DNA from: Rugalucina vietnamica | Lineage: Eukaryota; Mollusca; Bivalvia; Lucinida; Lucinidae | DNA length: 64,000 bases | Assembly: GCA_964017185.1 (NCBI GenBank) | Contig: OZ024874.1 | Location: 34,076,721-34,140,720 of the forward strand | Direction of reading: 5' to 3' | Shown: positions 1-64,000 of the stretch, one piece after another | How positions within the stretch are numbered: position 1 is the first letter of the stretch | How the letters are laid out: every line of letters begins with the position of its first letter | Made by a program: the position numbers and the translations under genes | The notes under the pieces: generated by a model | Told to the model about the DNA's origin: nothing | What the model saw: only the letters and a program-made list of their open reading frames with translations | The model's database searches: none

Positions 1-1396
1 GATTACATAAATTCAAGCAGAAAAGGAAAAACATTAGTTACACATTATCCCATGTAACCATATTATACAAGAACCTGAAATTCATGTAGTATAAACTCTG
101 CCTAGTCATGGTGATCTAAATGAAGAATCCTGGATTGGTGGAATTGCCTTTCTGTTGATTTATTGCACTGTTTTATATGAAAGATTCTAATGTTCCAACA
201 TAATATGGTCTCCATAATCATAACTGAATATATCACAATAATGTGATAAATGAGAGAAAAATGTTACTCAAGAATCCTTTATAATCCAATATACATGTAT
301 ATGTGTTAATACGAGGCGTGGCCCGGTAAATCGTGTACTTTGTTGATATTTTCATTATTTGACGCCCTATCGCCATTAAACTTTTCAAATACCTTCCGCA
401 ATTCAAATTCAGTAAAAAGAGGTGCATACAAGTAAAAGTTTATGTACAACTTGTAAAATGTGCATGATTGATTAGGTCAGTGTATGCGAACCCGGCGCAA
501 CCCAAACAAACACATTTAAATAATCTTCTGTGTGTTCAGTAAAGTAATATTTTTCAGCCACTTCAGTGTTTATCGCGAAAAACAAGCTGCCTGCCAGCGA
601 TATTCTTTTAACATCACCAGAGAAAATTTCGAATGTTACATACCATCTGTTTGAAAATGGCACACATTTAAATGTTGTCTGTTAATCTTACAACCTAATG
701 AAAATGGAAACGTTAAAGGAAGAGAAAGCGCGACGAACGGCAATCCAGTTCTATGTGCAGACCGTAATGACCTCAAATGATTCATTCAAGTATGTGAAAA
801 GCACAAACATATACAGTGGTATTTCGAGGAGCTTGTTTTTAAATGGCATGGTCGATTTAGAGATGGGTGGACAGAAAGTACACAGCATGGACGGAAACCA
901 TTCATAAATGTCCGTAACGTCCGTAACGATAAAATCGCATCTTCAGTGTAAACGTTTTCAGGGCAGAGAGAAGTTAATGTAAGCGATTCAACAGGTCGTA
1001 ACATAGTCTATGGTTCGGTGACATGTTTCAAAAGTTGGTACAAACATCGCTTGTGTATCGCACACAACGGAGCGTACCTCTATAAAGAGTAAACGGTAAG
1101 TACATGTAGCACATGAAGTTGACGCATAACAGTAGACGACGTCGTCAGCGTGCGCCGGGTCTGCATGACTCGTAGTTTTGTATTGTGTACTGAGATCTTA
1201 TTCTTTGGTGTATTTTTCTGAAATTTTGTATGCGTACCCAGAACACGTGTACATAATATACTTGTAAATTGGAGGCCTGTGCATTGAATAGTTTTCATAC
1301 AGCAAGCACAGTCCACGATTTACTGGGTCACCCTTCGTACATATAAGTCATTATCCTAGGGTTAATCCATTGCACTTTGAATTCAATCCATGAAAG
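1..1396. other. Intergenic, no supported gene
   Basis: I see no gene, RNA or clear repeat. A minus-strand reading frame at 472-663 (63 residues) has a mixed hydrophobic/acidic composition and a GTATGT donor-like site shortly after its start, so an exon is conceivable. No family is recognisable and no second exon is visible, so I do not call it. Confidence 0.5.
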
Positions 1397-1402
1397 TATT
1401 AG

Positions 1403-2561
1403 CAGGCTGTCAACTGATTCCTATATTCCTATTAAACTCCTATATTTTGGGTCCAAATCCTATATTTTTAAGCACCTCCTATATTCCTATTAGTTCTCCT
1501 ATATTTTGAAACTATTTCCTATATTTTTAGGAAAATTTGTTGCCGATGAATATATATAGTAAATAGTAGTGCTCTGATACTGCCTTTTGCCTCTTTATTT
1601 TTCATTCTTTATTTTTTAAAATAAAATCATATTCATACTGTTTATTAAATAGTGCATGAAATTTAATGGTCATTATGTCACTCCTTAGTCAGGGTAACTT
1701 TTAAGTCCAAAGCATGTCCCATTTTCATAACATAAATAAATTATATATCCTAGTTTCCATGAAAGTTGTCATGTTTTTATATTGTCTTTTTTTTTTTTTT
1801 TTTTTTTTTTTTTTCTATTTTCTTTCTTCCTTTGCCTTAATTTTGTGGTAAATTGATGCAACTGTACAGTGTACAATTGATCCCAGGAAAGGCTGAGAGG
1901 TATGTACTCTATAGCTTCTGACCCCCGCCCAATTACATACAGTACATGTATTAATTACATTCTGTTTCTTCATTATGGACGTTGGAATTTCAGCTAAGAT
2001 TCAGAGTTGTGGATTTATTTTACCTTTGAGAAAGAATATGATAGCTCACTCTTTCACTATGAAATTTTTATATTTTTTACTATTATAAATGATCAGTGTG
2101 AAAAATAAAAGTAGGTCTAAGATGTAGAGAAAAAGTTGACCTTAATTTTCTATTTATTCTTTGTATATATATATTTTCAATGAAAAAGCCTGTATTTTGC
2201 CAAAAAATTCCTTTATATACAAAAAAACCACTTTAATTCTGTGAGAGTCAGCTAATGGGCCTGTGTAGTATCACCATCCTGCATAATGCTTCATCACACA
2301 TCATCACATGAATGGTCACCTGTCTGGACTGTGATGCTTTGGAACTGAATGGTTACTTTATCTAGATATTTTAGACATTAATTAATGTAGAAAAAGTGAG
2401 TGTGGAGGTAAGGAATTTTAGTATAAGAGCATTGAATGAAGCGATTTTCACGATAAAACTCCTATATTTTTCCAATAAAATGAGCTAAAACCTCCTATAT
2501 TTCCTTGAAAAATTTCCTATATAAACTCCTATATTTTTTACAAGACTTGGTTGACAGCCTG
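1403..2561 (+). mobile_element. Non-autonomous TIR DNA transposon, copy 1
   Basis: The element starts CAGGCTGTCAAC and ends GTTGACAGCCTG, a perfect 12-bp terminal inverted repeat. It is flanked by the direct duplication TATTAG (1397-1402 and 2562-2567). Both ends carry clusters of the subterminal word CCTATATT in the same orientation, plausible transposase-binding sites. Length is 1159 bp with no transposase frame. A second copy lies at 16280-17370. The 6-bp duplication excludes the common hAT (8 bp), Mariner (TA) and piggyBac (TTAA) types; superfamily is unassigned. A poly-T run (about 1786-1815) is present here and absent in copy 2. Confidence 0.9.
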
Positions 2562-2567
2562 TATTAG

Positions 2568-3436
2568 GAAAATGTTAATATTAGAAGAAAACAAGTTATT
2601 TATCCCAAAAATTAATAACATTCCATGTGAATAATAATAGCTTAACAGACATGTTCATTAAACTGATCCAATTTGAACACTGAACCAAGAACAGTTTATC
2701 AGTAACCTAGTACCATCTAGACAGTTATACATAGTGACATAAGAGAATTCTTTGATGTAGACTCAGCATTGCATTGGCCAGACACTTATTTATAGTTACA
2801 TAACAGAAACTGTTTGATTTAGAATCAGAATTGCATAACACCACTAAGAGGCTATCCAACTTCATGCAGGTGTGTGATGCAGGTGTTGTCACCAAATTAT
2901 CAATGTTAAACAGTCTGATCATGATTCCTGTTGAGCATAAAAGACCTTGATAGATATTATATCAAACCATAAACCATATCTAAAACATGAACATGAGCAA
3001 AGAAAAACAAAAATTGTGTATAAACTGTAAATAAAATTATTCTCATTAATTAGCAAACGTAATCAATTTTCGTGTTTCTGGTGGCATGTTCCTATAATGA
3101 AATATATAATTTCTGACACAAGGTTAGGTTTTGTAACATGTTAGACTTAAGTTGCAAAAAGCACCACATCTGATTTTTCGTTTGCTGTTACGACATAATG
3201 TTAATAATCTTATAATGTTTCAAAAACTTATTTTAATCCTGATTGATAACATCATTATGTGCATTGGGGTTATATTTTACATTTATCTTTTAAAAGTGGT
3301 GGAAATGCAATTGCTTTTGTGGTCATCAAACATACTTTGTCTCTTTTCTGTAACCAAGTTGAATGCTACTGACAGTAGTGAGTTTTCAATCCCAGTTTTA
3401 AAGACGTCACTGTTTATGGTTATATTTGTGCTTGTT
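2568..3436. other. AT-rich intergenic stretch
   Basis: No gene or recognised repeat is visible. A plus-strand open frame from 3152 runs into the palindrome of the next element and has no recognisable content. Confidence 0.4.
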
Positions 3437-4515
3437 TTAAGAAATGAATTTCATTTTTCTGGTGTTCATGGAGCTATGAACTGCAGTGGGTCGTGTGCAA
3501 AGTGAATGAACCCCGAAGGGGTTCATGTAAACTTTGCTAGTGACCCACTGCGGTTTATAGCTCCATGAACACCAGAAAAATGAAAGTCATTGCTTATATT
3601 TATATTCATTTCACTCTATCGCTTGTTGAAAAATCATCAAGGCGATCACATTTACAAGCAAATAGATAATTTACACACAGTGTGTGTTCAAACAGCGGAA
3701 CGGCATCGACGTTTACAACATCCAATCGGTGGGGTATGAAACACCCAGCCGAGCCGAGCCCGAGCTGCCGAGCCAGGAATTTTACCTCCGATTTTTTGCA
3801 ATAATAAGTGGATATATTGAACAAAATATATTTCTATAGTAAAAGCAGACAAAATTAAATCGATTGTATGAATATTTCTGACATAATTTGCATAATAACG
3901 TTTTCTCCCTTATATTGTGTCCGTTTCGGTCCATTTCTGCCCATTCGTTTTCTCTCTTTACCTGTAAAAATTGGTTTTCGTCAAAAACGCGAAAAAGTTT
4001 TTTAAATTTGTAAATATACCAATTTTCCTCAATAATTTGTGATGATTATGATGGATTTAACACATTTAACATTTAGACTCGGCGAAAAAGGTATTCATTT
4101 GCTCTAAATGAACAAATTGACTGAAATTCGATATTTTTGTCAGCTGGGTATTTCATACCCCTGTCGGAGGTGAAAATTAAAATAAAAGCATAATTTAAGA
4201 TTATTCCACTGCCGAAGCTTTTATTTAGTGTATAGGAAATTACCAAAAACATCTTTAGTAAAATCCAAATCTTAACTTTGACAAAAACACGAATTAAAAA
4301 TATCCAGCTCGGCAGCTCGGGCTCGGCAGCTCGGCTCGGCAGCTCGGCTCGGCTGGGTCTTTCATACCCCACCCATCCAATCAGATTGGCGAAAGCATTG
4401 TATTTTGACGTCAAGTTTGACGTCATGTGAGGTCGCGTGACAGGATGTTGTTCATGAAAGTATGAACACATATGAACATCTAATGATTCCTCTAAGGAGG
4501 TTTTAGAAAAATGTT
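3437..4515 (+). mobile_element. Palindromic hairpin element, copy 1 (with nested insertion)
   Basis: It begins with a ~135-bp near-perfect palindrome (about 3450-3587) centred on CCCC-GAA-GGGG at 3511-3521. A unique tail follows, containing TGACGTCA-like words (4408-4425) and ending near TCTAAGGAGGTTTTAG. The second copy is inverted at 56660-57085 and lacks the nested element, so it shows the empty site. Both copies share the hairpin, the tail and the ends. No coding capacity is seen. Class is unknown; a non-autonomous foldback or MITE-like element is my inference. Confidence 0.75.
3728..4373. mobile_element. 646-bp MITE-like element with GGTGGGGTATGAAA TIRs
   Basis: Terminal inverted repeats read GGTGGGGTATGAAA at the left and TTTCATACCCCACC at the right. 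They are followed inward by GC-rich CCCAGCCGAG/CTCGGCTGGG blocks. The 9-bp direct duplication CATCCAATC flanks it (3719-3727 and 4374-4382), and the copy at 56660-57085 keeps the uninterrupted target. A 9-bp duplication is typical of Mutator-like elements, hence a MULE-derived MITE is my guess. An internal TATTTCATACCCC block near 4150 suggests an older nested or rearranged copy. Confidence 0.85.
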
Positions 4516-6560
4516 AATATTATCACATAAATGTTGTCTGAAGTAATATTTTTGCTCTCAGATAGGGAGGCATTCTGAAAATCACTCACTTCCGGTCAAA
4601 ATCCAATATGGCCGCCACTACTACTATTTTCAGCTTAAAGCATCATATTTGACCACTGATAGATGGTTCATCAATTTATTCCTGTTTTACGCTGTAGCAA
4701 CATTTATCAAATGATTAACTTATTGAATGACATTTAAATTGATAGATAAATCAATCTATATTTGCTTTAGACCGCATACTTGCATCAAGCACTCGGCTTT
4801 TGCATAAGGAATGGCCCTGGTTTTGCTTTGAGGTTCCAGATGTTAAAATGTTGTACATGTATTTATAGTTTAAAAAGGCTTATAAAATAGTGTCCAGGGT
4901 AAATGGAATATAATTAAAGTGACGTCGTTGCACATAGTTTGTTATATGCGCTGGATTATCTTGTTTGGGAATGTACCGTTAAAGCCCTAAAAGACTTTGT
5001 ATAAGAACTGTTTACATTTAACAATACGCTGTAAAGCTGTAGCTACTCTAATGCCATCCGACAACCTCATATTGACCTAAAACTTGCAAAACATACATCT
5101 GTGTATGAACTTTAAGACTGTCCTGCAGAACTTCAGGTCGACTTTCGCCACTGATGTTTGCGGTAGCCATCTTCAGTGTGGCTCATAAACCGTCACCTTC
5201 TTAAATTATCAATAAGATAACTCACAAGTCGTTTCTGTTGGCATACAGTGCTACCAGCATGGCAGGGTAAACCAATAGATCCACATTACCACATTCATTG
5301 TCACTCATGCATTTAGTACATCCATGGTTCAGCTTACGTCACCGTCCATGGTTTTAGTGGCTTAGGGACAACTTCAAACACCCAATGCTCATACAGCCAC
5401 TCGCACAATTTAGCAGATCTTCAAAACACACATATGCCCTCACACAGTCAGTCAGATAGATGCTGCGTGGATATATTCATTTACTAACAGATTACTTCTA
5501 TGTGCATGACTGAATCAGGCAAATTAATGGCAACTTTCATTAGCGTTGAGAGCTAAAAAAACACAATTCACGACGATGGCTAACACCCAACATCACTGCC
5601 ACATCGAAGTATTTTCAACAAAATGTCGCATACTCAAGCTGTGGTATCGTACCCTTGACATCTTCGTTATGATATTGGCGTTTGATGTGGTTGACCTTCT
5701 CTAAATCTTTTAAAAATCGAAGAGGGTTGTTTCGGTTTCCCGATAGTGAGGTTAACAAATGTTCGATACCCTTGCAAAGTGCACGTGAGGAATATTGGTG
5801 TGTACATGTAGTTTGATGCCAGAGTTAGCACATTTCTTTAACATGGGTATGGCATTAGCTTTTTTCCTGTCGGCTGGTAATTAAAGTGAATTTGATTGCT
5901 AGGAAGGTGCCGTGTCACCCTCATTGAATGACACTTGGCAACATTAATTTTCATTTTCCAATCGGTCTCCTATTGTGCTTGATTATTCAGGTCATCCTGT
6001 AAAAACTGGCAATCTATGGGGGATTTAATAGCAATGCTCCTGCGTCGCTCTTATGGTAGAACGTGGTAAAAATGTTCTGTTCTATTCTGCTCTTCTGTAC
6101 ATTGACAGAAAAAAAAAATCTTTCGTCAACCGGAACCGGAATCGTTATTTTTGACGTCATCGTGACGTTGCAACACGCGATGGTGCATTATACTAATTGA
6201 TCAATTATCTTTCCATATAGTTTTAGGTCGCCGTCACGTTTCAACATGCTCTGCATTGTACTAACTGATAGACTAACTTTCCATGACGGTAATGGTCGGC
6301 TATGGTCACGTCACCAGGGTGAGCAAGCTATTTTATTCTAAAATTATCTGCGCAATGGGAGTAGAGCGTCACGACAAAGGTAGTGCCTTATTTCATATTA
6401 CTTCTGTACAGATCATCGACAAAGAGGTGAACTGCTGCTTAAATAAATAGAATTTTTACACAGGAGTCATCAATTAAAACTTGAGAAAAATTCCAGTCAC
6501 AATTTATTAAGGAATTTTATTAATTTAGGATTAAGGTTTATTTTAGTTTGTCCCCTTGAA
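4516..6560. other. Intergenic, no gene; weak internal duplication
   Basis: No coding frame or named element is recognised. Around 6150-6290 a roughly 80-bp motif (GTGACGTT..CAACA..GCATT.TACTAA.TGAT..TTTCCAT) occurs twice in tandem with divergence. Nothing else is supported. Confidence 0.4.
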
Positions 6561-6569
6561 CATAGGATA

Positions 6570-7290
6570 CTAACCGGAAGAAGTACGTTTGGCCCATGTG
6601 TAGTGATCACACTTTGCATTTGTACTCACATACAATCCGTTCCATATTGAAGACAAACAATCCTATATTATCAGATTATTTAGATATTAAAGCGATATTT
6701 TGAGAAATGATCAAAAATTAAGAAATGATAGTCCGCCATCTTGGATTTAACCGGAAGTTGAATTAGTTTGATACAAAATACAATTGGTTTGTCTTTTGAT
6801 ATGAGTTGTAACTTATTTAAGCTGAACACTGTGTTGACTTTTAACCCAAGATCCTGAGGTAGGCTTAAATAATGAAATTCATGACCAAATCCGCCATCTT
6901 TAATCAAACCGGAAGTAAGAAGTTTGGCGCATGGGCATCGGACAAACCTTTCAGTTGTACTCACATACTTTAATTTCCACATAAAAAAACAAAAATTACC
7001 TGATATTGTTTCATTTAGATGAGCGAGTTCGTAAGATTGGCCAAAATAAAGAAATTCTGGTCCGCCATCTTGAATTTAACCGGAAGTTGAATTATGTTGA
7101 ATCAAAAAACACTTGGTTCGCCTTTTTACATCATTTTTTATTTATTTAAGATGAAAATCTTGTTGACTTTGGTGAATTTGTACAAAAGATCCTGAGATTT
7201 TTCCCAGCCTGTTTGTTAAAAAAATGAAATTAATGACAAAATCTGCCATCTTGAATCAAACTGGAAGTAGATTTATTTTAGAATGCCTCC
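6570..7290 (+). repeat. Tandem repeat, ~335-bp dimeric unit, two copies
   Basis: Two consecutive diverged units (about 6583-6914 and 6915-7255) share GTACTCACATAC, GTCCGCCATCTTG..TTTAACCGGAAGTTGAATTA, CTGTTGACTTT and AAGATCCTGAG. Each unit contains two CCGCCATCTTN{5-8}ACCGGAAGT-type blocks, so it is internally dimeric. Related words (CTTCCGGTCAAAATCCAATATGGCCG) occur at 4590. No coding potential. Confidence 0.75.
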
Positions 7291-7429
7291 ATATCTTAAA
7301 TCGCTTGTATTGATGTCCTCTTCATTTGTACCAAGTTTCATGCTTGTACCACAAATAGCAGCTTTTTTTCACAAATCGGCTGGACTAATCTATTAATCAT
7401 CAGTCATATCACCCTCTGAAGTAGCCAAA

Positions 7430-8350
7430 AATACATGTAGTATAATCATGAAATTAGCATGACAAAATTATCATTCAATCATCATCAAATATGCATCATT
7501 ATCTAGCCTTCTGTGCATCTTAAAATCTGTTTTGGGCCACCGCCCATTGGGGCCTATAGAAATAGATGGGCTGCTTTTGCCTCCAGGCAGAGCACACTAC
7601 TGACTGACCATCTGTTTACTGGTGAAACACTCTGGTTTGAGCCTGCCCAGGAAAAGTGGTTTAAGTCAAACTATCCATACGTACAAGCCATTTATTTTTA
7701 TGGCTTATTTGGATGGTTATATTTGAAGCACTTGTTGGATGTCATGACATCTTCATTTTGGGTAAAAGTCCCATAAAACGGACGCAACGTTCGGACATAT
7801 CCATACCTGTTGACTGTTCAAATTTTATTTATTTATTTGACTTAATGAAAATATAAAATAAACATTGAAGTAGTTGAGAAGTCATATAAAAAAGATTGTT
7901 ACTGACGTCAATTTCGGTAGACACTAGTATGGATTTATCTTCCCTCATCATTGGTTGTCCATGCATTTGAATCAGAAAAATTTTTGAAATGTCATTGAAG
8001 GTAAAATCTTGCTGGAAATGGACCAGTGGACTGAAGATTTATGAAAAATGGACCCCAGGGGTTGATCTGCCCCCATCCCTAGGGCAATATACATGTTTGT
8101 TATATGGCTGAAGGAAATCCTGTCTCCTGATTGTCTCATTCAGTTACAATTATTTTTTGTATTTCCTTGAAAACAAGACAAATCTGATGTAAACCACATC
8201 AAACCAGTTCCTGGAGGTTAAAATATTTGACATGTTTTTATATTTACAGTCATATAACCCTCTGGAGTAGCCAAAATAGCATCAGCATGAACTTAGCATG
8301 CATTACATGAAATTGACATGATTTGATGTAGTAGATAAAAATTACACCTG
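7430..8350 (+). repeat. Dispersed repeat R1, copy 1
   Basis: This copy contains GCCCATTGGGGCCTA (7547), CCAGGCAGAGCACAC, GGATGTC.TGACATCTTCATTTTGGGTAAAAGTCCCATAAAA, then a TCAATTTCGGTAGACAC block. It is followed by TGTCTCCTGATTG..TCATTCAG and a CCAGTTCCTGGAGGTT block. The same modules in the same order recur at 13165-14412, 15476-15965 and 17490-18735, and partially at 53228-53530 and 59735-60105. Positions 7955-8105 match the interior of the AGCTCACCTGAG family, so the two families are interleaved. No coding capacity. Confidence 0.75.
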
Positions 8351-10219
8351 AGATCCTTTAAGAGCAGTCAACATAAAAAGAGAAAGGGGATGGGTCATAC
8401 CACGGTTTCGATCAGTGATCCTTTAGATTTGGCAACATGGAGCCAAAGAGAATTACTGTATTTTTGCACATTTAAATGGGATAGTGGATATAAAGACTAG
8501 GTCTGTCCAAATGGGGCCAAATAAATAAAACCTTGGTTAAAAAATTAATTTAACCGATAAAAAAAATCTGATTTCTCAGAATATTTTTGCTGATCTCAAA
8601 TGACCAAAAGGAAAATATAATCTGCTCTATGGATGATGTATGGGGATACTTTTTAGCTCGACTGCACGAAGTGCATAGAGCTATTGCAGTCACCCCGTTT
8701 CCGTGCGCGTCACACTTGCGTTAAAGTTTTCTAGAAGTCAATATCTTGACAACCACTCATCAGAAAGCATTCATACTTGGACCATAGATACCCTGTAGGG
8801 TTAGCTTTCATTCCATGGCATCGGGCCCCTGGGTCCAGGCCAGGGGGTGGGGCTGGAGGTTAAAATCTAGAACACCTTCAAAAATGGCAATTCTTGTGTT
8901 AAAGTTTTCTAGAAGTCCATATCTTGACAACCACTCATCAGAAAGCATTGATACTTGGGCCATTGACACCCTGTAGGGTCGGCTTTCATTCCATGGCATC
9001 AGATCCCTGGGTCCATGCCAGAGGGTGGGGCTAGAGGTTAAAATCTAGAACACCATTAATAATAATGGCTTTTCTGTGATATAGTATTCTAGAAGTCTAT
9101 ATCTTGAAAACTTTTTATCAGAGGGCTTTCATACTCGGACCATAGGTACCCTGTAGGGTTGAGTTTCATTTCATGGCATCGGATCTCTGGGTCCATGCCT
9201 GGGGGGTGGGGCTGGAGGTTAAAAACTTGAACACTGTAAAAAATAGATGTACTGCTGTGTAACTTTTACAAGGAGTCCATATCTTGACAACAACTTATCA
9301 TAAAGCATTCATACTTCATACACTTTAGGTTCCATGACATCGAACCTCTGGGTCTGGAGTCAGGGGGGCGGGGCTAGAGGTCAAAATCTAGAACTCCCGA
9401 TTTTTTTTTCTTTTTATTTCTTAATAGAAACAACTTAGGAAGATGGTTGGTCATTCATCTTTTGACTTTGTGACACTGACTTGTGTGTCATGACGGTAAG
9501 GGTCGGTTGACCTACTTTCCATGGTTCGGTGATTTTGCCTTATATCTTGACACTCAATTAGTATATGTTCTTACTTCTTTCAGATTAGGAGTGAGTATGA
9601 CCAGACCTTTCACCCCAATATACTTATAGGTCACTGTGACCTAATTTCACGGTTCAGTGATTTTGCCTTATATCTCGGTACTCAAATGGTTTATGAACAA
9701 ACTTCTTTCTAAGTATGTTTGCATATGACAAGACCTTTGACCCTGAAGTAGTCCTAGGTCACTGTGACCTAATTTCATGGTTCAGTGATTTTACCTTATA
9801 TCTTGACACTCAATTAGTATATTTTCATACTTTTTTCAGATTATGAGTGAGTATGACCAGACCTTTGACCCCAATATACTTATAGGTCACTGTGACCTAA
9901 TTTCACGGTTCAGTGACTTTGCCTTATATCTCAACACTCAAGTGGTTTTATGACCAAACTTCTTTCACACTATGTTTGCATATGACAAGACCTTTGACCC
10001 TGAAGTAGTCCTAGGTCAATATGACCTAAGTTCACGGTTCAGTGATTTTCCTTTATATCTCGGCACTCAATTGGTATATGGACATACTTCTTTCACGATA
10101 TGTATGAGTATGACAAGACCTTTGACCGTAAAGTATTCCTGGGTCACTGTGACCTAATTTCATGGTTCAGTGATTTTGCCTTATATCTCGACACTCAGTA
10201 TTTTTTCATACTTCTTTCT

Positions 10220-11875
10220 CACCCTCTGTACCCGTGATACAATCAATTACCTAACGTCGGAGACTGATACAACTAGACGCGGCGCGTGGCGGAAGATGGA
10301 GTCGGGTGAGTTGACGACTATTTCAATTTTGCAGGCATTTATGCGGGGGAGTTTAGGTCAAGAGTTGGCAGAGAAATAAAGTGTACATAACTCTGTTTGT
10401 TTGCCATCAACAGTATTCTAAACAACATCACCTTGCCACAGAAACAATAGTTTTCTCGGCTGAAAATTCCACCATCGTCACGAAAAATGATTGCATTTGC
10501 TAATTTCTCCAATCTTTCGTCACCTATTGACATTTTTAACGTTTCAATACAGACCAAAAACATTCTTTGTTACATACAAGCAGAAAACAATAATGAAGTC
10601 AGGCTGGTTTGTTCACAATATGGTGTTGAACACACACAGGGTAGATCGATTAGGATACAACTAACATATATGAGTCAATTACCTCGATACAACTCGCGTA
10701 TAAGACTTTTGGATAGAAAATGATGCTCCTTACGTCGGAGAATAGAGCAAAAAATGATACTACATACGTCAAAAGACTATTGTACATTGAAAAGCCCACG
10801 GACTCCATCAGCTGGCTAACCTGCACTCCGATACACTTAGCATAGGTTGCATTCAAACTATGGTCGAACGAATTATGGATTTCGTAATAAGCTTTTAGCC
10901 TCATTATTTTGCAAAGGTTATTTAAATTTGTGTTATGTATTAGTAGCTGTGTCATAATTCTTCTGATAAACACATGCGTATTCCGCAGGGTTTAAATAAA
11001 TTTGGAAAAATCGAACGATTTTCTTCTTTGTGTCGCTTATTCTACAGTAGTCTCCCTTGATCTATTAATATATGTCTTTGATACATGAAGTATTTTATGA
11101 ATATGCATACTTTTACAACTAGAATGAATAGATTTATGTCACATGTGCAAAAAAATTATCTAACATAACACAGTTTTTCGTTTCTTTGCATTTTTGCTAG
11201 GTTTTAATTTTCGACCAAGGGTTCAATATATCCCATTTCCGTCATCGCCTTTGTTTTCGCTACACAGTACAATCTATCTACTTCTTAAATCCTAAATTTC
11301 AAGCTTGTCGATGCACAGCCCGGTCCGTGTCGGGGCCGGGGTCTGGGCGGAAATCACAACTTTGGAGTTGGATTCTCTCGAAGTGGCTCATAACACTTGA
11401 AAGGGCGGAGGTAAGTCGTGGAAATGAGCGGGTTTTTAACTAAAGCTTTGCCACGACAGTGCGGGGCTACTATCATATAGGCAAAGAGGGCAGTGAAAAC
11501 AGCGGAAGAAATTAGTTGTGATTTTACCAACCTGCTGTCCCCATGGGGCGGGAGTTTAAGCGGGAATTTGCTGGACCTGGGACTAGAGCATAAGATTCAG
11601 CAAATATTCTTAGGACTGCCGGGGTAATCCACCTACGGAGTAGGACAGTTCCTTTCTCTGTCTATGTGTGTGGAGGGCATAGATCAGTGTTGTTTTTTTT
11701 AATAATCATGTTGAAAATTAGTATCGGTACTTCGTTCCATTCAAGAAAGGGGCCTAACGGAATGCCAGTATAAATATTAAAAAAAAAAAAATCGTGTCGT
11801 GTGAGAGGTGTAATAGGGGGGGGGGGGGGGCTACGTGAAGAACGTCAATCGAACGAACAATGCAGACATTTAATT

Positions 11876-11927
<52 letters not shown>

Positions 11928-12720
11928 AGATTGAGAGACATTCTGCTGATAAAATTTAGGTGGAAATGTGTGAACTGTTGGTCAACCTTAGATGCGTTGT
12001 GACTAAATTAATAAATAAATAAATAAGTAGCATTCCGTATTACCAACCGTTAAAATTGCACAAACAAGAGCCCTTGGAACATGTTGATATAAGGAACACA
12101 TGCAAACTTCCCTGCCTGACACACTCGTGCTCGCTAGTCCGTGGGCTTTTCAATGTACAATAGTCGTTTGACGTAAGTAGTATCATTTTTTGCTCTATTC
12201 ACCGACGTAAGGAGCATCATTTTCTATCCAAAAGTCTTATACGTGAGTTGTATCGAGGTAATTGACTTATATAGGTTAGTTGTATCCTAATCGATCTACC
12301 CTGTGTGTGTTCAACACCATATTGTGAACAAACCAGCCTGACTTCATTATTGTTTTCTGCTTGTATGTAACAAAGAATGTTTTTGGTCTATATTGAAATG
12401 TTAAAAATGTCAATAGGTGACGAAAGATTGGAGAAATTAGCAAATGCAATCATTTTTCGTGACGATGGTGGAATTTTTAGCCGAGAAAACTATTGTTTCT
12501 GTAGCAAGGAGATGTTGTTTAGAATACTGTTGATGGCAAACAAACAGAGTTATGTACACTTTATTTCTCTGCCAACTCTTGACCTAAACTCCCCCGCATA
12601 AATGCCTGTAAAATTAAAATAATCGTCAACTCACCTGACTCCATCTTCCGCCACGCACCGCGTCTAGTTGTATCAGTCTCTGACGTTAGGTAATTGATTG
12701 TATCACGGGTACAGAGGGCG
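10220..12720. mobile_element. 2.5-kb foldback DNA element with 585-bp inverted arms
   Basis: Arms 10220-10804 and 12136-12720 are inverted copies that appear about 97% identical by eye. They start CRCCCTCTGTACCCGTGATA and are flanked by TTTCT (10215-10219, 12721-12725). The interrupted T1 tandem repeat reads continuously across the site once one TTTCT is removed. Arms contain iterated GATACAAY and TACGTC words, likely protein-binding sites. The 1.33-kb centre holds a G-run (11815-11830), a ~48-bp T-run (11879-11926) and a stretch shared with 29300-29600, but no transposase. A 74-residue frame in each arm differs only by amino-acid changes and is not a credible gene. Confidence 0.9.
10808..11080. 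repeat. Repeat shared with 29300-29600 (inverted)
   Basis: Words such as CTGGCTAACCTGCACTCCGAT, CTTAGCATAGGTT and CTACAGTAGTCTCCCTTGATC recur in reverse complement at 29300-29600. That copy carries about 27 extra bases within the block. It shows that the loop of the foldback element has relatives elsewhere. Confidence 0.7.
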
Positions 12721-13164
12721 TTTCTGATTATATATGAGTATGACCAGACCTTTAACCCAAACATACTTATAGGTCACTATGACCTATTTTCATGGTTCAG
12801 TGATTTTGCTTTATATCTCAACACTGAATGGGTATATGATCATATTTCTTTCACATTATGAGTAAGTATCACTAGACCTTTGACCCTGAAATACTTATAG
12901 GTCAGTGTGACCTTATTTCACACTTCAGTGATTTTGCCTTGTGTCTTGGCACTCAGTTGGTATATGAACACACTTCTTTCACAATGTGAGTGAGACCTCT
13001 AAATCTTAGGTAGTTATAGTTAACTTTCATGGTTCAGTGATTTGCCTTATTGCATCAAGGCAAAAAAATGTATGAGCATAATGCTTTGGGTTACTGGTCG
13101 GCTTTGATCTTATGTTTGACAAAGGTCAGAAGCAGTCGAGCACGCTGTCCTGTGACAGCTCTTA

Positions 13165-14412
13165 TTAGGAGAGTATAAAGACCTGCTGGGTAGCTATAAA
13201 TAGTTCAAACTCATTTCAGCACATGAAAAAGGTACAAGTAGGCAGTGATCAGGAAATATACATGGTTTATAGTAGCACACTGTTACAGGTAAACAAAGCT
13301 CTTGATAATTAGCAATATTTGATGATAATTAAGAGATAATTTTGATTATTTTTCATAAAGCTCTATGTTGTTGGTACTCATTAGCATTGCCTTGCCTTGG
13401 CAATTCTAATGAGTACCAATACCAAAGGTTTTTATTAACAAAATTGTCTTTCAATCATCAACAAATACTCCTCATTATCTAGCCTTCTGTGCAGCATCTT
13501 AAATCTGTTTTGGGCCACCGCCCATTGGGGCCTAAAGAAATAGATGGGCTGCTTTTGCCTCCAGGCAGAGCACACTACTGACTGACCATCTGATTACTGG
13601 TGGAACACTCTGGTTTGAGCCTGCCCAGGAAAAGTGGTTTAAGTCATATCATCCGTACGTACAAGTATTTTTGTGGCTTAGTTGAATGGTTATATTTGAA
13701 GCACTTGTTGGATGTCCTGACATCTTCATTTTGGGTAAAAGTCCCATAAAATGGAGGAAAAGTCCGGACATTACCATTGCTTTTGACTGTTCAAATTTTA
13801 GTTACTTATTTGACTTACTGAAAATATAAAATAAACATCTACAAGGTTCATACAGTATTGAAAAGGCCTTGAATTTTTGAGGTTGTCTTGAAAATGCCTG
13901 AAATTGCATGGGAGGCCCTGAAAAGCCCTTAAATTTCATCTGAGGGGCGTTGAAACCAATATGTTTTGGCCTTAAATCTTATTCTCTGCTTATTTGGTCT
14001 GTGTTCTCTCCAAAAATTTGATTCCCCCCCCCCCATTGAAATCGGTAGCTATTTTCCAATTCTCTTTTTTGACAAACATTCTATTCTTTTCTGTTTTTGG
14101 TAAATAGTAATTATACCTACACGTTAGTCATGCTAGTAGTCATTTATTTTGCAATATCTACCAAAAAACGTCACCATTGTTCTTCTTTTGCGCAGGAAAA
14201 TTGAAAATATGTGTCGTATAAAATTTGCTTGAAAAAGGCCCTAAAAAGGCCTTAAATTTATGTTTGGGAAGTGTGTATGAACTATGATTGAAATAGTTGA
14301 GACAGTTTCTGACTTCAATATCAGTAGACACAAGGACTTATCTACCCTCAAAAAAGATAATCACCTTGTCTGCATCCTCGGTGAATATCTCTTTTTCAGA
14401 TAGATAAAGCCT
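13165..14412 (+). repeat. Dispersed repeat R1, copy 2 (longest)
   Basis: It opens with GACCTGCTGGGTAGCTATAAATAG..GAACTCATTTCAG, passes a CAATTCTAATGAGTACCAAT block and GCCCATTGGGGCCTAAAG (13521), and ends in an imperfect inverted repeat (about 14333-14410, TTATCTACC..GATAGATAA). A segment at 13840-14290 (AAGGCCTTGAATTTTTGAGG..) has short diverged duplications and may be a separate insertion. No reading frame. Confidence 0.65.
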
Positions 14413-14415
14413 TTT

Positions 14416-15475
14416 TAGCTCAAGAGCCATTAGGCTCACAAGGTGAGCTTATAGTATACCCATGCTTCGTTGTCCGTCTTAGTCCTCGTTGTTGTTGTCA
14501 TCGTTCACACTTTTCAATCATCTTCTTCTCTGAAACCGCTTGGCCAATCAAATTCAAATTTCATGTGGAGCATCCTTAGGATGGGGGAATGAAAGTGTAT
14601 ATAAATGGTCCAGGTCACATGACCAAGATGGCCACCAGGGCTATAAATAGCAAAAACCTTTAAAAATCTTCTTCTCTAGAACCAGAAGGCCTATGATTTT
14701 GAAACTTGGCAAGAAGCATCAGGCAATGGAGCTCTACAAAGTTTGTATAAATCATGACCCTGGGATGACCTTGAACTTTTTTACGACAAGGTCAACTTAG
14801 GTTGCCCATGCATTTGAATGGGAAAAAAATAGGAAAATGTCATTTAATGGCAGAAAACTTGCTAGGAATGAGCAAATGGACAGAAGATTTATGCTTATGC
14901 TAATTTTTTTTAAGCCCAGGGGTTGTCTGCGTGTGCCCCAGAGCTATATACATGTAATATGACCCAAATATTTGAACACCTTTTTCTCTGAAACAGCATG
15001 GCCAATCAAAGCCAAACTTTATGTGGAGCATCCTCAGGAAGAGTGAATGAAAGTTTGCATAAATAGTCATGGTCACATGACCAAGATGACCACCATGGCT
15101 ATATAACTAACAAAAATCTTCTTCAGAAGCAGGAGGCCTATGATTTTGAAACTTGGCATGAAGCGTCAAGGAATGGAGGTCTACAAAATTTGTATAAATC
15201 ATGACCTTGACCTATTTTACGGCAGGGTCAACTTAGGTCGCCCATGCATTTTAATGGGGGAAATTGTTAAAATGTCATTTGAAGGGCAAAACTTGCAGTA
15301 AATTGGCAAATGGACTGAATTTTCATGATTTGAAAAGACATTGACTCATGGGGTTATTCTGACCCTGCCCTGGGGTTATAGACATGCTTATACCATTGTA
15401 GTCAAACAAGTTTATTAGTATATTTCTAAGGTCTCAGGTGAGCGTTTATAGGACGATTGGTCCTCTCGTGTTGTA
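14416..15475 (+). mobile_element. T2 element (AGCTCACCTGAG family), complete copy
   Basis: The start TTTTTAGCTCAAGAGCCATTA is followed by the inverted AGGCTCACAAGGTGAGCTT. The core has two ~500-bp units, each with TCTGAAACCGCTTGGCCAAT, GGTCACATGACCAAGATGG and ATCATGACCCTGGGATGACC. The end is GGTCTCAGGTGAGCG followed by the stem-loop GGACGATTGGTCC. AGCTCACCTGAG at the 5' end and CTCAGGTGAGC at the 3' end form subterminal inverted repeats. No protein. Other copies are listed separately. Confidence 0.75.
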
Positions 15476-15965
15476 TGACTGAACAAAATCCTTTCTCCTG
15501 ATTGGCTCATTATGACAACAAAATCCTTTCTCCTGATTGACTCATTCAGTATTAACAAATCCTTATATTTTTCTGAAACTAGACCAACTAGACCAATCTG
15601 TTGAAAACTAGATCAAACCGTTTCCTGAAGGTTTATATATTTAACAGGTTTATATTTACCTCCAAACATCCATATTACCCTTCTGAGTACACAAAAATAA
15701 CATCAGCATGAAATTGACATGATTTGGTGTATGTATATAAAAAACTGCCAGGTAGCTGTAAATAGTCTGAACTCAGTTCAGTGCATGAAATCTACAGTTC
15801 AGTGCATGAAATCTACATGATTTGCAGTAATACTAATAAAGGTAAACAAAGCTGTAGATAATGAGGTATATTTGGATATGTTTAAGGGACAAATTATTTT
15901 AATAAAACCCCATGTTGTTGGTACTCATTGGAATTGCCTTGCTGTACCCATTACATATAATAGGT
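15476..15965 (+). repeat. Dispersed repeat R1, copy 3 (partial)
   Basis: It carries TCCTTTCTCCTGATTGGCTCATT (duplicated in short tandem at 15486 and 15522), the TTTCCTGAAGGTT block and GCCAGGTAGCTGTAAATAGTC. Both ends are cut by T2 elements. Confidence 0.65.
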
Positions 15966-17490
15966 TTTTTAGCTCACCTGAGCCGTTAGGCTCACAAGGT
16001 GAGCATATAGAATGGCCATGATCCGGCGTCCATCCATCGTCCGTCTGTCGTCGTCATCCACCATATTCAAAGATCTTCTTCTCTGAAACCGCTTGGCCAA
16101 ATCTTATATGAAGCATCTATAAAAAGGGGGAACCAATGTGTATATAAGAAATCCAGGTCACATGACCAAAATGGCCACCATGCCCATATATGGTAAAAAC
16201 ACTTCAAAAATCTTCTTCTCCGAAACAGGAGGACCGATTTCAACAAAACTTGGGATGAAGCATCGATGGCTCAAGCATGCAGGCTGTCAACTGATTCCTA
16301 TATTCCTATTAAACTCCTATATTTTATGTCCAAATCCTATATTTTTAAGCACCTCCTATATTCCTATAAGTTCTCCTATATTTTGAAAATATTTCCTATA
16401 TTTTTAGGAAAATTTGTTGCCGATGAATATATATTAAAAAGTAGTGCTCTGAGACTGCCTTTTGCCTCTTTATTTTTCATTCTTTATTTTTTAAAATAAA
16501 ATCATATTCATACTGTTTATTAAATAGTGCATAAAATTTAATGGTCATTATGTCCCATGTCCCATTCTCATAAAAATTAATAAATTATACATATATCCTA
16601 GTTTCCATGAAAGTTGTCATGTTTTTATATTGTGTCTTTTTTATTTGTTTTCTTTCTTCCTTTGCCTTAATTTTGTGGTAAATTGATGCAACTGTACAGT
16701 GTACAATTGATCCCAGGAAAGGCTGAGATCACAGAAGACAAGGGTATGTACTCTAGAGCTTCTGGGGGCCTACGCGGCCCCCAGACCCCCGCCTAATTAC
16801 ATACAGTACATGTATTATTAACATTCTGTTTCTACATTATGGTCCTTGAAAAATCAGCTATGATTCAGAGGTGTGGATTTATTTTATCTTTGAGAAACAA
16901 TATGATAACTCACTCTTTCACTATGAAAATTTTATATTTTTTACTATTATAAATGATCAGTTTGAAAAATAAAAGTAGGTCTAAGTAGTAGAGAAAAAGT
17001 TGACCTTAGTTTTTCTGTTTATTCTTTGTATATATATATTTTCAATGAAATTCTGTGAGAGTCAGCTAATGGGCCTGTGAAGTATCACTGTCCTGCATAA
17101 TGCTTCATCACATGAATGATCACCTGTCTGGATTGTGATGCTTTGGAACTGAATGGTTACTTTATCTAGATATTTTAGACATTAATTAATGTAGAAAAAG
17201 TGAGTGTACTGTGGAGGTAAGGATTGTTAGTATAAGAGCATAGAATGAAGCGATTTTCACGATAAAACTCCTATATTTTCCCCTTAAAATGAGCTAAAAC
17301 CTCCTATATTTCCTAGAAAAATTTCCTATATAAACTCCTATATTTTTTACAAGACTTGGTTGATAGCCTGAGCATGTCATTTAAAGGGAAAATTTTGCAG
17401 AAAATGGGCAGTAGGACTGAATATCAATGATTCTGAAAATAATTGCACCCCAGGGGCTCATCTGCCCCCACCTCGTTGCAATATACATGT
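15966..17490 (+). mobile_element. T2 element split by TIR transposon copy 2
   Basis: The 5' end TTTTTTAGCTCACCTGAGCCGTTAGGCTCAC is at 15963-15995. The core breaks at 16273, resumes at 17371 (TCATTTAAAGGGAAAATTTTGC) and fades near 17490 into R1 without a 3' terminal stem-loop. It is therefore 3'-truncated or recombined. Confidence 0.7.
16280..17370 (+). mobile_element. Non-autonomous TIR DNA transposon, copy 2
   Basis: The ends are CAGGCTGTCAAC and GTTGATAGCCTG (one mismatch to the 12-bp repeat). The target duplication is AGCATG (16274-16279, 17371-17376). The 1091-bp body is closely similar to 1403-2561 but lacks the long T-run and has an 11-12 bp insertion near 16730 (ACAGAAGACAAG) plus a GC-rich CTACGCGGCCCCCAGA stretch at 16770. 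No transposase. Confidence 0.9.
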
Positions 17491-18735
17491 TTGTTATATG
17501 ACTGAAGAAAATCCTGTTCTCTGATTGGCTCGTTCAATTTTAATAAATCCTAATATTTGCTTGAAAACAAGACCAAACTGATGAAAACCAGATCAAACCA
17601 GTTTCTTGAGGTTAATTATTTTGACAGTTTTTTTTTCTATATTAACTTCCAAAATCTATATTACCCTCCTGAGTACTCAAAATTATCATCACCATGAAAT
17701 CAGCATGGGCTAGGTGAAATTGACATGATTTGCTGTATGTGTATAAAACCTGCCAGTTAGCTATAAATAGCCTGAACTTCAGTTCATGAAATCTACATGC
17801 TCTGCAGTAACAAACATTTACAGGTAAACAAAGCACTAGATAATTAGGTGTATTTGGTGATAATTAAAGGATAAATTTGTTTATTTTTCATAAGACCCTA
17901 TGTTCTTGGTATTCATTGGAATTGTCTAGCTGTGGTGATTTTTATGAGTACCCATAACATTGGTTTTATTAAGAACTATCAAAATTATTTTTCCATTATA
18001 ATCAATTGCTCCTCGTTATCTAGCCCTCTTTCACATCTGTTATGATTTTGTTCATTTATTTCTTTTAATGAAAATATCAAATAGACATTAAAACAGTGGA
18101 AAAGTCATATAACAAAACAGTTATTGACTTCAATTTCGGTAGATATATAGAGGATATTCAAGTTTTTGGAGTGAATATGAGTTTTATTTCATTGAGTGAA
18201 GTGAAAAATTTTTATATTTCATGAGTGCCGAAGGCACGAATGAAATATATAATTTTTCACTTCACGAGATGAAATAAAACTCATATTCACGACAAAAACT
18301 TGAATTTTCTTTTTATTATATTGCATGTAGTCATTGTAACGTTGCGCGCTAAAGCATATGACGTCAAAATCTTAAATGACGTCATTACGTCACGTCATTA
18401 CGTCGCTATTGTGTGTGAACGTTCATTGCGTCAACAATAGCATAGATTATAAAATTTAGCTATGTATAAATTAGAAATGAAACGGTGGAATCGTAATTTG
18501 CGTATTCCCAAATCTTATATTTTCACATGTGAAAATATAACTTTTTTATATTTTCACATGTGAAAATATAACTTTTTCAAATATTGGTTATATTTAATAC
18601 ATATTTCTCTATATTTCATCACTTGCCATATAATAAAAGGATTTATCTACCCTCAAAAGTGATATTCACCTTGGCCTGCGGCCTCGGTGAATATCACTTT
18701 CGCAGGTAGATAAATCCTTATATCTAACTCATTGA
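17490..18735 (+). repeat. Dispersed repeat R1, copy 4, ending in a palindrome
   Basis: The R1 modules CTCTGATTGGCTCGTTCAATTTT, GCCAGTTAGCTATAAATAGCC and TTGACTTCAATTTCGGTAGA are followed, after a nested hairpin element (about 18143-18626), by a palindrome at 18636-18723. Its arms read AAGGATTTATCTACC...GGTAGATAAATCCTT. The same terminal palindrome, degenerate, ends copy 2. The palindrome therefore looks like a real terminus of R1. Confidence 0.65.
18143..18626 (+). mobile_element. Hairpin element H2, copy 1 (~480 bp)
   Basis: An inverted repeat with ~65-bp arms (about 18155-18298) is centred on GTGCC-GAA-GGCAC at 18226-18238. A ~320-bp tail follows with repeated TGACGTCA-like words (18360-18402), a tandem duplicated TTTTCACATGTGAAAATATAAC and the end CACTTGCCATATAATA. 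It interrupts R1. Copy 2 is at 61782-62245. Exact target duplication is obscured by ATA-rich edges. No coding potential. Confidence 0.8.
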
Positions 18736-18981
18736 AGTCAATAATTGTATATTATTACCCAACCTACTATATACAGAGTAATAGCATATTTTTCGCTATA
18801 TCATGAGTTGGCCTCTGACCGGTCCATAGTTTTGGATATAACATTAGATAAATGTAATTAAATGGGGATGAAACTTGCTGGGAGTATGCAAATGGGCAGA
18901 AGATTTATGTTTATTAATGTTTTTATAAACAATATATTTACTATATGTTTTCTTGGTATAAGTACCTTAGTGTCATTTTAG

Positions 18982-19720
18982 TTTTTAGCTCGCCTGTACG
19001 AAAGTACAGGAAGAGCTATTGCTATCACCCCGGCGTCGGCGTTGGCGTTGGCGTTCGCGTTGCTCAAATGTTAAAGATCTTGAACATGTGGATGGATCAA
19101 GTTGATACTTTGCATGTTGGTAGATATTGTTTTGAAGTTTTATGCAGTACCATCATGACCCACCCTAGGTGACCTTGAGGTCAAGGTCACAGACTTAGAA
19201 ATTTTGTGTTAAAGTTTCTGGTTAAAGTTTTTATAAGTCTATATCTCTTGAACATGATGATGGATCAAGTTGATACTTTGCATGTGAGTAGATATTGGTC
19301 TGAAGTTGTATGCAGTACCATCATGACCCACCTAGGTGACCTTGAGGTCAAGGTCACAGACTTAGAAATTTTGTGTTAAAGTTTTTGGTTAAAGTTTTTA
19401 TAAGTCTATATCTCTTGAACATGTTGATGAATTAAGTTTATACTTTGCATGTTGGTAGATATTGGTCTCAAGTTTTATGCAGTACCATAATGACCCTTCC
19501 TTGGGGACCTTGAGGTCAAGGTCATGGACTTTGAAATTTTGTGATAAAGTTTTGGTTTAACTTTTTATAAGTATATTTGTCTTGAACATATAGATGTATC
19601 GAGTTGATACTTTGCTGCACCATCACGGCCCACTTGAGGTTAGGTCATGGGTCATAGATTTTAATAGATTTAGCGACAAAGCACAAGTCAGGCGAGCTAC
19701 GCTGTCCTGCGACAGCCCTC
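18982..19720 (+). mobile_element. T1 element, copy 2
   Basis: It starts TTTTTAGCTCGCCTG with the hairpin CCTGTAC-GAAA-GTACAGG (18993-19010). The core is about 3.5 tandem units of ~170 bp (CTTGAACATG.TGATGGATCAAG ... GACCTTGAGGTCAAGGTCA). It ends CAGGCGAGC (19690) then GCTGTCCTGCGACAGC (19701-19716). It is the intact counterpart of 8651-13162 and defines both ends. Confidence 0.75.
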
Positions 19721-20047
19721 GGTTTATGGAGTGGGAATTTCTTTCTGTTTGCGCCATTTCCTGACCATTGCCTACTTGTACCTTTTTGTCCCCATGGGGT
19801 TGTCTGCCCCTTATTTTTTATTTTTTTATTTTTTTTGGGGGGAGGGGGTTGCATAATATGCAGTGGTCAGGAATAAAATACTGAAGTGTGCATATAATCT
19901 GATAAATACATTTTGGAAATTCTGTCCTTAGAAAATATTGCTTTGCCACGTTAAAATATTGTTTGATTTTGTCGATAAAGAAACTCCCTATTTCAGACCC
20001 AAACCTCCCTACCAAAAATTTCAAATCTCCCTATTTGGCATCCAAGA

Positions 20048-20750
20048 TGTATCACATATATGCTGTCCTGGGGTTATATAGATGCATATGACCATAATAT
20101 TCAAACATCTTATCTGAAACTGCTTGGCCAATCAAGCTAAACTTTATTTGGAGCATCGTTAGGCAGGAGGAATGAAAGTTTGTATAAATGGTCAAGATCA
20201 CATGACCCAAGATGGCCACCATGGACATAAATAGCAAAAACCTTTAAAAATTTCTTCTTCAGAACCAGAAGGCGTATGATTTTGAAACTTGGCATGAAGC
20301 ATCACGGAATGGAGCTCTACAAAATTTATATAAATCATGACCCTGTGATGACCTTGACCTATTTTACCGCAAGGTCAACATAGGTCACCCATGCATTTAA
20401 ATGGGGAAAATTGTTAAAAGATCATTTGAAGCGAAAAACTTGAAGTACATGTAAATGGGAAAATGGACAGTCGATTTATGATTTTGAAAAAGAAATTGTC
20501 CCCAGGTGTTGGTCTGCCGGGCTCTGCCCCCTCTCCAGGGCAATATACAAAAGTCATGTATATTATTATAATATTCAAAGATTTTCGTTTCTGAAACGTT
20601 CCCAATAAAATTGAAATTTTATTTGAAGCGTCTATAGGAAGGGGATACCAATGTGTAAATTAATAATCCAGATCACATGTCCAAGATGGCCGCCATACCC
20701 ATATATGGTAAAAATCCAAACTACTTTTGACTCTCAGGTGAGTCGGCCTA
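20048..20750 (+). mobile_element. T2 element, 5'-truncated
   Basis: It enters mid-core (GGGGTTATATAGATGCATATGACC), carries CTGCTTGGCCAATCAAGC and TCACATGACCCAAGATGGCC blocks, and ends GACTCTCAGGTGAGTCGGCC. The AGCTCACC 5' end is missing. The 260-bp stretch before it (19725-20047) shows only a poly-T/G-rich tract and no gene. Confidence 0.65.
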
Positions 20751-20929
20751 CTTGTTTTATTTCTGATGTAAATGTTGTACATTTTAGGATATTAGACTGA
20801 AAACTGATCATGATTTCTTACCAAAATCTTTGGCTGGTGGAGCCAGATGGAAGCCAAAACACGGTAAATTGGTCAGGGAAAAATGAATTTTGGTCAGTTA
20901 AAAGTCAGAGAAAAGTCAGGGAATTTCAT

Positions 20930-21265
20930 TTCAGTCAAAGAGTGGTTACCCTGGTCATGCCCTTATATGGTAAAACCCTTTCAAATCTTCTCTGGAACCA
21001 GGGGACTGATTTTAACAAAACTTGGCAATTGTAGCATTGGGTAGTGGGTACTTGAGTACTACAATGTGTACAGGATATATGACCTTGTGATGACCTTGAC
21101 CTATTTTATGGCTTAGGTCGCACCCTAAAATGGACCCCAGTGGCTCATCTGTCCCTGCCCTTGGGCTATATACATGTATATGACCATAATAGTCAAACAA
21201 ATTTATTGGTATATATCCCAGATCTCAGGTGAGTGTTTACTGGACCATTGGTCGTCTGGTTGTAC
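20930..21265 (+). mobile_element. T2 element, 3' fragment
   Basis: It holds the 3' part of a T2 core (GTCATGCCCTTATATGGTAAAACCC, CTTGTGATGACCTTGACC). It ends AGATCTCAGGTGAGTGTTTACTGGACCATTGGTC, where GGACCATTGGTC is the terminal stem-loop. Confidence 0.7.
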
Positions 21266-21836
21266 ATGTCGAAGACAGCTTCTTGTCTGATCGGACTGCT
21301 CATGATAAATACGCATAAGTTAAATACCATTGTAACAAACATTAACACATACAAAAGATGCAGAAGTTTCTTTCAAGCCAGATCAATAATAAGCCATCCA
21401 GCAATGATCGATGCAAACCAGTTGAAGGGGCAATATATTTTGCAACATTAAGGGGTGTTACTTTTGATGCAGAGCTGTAGATCTGCCATTCTACTACACT
21501 CCAAAATGGTTGTAGGCAAAGTGCATTGCAAGTGCTCATTTCTGAGATGAACTTTCAATTGCACTCAGTTTGATTCAGGTGGTGAGCATGTGAAGGAATA
21601 TGAGGGGTGAGGTCAAGAGGTTGGGGAAGGGGCTACCAGCCAGAGGTTATTAAGGCACTTTTTCTAGTGCTATAAATTTTCCATTATCATATTACTACAA
21701 CATGACTTTACTTAAAATAATACAATATATATATCTTTGAACGTCAAAGCTGGTTTTAAAATGAGGTTGTACTCCTATTTGAAGATGCATTGTATTTTAA
21801 GGGTTAATGAAAAGTACTATATTTGTCTATTTTCAG

Positions 21837-21893
21837 TGGAACACTCAGATATTGAGGATATTTTAGACAATGACAGCAGTGAGGATGCTTTAT
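21837..21893 (+). pseudogene. Orphan exon-like segment (acidic peptide)
   Basis: A good 3' splice site (TTTGTCTATTTTCAG, ending about 21836) is followed by a frame reading roughly EHSDIEDILDNDSSEDAL and then a stop. The peptide is strongly acidic. Acidic D/E/S-rich stretches of this kind occur near the N-termini of piggyBac-type transposases, but also in many nuclear proteins. No upstream or downstream exon is visible and a minisatellite begins at once. Family is not recognised; it could be a captured exon, a transposase remnant or chance. Confidence 0.25.
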
Positions 21894-22740
21894 GACAGGA
21901 TCAGGGTGATTTATGACAAGATTGGGATGCACTCCTACAGGACAAGGATGAGCTCTGACAGGATCAAGGTGCTCTCTGACAGGATCAGGATGCACTCTGA
22001 CAGGATTGTCATGATTGGGATGTACTCTGACAGGCTTGGTATGCACTCCTACAGGACAAGGATAAGCTCTGACAGGATCAGGGTACTCTCTGACAGGATC
22101 AGGATGTACTCTGACAGGATTGTCATGATTGGGATGTACTCTGACAGGCTTGGTATGCACTCCTACAGGACAAGGATAAGCTCTGACAGGATCAGGGTGC
22201 TCTCTGACAGGATCTGGATGTACTCTGATAGGACAACGAGGAGCTCTGACAGGATCAGGGTGCTATCTGACAGGATCCTGACAGCATAGGAAAACAACTT
22301 GACATGACACTCTGACAGAATACCCTCTGATAGGACTTGAATGATGCTCTGACATGAGCCATAATCAAGATGCACTCTAACAGGATCAAGATATACTCTG
22401 AATGCTCTGACATGATCACGATCCACCCTGAAAGGATCAGGCTGTTCTCTGACAGGATTGGGATGCTCTATGACCGGATCAGGATGCTCTCTGACCAGAT
22501 CAGGATGAGTGCTGACAGTATGTACTCTGACAGGATCAGTATGTTCTCTAACAGGATCAGAACGAGTGCTGACGGGGTCAGGATGCACTCTGACATGATC
22601 AGGATGTTCTGTTACAGGATCAGGATGAGTGCTGACAGTGTCAGGATGCACGATAGGATCAGGATGCACTCTTACAGGATAGGGATGATGTCTGACAGGA
22701 TCAGCATGCCACAGCAAACTGGATTGATAAGTTTCAAGAG
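21890..22740 (+). repeat. 21-bp minisatellite (CTCTGACAGGATCAGGATG) with higher-order repeat
   Basis: About 40 diverged copies of a 21-bp unit, CTCTGACAGGATCAGGATGYA, span 850 bp. Within it a 114-bp block repeats (TGTCATGATTGGGATG at 22007 and 22121). Because 21 is divisible by three, long open frames exist on both strands (D-R-I-R-M-x-S repeats on plus, H-P-D-P-V-R-x on minus). They are by-products of the repeat, not evidence of genes. Confidence 0.9.
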
Positions 22741-22799
22741 ACATAGAAATCACCAAAGGTGAGAACTCAAGAATGGTGATTATATGGACATTGTCAGTT

Positions 22800-25215
22800 G
22801 TTAGCTCACCTGAGTCGAAGGTTCACAAGGTGAGCTTATAGTATAGTAGCTGAGCCGGCTTCCATGTGTCCGTCCATCCGTGCGTCCATTCACGTTTTCA
22901 AATTAAATATCTGTAAGACAACAAGGCCAGTCGTGATCAAATTTTATCCAAAGCATGATTGAGGAGAGGGAAAGGTTGTGTAAGGTTTTGAGCTAGGTCC
23001 GATAAGAACTCTGGTTTCCATGGCAACAGATAGCTTCCATAGATTTACAATGAGAAAAACATAAAAAATATTCTCCGAAATCATATGGCCCAAGGGTGTC
23101 ATGGGAAAAACATTTTAAAAATCTTCTCCCAAACCACGAGGCCCAGAGCTTTCATATTTTGTATGTAGCAATCTGTAGTGGTCCTTTTTATAAATCATGC
23201 AAACCATGCCCCCCTGGGGTCAAAAATGGCACCGCCCCAGGGGTCATTAGCTCCCATAGACTTACAATGGGAGAACATTAAAAAATCTCCTTTGAAACCA
23301 CAAGGCACAGGGCTTCCCTATTTTGTGTGTAACAATGTATAGTGGTCCTATTTATAAATTCTGCCAACCGTGCCCCTGCGGTCCATACAGGCCACGTCCC
23401 GGGGGCGTCATGGGAAACTTCTCCCAAACCATAAGGCCCAGAGCTTTCATATTCTGTGTGTAGCAATGTGTAGTGGTCCTCTTTATAAATCCTGCAAACC
23501 ATGCCCCTGGGGTCAAAAATGGCACCGCCCTGGGGGGTCATTAGCTCCCATAGACTTACAATGGGAAAACATAAAAAAAATCTTATCTGAAACCACAAGG
23601 CACAGGGCTTTCCTATTTTGTGTGTAGCAATTTATAGTGGTCATCTTTATAAATTCTGCCAACCATGCCCCTGGGGTCCATACAGGCCACGTCCCGGGGT
23701 GTCATGGGAAACTTCTCCCAAACCATAAGGCCCAGAGCTTTCATATTCTGTGTGTAGCAATGTGTAGTGGTCCTCTTTATAAATCCTGCCAACCATGCCC
23801 CTGGGGTCAAAATGGCCCCGCCCCGGGATCATTAGCTCTCATAGACTTACAATGGGAAAAAAACAACAAAAAATCTACTTCACCGAAATCACAAGGCCCA
23901 AAGCTTTCATATTTTGTGTGTAGCAATGTATAGTGGTCCTCTTTATAAATCCTGCCAACCGAGCCCCTGGGGTCCATACTGGCCCTGCCCGGGGGCTTCA
24001 TGGGAAAAACATAAAACAATCTTCTTCTCCGAAACCACATGGCTAAGAGCTTTCTTATTTTGTGTGTAGCAATGTATAGTGGTCCTCTTTATAAATCCTG
24101 CCAGCCATGCCCCTGGGGTCAAAAATGGCCCCGCCCCAGGGGTCATTAGCTCCCATAGACTTACCATGGGAAAAACATAAAAAAATCTTGTCCAAAACCA
24201 AAAGGCCAGAGCTTTCATATTTTGGGTGTAGCAATGTATAGTTGTCCTCTTTGTAAATCCTGCTAACCGTGCCCCAGGGATCCATACAGGCCCCGCCTTG
24301 AGGGCATCATTATCTGCCATAGGCTTATAATGGAAAATACATGAAAACTATCTTCTCTGAAACCACAACAGCCAAAGCTTTTATATTTGGAAAGCAGCAT
24401 TGTTATGCGGAGCTTTACATAAATCCTGCCAAGCATGCCCCTGGGGTCAGAAATGGCTCCTCCCTGGAGGTCTTTAGCAACCATAGACTTACAATGGAAC
24501 AAACATAAAAAATCTTCTTCTTTGAACCCCGGGGGAGTCATCATCTGCATCATACATGCAAAAATCTTCTTCTCTGAAACTACAAGAGCAAAAATTTCTA
24601 TATTAGGTATGCAGCATTAATATTTGGAGCTTTACATAAATCCTGCGGGGGGGGGGGGTCAATAGCTCCCATAGACTTACAATTAGAAAAACATAAAAAA
24701 ACATCTTCTTCTCCGAAACCACATGGCCCAGTGCTTTCATATTTTGTTTGGAGCGATGTATAGTACTCCTCTTCTTTATAAATCATGCCAACGGTGCCCC
24801 TGGGGTCCATACAGGCCACACACCCCAGGCATGTCATTATCTACCATAGACTTATAATGGAAATACATGGAAAAAAATCTTCTCTTCAACCGCATGACAC
24901 CAAGCTTGTATATTTGATATGCAACAATGTCATGTGGAGCTCTACATAAATCCTGCCAATCATGCCCCTGGGGTCAAATATGGTCCAACCCCAAGGGTCA
25001 TTAGAGGACCCTGACCTTGTATGATGATTTTTTCAAGTGAACCAAAATGGCGGACAAGACGATACACAATCCAGACAAGAGTTCTTCTGCTGATGTAAGT
25101 AGAGTTTCAAGGTCACATGACCAAGATGGCCACCATGCCCATACATGGTAAAAAAAAACAACTACTTTGTCCAGTGACTGTACTTGTTGACTCTCAGGTG
25201 AGCGATCGTTGCCCT
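22800..25215 (+). mobile_element. T2 element with expanded internal tandem array
   Basis: The 5' end TTAGCTCACCTGAGTCGAAGG is at 22801 with its inverted partner CACAAGGTGAGCTT, followed by a GTCCGTCCATCCGTGCGTCC microsatellite-like run. The centre is the array at 23090-24960. The 3' part has AAGGTCACATGACCAAGATGG (25108) and ends GACTCTCAGGTGAGCG (25190). The usual ~500-bp T2 core has been replaced or expanded by a ~150-bp repeat. Confidence 0.7.
23090..24960 (+). repeat. Tandem array, ~150-bp unit with dimeric organisation
   Basis: The word TTTCATATTTTGTGTGTAGC recurs about 12 times (near 23152, 23313, 23448, 23610, 23742, 23906, 24052, 24213, 24378, 24597, 24737, 24908). Spacing alternates about 161 and 134 bp in the first part, so the local unit is a ~295-bp dimer. 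Each unit includes CATGCCCCTGGGGTC and ATTAGCTCCCATAGACTTACAATGG. Divergence increases towards the 3' end. Minus-strand frames of 60-125 residues are artefacts of the repeat. Confidence 0.85.
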
Positions 25216-25352
25216 TGGGCTACTTGTTTGAATGATTTGAGACTAGTTAAAGAAGTGGATCAGGAATGCTTATTCACTCCTAAGCAAACTTATTATAGTA
25301 AACCAATTTATTGTGAGTGATTTATTGTCACAAGTGATTTATTTCTACAAGC

Positions 25353-26262
25353 TATTTTAGCTCACCTGAGCCAAAGGCTCACAGGTGATCTTGTAGTATA
25401 CTCATGCTCCGGTGTCTTTCCCTATGTCGGTCGTTGTCTGTTATTCACAATTTCAAAGATCTTCTCTGAAACCACTAGGCCAATCAAAGCCCAACTTCAT
25501 GTGGAACATCCTTAGGAAGGGGGAAAGAATGTATAAATGGTCGAGGTCACATGACCAAGATGGCCACCATGGCTATAAATGGCATTTTTCTTTAAATCTT
25601 CTTCTCCAGAACCAGAAGGCATATGACTTTGAATCTTGGCTTGAAGCATCAGGGAGAGGAGCTCTACAAATTTATATAAATCATGACCCTGGGATGACCT
25701 TGACATATTTTATGGCAAGACCTTGCCATAAACTTAGGTTGCCTGTGCATTTGAATGAGAAAAAAAGTATGAAAACTTGCTAGGAATGAGCAAATGGACA
25801 GAAGATTTACGATTTTGAAAAAATTTGGACCTCAGGGGCTGGTCTGGTCACATTACCAAGAGGGCTGCCAAGGTAAAACATTTAAAATCTTCTTCTGCAG
25901 AACCAGAAGGCCTATGACTTTGAAACTTGGCTTGAAGTATCAGGGAATGAAGCTCTTCAAAATTTATATATGATGCTGGGATGACCTTGACCTATGTTAC
26001 TGCAAGGTCGACATAGGTCACCCATGCAAATGCTAAAATGTCACTTGACAGGAAAAACCAAATGGACTGAAGATTTACGATTCTGAAAAAAAAAATGGAC
26101 TACAGGGGTTTATCTGCCTCCACCACGGGGCAATATGTAAGTTTATTACCATAATATAAAGATTTTTTTTCTCTGTAACCGCATGGTCTCATAAGTTTAT
26201 TGGTATACATGTATATCCTAGATCTCAGGTGAGCGTTTACTGGACCATTGGTTCTATGGTTT
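25353..26262 (+). mobile_element. T2 element, near-complete copy
   Basis: It runs from TTTTAGCTCACCTGAGCCAAAGGCTCACAGG to GATCTCAGGTGAGCGTTTACTGGACCATTGG. The core holds two diverged units with AGAACCAGAAGGC.TATGA and GGATGACCTTGAC. The hairpin loop here is AAA rather than GAA. Confidence 0.75.
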
Positions 26263-26276
26263 TCACAAGGGATTTA

Positions 26277-27165
26277 TTATTGCACCTGCTTATAGCAGGG
26301 TGCGATATAGGAGTCCAAATTTCCGTCCGTCCGTCCGTCAACATTTACGTCGAAGTTTGACATTTACGTCGAAGTTTTTCTTTTCTCTGCATTAGTGATA
26401 GCTGTGACTGTGATACTTTGCATAGTAAATGTCCTTGACGTACCCTTCAAGCACGCACCTTGACCCATGCCCTTGACCTATATTTCACGGTCCATTGACT
26501 TTGTTAATTTTTACGTTGAAGTTATGTCGAAGTTTGGTTTTCTCTGCATCAGTGATATTCATGAGTGTGAAACCTTGCATAGTAATTGTCCTTGACATAC
26601 CCTTGAAGCACGCACCTTGACCCAGTGCCCTTGACCTATATTTCACGGTCCATTGACTTTGTTAATTTTTACGTCGAAGTTAGGTTTTTTCCACATCATT
26701 GATAGCCATGAGTGTGAAACCTTGCATAGTAATTGTCCTTGACATACCCTTCAAGCATGCCCTTGACGCCCTTGACCAAGTGCCCTTGACGCCCTTGACC
26801 CAGTGCCCTTGACCTATATTTCAAGGTCCATTGACTTTGCAAATTTTTAAGTCGAAGTTTGATTTCCTCCACATCATTGATAGCTGCGAGTGTGAAACCT
26901 TGCATAGTAATTGTCCTAGACATACCCTTCAAGCACGCACCTTGACCCAGTGCCCTTGACCTATATTTCACGGTCCATTGACTTTGCAAATTTTTACTTC
27001 GAAGTTTGGTTTTCTCTGCATCATTGATAGCTGCGAGTGTGAAACCTTGCATAGTGATTGTCATTGACATACTCTTCAAGCACGCACCTTGACCCGGTGC
27101 CCTTGACCTATATTTCACGTTCCATTGACTTTACCCTTGCGATATCAACCTACGCAGAGTTCTTG
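26277..27165 (+). mobile_element. T3 element (GCACCTGC family) with tandem core
   Basis: It starts ATTGCACCTGCTTATAGCAGGGTGC, a hairpin, followed by a (CCGT)n run (26323-26338). About five tandem units of ~125-150 bp follow, each with GTGAAACCTTGCATAGTAATTGTCC, CATACCCTTCAAGCACGCACC and TTTCACGGTCCATTGACTTTG. It ends near TTGCGATATCAACCTACGCAGAG. The plan (terminal hairpin, short microsatellite, tandem core) is the same as T1 and T2. Confidence 0.65.
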
Positions 27166-27759
27166 TTTTCAAAAATAAATTCTTTTGAATTACTACGAAA
27201 ATAAATCATCCGGAAAATACACATAGACCATGTCACAAAACTTGGATAGCCTTGTTGCTTTCAAGTCAGAGCTACCTCTTTTTGTATTGGTAAGATCTTT
27301 TTCTACGTGCTTATACATGTATAAACATGTGATTTCATGACAGGCATGTACTTGTAGGGCAGCAATCTTCCATTAACTTCATCACATTTTTGTCATATTA
27401 TTAGCTCCACAGCTCCATCACTTATCTAGGGGCTAGAAATTCTGCATATCGAGGAAACTTCAGTCCTCTTTTTGGCTTCGCTCCTGAGAGTGGAACCACA
27501 ATATTAATGGCATGAATTGAAATGTGCACTGGTTGAGCACGTATATCCCACCAAAATGTCATATTCCATAATTTTCCGGGTGCATCTAAAGTGTGAAAAG
27601 GGCTAAAAATGATTAAAATACGAAAATGACTCTTAAAACTACTGTCAGCTGCTGATTATCTGTGTTTGATTTATTTTAAAGTAAAGCTGTAAAATCAAGT
27701 ATTTTAAAACGTTAGTCATAGATATATTCTAGTGAAAAATGGGTATTTGCCTTAGAAAA

Positions 27760-28495
27760 CCAACAAGTAGCCCAAGTGCAAGATCGCTTACCTGAAAGTC
27801 AACAAGTACTGTCACTGGACAAAGTGTTTTTTGGTTTTTTTTTTTGTTTTTTTTTCCATATATGGGTATGACGGCCATCTTGGTCATGTTTCAGGTGTAT
27901 GGCTGCAATAGTTTCCATAGGATCATTGGTCCTGTAAATGCTTACCTGAGACCTAGTTGTCACTTTTTCCCATGTAAAAGCCTATGTTTCCAAAATTGAC
28001 CGTCACCTAAATTAATCACAATAATTAATAATTCATCTACTCCATTAGTTGTTTGCATCTACCATTTTTCAGGTCTCAGGCTGCAATAGTTTTCAGAAAA
28101 TCCATAGTTTTCACTTTTTCCATGTAAAAGCCTATGTTTCTAAAATTGACCTTGCCGTAAAATAGGTCAGGGTCATCCTAGGGTCATCATTTCATCAAAC
28201 TATGATTGCTACATATCAAGTTTCGTGAAAATCGGCCTGCCGGTTCTAGGGAAGATTTTTGAGTGTTTTTACCATATATGGGCGTGGCAGCCATCTTGGT
28301 CATGTGACCCGAATTTTGCGATTAAACTTTTGTTCCCCCTACCCATGGATGCTCCACATAAAATTTCACTTTGATTTGCCAGGCGGTTTCAGAGAAGTTG
28401 CTGCACAGCTGATCTGCGCCTTTGTTTTTGCATACGCAAAATTGTTGCTTTTCTTTGCTGCATCTGCGGCCCATTAATGTTTATTTTCAGCCTTG
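27760..28495 (-). mobile_element. T2 element, inverted and truncated
   Basis: Read on the minus strand it contains the CCATATATGGGCGTGGC and GGTCATGTGACC blocks (28274-28310), a GGTCATCCTAGGGTCATCAT block and a degenerate 3' end (GCTTACCTGAAAGTCAACAAG at 27789 on plus). A second CCATATATGGGTATGACGGCCATCTTGG at 27857 shows a duplicated core. The bases 27166-27760 before it hold nothing I recognise. Confidence 0.6.
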
Positions 28496-28631
28496 TGACC
28501 ATAATAAAAGTGTGTCTTCAGGGTTTCCAATCAATAGAAATACAAACAAACTGCATTGATGATTCTAGAAAAAGCAAAAATACAGACTTATATGACTTAT
28601 AGACTTATACAGCCTTCTGCTTTAGGCTAAT

Positions 28632-28870
28632 ATTTTAACTCACCTGAACCGAAGGCTCATGGGGAGCTTATAGTATGTACTCGAGCAGGCGTCTGTCCGT
28701 CCGTCCATCTGTCTGTCCATCTGTTCACATTTTCAAAGATCTTCTCATCTGAACCTGCACGGCCAATCAAAGCCAAATTTTATATGGAACCAATGAGTAC
28801 ATAAATAATCCTGGTCACATGACTTAGATGGCCGCCATGCCCATATATACGGGTAGTTGGCCTCCCAAGC
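28632..28870 (+). mobile_element. T2 element, 5' fragment
   Basis: TTTTAACTCACCTGAACC-GAA-GGCTCATGGGGAGCTTATAG, then a (CCGT/CTGT)n run (28697-28722) and GGTCACATGACTTAGATGGCC. It stops after CCATATATACGGG. Confidence 0.65.
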
Positions 28871-30300
28871 CATCAAAATATTTTTCTGTTGGCAATTTTT
28901 GAGTACATTTTGGCATCCATGCTAAATATGTTCCTTGATGTGTAACAATACACACTAGGGTGGATGTCATGTCCGAAAATGCCCCGGGGTCTCAAAAGTA
29001 GGTCAAAGGTCAACTAAGTGCAAAATTTCATATACATGTATTTCAACATATCAGCTATATCTTTAGACGGAATATTTCCATCGGTATTCCATTAGACCTC
29101 TCCATACCGACGGAAACGACTTCTATTGAACCCTTAGTCGAAAATGAAAAATCATCGAAGACACTAAAGAAATTGAAAATTATGTTATTTTACATCTTTT
29201 CTGACTGATAGGACTTAATTTATATATATTCCAGATGTAAAATGACGCAGATTCATAAAATACTGCGTGTTTTCTGTTGAAAATATCACATACGTCTATA
29301 AATAGATAAGGGGAGACTACTGTAAAATATGAGACAAAAAGTAGAAAATCGATTGCTTTTTGCAAATTTATTGAAATTCTGCAGGCTAACCAGATGTTTA
29401 CTAAACGATTTATGCATTTTCTAACAAAACATAACAAAAATTCTAACAGTTATCACCAAATAAAGCAGCTATAAGCTTCTTACGAAATCCATAATCTGTT
29501 CGACCATAGTTTAAAGGTAACCTATGCTAAGCTGTCACGAGAGAGGAGCGAGGTCACGAAGTGTATCGGAGTGCAGGTTAGCCAGCTGATCTACTATATC
29601 TTATGTAATATTTTCAATTTATTTATCAAAATAACAGTAAAATTACATCTAATACATTTTTGAGGTTTAATCAGCAACAATTGTTACAACAAAGTGATGC
29701 AGATTTAGGTCAAAGGTCACTTTAGTGCAAAAAAAATGCTTATTTTCATGCCCTTTTACAATTGTCTGTATAAACATTAGTGTCAGTGGTATTCTGATGG
29801 GGATAAAGTTCTTTTAGGTACTTCTTGAGACTACCATTTTATTTTGTAGTTTTCATTATTTCAAGATGGTGTTCAATATGGCTGTCAAAAACAAGATAAT
29901 GCTATAACAGTTGATACATGTACAAGTAACTTACCCTCATCTAAAAATCTTCATATACATCCAATTTTATTGTACTTTCTCACATTGTAATTGATCAGTT
30001 TTGTTAAAACAAGAAACATTTGATACTTAATGGGGTTGATCGCCATCAGTTAGTTTGGATTTATAAATGATATTGATTTATATATTTGAGGTTCAATGTC
30101 ATGTAAGGAAAAAATAATTATTTTATTTGCTGTTTTCTAATTTTGACCCTGAGAAAAGTGATGATTGAAAATAAAAGTATTGATGGTAATCAGAGTTATT
30201 TTAGATGAGTCAGACTGAAACAAATGTTTTTATTTTTCTACCTATTGTATGATGATGGTGGTCAAGATCATGGCTGCCACAACAGCAATAATTAAATATG
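28871..30300. other. Intergenic; only a shared repeat block
   Basis: The block 29300-29600 is the inverted relative of 10808-11080. Otherwise I see AT-rich sequence without gene, RNA or named repeat. Confidence 0.4.
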
Positions 30301-30677
30301 TATTGGTAAAATTTTATTATTGGGTCACGTGATCATGGCGTCTGTTTTGATTTTGGTCTGTGGACAATTGGTGAAAAAAATGTAGTTTCGAGGGACTTTT
30401 TGGAGGTCAAATTTGTGTGAAATGGAATATTAACTATATTGGATATAATACATGTAATAGCGGTGATGTACAGTTTCATATTATATAGATATTAATCATT
30501 GAAAATCATAATTGCAAATATCATAATCAGACCACGAAGCGATTTCATTGGCTAGTTTCATAAGTGCTAACGGTCTCAAATGGACAGGTCATGCTAAAAT
30601 TTTTGTGAACTATACTGAGCAACAAAAGGAAAGCTACTTGTTACATATACTTTTGACAACAGAAATCTTTACATATT

Positions 30678-31559
30678 ATGAGCGAAAGTACGATATCTAC
30701 ATCGACGCCACAAACATCAAACAAAAAACGACATCTTACATCACCAGATTTCCCTGTCGATTTAAAAAAGAACAGAGTATTTGAAATAGTAGCAGGTGCC
30801 ATGGCGACTGAAGATGCGACCGCGATGGTTACAGAGCCGGATGAGGGCGTTAAGTTAGGCCTGGTCCAAATTCATCAGATAGCTAACATGCTGCGGGACT
30901 CTTTCAAGGAAGATATGAAAGAGACAATTAATGAACAGCTTCCTGGTATTGCAAAAGAAATTGTGTCAGGTGTCATCGACGGGCTGACCACGAAAATAAA
31001 TAACCTCGAGAGTGATAACGAGAAACTGAAAAAGGAAAATAAAGAACTGAAAGCTCAAGTTAAGAAAATTGAGAAGCTGGTTGACGCTGGTGAACAATAC
31101 AGTAGACGCAATTCGCTGAGAATGTCCGGGGTTGCAGAGGTAACTGGGGAGGACACAGATAAGATAGTCATGGATAGAGCCGACGCAGTTAGTGCTGATA
31201 TATCGTTAGATGACATCGACCGCAGCCACAGGGTCGGTAAACATAAACCTGGCAAAACAAGGGACATAATAATAAAGTTTGCCACCTATCGTGCACGTCA
31301 GAAATTCTACTCCAAAAGAAAAGGTCTGAAAGATGCTGGTTACGCTGGTGTCTTCCTGAATGAAGATCTCACGAAACAACGGATGAACTTGCTCTATAAG
31401 GCACGCATGAAAGTTAAGTCACGATGTCTGAAGGGGGCCTGGTCCTCGGACGGGACGATTCTAATAAAGGAAAACGATGACGAGGTAGTCCGAGTAACTT
31501 GTGAATCGGACTTATCTGGGTACAATACGCCACGAGAAGAGGACATCACTGATGACTAG
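30678..31559 (+). CDS. LINE A ORF1: coiled-coil/RRM nucleic-acid-binding protein
   Basis: The 293-residue frame begins at an ATG and is open throughout. Residues 1-40 are Ser/Thr/Lys-rich. About 105-137 is a strong coiled coil (NNLESDNEKLKKENKELK). From about 141 comes a module seen in many invertebrate LINE ORF1 proteins: YSRRNSLRMSGV, then DIDRSHRVGK, IIIKFATYRARQKFYSKR and VFLNEDLTKQRMNLLYKAR, compatible with an RRM-like fold plus C-terminal domain. ORF1 proteins of this kind trimerise through the coil, coat element RNA and act as nucleic-acid chaperones. ORF2 begins 1.63 kb downstream in the same orientation, a longer gap than usual, so ORF1 and ORF2 belonging to one element is likely but not proven. 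Confidence 0.8.
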   Translation: MSESTISTSTPQTSNKKRHLTSPDFPVDLKKNRVFEIVAGAMATEDATAMVTEPDEGVKLGLVQIHQIANMLRDSFKEDMKETINEQLPGIAKEIVSGVIDGLTTKINNLESDNEKLKKENKELKAQVKKIEKLVDAGEQYSRRNSLRMSGVAEVTGEDTDKIVMDRADAVSADISLDDIDRSHRVGKHKPGKTRDIIIKFATYRARQKFYSKRKGLKDAGYAGVFLNEDLTKQRMNLLYKARMKVKSRCLKGAWSSDGTILIKENDDEVVRVTCESDLSGYNTPREEDITDD

Positions 31560-33188
31560 TGCAACGTACATCCGAACATTTGAACCAACGAGTGTTATGT
31601 AAATAGTTTTTGAAAACTCATATATGACTATTATTTTTCTAATACGAACTGTATTTGTCAATGCTGTATGAACGCATCTTATTTTTTCTTCAACAGTACG
31701 TATGTAGTGCAGAAAGTGCATAAACAATTATTCTGACACAATATATTCATACTATGGATAGTGAACAACTTATCCGTCACATTAATTAAATATGACGTCT
31801 AAAGCATACTGTTCTTTTTCCGAACAGTATATAAAAGCTCTTCCGTATTATTAATGGGTCACACCGTGAACACATATTCAAGGTTTACCGTATAATGTGG
31901 AGGTTAACGCACGGTTGTCTTTTTATTCTGCGAGTTCAAACAAAATGTATCTCGTAAGCAATGCTGCAAGCAAACTGACAAACATATAAGTTGCTGATGA
32001 GAATGCTAACTTAAAACCTTGTTAGGCTGATATATTGAAATTTTGTGTATACAAGTTTATTTTTTAATTCGCAAAGACAAATGAATTGTATTGATTTTGT
32101 ATGGGTTAACTCCCAATCTTCTTGTTGGCATTTTCTCGTGGTGCAGTCAAAAATTCACTTATTAGTCTATCGTGGACATGGCCACGTCTATTATATTGTT
32201 AGTTTGTTTTACATGATCAAAGCACACATTTATTGTACAACTGTATTACTTTTCGGCTATCTATAAAATATGTTGTTGTTGTTTTCGTATTTCCGACTTT
32301 TCAATAAAGGGTGTTGCTTATTTTGTAATGATTTACCATTCATAAAACTGAAAAGCAAAAGCTGCTCCTTATTTTGACATCTTTTAACTGGATAAGCCAG
32401 TGATAGTCAAAGGTTCAAATTAGAATATGCCTGTGCATATTTCGACTTGCTAATTCATGCAATGTGTTTTTCTACATTTGTTAACAATATATTAGGATTT
32501 AGGCACCTCATTTTGCAATTATAATGTGATATATGACAGACGCTTAAAGATTACTGTACATTTATCATGTATCTACATAATGGTCTTTATAAAATGTAAA
32601 CAGCTGCGCAAGAAAGAATTGCTGCTTGCTATGATTGTATGTGACTATAAATTAGTAAAGCAGTCAAAAGTGTAATATTTAGAATGTATATTCACCTAAA
32701 TTCGAAGAGATTCTGCTTATTATGGGATGATGTTGTTTTGTAATGTAATGTGACGCGTCTTTGATTGTTTTGTCTTGTAATGTGATGCGTCCTTGATGGG
32801 TTTGTCTTATAATATAATGTATGACTTTTTGAAAGTTTCAAATGGCATAAACCAAGAATCGTTTGAATAATTTTAGCATATTCCTGTTTAATATCATTTA
32901 ACCTATGGCTATTCAAGAACCAACTTTAAAAATGAAATCGTAAAATTATAAAATAAATGCATAATCTATTAAAACAAAGTACATTATATATTCCTATCAT
33001 ATGAATGAAATGCCTCCTAACACTGTCATGAATATTTCTTTTTACTTTTTTATTTTAACTCATGTATTTTTTCATGTTTCTGGAGAAGGGGATCGGGTGT
33101 CTCGGGCTTATGGGTTTAGATTCTGTTGCCAAATTGTTGCTGACATAACAAATGTTGACTGGTTTCTATTGTCTCTTACGAAAATTAC

Positions 33189-34015
33189 ATGATGCAAGTA
33201 AAATGTTCTAAAAATCCAGTCATCATGACGTCGTACCGTTGCAGTTGTAAGTTTAAACTTGCTTTACACTTTATCCTGTTATTAAACTTTGTTGGAAGTG
33301 AACTCTTCACTCACTTTATCTTATATCATATAGTGCAGAACAGCAGATTAGCCAAACACATTAGAACGAACGGACATCATATTATTATCTCACCTGGAAT
33401 GAAGACCGTTGATAATATTAGATTCGTAAAGATGTGCTTACAATACTTCTTTCTCCTAGTATCTATAACCTGGCTATATATATTATTGTTATGTTCGGGG
33501 GACGTACAGCCAAATCCAGGTCCTCTTTCTTCGTCTATGTCTTCCACTAGTATACATTCTTCTAGCTCAACCATGTCTACAGATTTCACGGACGCTCTTA
33601 ATGTTAGTCATAACTTGTCCTTCGTACATTATAACGTACAAAGCATTGTGCATAAACTTGACATTTTACACGCGGAATTAATCGCCTTTGACATACTGGC
33701 TTTCTCAGAGACATGGTTAAATCCTGCGATAGCATCTGACGACTTGATACTACAGACTTATGGTAAGCCTGAGCGTAAAGACCGTGATGGCGACAGCCAT
33801 GGGGGTGTGTTGATATATGTCAAAAGCGGCCTACGTTACAAGCGAAGAGATGATCTGGAAATTCGGGGAATCGAAAGTATTTGGATTGAATTAGCTAACC
33901 ATCATAAACGTATCTTATTTGGCTTATTTTATAGACCGCCTGACGCTAATGCCAACTGTCTTTCCCAAATTGAGGATTCTATCGCCTTAGCTGTTGATAC
34001 CGGTATATCAGATAT
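33189..34015 (+). pseudogene. LINE A ORF2, 5' part: 2A-like motif and APE endonuclease N-terminus
   Basis: The frame opens at an ATG. Residues 22-50 and 83-102 are hydrophobic. The second run leads directly into GDVQPNPGP (residues 104-112, 33498-33524), a 2A-like ribosome-skipping motif with Q where E is usual. A Ser-rich linker follows. The endonuclease/exonuclease/phosphatase domain then starts: LSFVHYNVQSI, DILAFSETWLN (catalytic Glu), GGVLIYVK, GLFYRPP. The domain breaks at the Ngaro-like element, where the chimeric frame stops at 34026-34028. The rest of the domain, from GDFN on, resumes at 41011. The element cannot make a full ORF2 protein. Confidence 0.9.
33498..33524 (+). other. 2A-like 'stop-carry on' motif in LINE A ORF2
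   Basis: It encodes GDVQPNPGP. The usual 2A core is D-V/I-E-x-N-P-G-P, so this is a one-residue variant (Q for E) with the invariant NPGP kept. It is preceded by a Leu/Ile-rich stretch. 2A-like sequences are established in APE-type non-LTR elements of invertebrates. Activity of the Q variant is not known from the sequence. Confidence 0.8.
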
Positions 34016-34021
34016 TATTAT

Positions 34022-34653
34022 TTTATGACGATTCGGTAGTAAACACACAATCACATACTTGTTTAAATTTTATTGACTAGATTTTGAAGCAAAATTGACT
34101 AGATAAACTAAAATATACAACTCAGTTTATATATGTACTTTTCCTTATAAAGTTTACATCAGTTCAAGTTTTATCGGGTTGGAAGAAGTTCGGCCACAAC
34201 GAAGGCTATTAAGGCTGTAGCATCATATTAACTTTTAAATAGGAAGACTGGATGTCACTTTGACCAATTTAAGAATTTTATCTTTTTCACTTCTTACCCT
34301 TCCATCATAACCATCTTATACCAATATTTATCATACTTTTTAGTTACCAAGGGAGGTACACAGATGCCGGACATACCCGCCAAAATTGTCCAGTCCCATC
34401 CTGCCCCCTTTTTCCTTTAAAATCAATTTTCGTAAGATGTCACAGCACTTAAACTACCCTTGTAGATAAGCATACGGGTAACATCCTGGTTCTCACTTTC
34501 AGTCATATTATGCCAGTATAACATTACTGCGCCATAGCATAATAATGAATAGATTAACTGGAAGCTGTCTCTCAAGTATAACCATGTGGCGCCTTTACAA
34601 GACAGCCTACAGTTAAAATGCTGTACATCCAGTCTTCTGCTAGAATTTCCGCC
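34022..34653 (-). repeat. Ngaro-like split direct repeat B2
   Basis: 632 bp, matching B1 at 35827-36458 with a single difference (T at 34305, C at 36110). It forms the 3' terminus of the element on the minus strand. Confidence 0.95.
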
Positions 34654-35584
34654 CCAAGTCCCCGCAATTTAGCGAGTCCTGCATCTGAATACCTAAAAGT
34701 TATACAAGGCTGAAATTTTGCATTAATTTCAAATGACCCCTGACGTGATACATCCAGTATTCCTGTCACATACTCAACTAAAACATAACAGAATTGATTA
34801 TAACTTTCACAAGCCTTCGTGTGACAGTCTTAATCTTGATCCTTTGAATACACTATAGAGTTGCCCCACAGCTTAACTGAGAGACGTTTCAGTTCCATGA
34901 TCACCATCCCAACATGTTAGTAGTTGCCAATGCCTTCAAGTATAACTATGAAGCGCCAAGAAAGCACAAGCCTCTACCATATACATGTAGTTAATTCCTT
35001 TTGCAACTGCTCAATCTGACCTCTTCTTGTCTCATTTATACACTTCCAAGTCATGTCAAATAAAGAGGAAAGTACAACAGGATTTGTTCATATAACTGGC
35101 CCAAAAATCGTATAGGGATATGGATTGTATGTCCCATCAATTAGTACCAAACATATCGTATTGTATCTGCCAGCAGTTCTCGCCCTACATATTGTATCTG
35201 AATCTCCCAGCATGTCACGCCATGTATTATATCTGAAGCAGCAGAAGAGTCGTCAACTATGATCATATCAGATGACAACTTTATCATTGCAGTCCCAACT
35301 TGCGCCATTGTATCCACAGATGATGTAGTCTGGGCCATAATAAGGCAATCCACAATACAACAGGAAGGGCAACAATGCACCTGCAATCAGAAACTTGAGG
35401 GCAGTATCATGAACACTTAAAGATGTGAATAATTCAAATATATGTGGAAATAAAGTATTAAATTAAACCTATAAACAGTGACATAAAACATACATGTATG
35501 TGAAAAGAATCATTGAACTGCAGAATCTTAATAGTTAAGACTCAACAATAGACTGCAACATTTACATCGGGAGAGGTGGGTGGG
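34654..35584 (-). other. Non-repeated spacer between A2 and B2 of the Ngaro-like element
   Basis: 931 bp without a plausible frame, present once. Such a spacer is expected in the A1...B1-A2...B2 layout. Confidence 0.7.
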
Positions 35585-35820
35585 AATGTCAAGTTGATAA
35601 CACTTTCTGAAACTGCTTCTGTCAAAAGGTGAAGGTCCATGAATGCTCAACTATTTGCATGCTCAACTATTTGCATATTCATCATGTCAAAAGCTATTTG
35701 CACATTTGTCATATTAATGGTACATAGATTTTCATCCTTAGTAAGAACACCACCCAATATGAGTGCAACTTGTAAACATCGCAAAAATAATGTAGGATAT
35801 AGCTGATGTGCAATATCCAG
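35585..35820 (-). repeat. Ngaro-like split direct repeat A2
   Basis: 236 bp, identical to A1 (40785-41004) apart from a tandem duplication of the 16-mer ATGCTCAACTATTTGC at about 35643-35674. It abuts B1 through TATTAT at 35821-35826. Confidence 0.95.
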
Positions 35821-35826
35821 TATTAT

Positions 35827-36458
35827 TTTATGACGATTCGGTAGTAAACACACAATCACATACTTGTTTAAATTTTATTGACTAGATTTTGAAGCAAAAT
35901 TGACTAGATAAACTAAAATATACAACTCAGTTTATATATGTACTTTTCCTTATAAAGTTTACATCAGTTCAAGTTTTATCGGGTTGGAAGAAGTTCGGCC
36001 ACAACGAAGGCTATTAAGGCTGTAGCATCATATTAACTTTTAAATAGGAAGACTGGATGTCACTTTGACCAATTTAAGAATTTTATCTTTTTCACTTCTT
36101 ACCCTTCCACCATAACCATCTTATACCAATATTTATCATACTTTTTAGTTACCAAGGGAGGTACACAGATGCCGGACATACCCGCCAAAATTGTCCAGTC
36201 CCATCCTGCCCCCTTTTTCCTTTAAAATCAATTTTCGTAAGATGTCACAGCACTTAAACTACCCTTGTAGATAAGCATACGGGTAACATCCTGGTTCTCA
36301 CTTTCAGTCATATTATGCCAGTATAACATTACTGCGCCATAGCATAATAATGAATAGATTAACTGGAAGCTGTCTCTCAAGTATAACCATGTGGCGCCTT
36401 TACAAGACAGCCTACAGTTAAAATGCTGTACATCCAGTCTTCTGCTAGAATTTCCGCC
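35827..36458 (-). repeat. Ngaro-like split direct repeat B1
   Basis: 632-bp counterpart of B2, joined head-on to A2 through TATTAT. The B1-A2 junction reproduces the sequence expected of a circular intermediate. Confidence 0.95.
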
Positions 36459-36523
36459 ACAGCAAATTTAATGACATAGCAAATTTAATGACATCCATTA
36501 AATTTGTCCCCCAAATTCTAGCC

Positions 36524-37114
36524 CTAATCACTTGCCCTGTACACAACTTTATTGGTCTTCAGAAATGAACTTACAGCTTCCTGCATATTAACCAAAAGAA
36601 GATCAGAACCAATATCTGAAAGATGGACACCATCCCGCCAAAAAAGACCAGGTGTATGATCAAAATTATCATGTATCAGTTGCCGACCATCTGCATATGA
36701 TGCTACAACCCTCCTAGCTGTTCTATTTAAACAACCCCTTTTCTTTTCCATTGCGGGATAGTCTTTAGGCTTAGCACCTTTCCACACCAGTCTTGGAAGA
36801 ATATCCGACCAGACAAATACAACATCGGGATATGTCCAAAACATATACCTGAAATCCCTCTCAATTCGTTTTTGAAATGTCCTTAATTTTGTACTAACAA
36901 CACTATTTCCACCCAAATGAATGATCATCATAAATGGCCGTGCCTTAAGCATCATTAAATATTGAATGCGACTTTTCAAATCTGGCCATGTCATGCCGCG
37001 TACACCAAACCAACGCACCCTTATATTGTCTGCTTCCATTTGAAAATGAACCAGCCCTTTAATTTCTGCCCGCTCAGCTGCCCAGTGGACCAAAGAGTCA
37101 CCTATCACCCACAC
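36524..37114 (-). CDS. SGNH/GDSL-type hydrolase encoded by the Ngaro-like element
   Basis: 196 residues from ATG. The four SGNH blocks are recognisable: VIGDS (Ser7), a Gly block WFGVRGMTW (Gly37/Gly40), IHLGGN (Asn70) and DGVHLS (Asp161, His164). The catalytic set looks complete. Such hydrolases act on ester bonds of lipids or carbohydrates. Extra hydrolase frames of this kind are known in some Ngaro elements and esterases occur in some LINE ORF1s; their role in transposition is unknown. The frame starts 35 bases after the recombinase stop, in another phase. TTTTACAG directly precedes the ATG and could be a 3' splice site. Confidence 0.8.
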   Translation of the reverse strand: MWVIGDSLVHWAAERAEIKGLVHFQMEADNIRVRWFGVRGMTWPDLKSRIQYLMMLKARPFMMIIHLGGNSVVSTKLRTFQKRIERDFRYMFWTYPDVVFVWSDILPRLVWKGAKPKDYPAMEKKRGCLNRTARRVVASYADGRQLIHDNFDHTPGLFWRDGVHLSDIGSDLLLVNMQEAVSSFLKTNKVVYRASD

Positions 37115-37149
37115 ATCTGTAAAATTGATATAGATCCATTTTTAGAAAC

Positions 37150-38018
37150 TTATGTTCTAATGTAAGATTGAAAAGCTGATGATTGCCATCTGCCCATTTT
37201 TTGTATATCAGAGTCAGGTACCCCCATAATAGACAAATCTGTGGCCCGGCCAATACGAAAACTATGTGATTTGAAGTTGGACTCCGGTAACTGCAGAGGT
37301 CGCACTGATTTAGCCAAAATAGCTGAAAACTGGTTTCGTGTTAGAGGGGCAAGGGTTTTGTGAATAAATAAGAGACCTGTAACCCTAGGACGTATTGCCA
37401 AGTATTTTTTCATTGCCACCACACAACATATGTCCAATTGCGAATCAGATGGTATGCGCAAGGTTATAGGTCTTTTACTTGTCTTTGATTGTCGCAAAGA
37501 AACATTTAATGCCCTGCTATGTTCATCACATTTAATATCATCTATTCGCAATGGACAGTCACTTAGCTCATTCACAGTGAAAACCAACTCACTAACTCGA
37601 AATAAGCCGAAATAAGCCAGGGAATAGACAGCTGTAAATAGTTGACATTCATAGGTTGACTTGCAAATTGCAGGAAGAGCATTGCAAATTTTTTTCAATA
37701 TATCTCTGGTGATAGGAGCCCTACCATCTTTCCTACTGTATAAACGCTTATAACCTTCCAACATATTCCTAATCAAAAAAAAAAATCAAATAATGAAGGC
37801 ATGCCATAAAGTTTTTGAAAATAATTTAAACCATACATATAGGTCATTACTGTCTTGGGCGAAAATTTTTTGTCTGAACAATATGCTATGAAAAGTATAA
37901 TATTCTGCAAGGACATATTCCCTGCTGTTGTAACAGAATATAAGTTGCAGAAGCTCGTAAAGCTGCTCAATGCTGTTTTGTAGGACATTTTCGAATTATG
38001 AGATAAACTGGCATTCAA
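37150..38018 (-). pseudogene. Tyrosine recombinase of the Ngaro-like element, split by homopolymer frameshift
   Basis: The N-terminal part (38018-37773, 81 residues) contains the core-binding region (MSYKTALSSF..FC..YSVT). The catalytic part (37776-37150) has Arg60 (GLFRVSEL), His171 and Arg174 (HSFRIGR), Trp197 (GRW) and nucleophile Tyr205 (SYIRT). The R-HxxR-W-Y set is therefore complete. The two parts differ in phase at an 11-base A/T run (37775-37785); loss of two bases or gain of one would reconnect them. The frame overlaps the RT-RNase H stop by a few bases (TATTGA). Strand exchange by this enzyme replaces the integrase of LTR elements. The break could be real, an assembly error in the homopolymer, or slippage in expression. 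Confidence 0.88.
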
Positions 38019-39712
38019 TAGCTTTCTGGCGCTAAGTTAAATATGTTCCAAAGATGGTCTGGTACTGGAGTGGGCTGCTCTGCTGCCTCTGGTGCCATGG
38101 CTCTGAATTTGTGGAATTGTAAACGAGAAATATTATCAACTAAAGCATTTTTTGCACTACTTAAATGAGATCCCCTCACCAGTATATTCAACTCAAGACA
38201 TTTCAGAGTAAACGCTCGTAACAACACCATAACCCGTTTTGACTTTGATGACCATGAATTCAGAATTTCAACCACTGACTGATTATCACAATTGAAAGTG
38301 ATCTTTTTGTTTCTTAGCTCATCACCCCAAATGTATAAGGAGACCAGCAAGGGAAAAAATTCTAAAATGGTAATGTCAGCTGTGATACCAAGCACATGCC
38401 ATGATTCCGGCCAAACTCCAAAAGACCATCTCCCCTGAAAATAACAACCAAACCCTAAACCCCTTCCAGCGGCTGCATCTGTATACAACTGTAACTCTGT
38501 GTTCAATGACCAGAATTGATCATAAAATACTGATGTACCATTAAACCTCTGAAAAAAGAGTTTCCACATAGCAAGGTCATCCCGTATACCTTGATTCAAC
38601 CTGATGTGATGGTGAGGCTTTTGCAGGCCACATATAGAATTTATTAATCTACGACAAAATGGCCTACCTGGGGCAACTGCACGGCAAGCAAACTGGAGGG
38701 ACCCAATTAGGGACTGCATTGTTTTTAAAGTGGTCTTTTCCTTAGACAAGATATTTTCAATTTTTTCCACAATGTCCTTAATTTTTTCTATTGGAATTCT
38801 CACCTCCATAAGTATTGAATCAAGTTCAAGACCCAAAAATATGATGACCTGTTGTGGTCCTTCAGTTTTTTCAGCATTTAGTGGAACACCAAGTGCCTCC
38901 ATACGTTGTTGAAATGTGTCCAGTACATGCTGACAATCTGATTTTTCCTTACCTCCCATAAGAAAATCATCCAAATAATGTAATAAATCACCTATGCTGA
39001 TGTAACCCCTGACACAATGTTCCAAAAAGGTAGCCAAAAGCTCAAATGTGCTACAACTTATAGAACATCCAAATGGCATGGCACGATCATAATAATACTG
39101 ACCATCAAACTTAAAACCAAGTAATTTTAAATCTGAAACTGCCACAGGCAATAAGCGAAATGCACTTTTAATATCGCACTTAGAAAGGTAGCATCCAGTG
39201 CCAAGTGATTGAACCATTTGTATAGCCTGATCAAAACTTGTGTATTGGACTGAGCACAATTCAGGATCAATAAAATCATTAACTGAATCTCCTCGTGGGT
39301 AAGACAAATGATGAATCAAGCGAAAATCCCCTTTTGTTTTCTTTTCAACAAGACCAATTGGTGAGACCCTAAAGTTTGTGAAAGGTGCCTCTGGAAATGG
39401 GCCAGCAATCCTATCTTCAGCCAATTCTTTAGCTAACTTTAATCTGACAATAGAAGGGTTCTGATTTGCTGATTTTAAGTTTTTGCATTCCACTGATGTT
39501 ATTGGTCCCGAATAATGAATAGAAAAACCTGAACGGAAGCCTTCCAATAAAATTGAAGCATCTGGTTCCTTGTAACCCCGTAATTCCCGTTCTAATTCAT
39601 CAACATTTATGGGTGACTTAGCCATGGAAGGACAATGAATGTGGTCATTTTTACCGAGATCCACGGGAATAATTCCCTCTTCCCCTGTATGGTCGTCCAC
39701 CCCTGCTGCCAC
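38015..39712 (-). CDS. Reverse transcriptase-RNase H polyprotein of the Ngaro-like element
   Basis: 565 residues in the longest frame, which opens at a non-ATG codon. The first ATG (MAKSPINV) is near 39624. RT motifs: DFRLIHHLSYP (129-139), CDIKSAFRLLPV (179-190, catalytic Asp), MPFG (212-215), HYLDDF (245-250, YLDD box), FLGLELDS. RNase H follows with Asp412 (YTDAAAGRG), Glu451 (LEFFPL), Asp476 (FNCDNQSV) and Asp526 (ALVDNISR). No Dam-like methyltransferase follows, as expected for Ngaro and unlike DIRS/PAT. It overlaps gag by 62 bases in a different phase, so it may need frameshifting or internal initiation. The frame is intact. Confidence 0.93.
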   Translation of the reverse strand: MAAGVDDHTGEEGIIPVDLGKNDHIHCPSMAKSPINVDELERELRGYKEPDASILLEGFRSGFSIHYSGPITSVECKNLKSANQNPSIVRLKLAKELAEDRIAGPFPEAPFTNFRVSPIGLVEKKTKGDFRLIHHLSYPRGDSVNDFIDPELCSVQYTSFDQAIQMVQSLGTGCYLSKCDIKSAFRLLPVAVSDLKLLGFKFDGQYYYDRAMPFGCSISCSTFELLATFLEHCVRGYISIGDLLHYLDDFLMGGKEKSDCQHVLDTFQQRMEALGVPLNAEKTEGPQQVIIFLGLELDSILMEVRIPIEKIKDIVEKIENILSKEKTTLKTMQSLIGSLQFACRAVAPGRPFCRRLINSICGLQKPHHHIRLNQGIRDDLAMWKLFFQRFNGTSVFYDQFWSLNTELQLYTDAAAGRGLGFGCYFQGRWSFGVWPESWHVLGITADITILEFFPLLVSLYIWGDELRNKKITFNCDNQSVVEILNSWSSKSKRVMVLLRAFTLKCLELNILVRGSHLSSAKNALVDNISRLQFHKFRAMAPEAAEQPTPVPDHLWNIFNLAPESY

Positions 39713-40733
39713 GAAAATTACCCCTTGCTACTGGATGTTGTACTGTCACAGACGCTGGACTTTGTTGCCAGCAAGACCATGCTCCATGTGAGGACTGGCC
39801 ACAGGATGAACAAATATGATCAAATTTGCATGGAAACCAACTGCAGTAGCCTTGATTAAATCCATGGCATGTACGAAAAGACTTCCTTTTTTGAACAGAT
39901 AACGAATTACTATTGGAAGTCTGATTAGAGCCTGTCTCTGACTGAGTAGTGGTTGAATTTTGATTAGACACAGAGAAAGTCTTCAGCCATAGATCTGAAT
40001 TAATTTGAGACCAAGAACATGCGTATGCGGCTTGCCTTACACGAAATTGTTCATCATAATCACGCCACAGAAAACCACCATGTTTTCTAGCAGCATCTCT
40101 GATAACAGACATATACTGTAATAGTTCCTGAACTTTCTGTGGATGCTTTTGAAGGTAAATAGACATAAAAATCAGGAAAGCATCTGTCCATTTATCTAAA
40201 CTTTGCACTTTTTCCTTTGAAAACTTAGGCTGCTTTTCAAGGACCCCAGACTCAGACACCTTAAGTGTTCCCCCAGAACATAGCTCATGCAATTCAATAC
40301 TACCTTTTAGTAGAAGATTTATGTTAATGTACTGATTTGACCATATTTTGTCTTTAATTTGCTTAGGTATGTGCACTGATAAATCATCCCCACCACACCT
40401 GACCACCTCAATGTCATCATTGCCTAAAACGTCCTTGAAAATATTTTCTGAAGTTTCTTTTGCCCCCATGATCTCATTTTTATTTGAAACTCCTTCTGAA
40501 GTATCCAAAACAGTTGCTTGTTTCAAGATAGCTTCGAAATCTACAATTTTATTACCGTTAGAGGCCTGTGGTTGCTCTGATACGCCCAAATTAATGGGCT
40601 CAACCTCTTCAAGGTTGTCTCCTTGAGTCAAGGTTTGACCCAGATTCTGTCTTTTACTTCTCCTATTTGCTTTGCCACTCCCGGTCGTTGTAGCCACAGC
40701 TTCCCGAGTCCTTTTTCTACTCCTATTTACCAT
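39651..40733 (-). CDS. Gag-like protein of the Ngaro-like element
   Basis: 360 residues from ATG. The N-terminus is basic (MVNRSRKRTREAV..KANRRSKRQN), possibly a nuclear localisation signal. The middle is a helical capsid-like region without named motif. At 289-321 there are two zinc-binding modules: C-x7-C-x4-C-x3-H, then C-x2-C-x4-H-x4-C. The C-terminus (about 335-360) is an RG/RGG-rich nucleic-acid-binding tail. Position as first frame after A1 and the zinc fingers support a Gag role: binding and packaging element RNA. Confidence 0.85.
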   Translation of the reverse strand: MVNRSRKRTREAVATTTGSGKANRRSKRQNLGQTLTQGDNLEEVEPINLGVSEQPQASNGNKIVDFEAILKQATVLDTSEGVSNKNEIMGAKETSENIFKDVLGNDDIEVVRCGGDDLSVHIPKQIKDKIWSNQYININLLLKGSIELHELCSGGTLKVSESGVLEKQPKFSKEKVQSLDKWTDAFLIFMSIYLQKHPQKVQELLQYMSVIRDAARKHGGFLWRDYDEQFRVRQAAYACSWSQINSDLWLKTFSVSNQNSTTTQSETGSNQTSNSNSLSVQKRKSFRTCHGFNQGYCSWFPCKFDHICSSCGQSSHGAWSCWQQSPASVTVQHPVARGNFRGSRGGRPYRGRGNYSRGSR

Positions 40734-40784
40734 GACTTTATTTCCAAAATTGCTATTAATCTCTTAAATACAAAAATTATTGTC

Positions 40785-41004
40785 AATGTCAAGTTGATAA
40801 CACTTTCTGAAACTGCTTCTGTCAAAAGGTGAAGGTCCATGAATGCTCAACTATTTGCATATTCATCATGTCAAAAGCTATTTGCACATTTGTCATATTA
40901 ATGGTACATAGATTTTCATCCTTAGTAAGAACACCACCCAATATGAGTGCAACTTGTAAACATCGCAAAAATAATGTAGGATATAGCTGATGTGCAATAT
41001 CCAG
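40785..41004 (-). repeat. Ngaro-like split direct repeat A1
   Basis: 220 bp forming the 5' terminus on the minus strand, 52 bases upstream of the gag ATG. It must contain or adjoin the promoter. It equals A2 without the 16-bp duplication. Confidence 0.95.
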
Positions 41005-43729
41005 TATTATAACGGGTGATTTTAATTTGAACATGTTTAACCAACAAACCTCAAGAAAAATTTACACTATTTGTGAAACATATTCTCTCAGTCAAATTAT
41101 TACTGAACCTACTCATTTCACAGAGCGTTCAAGTTCATTAATAGACATACTAGTTGTTAGTAACAAAGACCATGTACTTCTAAGTGGTGTTGGTGAACCT
41201 TTTCTCACACAACAAATACGTTACCATTGCCCAGTCTATGGTATCTTTAAATTTACAAAACCTAAAACCTTGTCATTTACGCGACATGTTTGGTACTATG
41301 AACGTGGCAACTATAATCAATTACGCGACAAAGCTTCAGATATAAACTGGGAAACGTTACAAAATGACGATATTGATTTATACGCTGAAAACATACATAA
41401 TGCTGTTACAAAAATTGCAAGTGAATGTATACCTAACAGAGAAATTAAAGTAAAATCTTCAGATCCTCCATGGATAACATCTGGTTTAAAACGACATATC
41501 AGGAAGAGAAAACGAGCGTTTAAACGAGCAAAAAGATCCGCTTCAGAGCATGACTGGCGCAATTTCAAAAACATTAGAAACACAGTTGTTAATCGGGTCC
41601 GTGAAGCTAAGCAATCTTATCATGACAAACTAGCAAACAAACTCTCCTCTGGAACGCTTTCTTCTAAAGACTGGTGGTCAACACTGAAATCTTTTATTAT
41701 GCCTGAATCGAAATCCACTATTCCACCGATTGAACACAATGATGACATTTATTCAGACGAACATGCAAAAGCTAACATTTTTAATAATTATTTTCAAAGT
41801 CAGACTATCTTAGATGAAACACACGCCTTTCTACCTGATTTGCCTTTGACTCGTTTTCAATCTGAACTTACAAATATTGTTCTTACACCTTTAGAGGTCG
41901 AATCTGTACTCAAAATACTACCTATAGGTAAGGCTACTGGACCGAATGGTCTAAGCAATCGCATTCTGCGCGAATTGGCTAGAGAAATTTCTGTACCATA
42001 CTGTAATCTCTTCAATCAGTCTCTACGTACTGGCATTGTTCCTTCACAATATAAGGAAGCCAATGTCTGCCCTATTCCTAAAAAAGGTGATCTTTCTCTA
42101 GTTTCAAACTACCGTCCTATATCACTTCTCAATTCAGAGGACAAGCTCTTTGAACGTCTTGTATTTAAATATCTTTTCAACCACTTACGTGATAATAATC
42201 TTTTGACTTCACTCCAATCAGGCTTCATTCCGGGAGATTCTAGCATTAATCAGTTGACATTTTTATACAACACCTTTTGCAAAGCAGTAGATTCAGGCAA
42301 GGAAGTAAGAGCCGTCTTCTGTGACATTAGCAAAGCGTTTGATTGTGTGTGGCACGAAGGACTCATTTACAAATTACGCGCTGCTGGTGTCACAGGAGAG
42401 GTTCTGGCTTGGTTTAAGAGTTTTCTCTCGAACAGAAGGCAAAGGGTTGTTTTACCTGGATCACATTCTGACTGGATATTCATACGGGCAGGGGTTCCCC
42501 AGGGATCCATCTTGGGACCATTACTTTTCCTGTTATATATCAACGATATAGTTCTTGAGATAAGGTCAAATATTCGCTTATTCGCAGACGATACTAGTCT
42601 TTTTATAGTAGTTGAAAACCCGCTAGAAGCTTCAGATATCCTAAACAATGACCTCACAAAAATAACACGCTGGGCTGGGACGTGGCTTGTCTCTTTCAAT
42701 GCAGCAAAAACAAACACTTTATTGATGTCACTTAAAAAAATTAAACCTTATCATCCACCTCTTTATATGCAAGATCAACAAATAACCGAAGTCGATTCTC
42801 ACAAACACTTAGGTATATATTTCTCATCTGATTGTTCATGGCATCGCCACATAAATTACATTAAAGAAAAAGCTTGGGCACGAATTAACGTCATGAGAAA
42901 ATTAAAGTTTAAGCTTGACAGAAAATCTCTAGAAACCATTTATTTGACATTTATCAGACCTATTATAGAGTACGGGGATGTACTATGGGACAACTGCACT
43001 CAATATGAAAAAGATGATTTAGAAAAAATACAAATAGAAGCCGCGAGAATAGCAATAGGAGCAACAAAACTCATTTCGTTAAATGCACTTTTTCGTGAAA
43101 TACAGTGGGAATCGTTAGAACAAAGACGACACAAGCATCAATTAACAATGTTTTACAAAATGTCAAATGACCTAACGCCCGGCTACCTTACATCACTTGT
43201 CCCTCAACCTGTCGGTGCAGCATCTAGATATAGCTTGCGGAATGCAAATAATCTGCAAACGATTAAATGTAGAACCAACTTATATTATGAATCGTTTCTA
43301 CCCTCAGCTGTAAGGAGCTGGAATGCCTTGCCTACAGAAGTCCAGCAATCTGATTCTGTTAACACTTTTAAAAGGCGCATAACAACGAAACAACCAACTC
43401 CTAAATATTACTATGTAGGTAGTAGAAGAGCCCAAATATTACATACCAGGCTGAGAACTAATTGCAGTGGCTTAAATATAGATCTTTTCACAAGAAATAT
43501 TTCTGATTCGCCCTTATGTAGCTGCGGTAGCATTGAAGATGCACAACACTTTTTCTTTCACTGTAGATACTATACAGCACAGCGTGACATTCTGCTCAAT
43601 GCTACGCGTGAATACACATTACCATCCTTAAACTGTTTCTTATATGGAAATTCATTACTATCTTTTGAGTCTAATTCCAACATATTTAAACACGTACAAA
43701 AATACATAATAGATACGAACCGTTTCTAA
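41005..43729 (+). pseudogene. LINE A ORF2, 3' part: endonuclease C-terminus, reverse transcriptase, C-terminal zinc motif
   Basis: The uninterrupted frame resumes with GDFNLN (endonuclease Asp/Asn), TSLIDILVV-type sequence and a YHCPVY block with the final His. RT motifs: NYRPISLL, LQSGFIPG, AVFCDISKAFDCVW (first catalytic Asp), AGVPQGSILGPLLFLLYIND, LFADDTSLF (FADD), HLGIYF. After the RT lies RTNCSGLNIDLF followed by CSCGSIEDAQHFFFHC, a putative C-x-C...H...C zinc motif at the C-terminus. The RT would copy element RNA onto nicked target DNA. No stop or frameshift is seen apart from the Ngaro-like insertion, so LINE A was probably active shortly before being interrupted. Confidence 0.92.
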
Positions 43730-44272
43730 TGTAAGTTTAATCAACTGCATACTTTTGGTAATATATCTTTCCCTATGGCCCGAGACACCACCCTTCCCTC
43801 CTCTATTATTTATGTTTTAGTACACTTTTCGTTCAAATTCATTGTTCAGTGTAAGTAATAACATGTTTTTGTCTGTCTGTTTGTTTTGTTTGTTTATATT
43901 TTGCTTTTATGTTTATTTTATTTATTTATTTATTTACTTATTTATTTTTTTTTTTGTCCTTTTTCTTTCATAGAAATGGTTTCTTTTCTGATATTCACAC
44001 CTCCTTCTGTCACGTTGCTCATTTTCACAATACGCCATATACTGTATACATTGATATTGTAAATTTCGCCAAGGAAAAGAACTCTATAAGCTACTAGCTT
44101 CCGTTCTAATCCTTCATATTGCATATTGTGTATTTGTACAGTGTTTGTCTAAACAGTGAAATAAATATGTTTAAACCAAAATTTTATTACCTTACTTATA
44201 GAGAACATAAGTAATCTTGATTTCATCGCAAGCAACTCTGTCTAGGGCATATTCTCTTCAATAATTTAGTCG

Positions 44273-44765
44273 TCAAGCTAATCTATTCTTTGAAAATGCC
44301 AGATCAATAAATAGTGTATTACTGATAAATATAAATTGATTGAAATTCAGGCTTTTTTGATGTTTGTGAAGCCCGAAGGGCCTCTCGAAGACATTAAAAT
44401 TGCCGTTTTTCATCATCCAGTGAAAGCTAAACATCTGAATTTCAGTACTTATATTTACATTTTTATTTTCAATAAGGTATCTGTCTTTTAGTTCCAAAAA
44501 CTGGTGCTTATTTTCCGGATATTTGACATTAAATCAGACTTACCGGAATTTCGGAACAGCCCAAACGCTAAATTTTCGAGCTAAACGTCATTGCAATATG
44601 CGACCAACGTCACGCCAACATGAGTAAACAAACAACGACACTGGCTGACATTGACGTGACTCCGCCATTAGGCTTGGCTTACGATCACGTGATTGGTTTG
44701 TCAGCAGAGTGATCAGAGTGTAGGAAGAGCAAAACATTTTCGTGAATTTGAAGCCTTTCGACATA
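44273..44765. mobile_element. Putative third hairpin element (H3)
   Basis: An imperfect inverted repeat (about 44338-44446, TTGAAATTCAG...CTGAATTTCAG) encloses GCCC-GAA-GGGC at 44370-44380. The tail has ACGTCA/TGACGTG and GATCACGTGATT words (44588-44697). The layout matches the H1 (3437-4515) and H2 (18143-18626) families, but only one copy is present here so the ends are not defined. Confidence 0.45.
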
Positions 44766-46200
44766 AAAGATCTTGACTCTGATTATGTAGAGATGTCTTG
44801 CATTGGTAGAGAGATTGGCTTGGTTGTGCTGGCATTGAGATGCTAGCTTTGACTTAGGCATTTGTACATACGTCCATTCATTAAGGTATCATATAGCAAC
44901 TTGGGGAAATTTACACTATCGAAAATAGAGTCTGGTATAAAATCATAAGATGTATGTTATTGTGGATTATCATAAATGCATTACTTCATTGCTGCCTTTT
45001 ATCATTTGATGAGACTACTTTCATTTATATTTTACTTATGAAGTATATAAACATGTGAATGTTTGGTGTTTAGACAGATAAAATTGAGAAGTCACTTTCA
45101 AAAAACTGTCGATTTTTCTTAACTACCACAATTGGTATTTTTCTCATTTTAACAACGGTGACTCAATTTATTTCAGTATTTTTTTCATATTACATCAGCC
45201 AAGTAGTTGGCTCATAATATCATTTGACTTTGTAGTGCAAATGAGGTAGTCACATATATTTAAAAAAACAAAAAACAGGTGAAACAGTAAATTTTGGGGG
45301 AAATTTGACCTTGACCGTCAGTTTGACCTTGACCTTGATGTTGTTGCTCATCACTTCATGTTTGATTTTGAAGCCTTATTCATTTGCAACATATTCAAAC
45401 ATATTGCTAAATCAGAAGTTTCTATATACAAAAGTTAAAATGGTTTAAAAAAGTGACCCCTCATAATTTTTAAAGGCCGCCATCTTGGACGCCATCTTGG
45501 ATTTCTCAGCCCGCACCAAAATCGGACACTTTAGTTTAGTTATTTCAGAAACTTCAGGATATGACAAACATTTTGGGATATACAATTTAATGTGGTACTT
45601 TTGTGGTGACCCTACCCCCAAATAGGTCTTGAAAGTCACCCTACTAATAATTTCAAGACTGAATGCTGGAAAAGTATACTAGTCGTGACACTATTTACTT
45701 TCTACTTTTGAAATTGCCTTCTGTTGCTGTATAAATGTAAGACGGTGTGAATGTCCAGGTGTTTGCAAGTAACTCTCCACATTAGGGGCAACCTGTGTAG
45801 GGTCGGTCTGATTTTCGTACGGAAAATTGGAGGTCTGGTGTATTAATACTTGGTAGCTCATTCCAGAGTGTGTCTCTCTATCATTTTCAGCAGTACTGCA
45901 TGTACATAAGAGTTTGAATTGGGAACAGTGTGTCTGTGCAGACTTTGGGCCTGTTTATAGGATTTCTAGGAGGGCAGGTGGTGTTGACTAGAAAATAGTC
46001 CAAAATAACTGTCCCCTGCTACCATACTGAGCTTGTAGTGGAATTAGGCTATTGGCACTTATATCGTGCAACATTCCTGGTCTTTCCGCGCCCTTTTTTG
46101 ATGGGCCCGTGAGATTACCTTGGCTAACTGGAAATATTAAAGAATTCAAGCCTGACCAGAACGTAAAAAACACATAGCTTTAGCTAAACGTTGACCAGCT
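44766..46200. other. Intergenic, no gene seen
   Basis: No frame, RNA or clear repeat is supported. GCCGCCATCTTGG..GCCATCTTGG (45476-45500) recalls words of the 6570-7290 tandem repeat. Confidence 0.4.
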
Positions 46201-46410
46201 TTATGAAAAGCTAATACTTGTTTAATATCTCTGAGATCAATCATTCACTTGGATTCTGTTGAAAACGAAAGTAGAAATCCGGATGTTACAGATACGATGA
46301 TTAATATGCGTCTGACTACAACAATGTGTTCTTACAATGGAGCCAAAACCAATAATGTCAGTCAGATAATGAGGGGGATGGGGAAGGGTTTCCTTCTTTT
46401 CCAATATTAA

Positions 46411-47558
46411 TTGTTTGCAAGTTGCCGGTTTGTTCAATATCCAAAACAACAGTTTAACTTGGAAAGTGAAAATAGGTTTGACCTACTTGCAAAAGGTCAT
46501 GAAACCAAGTCCACTGAAACCTTGACTAGCAAAAACAGTTTTATTAGTGGTCTGAAATTTTCCAGTATCAACATAAACAGTATAAGAGGCAAAAAACTTG
46601 AGTTGTTGGCCTTCATTGATTTTCATCAGTCTCAGATTTTGGCCATTCAGGAGACAAAAATTGACAATTCCATATTAACGTCTGAATTATTTCCGGAATC
46701 TTTTCCATACAGCGTGTACAGAAAGGATAGAACCTTAAATGGTGGTGGTGTTATGCTTCTTGTGCACAAGGACATCCCACACATGCCCCTCACAGAATTG
46801 GACAATGACTCAGAGTCAGTTTGGGTCAAACTTTTTGTAAATAAGAAAACTCACTTTGTGGCTAGCTGGTATCGACCACCTGTCGATGGTCATTTACCAG
46901 TATCGGACAATGGAAATGACTTATTGAATTCCCTGGAAAAGTTTGACAATTTATTTAGAGAACAGCTTGACAAAATCAAAAATATTAATAAAGGCAACAA
47001 ACCCCCCTTAATTCACGTTTTAGGTGATTTCAACTTTAGAGATATTGTATGGCCGGACAGACTCAGCAAATCTGGGTCATCATTGAGTCAGACGGAGGGT
47101 CAGATTTTGATAGATATCATGAACGACCACGGTTTGGAACAATTAGTCAATTTCTCAACCAGAGAAAGAAATACTTTGGACTTAATTTTGACCTCTCTTC
47201 CAGGTCAGTTTGCAGACATTCATTCCCCGGATAAGCTCAGTGATCATGACATTGTTTCTGGCACTTTGAAAATTGTTATCCCCCCAATAAAGAAACCTAG
47301 GAGAAAAGTGTATCGTTATCAGAAAGGTGATTATGAATCTATGAGAGCAGAAACACTTAAATTTGCAAAGGAAACATACTTCAACGGTTACTCAGATACT
47401 CGGTCGGTCCAGGAAAATTTCAATCTCATTACATCGTTTATTCAGGAATCGGCAGATAAACATATCCCCTCAAAAACTAGTCGCTCAGTTTCCTCTGTCC
47501 CTTGGATAACACCTGAAATAAGGAGGAAGATTCGCAGGAAAATGCAACTCATGCAAAA
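46411..47558 (+). pseudogene. LINE B ORF2, endonuclease part
   Basis: Endonuclease motifs in order: FSSININSIRGKKLELL, ILAIQETKID (catalytic Glu), NGGGVMLLV, SVWVKLF, SWYRPP, HVLGDFNFRDIVW, RNTLDLILTS and LSDHDIVSG (final Asp/His). The frame continues upstream of 46411 but is broken by an in-frame TAA at 46408-46410. It shifts phase at 47555-47558 (CAAAAG), where one A appears lost, and then runs out of register. The reverse transcriptase continues in the next frame. Confidence 0.88.
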
Positions 47559-49415
47559 GCTAAAAAGACTGGTAGTGCAAAATTTAGATCTAAATTTGAA
47601 TCTTTACGGAAAGAGATCAAAGCTGATATCAGAAAGCAGCATGATCTTTACGTGAACAACTTGGTAGGAGATGTTAAGGCTAATCCTAGAGATTTTTACA
47701 GGTACATAAACAGTCAGAAAAAAGATACCCAAGGTATTCCCCCGTTGAAAAAGAGAAATGGAAGTGGAATTGCACAATCCGAATTTGAGAAGGCGGAAGA
47801 ATTTAATGGTCAGTTCTCGGATGTTTTCACTAAAAGTGAATACAAACAGGTCCCTCTTATGGATAGATCTGCCCCATTCATGCATGATATTGTGGTCACA
47901 AAGGAAGGGGTGACCAAACTTCTCAAAGGTCTAAACCCGTCTAAAGCCTTAGGGCCTGATGAGCTTCATCCCAGGGTCCTAAAGGAACTGGCTGTGGAAT
48001 TAGGGCCAGTATTCGCCCATCTCTTCCAGCAGTCAATTGATATAGGTGAAATTCCTAAAGAATGGTCTCTTGCTAATATCTGCCCCCTGTTTAAGAAGGG
48101 TGACAGGTCACTTGCCCGCAATTACCGCCCTGTTTCTTTGACATGCATTCCTTGTAAGCTTCTTGAACATATTGTATGCTCAAATATTATGGCCCATCTT
48201 GATGAACATGAACTCTTGTCGGACAGGCAACACGCATTTAGGAAATGGCATAGCTGTGAAACTCAGTTGACTACAGTGATAAATGACTGGGCCAAAATCT
48301 TAGACAAAAAAGGCCAGGTCGACACTTTTATACTCGATTTTGAAAAGGCTTTTGATACTCCTCCCCATGAACTCCTTAAAAGCAAATTGTTTAGCTATGG
48401 AATAGGTGGAACAACACTGAATTGGATAAATGCTTTCCTTTGTTTCCGACAACAAAGGGTAGTGGTTAATGGTATTAAATCGGATTGGGCTCCAGTTGTG
48501 TCGGGTGTCCCTCAGGGCACCGTTCTCGGCCCCTTGCTGTTTTCCTTGTATATAAATGACATCTCAGCAGACATTGAGTCTGAAATAAGACTCTTTGCTG
48601 ATGATTGTGTTTGCTATCGTGAAATCAAGAATGAAGAGGATACATTGAAACTTCAGAGAGACATTGATCGTTTAGGCAGTTGGGCTAGGAAATGGGGAAT
48701 GAGATTTCAACCCGTCAAATGCAACATGATGCAGCTGACAAATAAACGGTCTAGTAAGATACAGGCTAACTACACCCTTGAGGGCACTGTACTGGAAAAC
48801 GTTGAAAGCATAAAATACCTGGGTGTAACTATCACAAATGATTTGAAATGGAATACTCATATTTCCAATGTCTGTACAAAGGCTAACAGAACTCTCGGAT
48901 TCTTAAGGAGAAATTTGTATTCTTGTCCCCCAGATGTGAAAGAAGCAGCTTATAAAGGACTGGTGCGGCCGGTCTTGGAATATGGAAGCTCAGTTTGGGA
49001 CCCTCACACTCATGGCCTCCAGGAAGAACTGGAAAAGGTACAAAATCGTGCGGCAAGGTTTGTGACGGGAAATTATGTTTTTGAAACTGGGAGCATGACT
49101 GGCATTTTAGGTCAACTGAAATGGGAATCTCTTAAGAAAAGGAGGAAGGATAGTAGACTTATATTGCTATACAAAGGTCTAAAGGGTAAAGCCAGAATAC
49201 CCACAGATGACCTTATCCCAAAGAATAGGCGTTGTAGAAATCAACACTCTTTGGCTTTTCAGATACCTTCAGCTAGCAAAGAAGCGTACAAAAGTAGTTT
49301 CTTTCCACAGACTATCAGGGACTGGAATGACCTCCCTGATTCACTTATCTCCTCTGCTGAAATGTCTGATGACTGTGTGTCCAAGTTCGCTACACTCGTG
49401 CGTTCAAGGGACTAA
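47559..49415 (+). pseudogene. LINE B ORF2, reverse transcriptase part
   Basis: From the frameshift the frame encodes a basic linker and RT: ALGPDELHPRVLKEL, ICPLFKKGD, NYRPVSLT, FRKWHSCETQL, FILDFEKAFDTPPHELL (catalytic Asp), SGVPQGTVLGPLLFSLYIND, LFADDCVCY (FADD), YLGVTI, and the thumb region GLVRPVLEYGSSVWDPH. The RT itself is open over about 587 residues. Unlike LINE A it lacks a C-terminal CxC..H..C motif. It belongs to a different family from LINE A. Confidence 0.88.
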
Positions 49416-49436
49416 TTTCTCCCCCATCCGAACCCC

Positions 49437-49470
49437 CTGGTGAAATAATGTCATTTGGCGTGTCACCAGT
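49437..49470 (+). other. LINE B 3'-terminal stem-loop
   Basis: Perfect 7-bp arms CTGGTGA / TCACCAG with a 19-base loop. 3' stem-loops are recognised by the reverse transcriptase in stringent LINEs. The minimal copy at 51338-51384 consists of just this structure and the ATTCAG tail. Confidence 0.7.
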
Positions 49471-49482
49471 AAACTATTCAGA

Positions 49483-50770
49483 AGATTGTTGTAACATTTA
49501 ACATGAGCGTTTGGCTTGCTTTTACCCCTTAAAATATGTTATTCATTGTAAATACTTGCAAAGTTCGAAAGACCAGGTTGCCGTATTATCGTGCGTTACT
49601 TTAATTTTGACGTATTTTGTTTTAACCCGTGGTTGTTCGGGAAAAAAATCATGAGAAATTGGCTTCTTAAGTTAAAGTGTGATGTCAAAAAGCAAAATCA
49701 TCCAACAGTTAGTCAAAACTTTGAAGAAAATGAGAAAAGTACGAAACGTTTTTGGGCGAATGTTATTTTCGTGTATGGCCGAACTTGCAAAACAATAATC
49801 TCTTCGAATGCTTGCGAGTTCTATCGAAGCCTATGCATCAGTAGAACACTCGGCAATTAGAGGCATGTATGTAGATCCGGATAGGCTAGATCGTTCGTTG
49901 GAAAGGTCTATTTAAATAATTCAAATAAAAGTTTGTAAAAACTTACCGCTAAAGTGTCCTCCAAAAATGGCGGCGAATCCGAAGGAAACTACCGTGAAAA
50001 TGCCGCCGATCATGCGTTACGACCTCTTTTCATGCGTTTCGAATGGACACGGTGTTATTGCAAATGACGAGATTTATGCGTAGAGAATAGCAGCAGTACG
50101 TACAAGATGGATGAACAATACATGCATTTGTAATAAATACAATTGACACCTCAGAATAAATGCTATATAGTACATGGCTTTCAAGACTGACTTACTTTAA
50201 ACATTTACAAAAGAAATTAAAACATGACCTGTACTGCATCTACGCTTGTAAAACTGGAGAGCGGGCTACCAAACCCTAACTCGCGTGGAGGGGGAGGTAG
50301 GATTTTACCAGGCTCTGACCAGTTGGTCCTGGTAACAAATAGGTATGCTACAGATCAATTCTTTACGGATAGGCTTAGCTTCTCCAAATACAAGAATTGA
50401 AACAAAAGCGGTGCTCATACTTATGAACCAGTACCCGAGTGTTGACTCACTCTTCTTTAAACAAAATTGAAATTTGAAACCAACGATGTTTGCTGTTGAA
50501 AATCTCGCCTAGAACTGATTAGCACAACACGACACACCCTTTTAAACGACGCGTGAACACGGTCACCTGACCAATGCCTACTCACAAACCCGTTTGTCCG
50601 GTTCTCTTAAGACAAGAATTTCCCGCTATACGTTGTACCGCGGGAAATTAGTAAGTCTTAAGGCTCACCTTAATGAAGAAATAACAAGACGTTATTGCAA
50701 ATGACGAGATTTATGCGTAGACATTCAAATGTTAGAAGAGGATATCAAATTTCAATTTTGCTTTAACATT
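49483..50770. other. Intergenic between LINE B and DIRS relic
   Basis: No gene seen. TTATTGCAAATGACGAGATTTATGCGTAGA occurs at 50054 and again near 50693, a short direct repeat that may mark the terminal repeats of the adjoining DIRS/PAT-type relic or another insertion. Confidence 0.4.
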
Positions 50771-51847
50771 TTATAACTTTAACTTCTTGGTAACACTCAG
50801 CTTTTTCTCGACAGAATCATTGATATAACCATCCTTGGACAATGTGCACTTCCAACGACCATGTCTTAAAAGACAACGCTCATTAATATCATCGTTATCT
50901 CCCGCATTTGCCACCATAGAAGCTCCGCTAGCTCTTAGGCTATGAGTTCCTAAATTCAAATTTGGTGCAACAAGTTTTAATTTACCAACAATGCATTCTC
51001 GAGCCCTAGTGTAACTGATCTGCTTATTTGTAGACAGCAATTTAGCTTTGCCTTTAGATCTATTTACCGGTCTGAACAAATACATATCTGAATGAACGTC
51101 TTGTCCAGAAACCTGTAAATACTTAGTTAGCATTGTATGTGGGCAAGCGGAAGATGAACATTTAGTAATCATAACTTCTTTCCCACTCCTATAAACGTCT
51201 GTTTTATTTTTTCTAATTTGTAAAGTTAAATAATCGACTTTGAATTCTACATCACTACATTTCAGCTGACTAATTTCGTTAAAGCGCAAAAAGCCTGCGT
51301 ATCCTAGTAAAATCATTGACAAATCTCTTAAATGTAACCTGGTGAAATAATGTCATTTGGCGTGTCACCAGTAAACTATTCAGATTCAGTAACACGTCAT
51401 TTGTTTCATGAAATAAGTCGCACAGAGAAATTAACATTTCTGTGTTAATTGTATCTTCCTTCTTAACTGGAATAGAATTCAGTCTTTTCCCAGCTTCTAA
51501 CAAGCTTTTAACCCATCCATTTGAAGTTGGATCAGGTAAATTGTTTATTTCATGCAACCATTTTATGCTATAGAAAGCTGTAGATATTACATGAAAAGAT
51601 GCCTTCATATCTAATAAATGCGTCATATAAATTGCCACGTGAATTGGATCTGCCGGTTTACATGGAAAACCTTTGGCATCACAGAATGATTTAAAACGAT
51701 TGAAATGTGCCAAGTACTTTTTGTTTGTATTGTCCGCTTTTGAACACAACATGTAACTAGCCATCCTCCCCGCTAAATCGTCGCCATTGGATATATTTAC
51801 ACCACCGCTGCCCAACCTTTCATGAATTGTCTCCCTTAGACCAACAC
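50771..51847 (-). pseudogene. Tyrosine recombinase of a DIRS/PAT-type relic, interrupted by LINE B 3' end
   Basis: The N-terminal core-binding part (51847-51385) includes NTNKKYLAHFNRFKSFC and AIYMTHLLD. The catalytic part (51322-50771) has Arg13 (GFLRFNEI), His127 and Arg130 (GTHSLRASG), His154/Trp157 (RHGRW) and Tyr166 (KDGYIND), the full catalytic set. The KDGY...S.EKKLSVTKKL end is typical of DIRS-like recombinases of marine invertebrates. Phase is broken by the 47-bp LINE B 3'-end copy plus a few filler bases at about 51333-51384. A GTAAGT...TTTCAG pair (51896-51848) upstream could be a 49-bp intron, but the joined frame soon meets a stop. Confidence 0.85.
51338..51384 (+). mobile_element. 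47-bp dead-on-arrival copy of the LINE B 3' end
   Basis: Identical over 47 bases to 49436-49482, including the CTGGTGA/TCACCAG stem-loop, ending ATTCAG|ATTCAG. It lies inside the recombinase gene on the opposite strand. The two ATTCAG units suggest a short hexamer tail typical of CR1-group 3' ends. Confidence 0.8.
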
Positions 51848-52030
51848 CTGAAACACGAATGCAAGCACATTAAATACAATGCTATCACATACTTACATTG
51901 ACTGTGTTGTATAAATTCCTCCTACACCTTCCGCATTCACCTATAAAGGAATGACAGCATGAACACTATATAATAATTTAACTCCTCTGAACTGCAACTC
52001 CCGACAGCGACAGTACACCTGCCGTAAAAA

Positions 52031-52765
52031 TCAAAATCTGATTTTAAAAGCTGCAATCATGAAACTTAACTGTTCTTTACTGAAAATGCCATTGTTGCCT
52101 CTACCTTTGACAATTACATTTCGTGAAGGTAACACAATTACCTCCCTTATGAAAAACTTGAGCTGCCCGTTTATGTCATGTAACTCTGGCCAATATGGCG
52201 ATGATTTCCAAACCGGAATTATCAAAGTACCATTTGCAGATTCATATTCTAGCTTCTTTATACAATTAAGTATCAACCTTGGAGGTGGTACAAGCCAGTT
52301 TATTTCATCTGACCACTGTTGGTCTAAACCATTTAAGCCTTGCATTCCCGGAACCCAAAATCTTGAATTAAATTTACAACACTTCGTATTGTAGTTGGAA
52401 GCAAATCTATCGAATGTATGTAAACCCCACTTGGCATCAAGATCATGGAATACTGAATCACTAACCGACCAATCGTCACAATCTCCGAATCTACTCAAAT
52501 CGTCAGCCATTTGATTATCTGCCCTTGGTATCCATTCAGGACACAATGTTATGCCATTTGTCTCGCATAATTCATTGATATCACATGCTATTTCTTGCAA
52601 TTCAGATATTCTGCTTCCTATTTGTAACACTGACTGGACATTTTTGTTATCTGAAAAGACCTTGATTTTCTTGTTTTTCAAATACTTTATATTGCTCTTC
52701 AAAACACACCTTACCGTTTCACTTTCCCGCCATGTGGAACTTTTCAGCTTTTCTTCTCGACACCA
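52031..52765 (-). pseudogene. RNase H and Dam-like methyltransferase domains of a DIRS/PAT-type relic
   Basis: The open frame extends upstream of the first ATG (52702) to include SSTWRESETV, the RNase H helix. Numbering from that ATG: VFSDNKNVQSVL (Asp18), WIPRADNQMADDLSR (Asp67). A second domain follows: TFDRFASNYN (97-106), FNSRFWVPG, the NPPY-equivalent position reading VPPP (138-141), and GTLIIPVWKSSPYWPEL. This matches the phage-Dam-like methyltransferase of DIRS/PAT elements in layout; the methyl-transfer motif is not canonical. No reverse transcriptase is found upstream, so the element is 5'-truncated. The recombinase lies 180-220 bases downstream. Confidence 0.8.
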
Positions 52766-53193
52766 GTCTCCAAAACAATACCTGACACTTGTTGGGTTTC
52801 CGTGGTTGTTTGTGTGTCACCCTTACAAACCTCTGACATATTTTCCAACGGCTCCGCGCCGTGTCTCTCCATACACTTTTCATCATTTTCAGTGTAAGAA
52901 TTGAATACAAACTTATCATGGTTTTGATTCTTTACCTTGCTCGCTTCCGGTTTACTACCACATCCCAACTCCGAGACTGTCTCAACGCCCACTTCCGGGG
53001 GCCTATCAAATCCCACTTCCGAGGGCATATCAAATCCCACTTCCGTGGGCCTATCAAATCCCACTTCCGGGGGCCTTTCAAAACCCACTTCCGGGGGTCT
53101 TTCCAAACCCATTTCAGAACTTTCAGATCCCGCATATGGGGGATTTTGTGTACAGTAAACGTCACGTATATGTTTGTCTTCAAATTGTGCCAA
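52744..53193 (-). other. Unrecognised open frame containing a 24-bp repeat
   Basis: 149 residues from ATG, with six copies of a (R/M)PPEVGFD-type octapeptide (from the 24-bp repeat at about 52985-53110), then an acidic Ser/Thr-rich tail. It overlaps the start of the RNase H region in another phase. It might be a Gag remnant of the relic or unrelated sequence. Both strands are open across the repeat because 24 is divisible by three, which weakens the case for coding. Confidence 0.3.
52985..53110. repeat. 24-bp tandem repeat, about five to six copies
   Basis: Unit CACTTCCGGGGGCCTATCAAATCC, with variants at the G-run and CTATC/CTTTC. Confidence 0.9.
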
Positions 53194-53227
53194 GTAACTC
53201 GTTATGTTTTACATACAATGATCTTGC

Positions 53228-53530
53228 ACGAGATTTTGGGGCCGCGCCCATTGGGGCCTAAAGAAATAGATGGACTGCTTGTGCCTCCAGGCAAAGCTTA
53301 TACGATGCTGACTGGCTTACTGATTATTGGTTAACCGCTCAGATCTGAGCATGCCCAGAAAAAGTGGTTCCAAGTCGTACCATCTGCACATATAAGCCCT
53401 TTTGGCTTTGTTGGGTGGTTTTATTTAAACACTTGTTGGATGTCACGACATCCTCATTTTGGGTAAGCGTCCCATAAAACGGAGGCAATGTCCCGGCATG
53501 ACCTTAGCTGTTGACTGCGACAAAGCATAA
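53228..53530 (+). repeat. Dispersed repeat R1, partial copy 5
   Basis: GCCCATTGGGGCCTAAAG, GCCTCCAGGCAAAGC, CTTGTTGGATGTCACGACATCC and GGGTAAGCGTCCCATAAAACGGAGG match the other R1 copies with divergence. The 53531-54320 stretch after it holds no gene; 53640-53700 contains an inverted R1-associated block (AAAGTACAAGTAGACAAAGATC). Confidence 0.7.
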
Positions 53531-54320
53531 ATTCAAACAAAAACTTTCATTTTTTAATAAACGGGTGAATATATTACGCGAACCTTGCCGAGCACCAACC
53601 ATATCCATTGTAATCAATGAAGTAATTAGCATGTTGTTATAAAAAGTACAAGTAGACAAAGATCAGGAAAAGGCGCAATCAGAAAAAGATTCCGACTCCA
53701 AAAGCCGAGATGGGAAAAATCTAAATTAACAATCAGGTACTTATACCATGAAAATATATCGTAAGCGGAATGAGCAGCGATTTACCCAATAGGTGGCCAC
53801 TCAGTTACCTATACTTAACTAAAAATATGATAACATACATAAGGCGCCAACAGCACAAAATTTTAAACTCCAAGACATAAAATGAAAGAACCAACACAGA
53901 AGTATCACCTTGGAACGTTCAGTGATATAAAATTACTGGCGGGTTTAAATCGATTTTACATGAGCATAACCTCACCCTCAGCTTCTGCATTGGTTCGTAA
54001 CATTTAGTTAATTCTTCGGTCCTCATGCATTTATTTGTGTGTATCACATACAACATTTACAGTAATTTTTAAAATTTCTTCGCCTTATAGATCTACGTGA
54101 CGTGTAAACTGTAACGCAAACAAAAACTGTTTTGTGTCCGGTTTCATGTAGTGTAAGTGAGTGGATAGTGAAGCAAACACTAGTGTACAATTAACAATAT
54201 TTTAATTATATGGAACCGGATCTAAATCTACTATTAGCGGAAATGATGTCAATTTAATATTGTTTAGTGCTGTAACGTAAATTTACGTCCTCGTACGACG
54301 CCCTTTTTGTTAAATTAGGA

Positions 54321-54696
54321 TTCAAGCCCTACGCATAAGGGATCTGGAGCGCAGGCCAGCGGAGTTAGTAGAACAACCTGACCAAGAAGAGCGTAACCAG
54401 CAGCAACATGGCGAGTTGAACAACGCTAACGACCGTCGCGAGCAACTTCTGCAAGAGCTCAGCGATGATGGAGACCAGGCTGCAAATTGCAACAGGAGCC
54501 TCCTGCAGAAAATCCACGAGATCCAGAAAACTCTCTAGTTCCAGACAATCCGCCTACCTCGGAAAATATGCAAAACGCGAAGAATCTGCCAAACCCGGGA
54601 CATCTGCCTGCACAGACGGCGAGAGCTGGGGGTCGACGAGGACGTGGCCGTAGGTTATCACTGGATATGTTAAGAGAGAACCAGCTTCTGTATTGA
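54321..54696 (+). pseudogene. Orphan coding-like segment, Gln/Glu/Asn-rich
   Basis: A GC-rich island after an acceptor-like TTTTTGTTAAATTAG. One frame reads about 60 residues (ALRIRDLERRPAELVEQPDQ...) to a stop near 54537. A second phase continues from about 54487 (PAENPRDPENSLVPDNPPTS...RAGGRRGRGRR) to a stop at 54696. The two halves, acidic/Gln-rich then basic RG-rich, look like one protein split by a frameshift. The RG-rich end recalls Gag-type nucleic-acid-binding tails. No family is recognised. Confidence 0.3.
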
Positions 54697-54759
54697 AGGT
54701 TCCTAACAAAGAAGGTCCTAAAACTTCTGAGATAGCTGGGCGTCAGCAGTGACACTAGT

Positions 54760-55550
54760 GACGACGAGTATGTTTAATAAAAGTCTATTGAAAAGTTTAC
54801 TTCATGTTATGAAATTAACCAATTGCTGTCAATCAATTGAAACAAAGGAAGTAAGAAAACTCTTTGAGACACCTCTCTTTTATATTCCATATTCAGAATT
54901 CAAATAACATATCCTAAAATTGCCCTGTATACAGTTCTGCTTTAAAACTTATTTACCTTCGTTGTTTTGAAACAACCCCCGCTAAAAATACGAAGTCCAA
55001 GTCCAATTTCAATTCCAACTCCAACTCCAACTCCGTTAGAAAGGTCAAATACGCACAAAGGATTCCGTATACGTCATTAAATTTATAAATGCACATCGAT
55101 AACCAAAATATTTACCAAACAGCCAGTCTGGTAAACTTGTATATTTCAAACGGTTGCACGACTGCCATTTTCTATTTTTTCATGACAATCAGACGTTTGT
55201 TTTCAAGAAATAAAATACTGAAATGCATGATTTTGCAAGAAAATGTTTGGGTATTGTTTGCATTAATAAATTTTTAGATATTGTGAGAAACACTTCACTC
55301 GGCTTTTTTCATTTATGGCTTAAACAGTGATATTTACAGGTTTGGCTTTATTTTTTTTTCTAGCCATTTGGTTACAGGAAACACAATGTTATAATTTGAT
55401 TTTAAAATTGAATGAGAAAGTGGTTTAGTGACCCCGGAGTTACATTTTTGGAAACTGTAGCATTGTTGGAAGGCTACCGTAACCTCATTTTACATAAACC
55501 TGTCCACATGAACTCTTTCCATGCGATCAATCACACGATTTTGTCGCGAA
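54760..55550. other. Intergenic, no gene seen
   Basis: Only a short CCAACT run (55006-55035) stands out. No coding, RNA or dispersed-repeat signal is recognised. Confidence 0.4.
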
Positions 55551-55554
55551 CGAA

Positions 55555-56095
55555 GAATCAGTCACTGGGTCGATCAATAAATCGATCAGTCACTAAATCA
55601 CTGGATCGATCGTGATCAATCACTGGATTGATCATGAACAATCACGCGATCGATCACAAATGATCAGTCACTTGGTCGATCAATCATAAATCAATCGATT
55701 TGTCTATCAAATGATCGATCGCGATCAGTCATTCCATCTTTCAATGATCCGCTTGATTAACACTTGATCGACCAAGCATCCGATCGATCTGGATCAATCA
55801 TAGATTGATTAATCATTCGATCGATCAATAACTTGATCAATCGCGATCAATCACACGATCTAGCGGGTCGATCAATCACTCGATCGAACAATCACTTGAT
55901 TGACCGCAGGATCACTCGATCGATCACGATCAATCATTCGATCGATCAAGCAATAGATCAGACAATAGATCAACTGATCGATCAATCACTTGATCGATCG
56001 CAATCAGTCAATCCCTGGATCGATCAATCAAGAAATGGATCGATCAGTCACTCATTTAATCACTCGATTAACCAATCACTCAATATATCAATGAC
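55555..56095. repeat. GATC/AATC-rich degenerate simple repeat
   Basis: About 540 bp built from GATCGATCAATCACT-like words with drifting 4-bp phase. Dozens of GATC and CGATCG palindromes occur. It gives open frames of repeated D-R-S-I-T on the plus strand, which are artefactual. Confidence 0.9.
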
Positions 56096-56517
56096 ATGAA
56101 AATTGTGCATATGGAGAGTGCAGAATGAAATTATCAATTATGAAAATTGTGCTTGTGAACGGAGCAAAATGATGCATAACATTGCTATTGTTTACCAGAA
56201 ACTGCCCAACCAAAATTATCACCATTAGCCATTGGTCTGTTTGAAATTGTTTATCCGTAACCATGGCAACTCAAGGTAGAATCGGGGTTATATGCACTGC
56301 AAGAAGTCGTCTGCAAGCAGCTTCTGTACATTAATTTGCACATTCAAAGCATAATTTTCTGCATTACCTATGTGCATATAAATCAAGATTATACAGAAGG
56401 GATAATGCAATGAAAGCAAAATGCGTTGCATTGATTTTATAATGTTTATTTGGTCTCATTCATATGTTTAACTTTTCTGCAGAAAAGACAGGTATCTGAA
56501 CCTATTAACAGCACACT
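56096..56517. other. Intergenic, no gene seen
   Basis: AAAATTGTGC is repeated at 56099 and 56145. Nothing else stands out. Confidence 0.4.
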
Positions 56518-56659
56518 TATTAGCTCACCTGAGCCGAAGGCTCACAGGTGAACTTATAGATAGGCAGGCACCCGGCGTCCGTCCGTCCGTCGGCGTCGTC
56601 CACCATTTTCAAAGATCTTCTTCTCTGAAACCGCTTGGCCAATCAAAGCCAATTTATAT

Positions 56660-57085
56660 ATATTTACATTTTTCTAAAACCTCCTTAGATGAACCATTAG
56701 ATGTTCATCTGTGTTCATACTTCCATGAACAACATTGTGTCACGCGACGTGACGTAATCCAAACTTGACGTCAAAAACATGAATCTCGCCAATCTGATTG
56801 GACGTTGTAAACGTCGACGCCATTCCGCTGTTTGAACACACACCGTGTGTAGATTCTCTGTTTGCTGGTTAATGTGACCACCTTGGTGATTTTCACCAAG
56901 CGACAGAGAGAAATGAATGTAAATATAAGCAATGAGTTTAATCTTTCTGTTGTTCATGGAGCTATGAACCGCAGTGGGTCGCTAGCAAAGCTTACATGAA
57001 CCCCTTCGGGGTTCATTCACTTTGCACGCGACCCACTGCGGTTCATAGCTCCATGAGCACCAGAAAAATGAAATTCATTTCTTAA
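56660..57085 (-). mobile_element. Palindromic hairpin element H1, copy 2
   Basis: Inverted relative to 3437-4515 and without its nested MITE. The palindrome (about 56940-57070) is centred on CCCC-TTC-GGGG at 57001-57011, with arms sharing GTTCATGGAGCTATGAACCG and CAGTGGGTCGC. It interrupts the first core unit of the T2 element. Confidence 0.8.
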
Positions 57086-58009
57086 ATGAAGCATTTATAG
57101 GAAGGGGGAACCAATTTATATATAAATATTTCAGGTCACATGACCAAGATGGCCGTCATGCCCATATATGGTAAAAACTTTTCAAAAAACTTCTTCTCCG
57201 GAACCGCTGGACACATATAAACGAAACTTGGCATGAAGCATCAATGACTCAAGTACTACAATGTATATATATAAATCATGACCCTGTGGTTACCTTGACC
57301 TATTTTACGGCAAGGTCAACATAGGTCGCCTATCCATTTCAATGGGGAAAACTGTTAGAATGTCATTTAAAGGGAAAATTTTGCAGAAAATGAGCAGTAG
57401 GACTGAATATTAATGATTCAGAAAATAATTGCACCCCATGGTCGCATCTGCCCTCACCCCGGGGCAATATACATGTATATTACTATGGTATTCAAACATC
57501 TTCTTCTCTGAAACTACTTGGCCAATCAAAGCCAAATTTTATGTGAAGCATCTATAGGATGGGGGAACCAATGTATATATAAATAATCCAGGTCACATGA
57601 CCAAGATGGCCGCCATGCCCATAAATGGTAAAATCCCTTCAAAAATCTTCTCCGGAACCGGTGGACCGATTTCAACGAAACTTGGTATAGAGCATTTATG
57701 GCTAAAGTATTACAATGTATATATTACTCATGACCCTGTGATGACCATGACCTATTTTACGGCAAGGTCAACATAGGTCGCCAATACATTTGAATGGGGA
57801 AAACTGTTAAAAAGACATTTAAAGTGAAAATCTTGCCGGAAATGGGCAGTAGGACTGAATGTTAATGATTGTGAAAAAAATGGACCCAGGGGCTCGTATG
57901 CCCCACCCCGGGGCATTATACATGTATATTACCATAATATTCAAACATCTTCGTCTCTGAAACCGCTTGGCCAATCAAAGCCAATTTTTTGCGAAGCATC
58001 TATTAGTTT

Positions 58010-61000
58010 AGGCAAACTAAAGATTTTTTTGGTAAACCCAAAACAAATTGCAACACAAATGTTTCTTATATTTTTGTGGAGATACACCCTTCTAAGACAA
58101 CATACTAAAAGTATACCAAATTCGGAGCATATGAAATTTGATTTTTTTGTCTTTTCTAATGTAGTCAAAACATTCATCAGTATGTGTAATATATTGTGAA
58201 ATTACATCATTAATGTGTATTTTCTATTCATGAATTATTCTGAAAAGATTAAAACTTGAAACCTGCACTAATGATTGTAGATTCGAACATTTTCACTCAG
58301 TAAAATTGGTAGTTGAAACTTTACAAGCACTGAATTACCCCACCCACTCGTATTTCAGTGCATACACATGCAAGTGTATATCAACATTCCAAAATGTTTT
58401 GTAGAATACAAGATCATATTAGAATATACACTTAAGCAGAAATGACAGGCAAAGTCGTTGAAAAAGTCATAAAGTGAGGAGTTGTCAAGCCATTTGGGGC
58501 TTATCACGAATTTATAGAAATTGTTGTTAAGTGTTTGCTGGCTTATATTCTTTATAAGTAGACACAAACGTTTTAAGACTTTTCAATGCAAATGGAGATA
58601 TTTGTGTATAAGATGAGGCCCATGATGATAAGCTTCTTTTCTCATCAAAATTCAATAAGACGCCCTAACAAGGTTAAAGCATCAAAGGTCACTAGGTGCA
58701 GAATCGTACTTAAGTAAATTTTAGATCCCGGGGGCTAACTGAATATAGATTGCTTCAATTAAGAATAATAACTAATGCATGACACGTTGTTCATTATGAT
58801 CCCTGGAACGTAAACCTGAATGGTCCTCAAACATATATATGTATATGGGCTTTGTAAAAGGCATAGTTTCCATGGCAACCCATAATGTGATTTACGGTCA
58901 ACATGTATAACATCTCTAACTATGGCTCATGCTGCTACTAACCTTTTATACCTGAACTTGGTCTAAATGTACAGCATAGAGCCCTTTAACCAATGGTAAC
59001 GTATGTCACTAACTTTATTTGCATATTCATGAATATTAAAAAAACTATTTGAAATAGGGAGAAAAAATGAAAAATTTAAGGCAGATAACCTACAATTAAG
59101 TTAAGCTGCAAACCATCAGCGTGGCAAATTGCCATAGCATTGTTGAAAACAAATGAAGTGTTCTCTTTTGGATGTATCATTAACTTATCTCATTTGAGTA
59201 TTCATGAATAAAGGTTAGAAACTTGGAAAAAGGGATGGGGGAAACATTCGTCGAAAACAAAGTGGGAAAAAGGGTTTTACTTATTTTAAAGCACATTTTA
59301 AACTGTGTATCGCCCTAGTGTATTGGATGAGCGATTGCTAACACAATGTTGGATAGGTGGTCTCGTGTGAACATATCAGGATTTCTACCTTCTACCGTCT
59401 CTAAGCTACTGTTGGTTGTAGAGAGGCATAGAGACAAGCGGTCAAACATGCATTAGTCATTTGCTGTCAAGTATACATATTTTGCTTGTTCTGTGGTTAA
59501 AAGCCCCAGTTAACGATGATGTTGTCACGGTCGGACAGAGCCTTCCCTTCATGGGTAGAAAAAGTACTAAAAGGAGTAGTTATGTCTTGCTTAAGGCTCA
59601 ACACTGCACCCTAGCAAGGTTTGAAACCAGGACCTATCGACTTGGTGTCCTACAATCTGCTACCCTTAGTATAAACTTATCTGACCTCTACCACCTAGGA
59701 TGTGAATGAAAGCCATACAAATTTCTGGAACATAATGAATAAACTAAGCCTTAGCGGCTTCCTTGCGTGGTTATATTCGAAGCACTTTTTGGATGTCAGG
59801 ACGTCCTGATTTTGGGTAAAAGTCCCATAAAATGGAGACAACATGCTATCATGACCATAGCTGTTGACTGGGACGTTAAGCATCAATTCAAACAAACAAT
59901 TGAAAACCTAAGGTGGTGTACTTTATTAATCACATGTTTCCAAACTTCTAATGACCCTAAAGAGTCAAAAATTGTGTCAAATGATTGCTAAGGCAATACA
60001 ACAATGAAATATAGTTGGGTTTAACATTAACTGTTTTTGAAGTGGGAATCTTTTTCTGATTGCGCCTTTTCCTGATCTTTACCTACTTGTACTTTTTTTT
60101 CTAATTGACTTCTAACTGATATGTTAGATAATGTTATAAACTGATGGAAACTCATGAAAAAGCTATGGGGTATACCTACAATGTCACCTTTACGCATCTG
60201 CTGAGAAATAGCTGAAAAGTCTTGAAATGATTGCTAAGACTATGTACTAATGAATGATTATGGTCTTGTTTAAAGTAACTTATCTGATGTTTACCTCATT
60301 AAATTTTGAGGCAAAATTTGTAAATTGGAGAACAGCCACGAAATAATATTTGTGGTATGCTTTCAGAGTCTCTTGGACTTTAGCTACTGATGTCTTTAGA
60401 AAGCTCATAATAGTGCTATGACTGTTAAGAAAATGCAATAGTCAACTTCTGTCTAGAACAAGTTTATTTTACTCTTTGTCTTCTAAAATATGAATGAACA
60501 CCTTACAAGTTGGAGCAATGTTACAAAAGCGCTAAGAGGGTATACTTACAAAATCTCTCTTAATTCAGTTGCTGTGGATATGGAGAGTTTAAAATGGTGT
60601 TCAGGACTGCTAAATAAAATTAAGCACTAGTCATTTGTTGTCTAGTTTAAGCTTAGTATTATTTCTATATTCTGAATATGAATACAGCAAAGACCTTATC
60701 AATTAGAGCACATTTGCGAAAAAGCTAAGGGGCTATACTTACAAAATCTCTTGTAACACAGTTGGAAATACTAGCGAGCTTAAAATGGCATCAAATAATT
60801 GCTACAACAATGTCATGATGATGATTGGTCTGATTTTCGACATATCTGACTTAACATATAATTACGTTAATGAAACCTTAAAGGTATCAGTTACACTCTA
60901 CCAACTGGGATTATAGCATCTTGAAAAGAAAACTACATTAGGAACACTTTTATCATCTTAAATTATAAACATTTACTTCCTCTATCTCATTGGAGCACTT

Positions 61001-61400
61001 TCAAAAGCCCTGTAAATCTGTATAATTAAAAATACGAAATTTCGAAATTTTACATTAGTGGGTGGGGTAAATCAGTGCTTGTTGTAGTTTATTTTACTGT
61101 AATTGACCAATTTTCATGGTTTTTGTCAGCTAAATTGTATTAAAAATATCAGATGAAGCCGAATGGGTATTTCTTTGTTAAAAATTCAACTTAAATTTAT
61201 GCATAGACCCAGCTACAGTTCTAGCTGTAGTTTTGCGGATATGAAAATACTTCTTCAACAAAGATAGTGAAAAAAATCAAATTTCATATCTTCCGATTCT
61301 GGTATACTTTTAATATGTTTATCATACAGGTCTAAGGTTATGGAAAACCAGAAAAGGATTTGTGTTGCAATTTGTTTTAGGTCCTCCAACCATTTAACTG
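58010..61400. mobile_element. Old long-inverted-repeat element, ~3.4 kb
   Basis: The left arm (about 58030-58350) and right arm (about 61030-61390) are diverged inverted copies of roughly 330 bp. Shared words include AAAACAAATTGCAACACAAAT, AAAAGTATACCA, ATATGAAATTTGATTTTTTT and AAGCACTGA.TTACCCCACCCAC. The T2 core (GAAGCATCTAT|AGGA) is broken exactly at its edges. The interior has an R1 fragment (59735-60105), diverged tandem units at 60150-60960 (GGTATAC.TACAAAATCTC) and no transposase. Arm divergence implies great age. Confidence 0.7.
59735..60105 (+). repeat. Dispersed repeat R1, partial copy 6
   Basis: GGTTATATTCGAAGCACTTTTTGG, GTCAGGACGTCCTGATTTTGGG and AAAAGTCCCATAAAATGGAG, then CTGATTGCGCCTTTTCCTGATC. 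It lies inside the long-inverted-repeat element. Confidence 0.7.
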
Positions 61401-61781
61401 GGCTATATAGGATTTAGGAATCAGTGTATATACATGTATAAATAATCTAGGTCACATGACCAACATGGTTGCCATGCCCATATATGGTAAAATCCCTTCA
61501 AAAATCCTCTTCTCTGCAACCAGTCGACCAATTCCAAAGAAACTTGCCATGAAGCACCGATGGATAAAGTAGTACAGTGTGTATATAAATCATGACCCTG
61601 TGGTGACCTTGACCTGTTTTACGACATAGGTCCCCTATGCCTTTGAATCGGGAAAACTGTTAAAAAGTCATTTAAAATGAAAATCTTGCAGGAAATGGGT
61701 AGTAGGACTGAATATTAATGATTCTGAAAAAAAATGGACCCAAGGGCTCATATACCCCCACCCCGGGGCAATATATAGAGG

Positions 61782-62245
61782 ATATTCAAGTTTTTGGAGT
61801 GAATATGAGTTTTATTTCATTGAGTGAAGTGAAAAAATTTTATATTTCATGAGTGCCGAATTTTTCACTTCACGAGATGAAATAAAACTCATATTCACGA
61901 CAAAAACTTGAATTTTCTTTTTATTATATTGCATATAGTCATTGTAACGTTGCGCGCTAAAGCATATGACGTCAAAATCCTAAATGACGTCATTACGTCA
62001 CGTCATTGCGTTGCTATTGTGTGTGAACGTTCATTGCGTCAACAATAGCATAGATTGTAAAATTTAGTTATGTATAAATTAGAAATGAAACGGTGGAATC
62101 GTAATTTGCGTATTCCCAAATCTTATATTTTCACATGTGAAAATATAACTTTTTATATTTTCACATGTGAAAATATAACTTTTTCAAATATTGGTTATAT
62201 TTAATACATATTGCTCTATATTTCATCACTTGCCATATAATAAAC
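61782..62245 (+). mobile_element. Hairpin element H2, copy 2
   Basis: Very similar to 18143-18626 but with ~19 bases missing at the hairpin apex (after GAGTGCCGAA at 61851-61860), so one side of the loop and part of an arm are lost. The tail with TGACGTCATTACGTCACGTC and the TTTTCACATGTGAAAATATAAC duplication is kept. It interrupts the T2 core at CCCCGGGGCAATATA. Confidence 0.85.
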
Positions 62246-62775
62246 ATGTATATTACCATAATATTCAAACATCTCCTCTGAAACCGCTTGGCCAATCAAA
62301 GTCAAATATTATGTGAAGCATCTGTAGGATGGGGGGAACCAATGTGAATATTAGATGGCCGCCATACCCATATATGGTAAAAACCCTTCAAAAATCTTCT
62401 TTTCTGAAACCAATGGACTGATTTCAAAGAAACTTGTCATGAAGCATTGGTGACTAAAGTACTACAATGTATATATAAATCATGACCCTGTGATGACCTT
62501 GACCCAGTTTATGGCAAGGTCAACATGTATTGCCCATGCATTTGAATGGAGAAAACTGTTAAAGTGTCATTTGAAGGGAAAACCCGGCAGGAAATCGGCA
62601 AATGGACAGAATATTGATTATTATTTTGAAAAAAAAAAAAAGAAAGAAAATGGCCCAAGGGCTTCATCTGCCCCTGCACTGGGGTTAAATACCATAATAA
62701 TCAAACATATTTATTGGTTTATGCAGCAGATCTCAGGTGAGCGTTTACAGGACCATTGGTCCTCTGGTTGTCTGT

Positions 62776-63043
62776 GGTATAAGAAGAGTTTGATTGGCTT
62801 GTAAAATTGGAAAATGCAAGTGATTACTGAATTTATCAAGCTCAGGCCTCGGATTTTTCCACAAAGATTTAATAGCGAAAAGTTGTTTAGTGACTCAATA
62901 TACATGTACCAGGAACTAGATTAACAACTGCTTTTATCTTCCAAAGTTGGCAAGCTTTTCCTTTTAAAAGGATTGTTTTCGATCATATGTTCAGTTTATT
63001 AACAATTAACACTCTCTTTCTAAGCGAAACCTATTTGCGGTTT

Positions 63044-63078
<35 letters not shown>

Positions 63079-64000
63079 TTTTTTTTTTGTTTTGTTTTTT
63101 TTTACACATGACAAAGCTCTTAAAAAGTTCACTTGTCGACAGCTATACTGACATGTAACTGGTTTGCATAGAACTAGTTTAGTTATATGGCTTTATGTGT
63201 CTGTTCTAGTAAGGTAATTGATTTAGTCAGGTATGAACAGAAGCATGAGTTAACCTGTCTTACATTGAGGTTTCCGACCAGGCTCCAAGTTTATTCAATT
63301 TTTTCATGCTCAACCCAGCGCAGACTAAAATTTGCTTCCAAATGTTAAAATGCCAACAATTGTTGGTATTTTTACCATTTATAAGTGAGCTAAATTTCTG
63401 TCTATACTTAGGGCTGTAAATGACTTCTCTTTTCAGTTTACGATGTATTGCCTCTTTTTGCAAGAAATTTGCAAAACTAAAAAGTACCAGGTTTGATCCT
63501 ATTTGACTAATGAGTTTTGAAAACAGTAGATCTATAGCATGTGTATATATGTAAAATTTCTTTACAGCCATGTTTAGTGATTGAAACATGAATTTACAAT
63601 TAATGTTGGTGATTTCAGTATATAGAAGCATTCAAACTTTCCTGCTCTAGAAGCTGAGTTTTGAGTTCAGCATGGTAAAAGTTTTATAACTTTGAGACAA
63701 GGCCTGGCACAACAGGGAATGTACAACAAGAGATTACTGTGGCAGATCTAGAGGGATTGGAATCAAATAATTGGATTTTTTTTTTTAGGCCCATCACACA
63801 TTAGTACAGTTTTGAGGGCTGTGTACCTTAGCAGACACTAAAGGAAATAAACACCAAACATCTGTTAATTATTCAACTTGACCTTTGACTGACCAACTTT
63901 TCTCACCTGTGCCTTTTGTCGAGTGTAGCAATTTATCTTTCCACCCACTCAACCATTGTGTAAACCACATAGATCTAGTAAATAATTCCATTCATTTATC
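62776..64000. other. Intergenic with long poly-T tract
   Basis: A T-rich run interrupted by single Gs spans about 63042-63102. No gene, RNA or dispersed repeat is recognised in the remainder. Confidence 0.45.

Follow-up and report, generated by a model that had tools for sequence, protein, structure and literature searches.

A young Ngaro-type element in a LINE endonuclease gene and its probable insertion by crossover at a shared TATTAT

Within a 64,000-nt stretch of the Rugalucina vietnamica genome (the window), a LINE endonuclease gene is interrupted by a 7-kb Ngaro-type element on the minus strand, and the six bases TATTAT stand at both insertion junctions and at the element's internal B1/A2 joint, as a sequence-only reading of the window had claimed. 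We consider it probable (about 0.72) that this young element was inserted by crossover between the B-A joint of a circular cDNA and a TATTAT in the LINE. Integration of tyrosine-recombinase (YR) retrotransposons is known largely from models; here a single locus shows a young copy together with its putative circle joint, its two junctions and a coding target that can be reconstructed, which yields a checkable prediction for Ngaro elements, a 6-bp shared overlap.

Anatomy and identity of the element

The same reading had placed a Ngaro-like element in the endonuclease gene, and we indeed found a split endonuclease, the Ngaro repeat layout and reverse transcriptase/RNase H (RT/RH) and YR domains (Table 1). 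The order is A1, gag-like, RT/RH, YR, SGNH-like hydrolase, B1, A2, a 928-nt unique segment and B2, that is, the split direct repeats A1-[ORFs]-B1-A2-B2 of Ngaro elements plus an extra segment between A2 and B2, with RT/RH and YR in the same orientation. The A repeats measure 220 nt (A1) and 236 nt (A2), and the B repeats 635 nt (641 with TATTAT). The copy is young, its B repeats differing at 2 of 641 nt and its A repeats showing no mismatch, and the term "fossilised" previously applied to its crossover is misleading, fitting only the YR, in whose catalytic half HSFR, GRW and a C-terminal YIRT are visible and whose halves join at an A run (37775-37785), so that its frame is broken in the sequenced copy.

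Table 1 Features of the element and of its target LINE (window coordinates)
Feature	Position	Strand	Evidence or remark
Target LINE ORF2, left part	33159..34021	+	2A-like GDVQPNPGP, N-terminal endonuclease; Exo_endo_phos 2.7e-7 (ORF as scored, 33159-34028, includes a few element bases)
TATTAT, left copy, LINE/B2 junction	34016..34021		sequence
B2 repeat (element 3' end)	34022..34656	-	differs from B1 at 2 of 641 nt, TATTAT counted
AATAAA polyadenylation-like signal in B2	34069..34074	-	47 nt before B end; B1 holds a copy; motif match only
Unique segment between A2 and B2, 928 nt	34657..35584	-	single occurrence; stops in 6/6 frames
Degenerate A-terminus copy plus first 4 bases of TATTAT	34740..34761	-	18/22 versus 35803-35824
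A2 repeat	35585..35820	-	0 mismatches to A1; one 16-nt tandem duplication
TATTAT, internal B1/A2 joint (putative circle joint)	35821..35826		sequence
B1 repeat	35827..36461	-	repeat comparison with B2
SGNH/GDSL hydrolase-like ORF, 205 aa stop to stop, 3' of YR	36524..37141	-	Lipase_GDSL_2 E 1.8e-5, 25.7 bits (below curated cut-off 32.9)
Tyrosine recombinase, catalytic half	37150..37785	-	PF00589 3.1e-10, 40.5 bits (cut-off 27.1); phrog_1 integrase 1.8e-10
YR N-terminal part, other frame	37773..38036	-	coordinates counted from translation
Reverse transcriptase/RNase H ORF, 570 aa	38015..39727	-	RVT_1 1.5e-17, 64.5 bits; RNase H part assigned by position and motif, with no separate score
Gag-like ORF	39651..40763	-	Cys/His zinc-finger-like cluster, by eye; no Pfam family at E 0.001
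A1 repeat (element 5' end)	40785..41004	-	repeat comparison with A2
TATTAT, right copy, A1/LINE junction	41005..41010		sequence
Target LINE ORF2, right part	41005..43729	+	rest of endonuclease (TGDFN), reverse transcriptase; RVT_1 2.3e-31

Three other identities were rejected. A DIRS1-like element would have inverted terminal repeats and internal complementary regions, and a search of 32000-43000 for repeats of at least 20 nt found neither; its only inverted matches were two of 24 nt, which pair the B copies with the hydrolase region and lie away from the ends. For a PAT-like element the split direct repeats are present but no Dam-type (methyltransferase-like) match was obtained in the four element ORFs (Pfam, E 0.001), while the same library detected a Dam domain in the window's second YR element (27.9 bits, E 2.2e-6). 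An LTR retrotransposon does not fit either: simple LTRs are lacking, and the Pfam matches of the four ORFs (E up to 0.001) include no DDE integrase family. The second YR element was dropped as a further crossover example, since no complete ends were found, the search yielding only two inverted pairs inside it (22 and 19 nt).

Searches for relatives by RT and YR patterns gave 16 and 8 matches in viral contigs and 76 and 50 in genome contigs, of which tblastn confirmed 0, and an 18-mer from the B end had 0 matches in the viral contigs. The whole element did not match plasmids (megablast), nor did the RT protein match phages. Against PDB sequences the YR retrieved two arginases only (E 0.9), and the LINE endonuclease (E up to 0.1) and RT (E up to 0.01) none; in PHROGs the YR alone matched, the hydrolase and gag being without a match. 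Rfam at gathering scores and ARAGORN each returned 0 hits in the window.

TATTAT at the junctions, the joint and the target

The left junction reads LINE GATAT, TATTAT, TTTATGACG, and the right one CCAG (41001-41004), TATTAT, AACGGG; the internal joint reads CCAG (35817-35820), TATTAT, TTTATGACG (35827-35835), in rough agreement with its earlier placement at 35815-35832. Joint and target, aligned in the register used, share exactly 6 bp, the identity ending sharply at G/T on the left and T/A on the right, and the 21-nt flanks of the joint agree with those of the target at 6/21 and 6/21 positions. CCAGTATTAT occurred twice in the window against a shuffle mean of 0.18, and the 19-mer CCAGTATTATTTTATGACG once exactly, with the left end at 3 mismatches, against 0.00 expected; a pattern for A-end-like sites, which carried one N too many and missed even the A ends, had 2 window matches against 1.09 expected and is uninformative.

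Outside the element, 67 of the 114,010 positions of the window, both strands counted, carry TATTAT, which makes a coincidence unlikely. As the match was chosen post hoc, a fairer figure is the 1.2% of positions (1403/114,013) matched by any 6-mer from the 26 nt around the joint, which is not negligible.

In the target, a short run of ATT units (GATATTATTATAACGGG), TATTAT can be read in two registers that overlap. Once the element is removed and one TATTAT kept, the rejoined LINE flanks form an open frame with IIITGDFN, and GDFN together with the better Pfam fit supports the crossover reading: an inferred empty site lacking TATTAT, the finding that the sequence-only reading had named as fatal to it, scored worse for Exo_endo_phos than one with a single copy (36.0 versus 47.5 bits). 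A site with two copies fits about equally (47.9 and 26.6 versus 47.5 and 29.8 bits).

Proposed crossover and competing explanations

In the mechanism that we favor, an RNA spanning from within A1 to within B2 would be converted into cDNA. Since AATAAA lies 47 nt before the B end, this RNA would be expected to lack that end, and the internal B1/A2 joint would be needed as the template that restores the missing ends and closes a circle. The B-A joint of the circle would carry TATTAT, and the element's YR would exchange strands between this joint and the TATTAT of the endonuclease gene; circle and target would each contribute one TATTAT, and six-base direct repeats would therefore flank the insertion without a staggered-cut duplication. 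We infer the existence of the circle, a role of the YR and a requirement for six-base identity, and the reading is only partly supported, by one insertion (n = 1) with an inferred empty site. It would correspond to the DIRS1 model in the literature, but with a longer stretch of sequence in common.

Earlier claims about this mechanism held in part. The B1/A2 joint, presented as the junction of a circular intermediate, is standard Ngaro anatomy and alone no sign of crossover, but its match to the target does count. Strand exchange in a 6-bp overlap is favored by the six bases common to joint and target, by the sharp ends of the identity and by the encoded YR, and disfavored by the lack of inverted arms: an overlap flanked by inverted arms of 11-13 bp is described as typical of YR site-specific crossover (PMC3212892), and a search for 13-nt arms around TATTAT (spacers 0-15, offsets -8 to +8) gave a best score of 7/13, not above background (2000 random positions: median best 8; 613 had 7 and 1267 had more). 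An apparent duplication without integrase agrees with the Pfam result for DDE integrases, and the DIRS1 literature, in the text available, already states that circle integration makes no target-site duplication (PMC3266345). Given the broken YR frame, the activity would have come from a parental copy or in trans, unless the A run is a sequencing error.

The broken frame and the lack of visible arms are also compatible with microhomology-mediated insertion, in which host end joining or another element's enzymes, rather than the element's own YR, would have joined a linear or circular cDNA into a LINE break through a chance TATTAT. A perfect 6-bp match between unrelated flanks is the trace expected of that process as well. 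We nevertheless consider it unlikely: the match coincides exactly with the B-A joint, A1 and B2 extend in full to the limits set by A2 and B1, the junctions contain no filler, and the element encodes a YR; by eye, the target also offers, three bases further left, a 7-bp match to the joint that went unused, which is weak evidence.

Less credible still is an ordinary 6-bp target-site duplication from staggered cuts. From a single locus it cannot be separated from crossover, as both leave TATTAT at both ends, but the joint match would then be coincidental, at a chance of about 0.0006 (67/114,010) to 0.001 (from composition), and both the lack of a DDE integrase match and the duplication-free DIRS1 model cited above speak against it. 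Finally, A2-unique-B2 (34016-35826), which has TATTAT at both sides and in which 928 nt part A2 from B2, could hardly be an earlier short element at whose TATTAT end A1-ORFs-B1 integrated later, making the internal joint a second integration junction rather than an inherited one: isolated AB repeats are reported in Cafeteria genomes (PMC8547959), but A1-ORFs-B1-A2-B2 is the published Ngaro layout (PMC8547959, PMC9210276) and the near-identical A and B copies suggest one age.

Known systems and the unique tail segment

Among the closest counterparts in the literature available to us are Ngaro elements with an SGNH hydrolase, for example DIRS-53_XT of Xenopus (PMC9210276), which share the A1...B1 A2 B2 split direct repeats, the gag-like/RT-RH/YR/SGNH order and the lack of a methyltransferase. 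The A repeat there is 236 bp, against 220 and 236 nt here, and the B repeat 152 bp, against 635 nt (641 with TATTAT); a segment like the 928 nt between A2 and B2 is unmentioned for SGNH-bearing Ngaro elements in the available text of that paper. Cafeteria Ngaro elements (PMC8547959) are alike in A1-[ORFs]-B1A2B2, in the YR and in the presence of isolated AB repeats, and differ in that no hydrolase is named ("hydrolase" occurs 0 times in the main text).

As for the mechanism, DIRS1-like elements are believed to recombine through their circle joint with a short target of identical sequence and without duplication; they have a 3-bp joint, inverted terminal repeats and a methyltransferase domain, as opposed to the 6-bp shared sequence and split direct repeats described here (PMC3266345). 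Fungal and oomycete Cryptons have 4- to 6-bp terminal direct repeats taken as the recombination substrate (4 or 6 bp in fungi); they are described as YR DNA transposons without long direct repeats, unlike our element (PMC3212892). Circular DIRS-1 cDNA has been shown experimentally in an agnA deletion strain (PMC5633606). Identity is not a general requirement of YR elements: no terminal repeats were found in animal Cryptons (PMC3212892), and DIRS-1 reportedly targets copies of itself with no evident preference for a sequence (PMC5633606). The YR-element literature, in the text available, gives no overlap length for Ngaro. The locus provides a single clean case of a mechanism that had been put forward for related elements; if the crossover reading were true across copies, Ngaro would take its place in a series of overlap lengths with DIRS1 (3 bp) and the Cryptons of fungi and oomycetes (4-6 bp), and annotators would be warned against calling flanking 6-mers target-site duplications.

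The 928-nt segment separating A2 from B2 had gone unnoted in the sequence-only reading, and the degenerate A-end copy inside it is a new observation; a match of 18/22 was not reached in any of 1000 dinucleotide-shuffled versions of the segment. A speculative and distinctly unlikely extension would be a Ngaro lineage that chooses targets by 6-bp identity without recognisable arms and whose A2-unique-B2 tail is an att-flanked cassette, exchangeable or mobilisable alone by the recombinase; under that scheme the YR, and not homologous recombination, would have produced the solo AB copies. The tail has a TATTAT on either side and carries the degenerate copy as a third A end.

TATTAT at the junctions of the element and in its LINE target

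In the 64-kb window, whose GC content is 37%, ORF2 of a LINE is split by the Ngaro-type insertion at 34016-41010, its left part (33159-34028) matching Exo_endo_phos and its right part (40991-43729) matching RVT_1 in Pfam; this ORF2 starts with GDVQPNPGP (33498-33524), upstream of the endonuclease, which we take to be a 2A-like motif. The sequence-only reading had held that TATTAT is common to both junctions and to the internal joint between the split direct repeats B1 and A2, and we confirmed this: the hexamer is present at all three sites, and alignment of the joint with the empty site (LINE flanks joined by script without the element) gave exactly six identical bases, the flanks beyond being identical at 6/21 and 6/21 positions. 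With one TATTAT, the empty site leaves the LINE in frame and reads SDIIITGDFN. Empty sites with one, zero or two copies scored 47.5, 36.0 and 47.9 bits for Exo_endo_phos and 29.8, 21.5 and 26.6 bits for Exo_endo_phos_2; zero copies are thus disfavoured, and these Pfam scores do not separate one copy from two.

A chance match between joint and target, for one event spotted post hoc, is unlikely given the frequencies of TATTAT outside the element (67/114,010 positions on both strands; 0.00096 expected from composition alone) and of any 6-mer from the 26 nt around the joint (1403/114,013 positions, 1.2%). The target consists of a short run of ATT that offers TATTAT in two overlapping registers; by eye, a 7-bp match to the joint was available three bases left of the site used, yet remained unused.

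Integration mechanism

Crossover of a cDNA circle with the LINE is the best-supported account of the insertion, and the tyrosine-recombinase (YR) exchange within a 6-bp overlap proposed by the sequence-only reading is plausible and favoured on this single insertion (n = 1). A cDNA circle would form with TATTAT at its B-A joint, and this joint would cross over with the matching TATTAT in the LINE. Element anatomy supports this account: AATAAA lies in B, 47 nt before its end, so that transcripts are predicted to stop before B does, and the internal joint would be needed to restore the missing end. The same integration model is described for DIRS1 in passages of PMC3266345, with a 3-bp joint and without target duplication, whereas the shared sequence here is longer (6 bp). 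In passages of PMC3212892, fungal and oomycete Cryptons carry terminal repeats of 4-6 bp, close to the 6 bp of our element, and no terminal repeats were found in animal Cryptons. An overlap of 6 bp for Ngaro is not stated in the literature passages searched.

Against the crossover account counts the absence of inverted arms above background around the TATTAT core (best 7/13; among 2000 random positions, the best was 7 in 613 and higher in 1267). A second point against it is that passages of PMC5633606 describe DIRS-1 as targeting its own copies with no apparent sequence preference. At a single locus, microhomology-mediated insertion as the source of the TATTAT match would look just like crossover, and we consider it improbable. 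Both the element and the mechanism are of known kinds.

Anatomy, kinship and state of the copy

Features of the Ngaro-type element (RT/RH, reverse transcriptase/RNase H)
Feature	Position	Strand	Remark
A1 repeat	41004-40785	minus	
gag-like ORF	40763-39651	minus	
RT/RH ORF	39727-38015	minus	
YR	38036-37150	minus	two frames
SGNH/GDSL hydrolase-like ORF	37141-36524	minus	
B1 repeat	36461-35827	minus	TATTAT next, before A2
A2 repeat	35820-35585	minus	
Unique segment	35584-34657	minus	928 nt, single occurrence
B2 repeat	34656-34022	minus	
TATTAT	34016-34021, 35821-35826, 41005-41010		

RT and YR exceeded the Pfam cut-offs and the hydrolase fell below (25.7 vs 32.9 bits), its translation showing what we take to be GDS, GGN and DGVH blocks. 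No methyltransferase domain was found by Pfam in the four element ORFs; the same library detected a Dam-type domain in the window's second YR element. The repeats fit the A1-[ORFs]-B1A2B2 layout given for Ngaro in passages of PMC8547959, and the SGNH-type ORF lies 3' of YR, likewise in the amphibian Ngaro elements described in passages of PMC9210276. Scans of viral_contigs and genome_contigs, whose reach is limited to close relatives, confirmed no relative of the RT or YR.

B1 and B2 are identical at all but 2/641 positions, one of these being the third base counted from the repeat boundary, and the sole difference between A1 and A2 is a 16-nt tandem duplication in A2. The two open frames of YR join within an A-run (37775-37785), so the YR of this copy is either frame-broken as sequenced or affected by a sequencing error in that run.

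A degenerate A end and other repeats in the window

As a new detail, the unique segment contains CTGACGTGATACATCCAGTATT at 34740-34761, identical at 18/22 positions to 35803-35824 (the outer end of A and the four bases that open the core). When the segment was shuffled 1000 times with dinucleotides preserved, the best score over both strands was 17, so that no shuffle attained 18; the test is not fully independent, since the pair had initially come from a repeat search covering 1811 nt. In the window, only the two A ends and 34740-34761 have at least 18/22. Among other 22-mers of A2 and B2, taken as a control, 3/829 reached at least 18 in the unique segment; the three overlap at a single site (34571-34573) and owe their score to a second short repeated motif (22 nt; copies at 34512, 34572 and 34936, of which two lie in B2 and the third in the unique segment). 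The A-end copy could be the vestige of a joint, or a putative protein-binding repeat.

The second YR element is a remnant on the minus strand (50771-53208), DIRS1-like in its domain content: Phage_integrase at 32.5 bits, a Dam-type methyltransferase that narrowly misses its cut-off and, both weak, a SAM-like N-terminus and an RNase H-like match; window repeat searches found no long terminal repeats for it. An exact 47-nt direct repeat (49436-49482 and 51338-51384) has one copy just 3' of the ORF of a second LINE (46411-49415), whose endonuclease and reverse transcriptase occupy two overlapping frames, and the other within the YR of this remnant, at the meeting point of the two reading frames of that YR; possibly the repeat arose by templated insertion or is a very small mobile element. 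A 583-nt inverted repeat (10222-10804 and 12136-12718; 97% complementary, 1.3 kb apart) is possibly another transposon.
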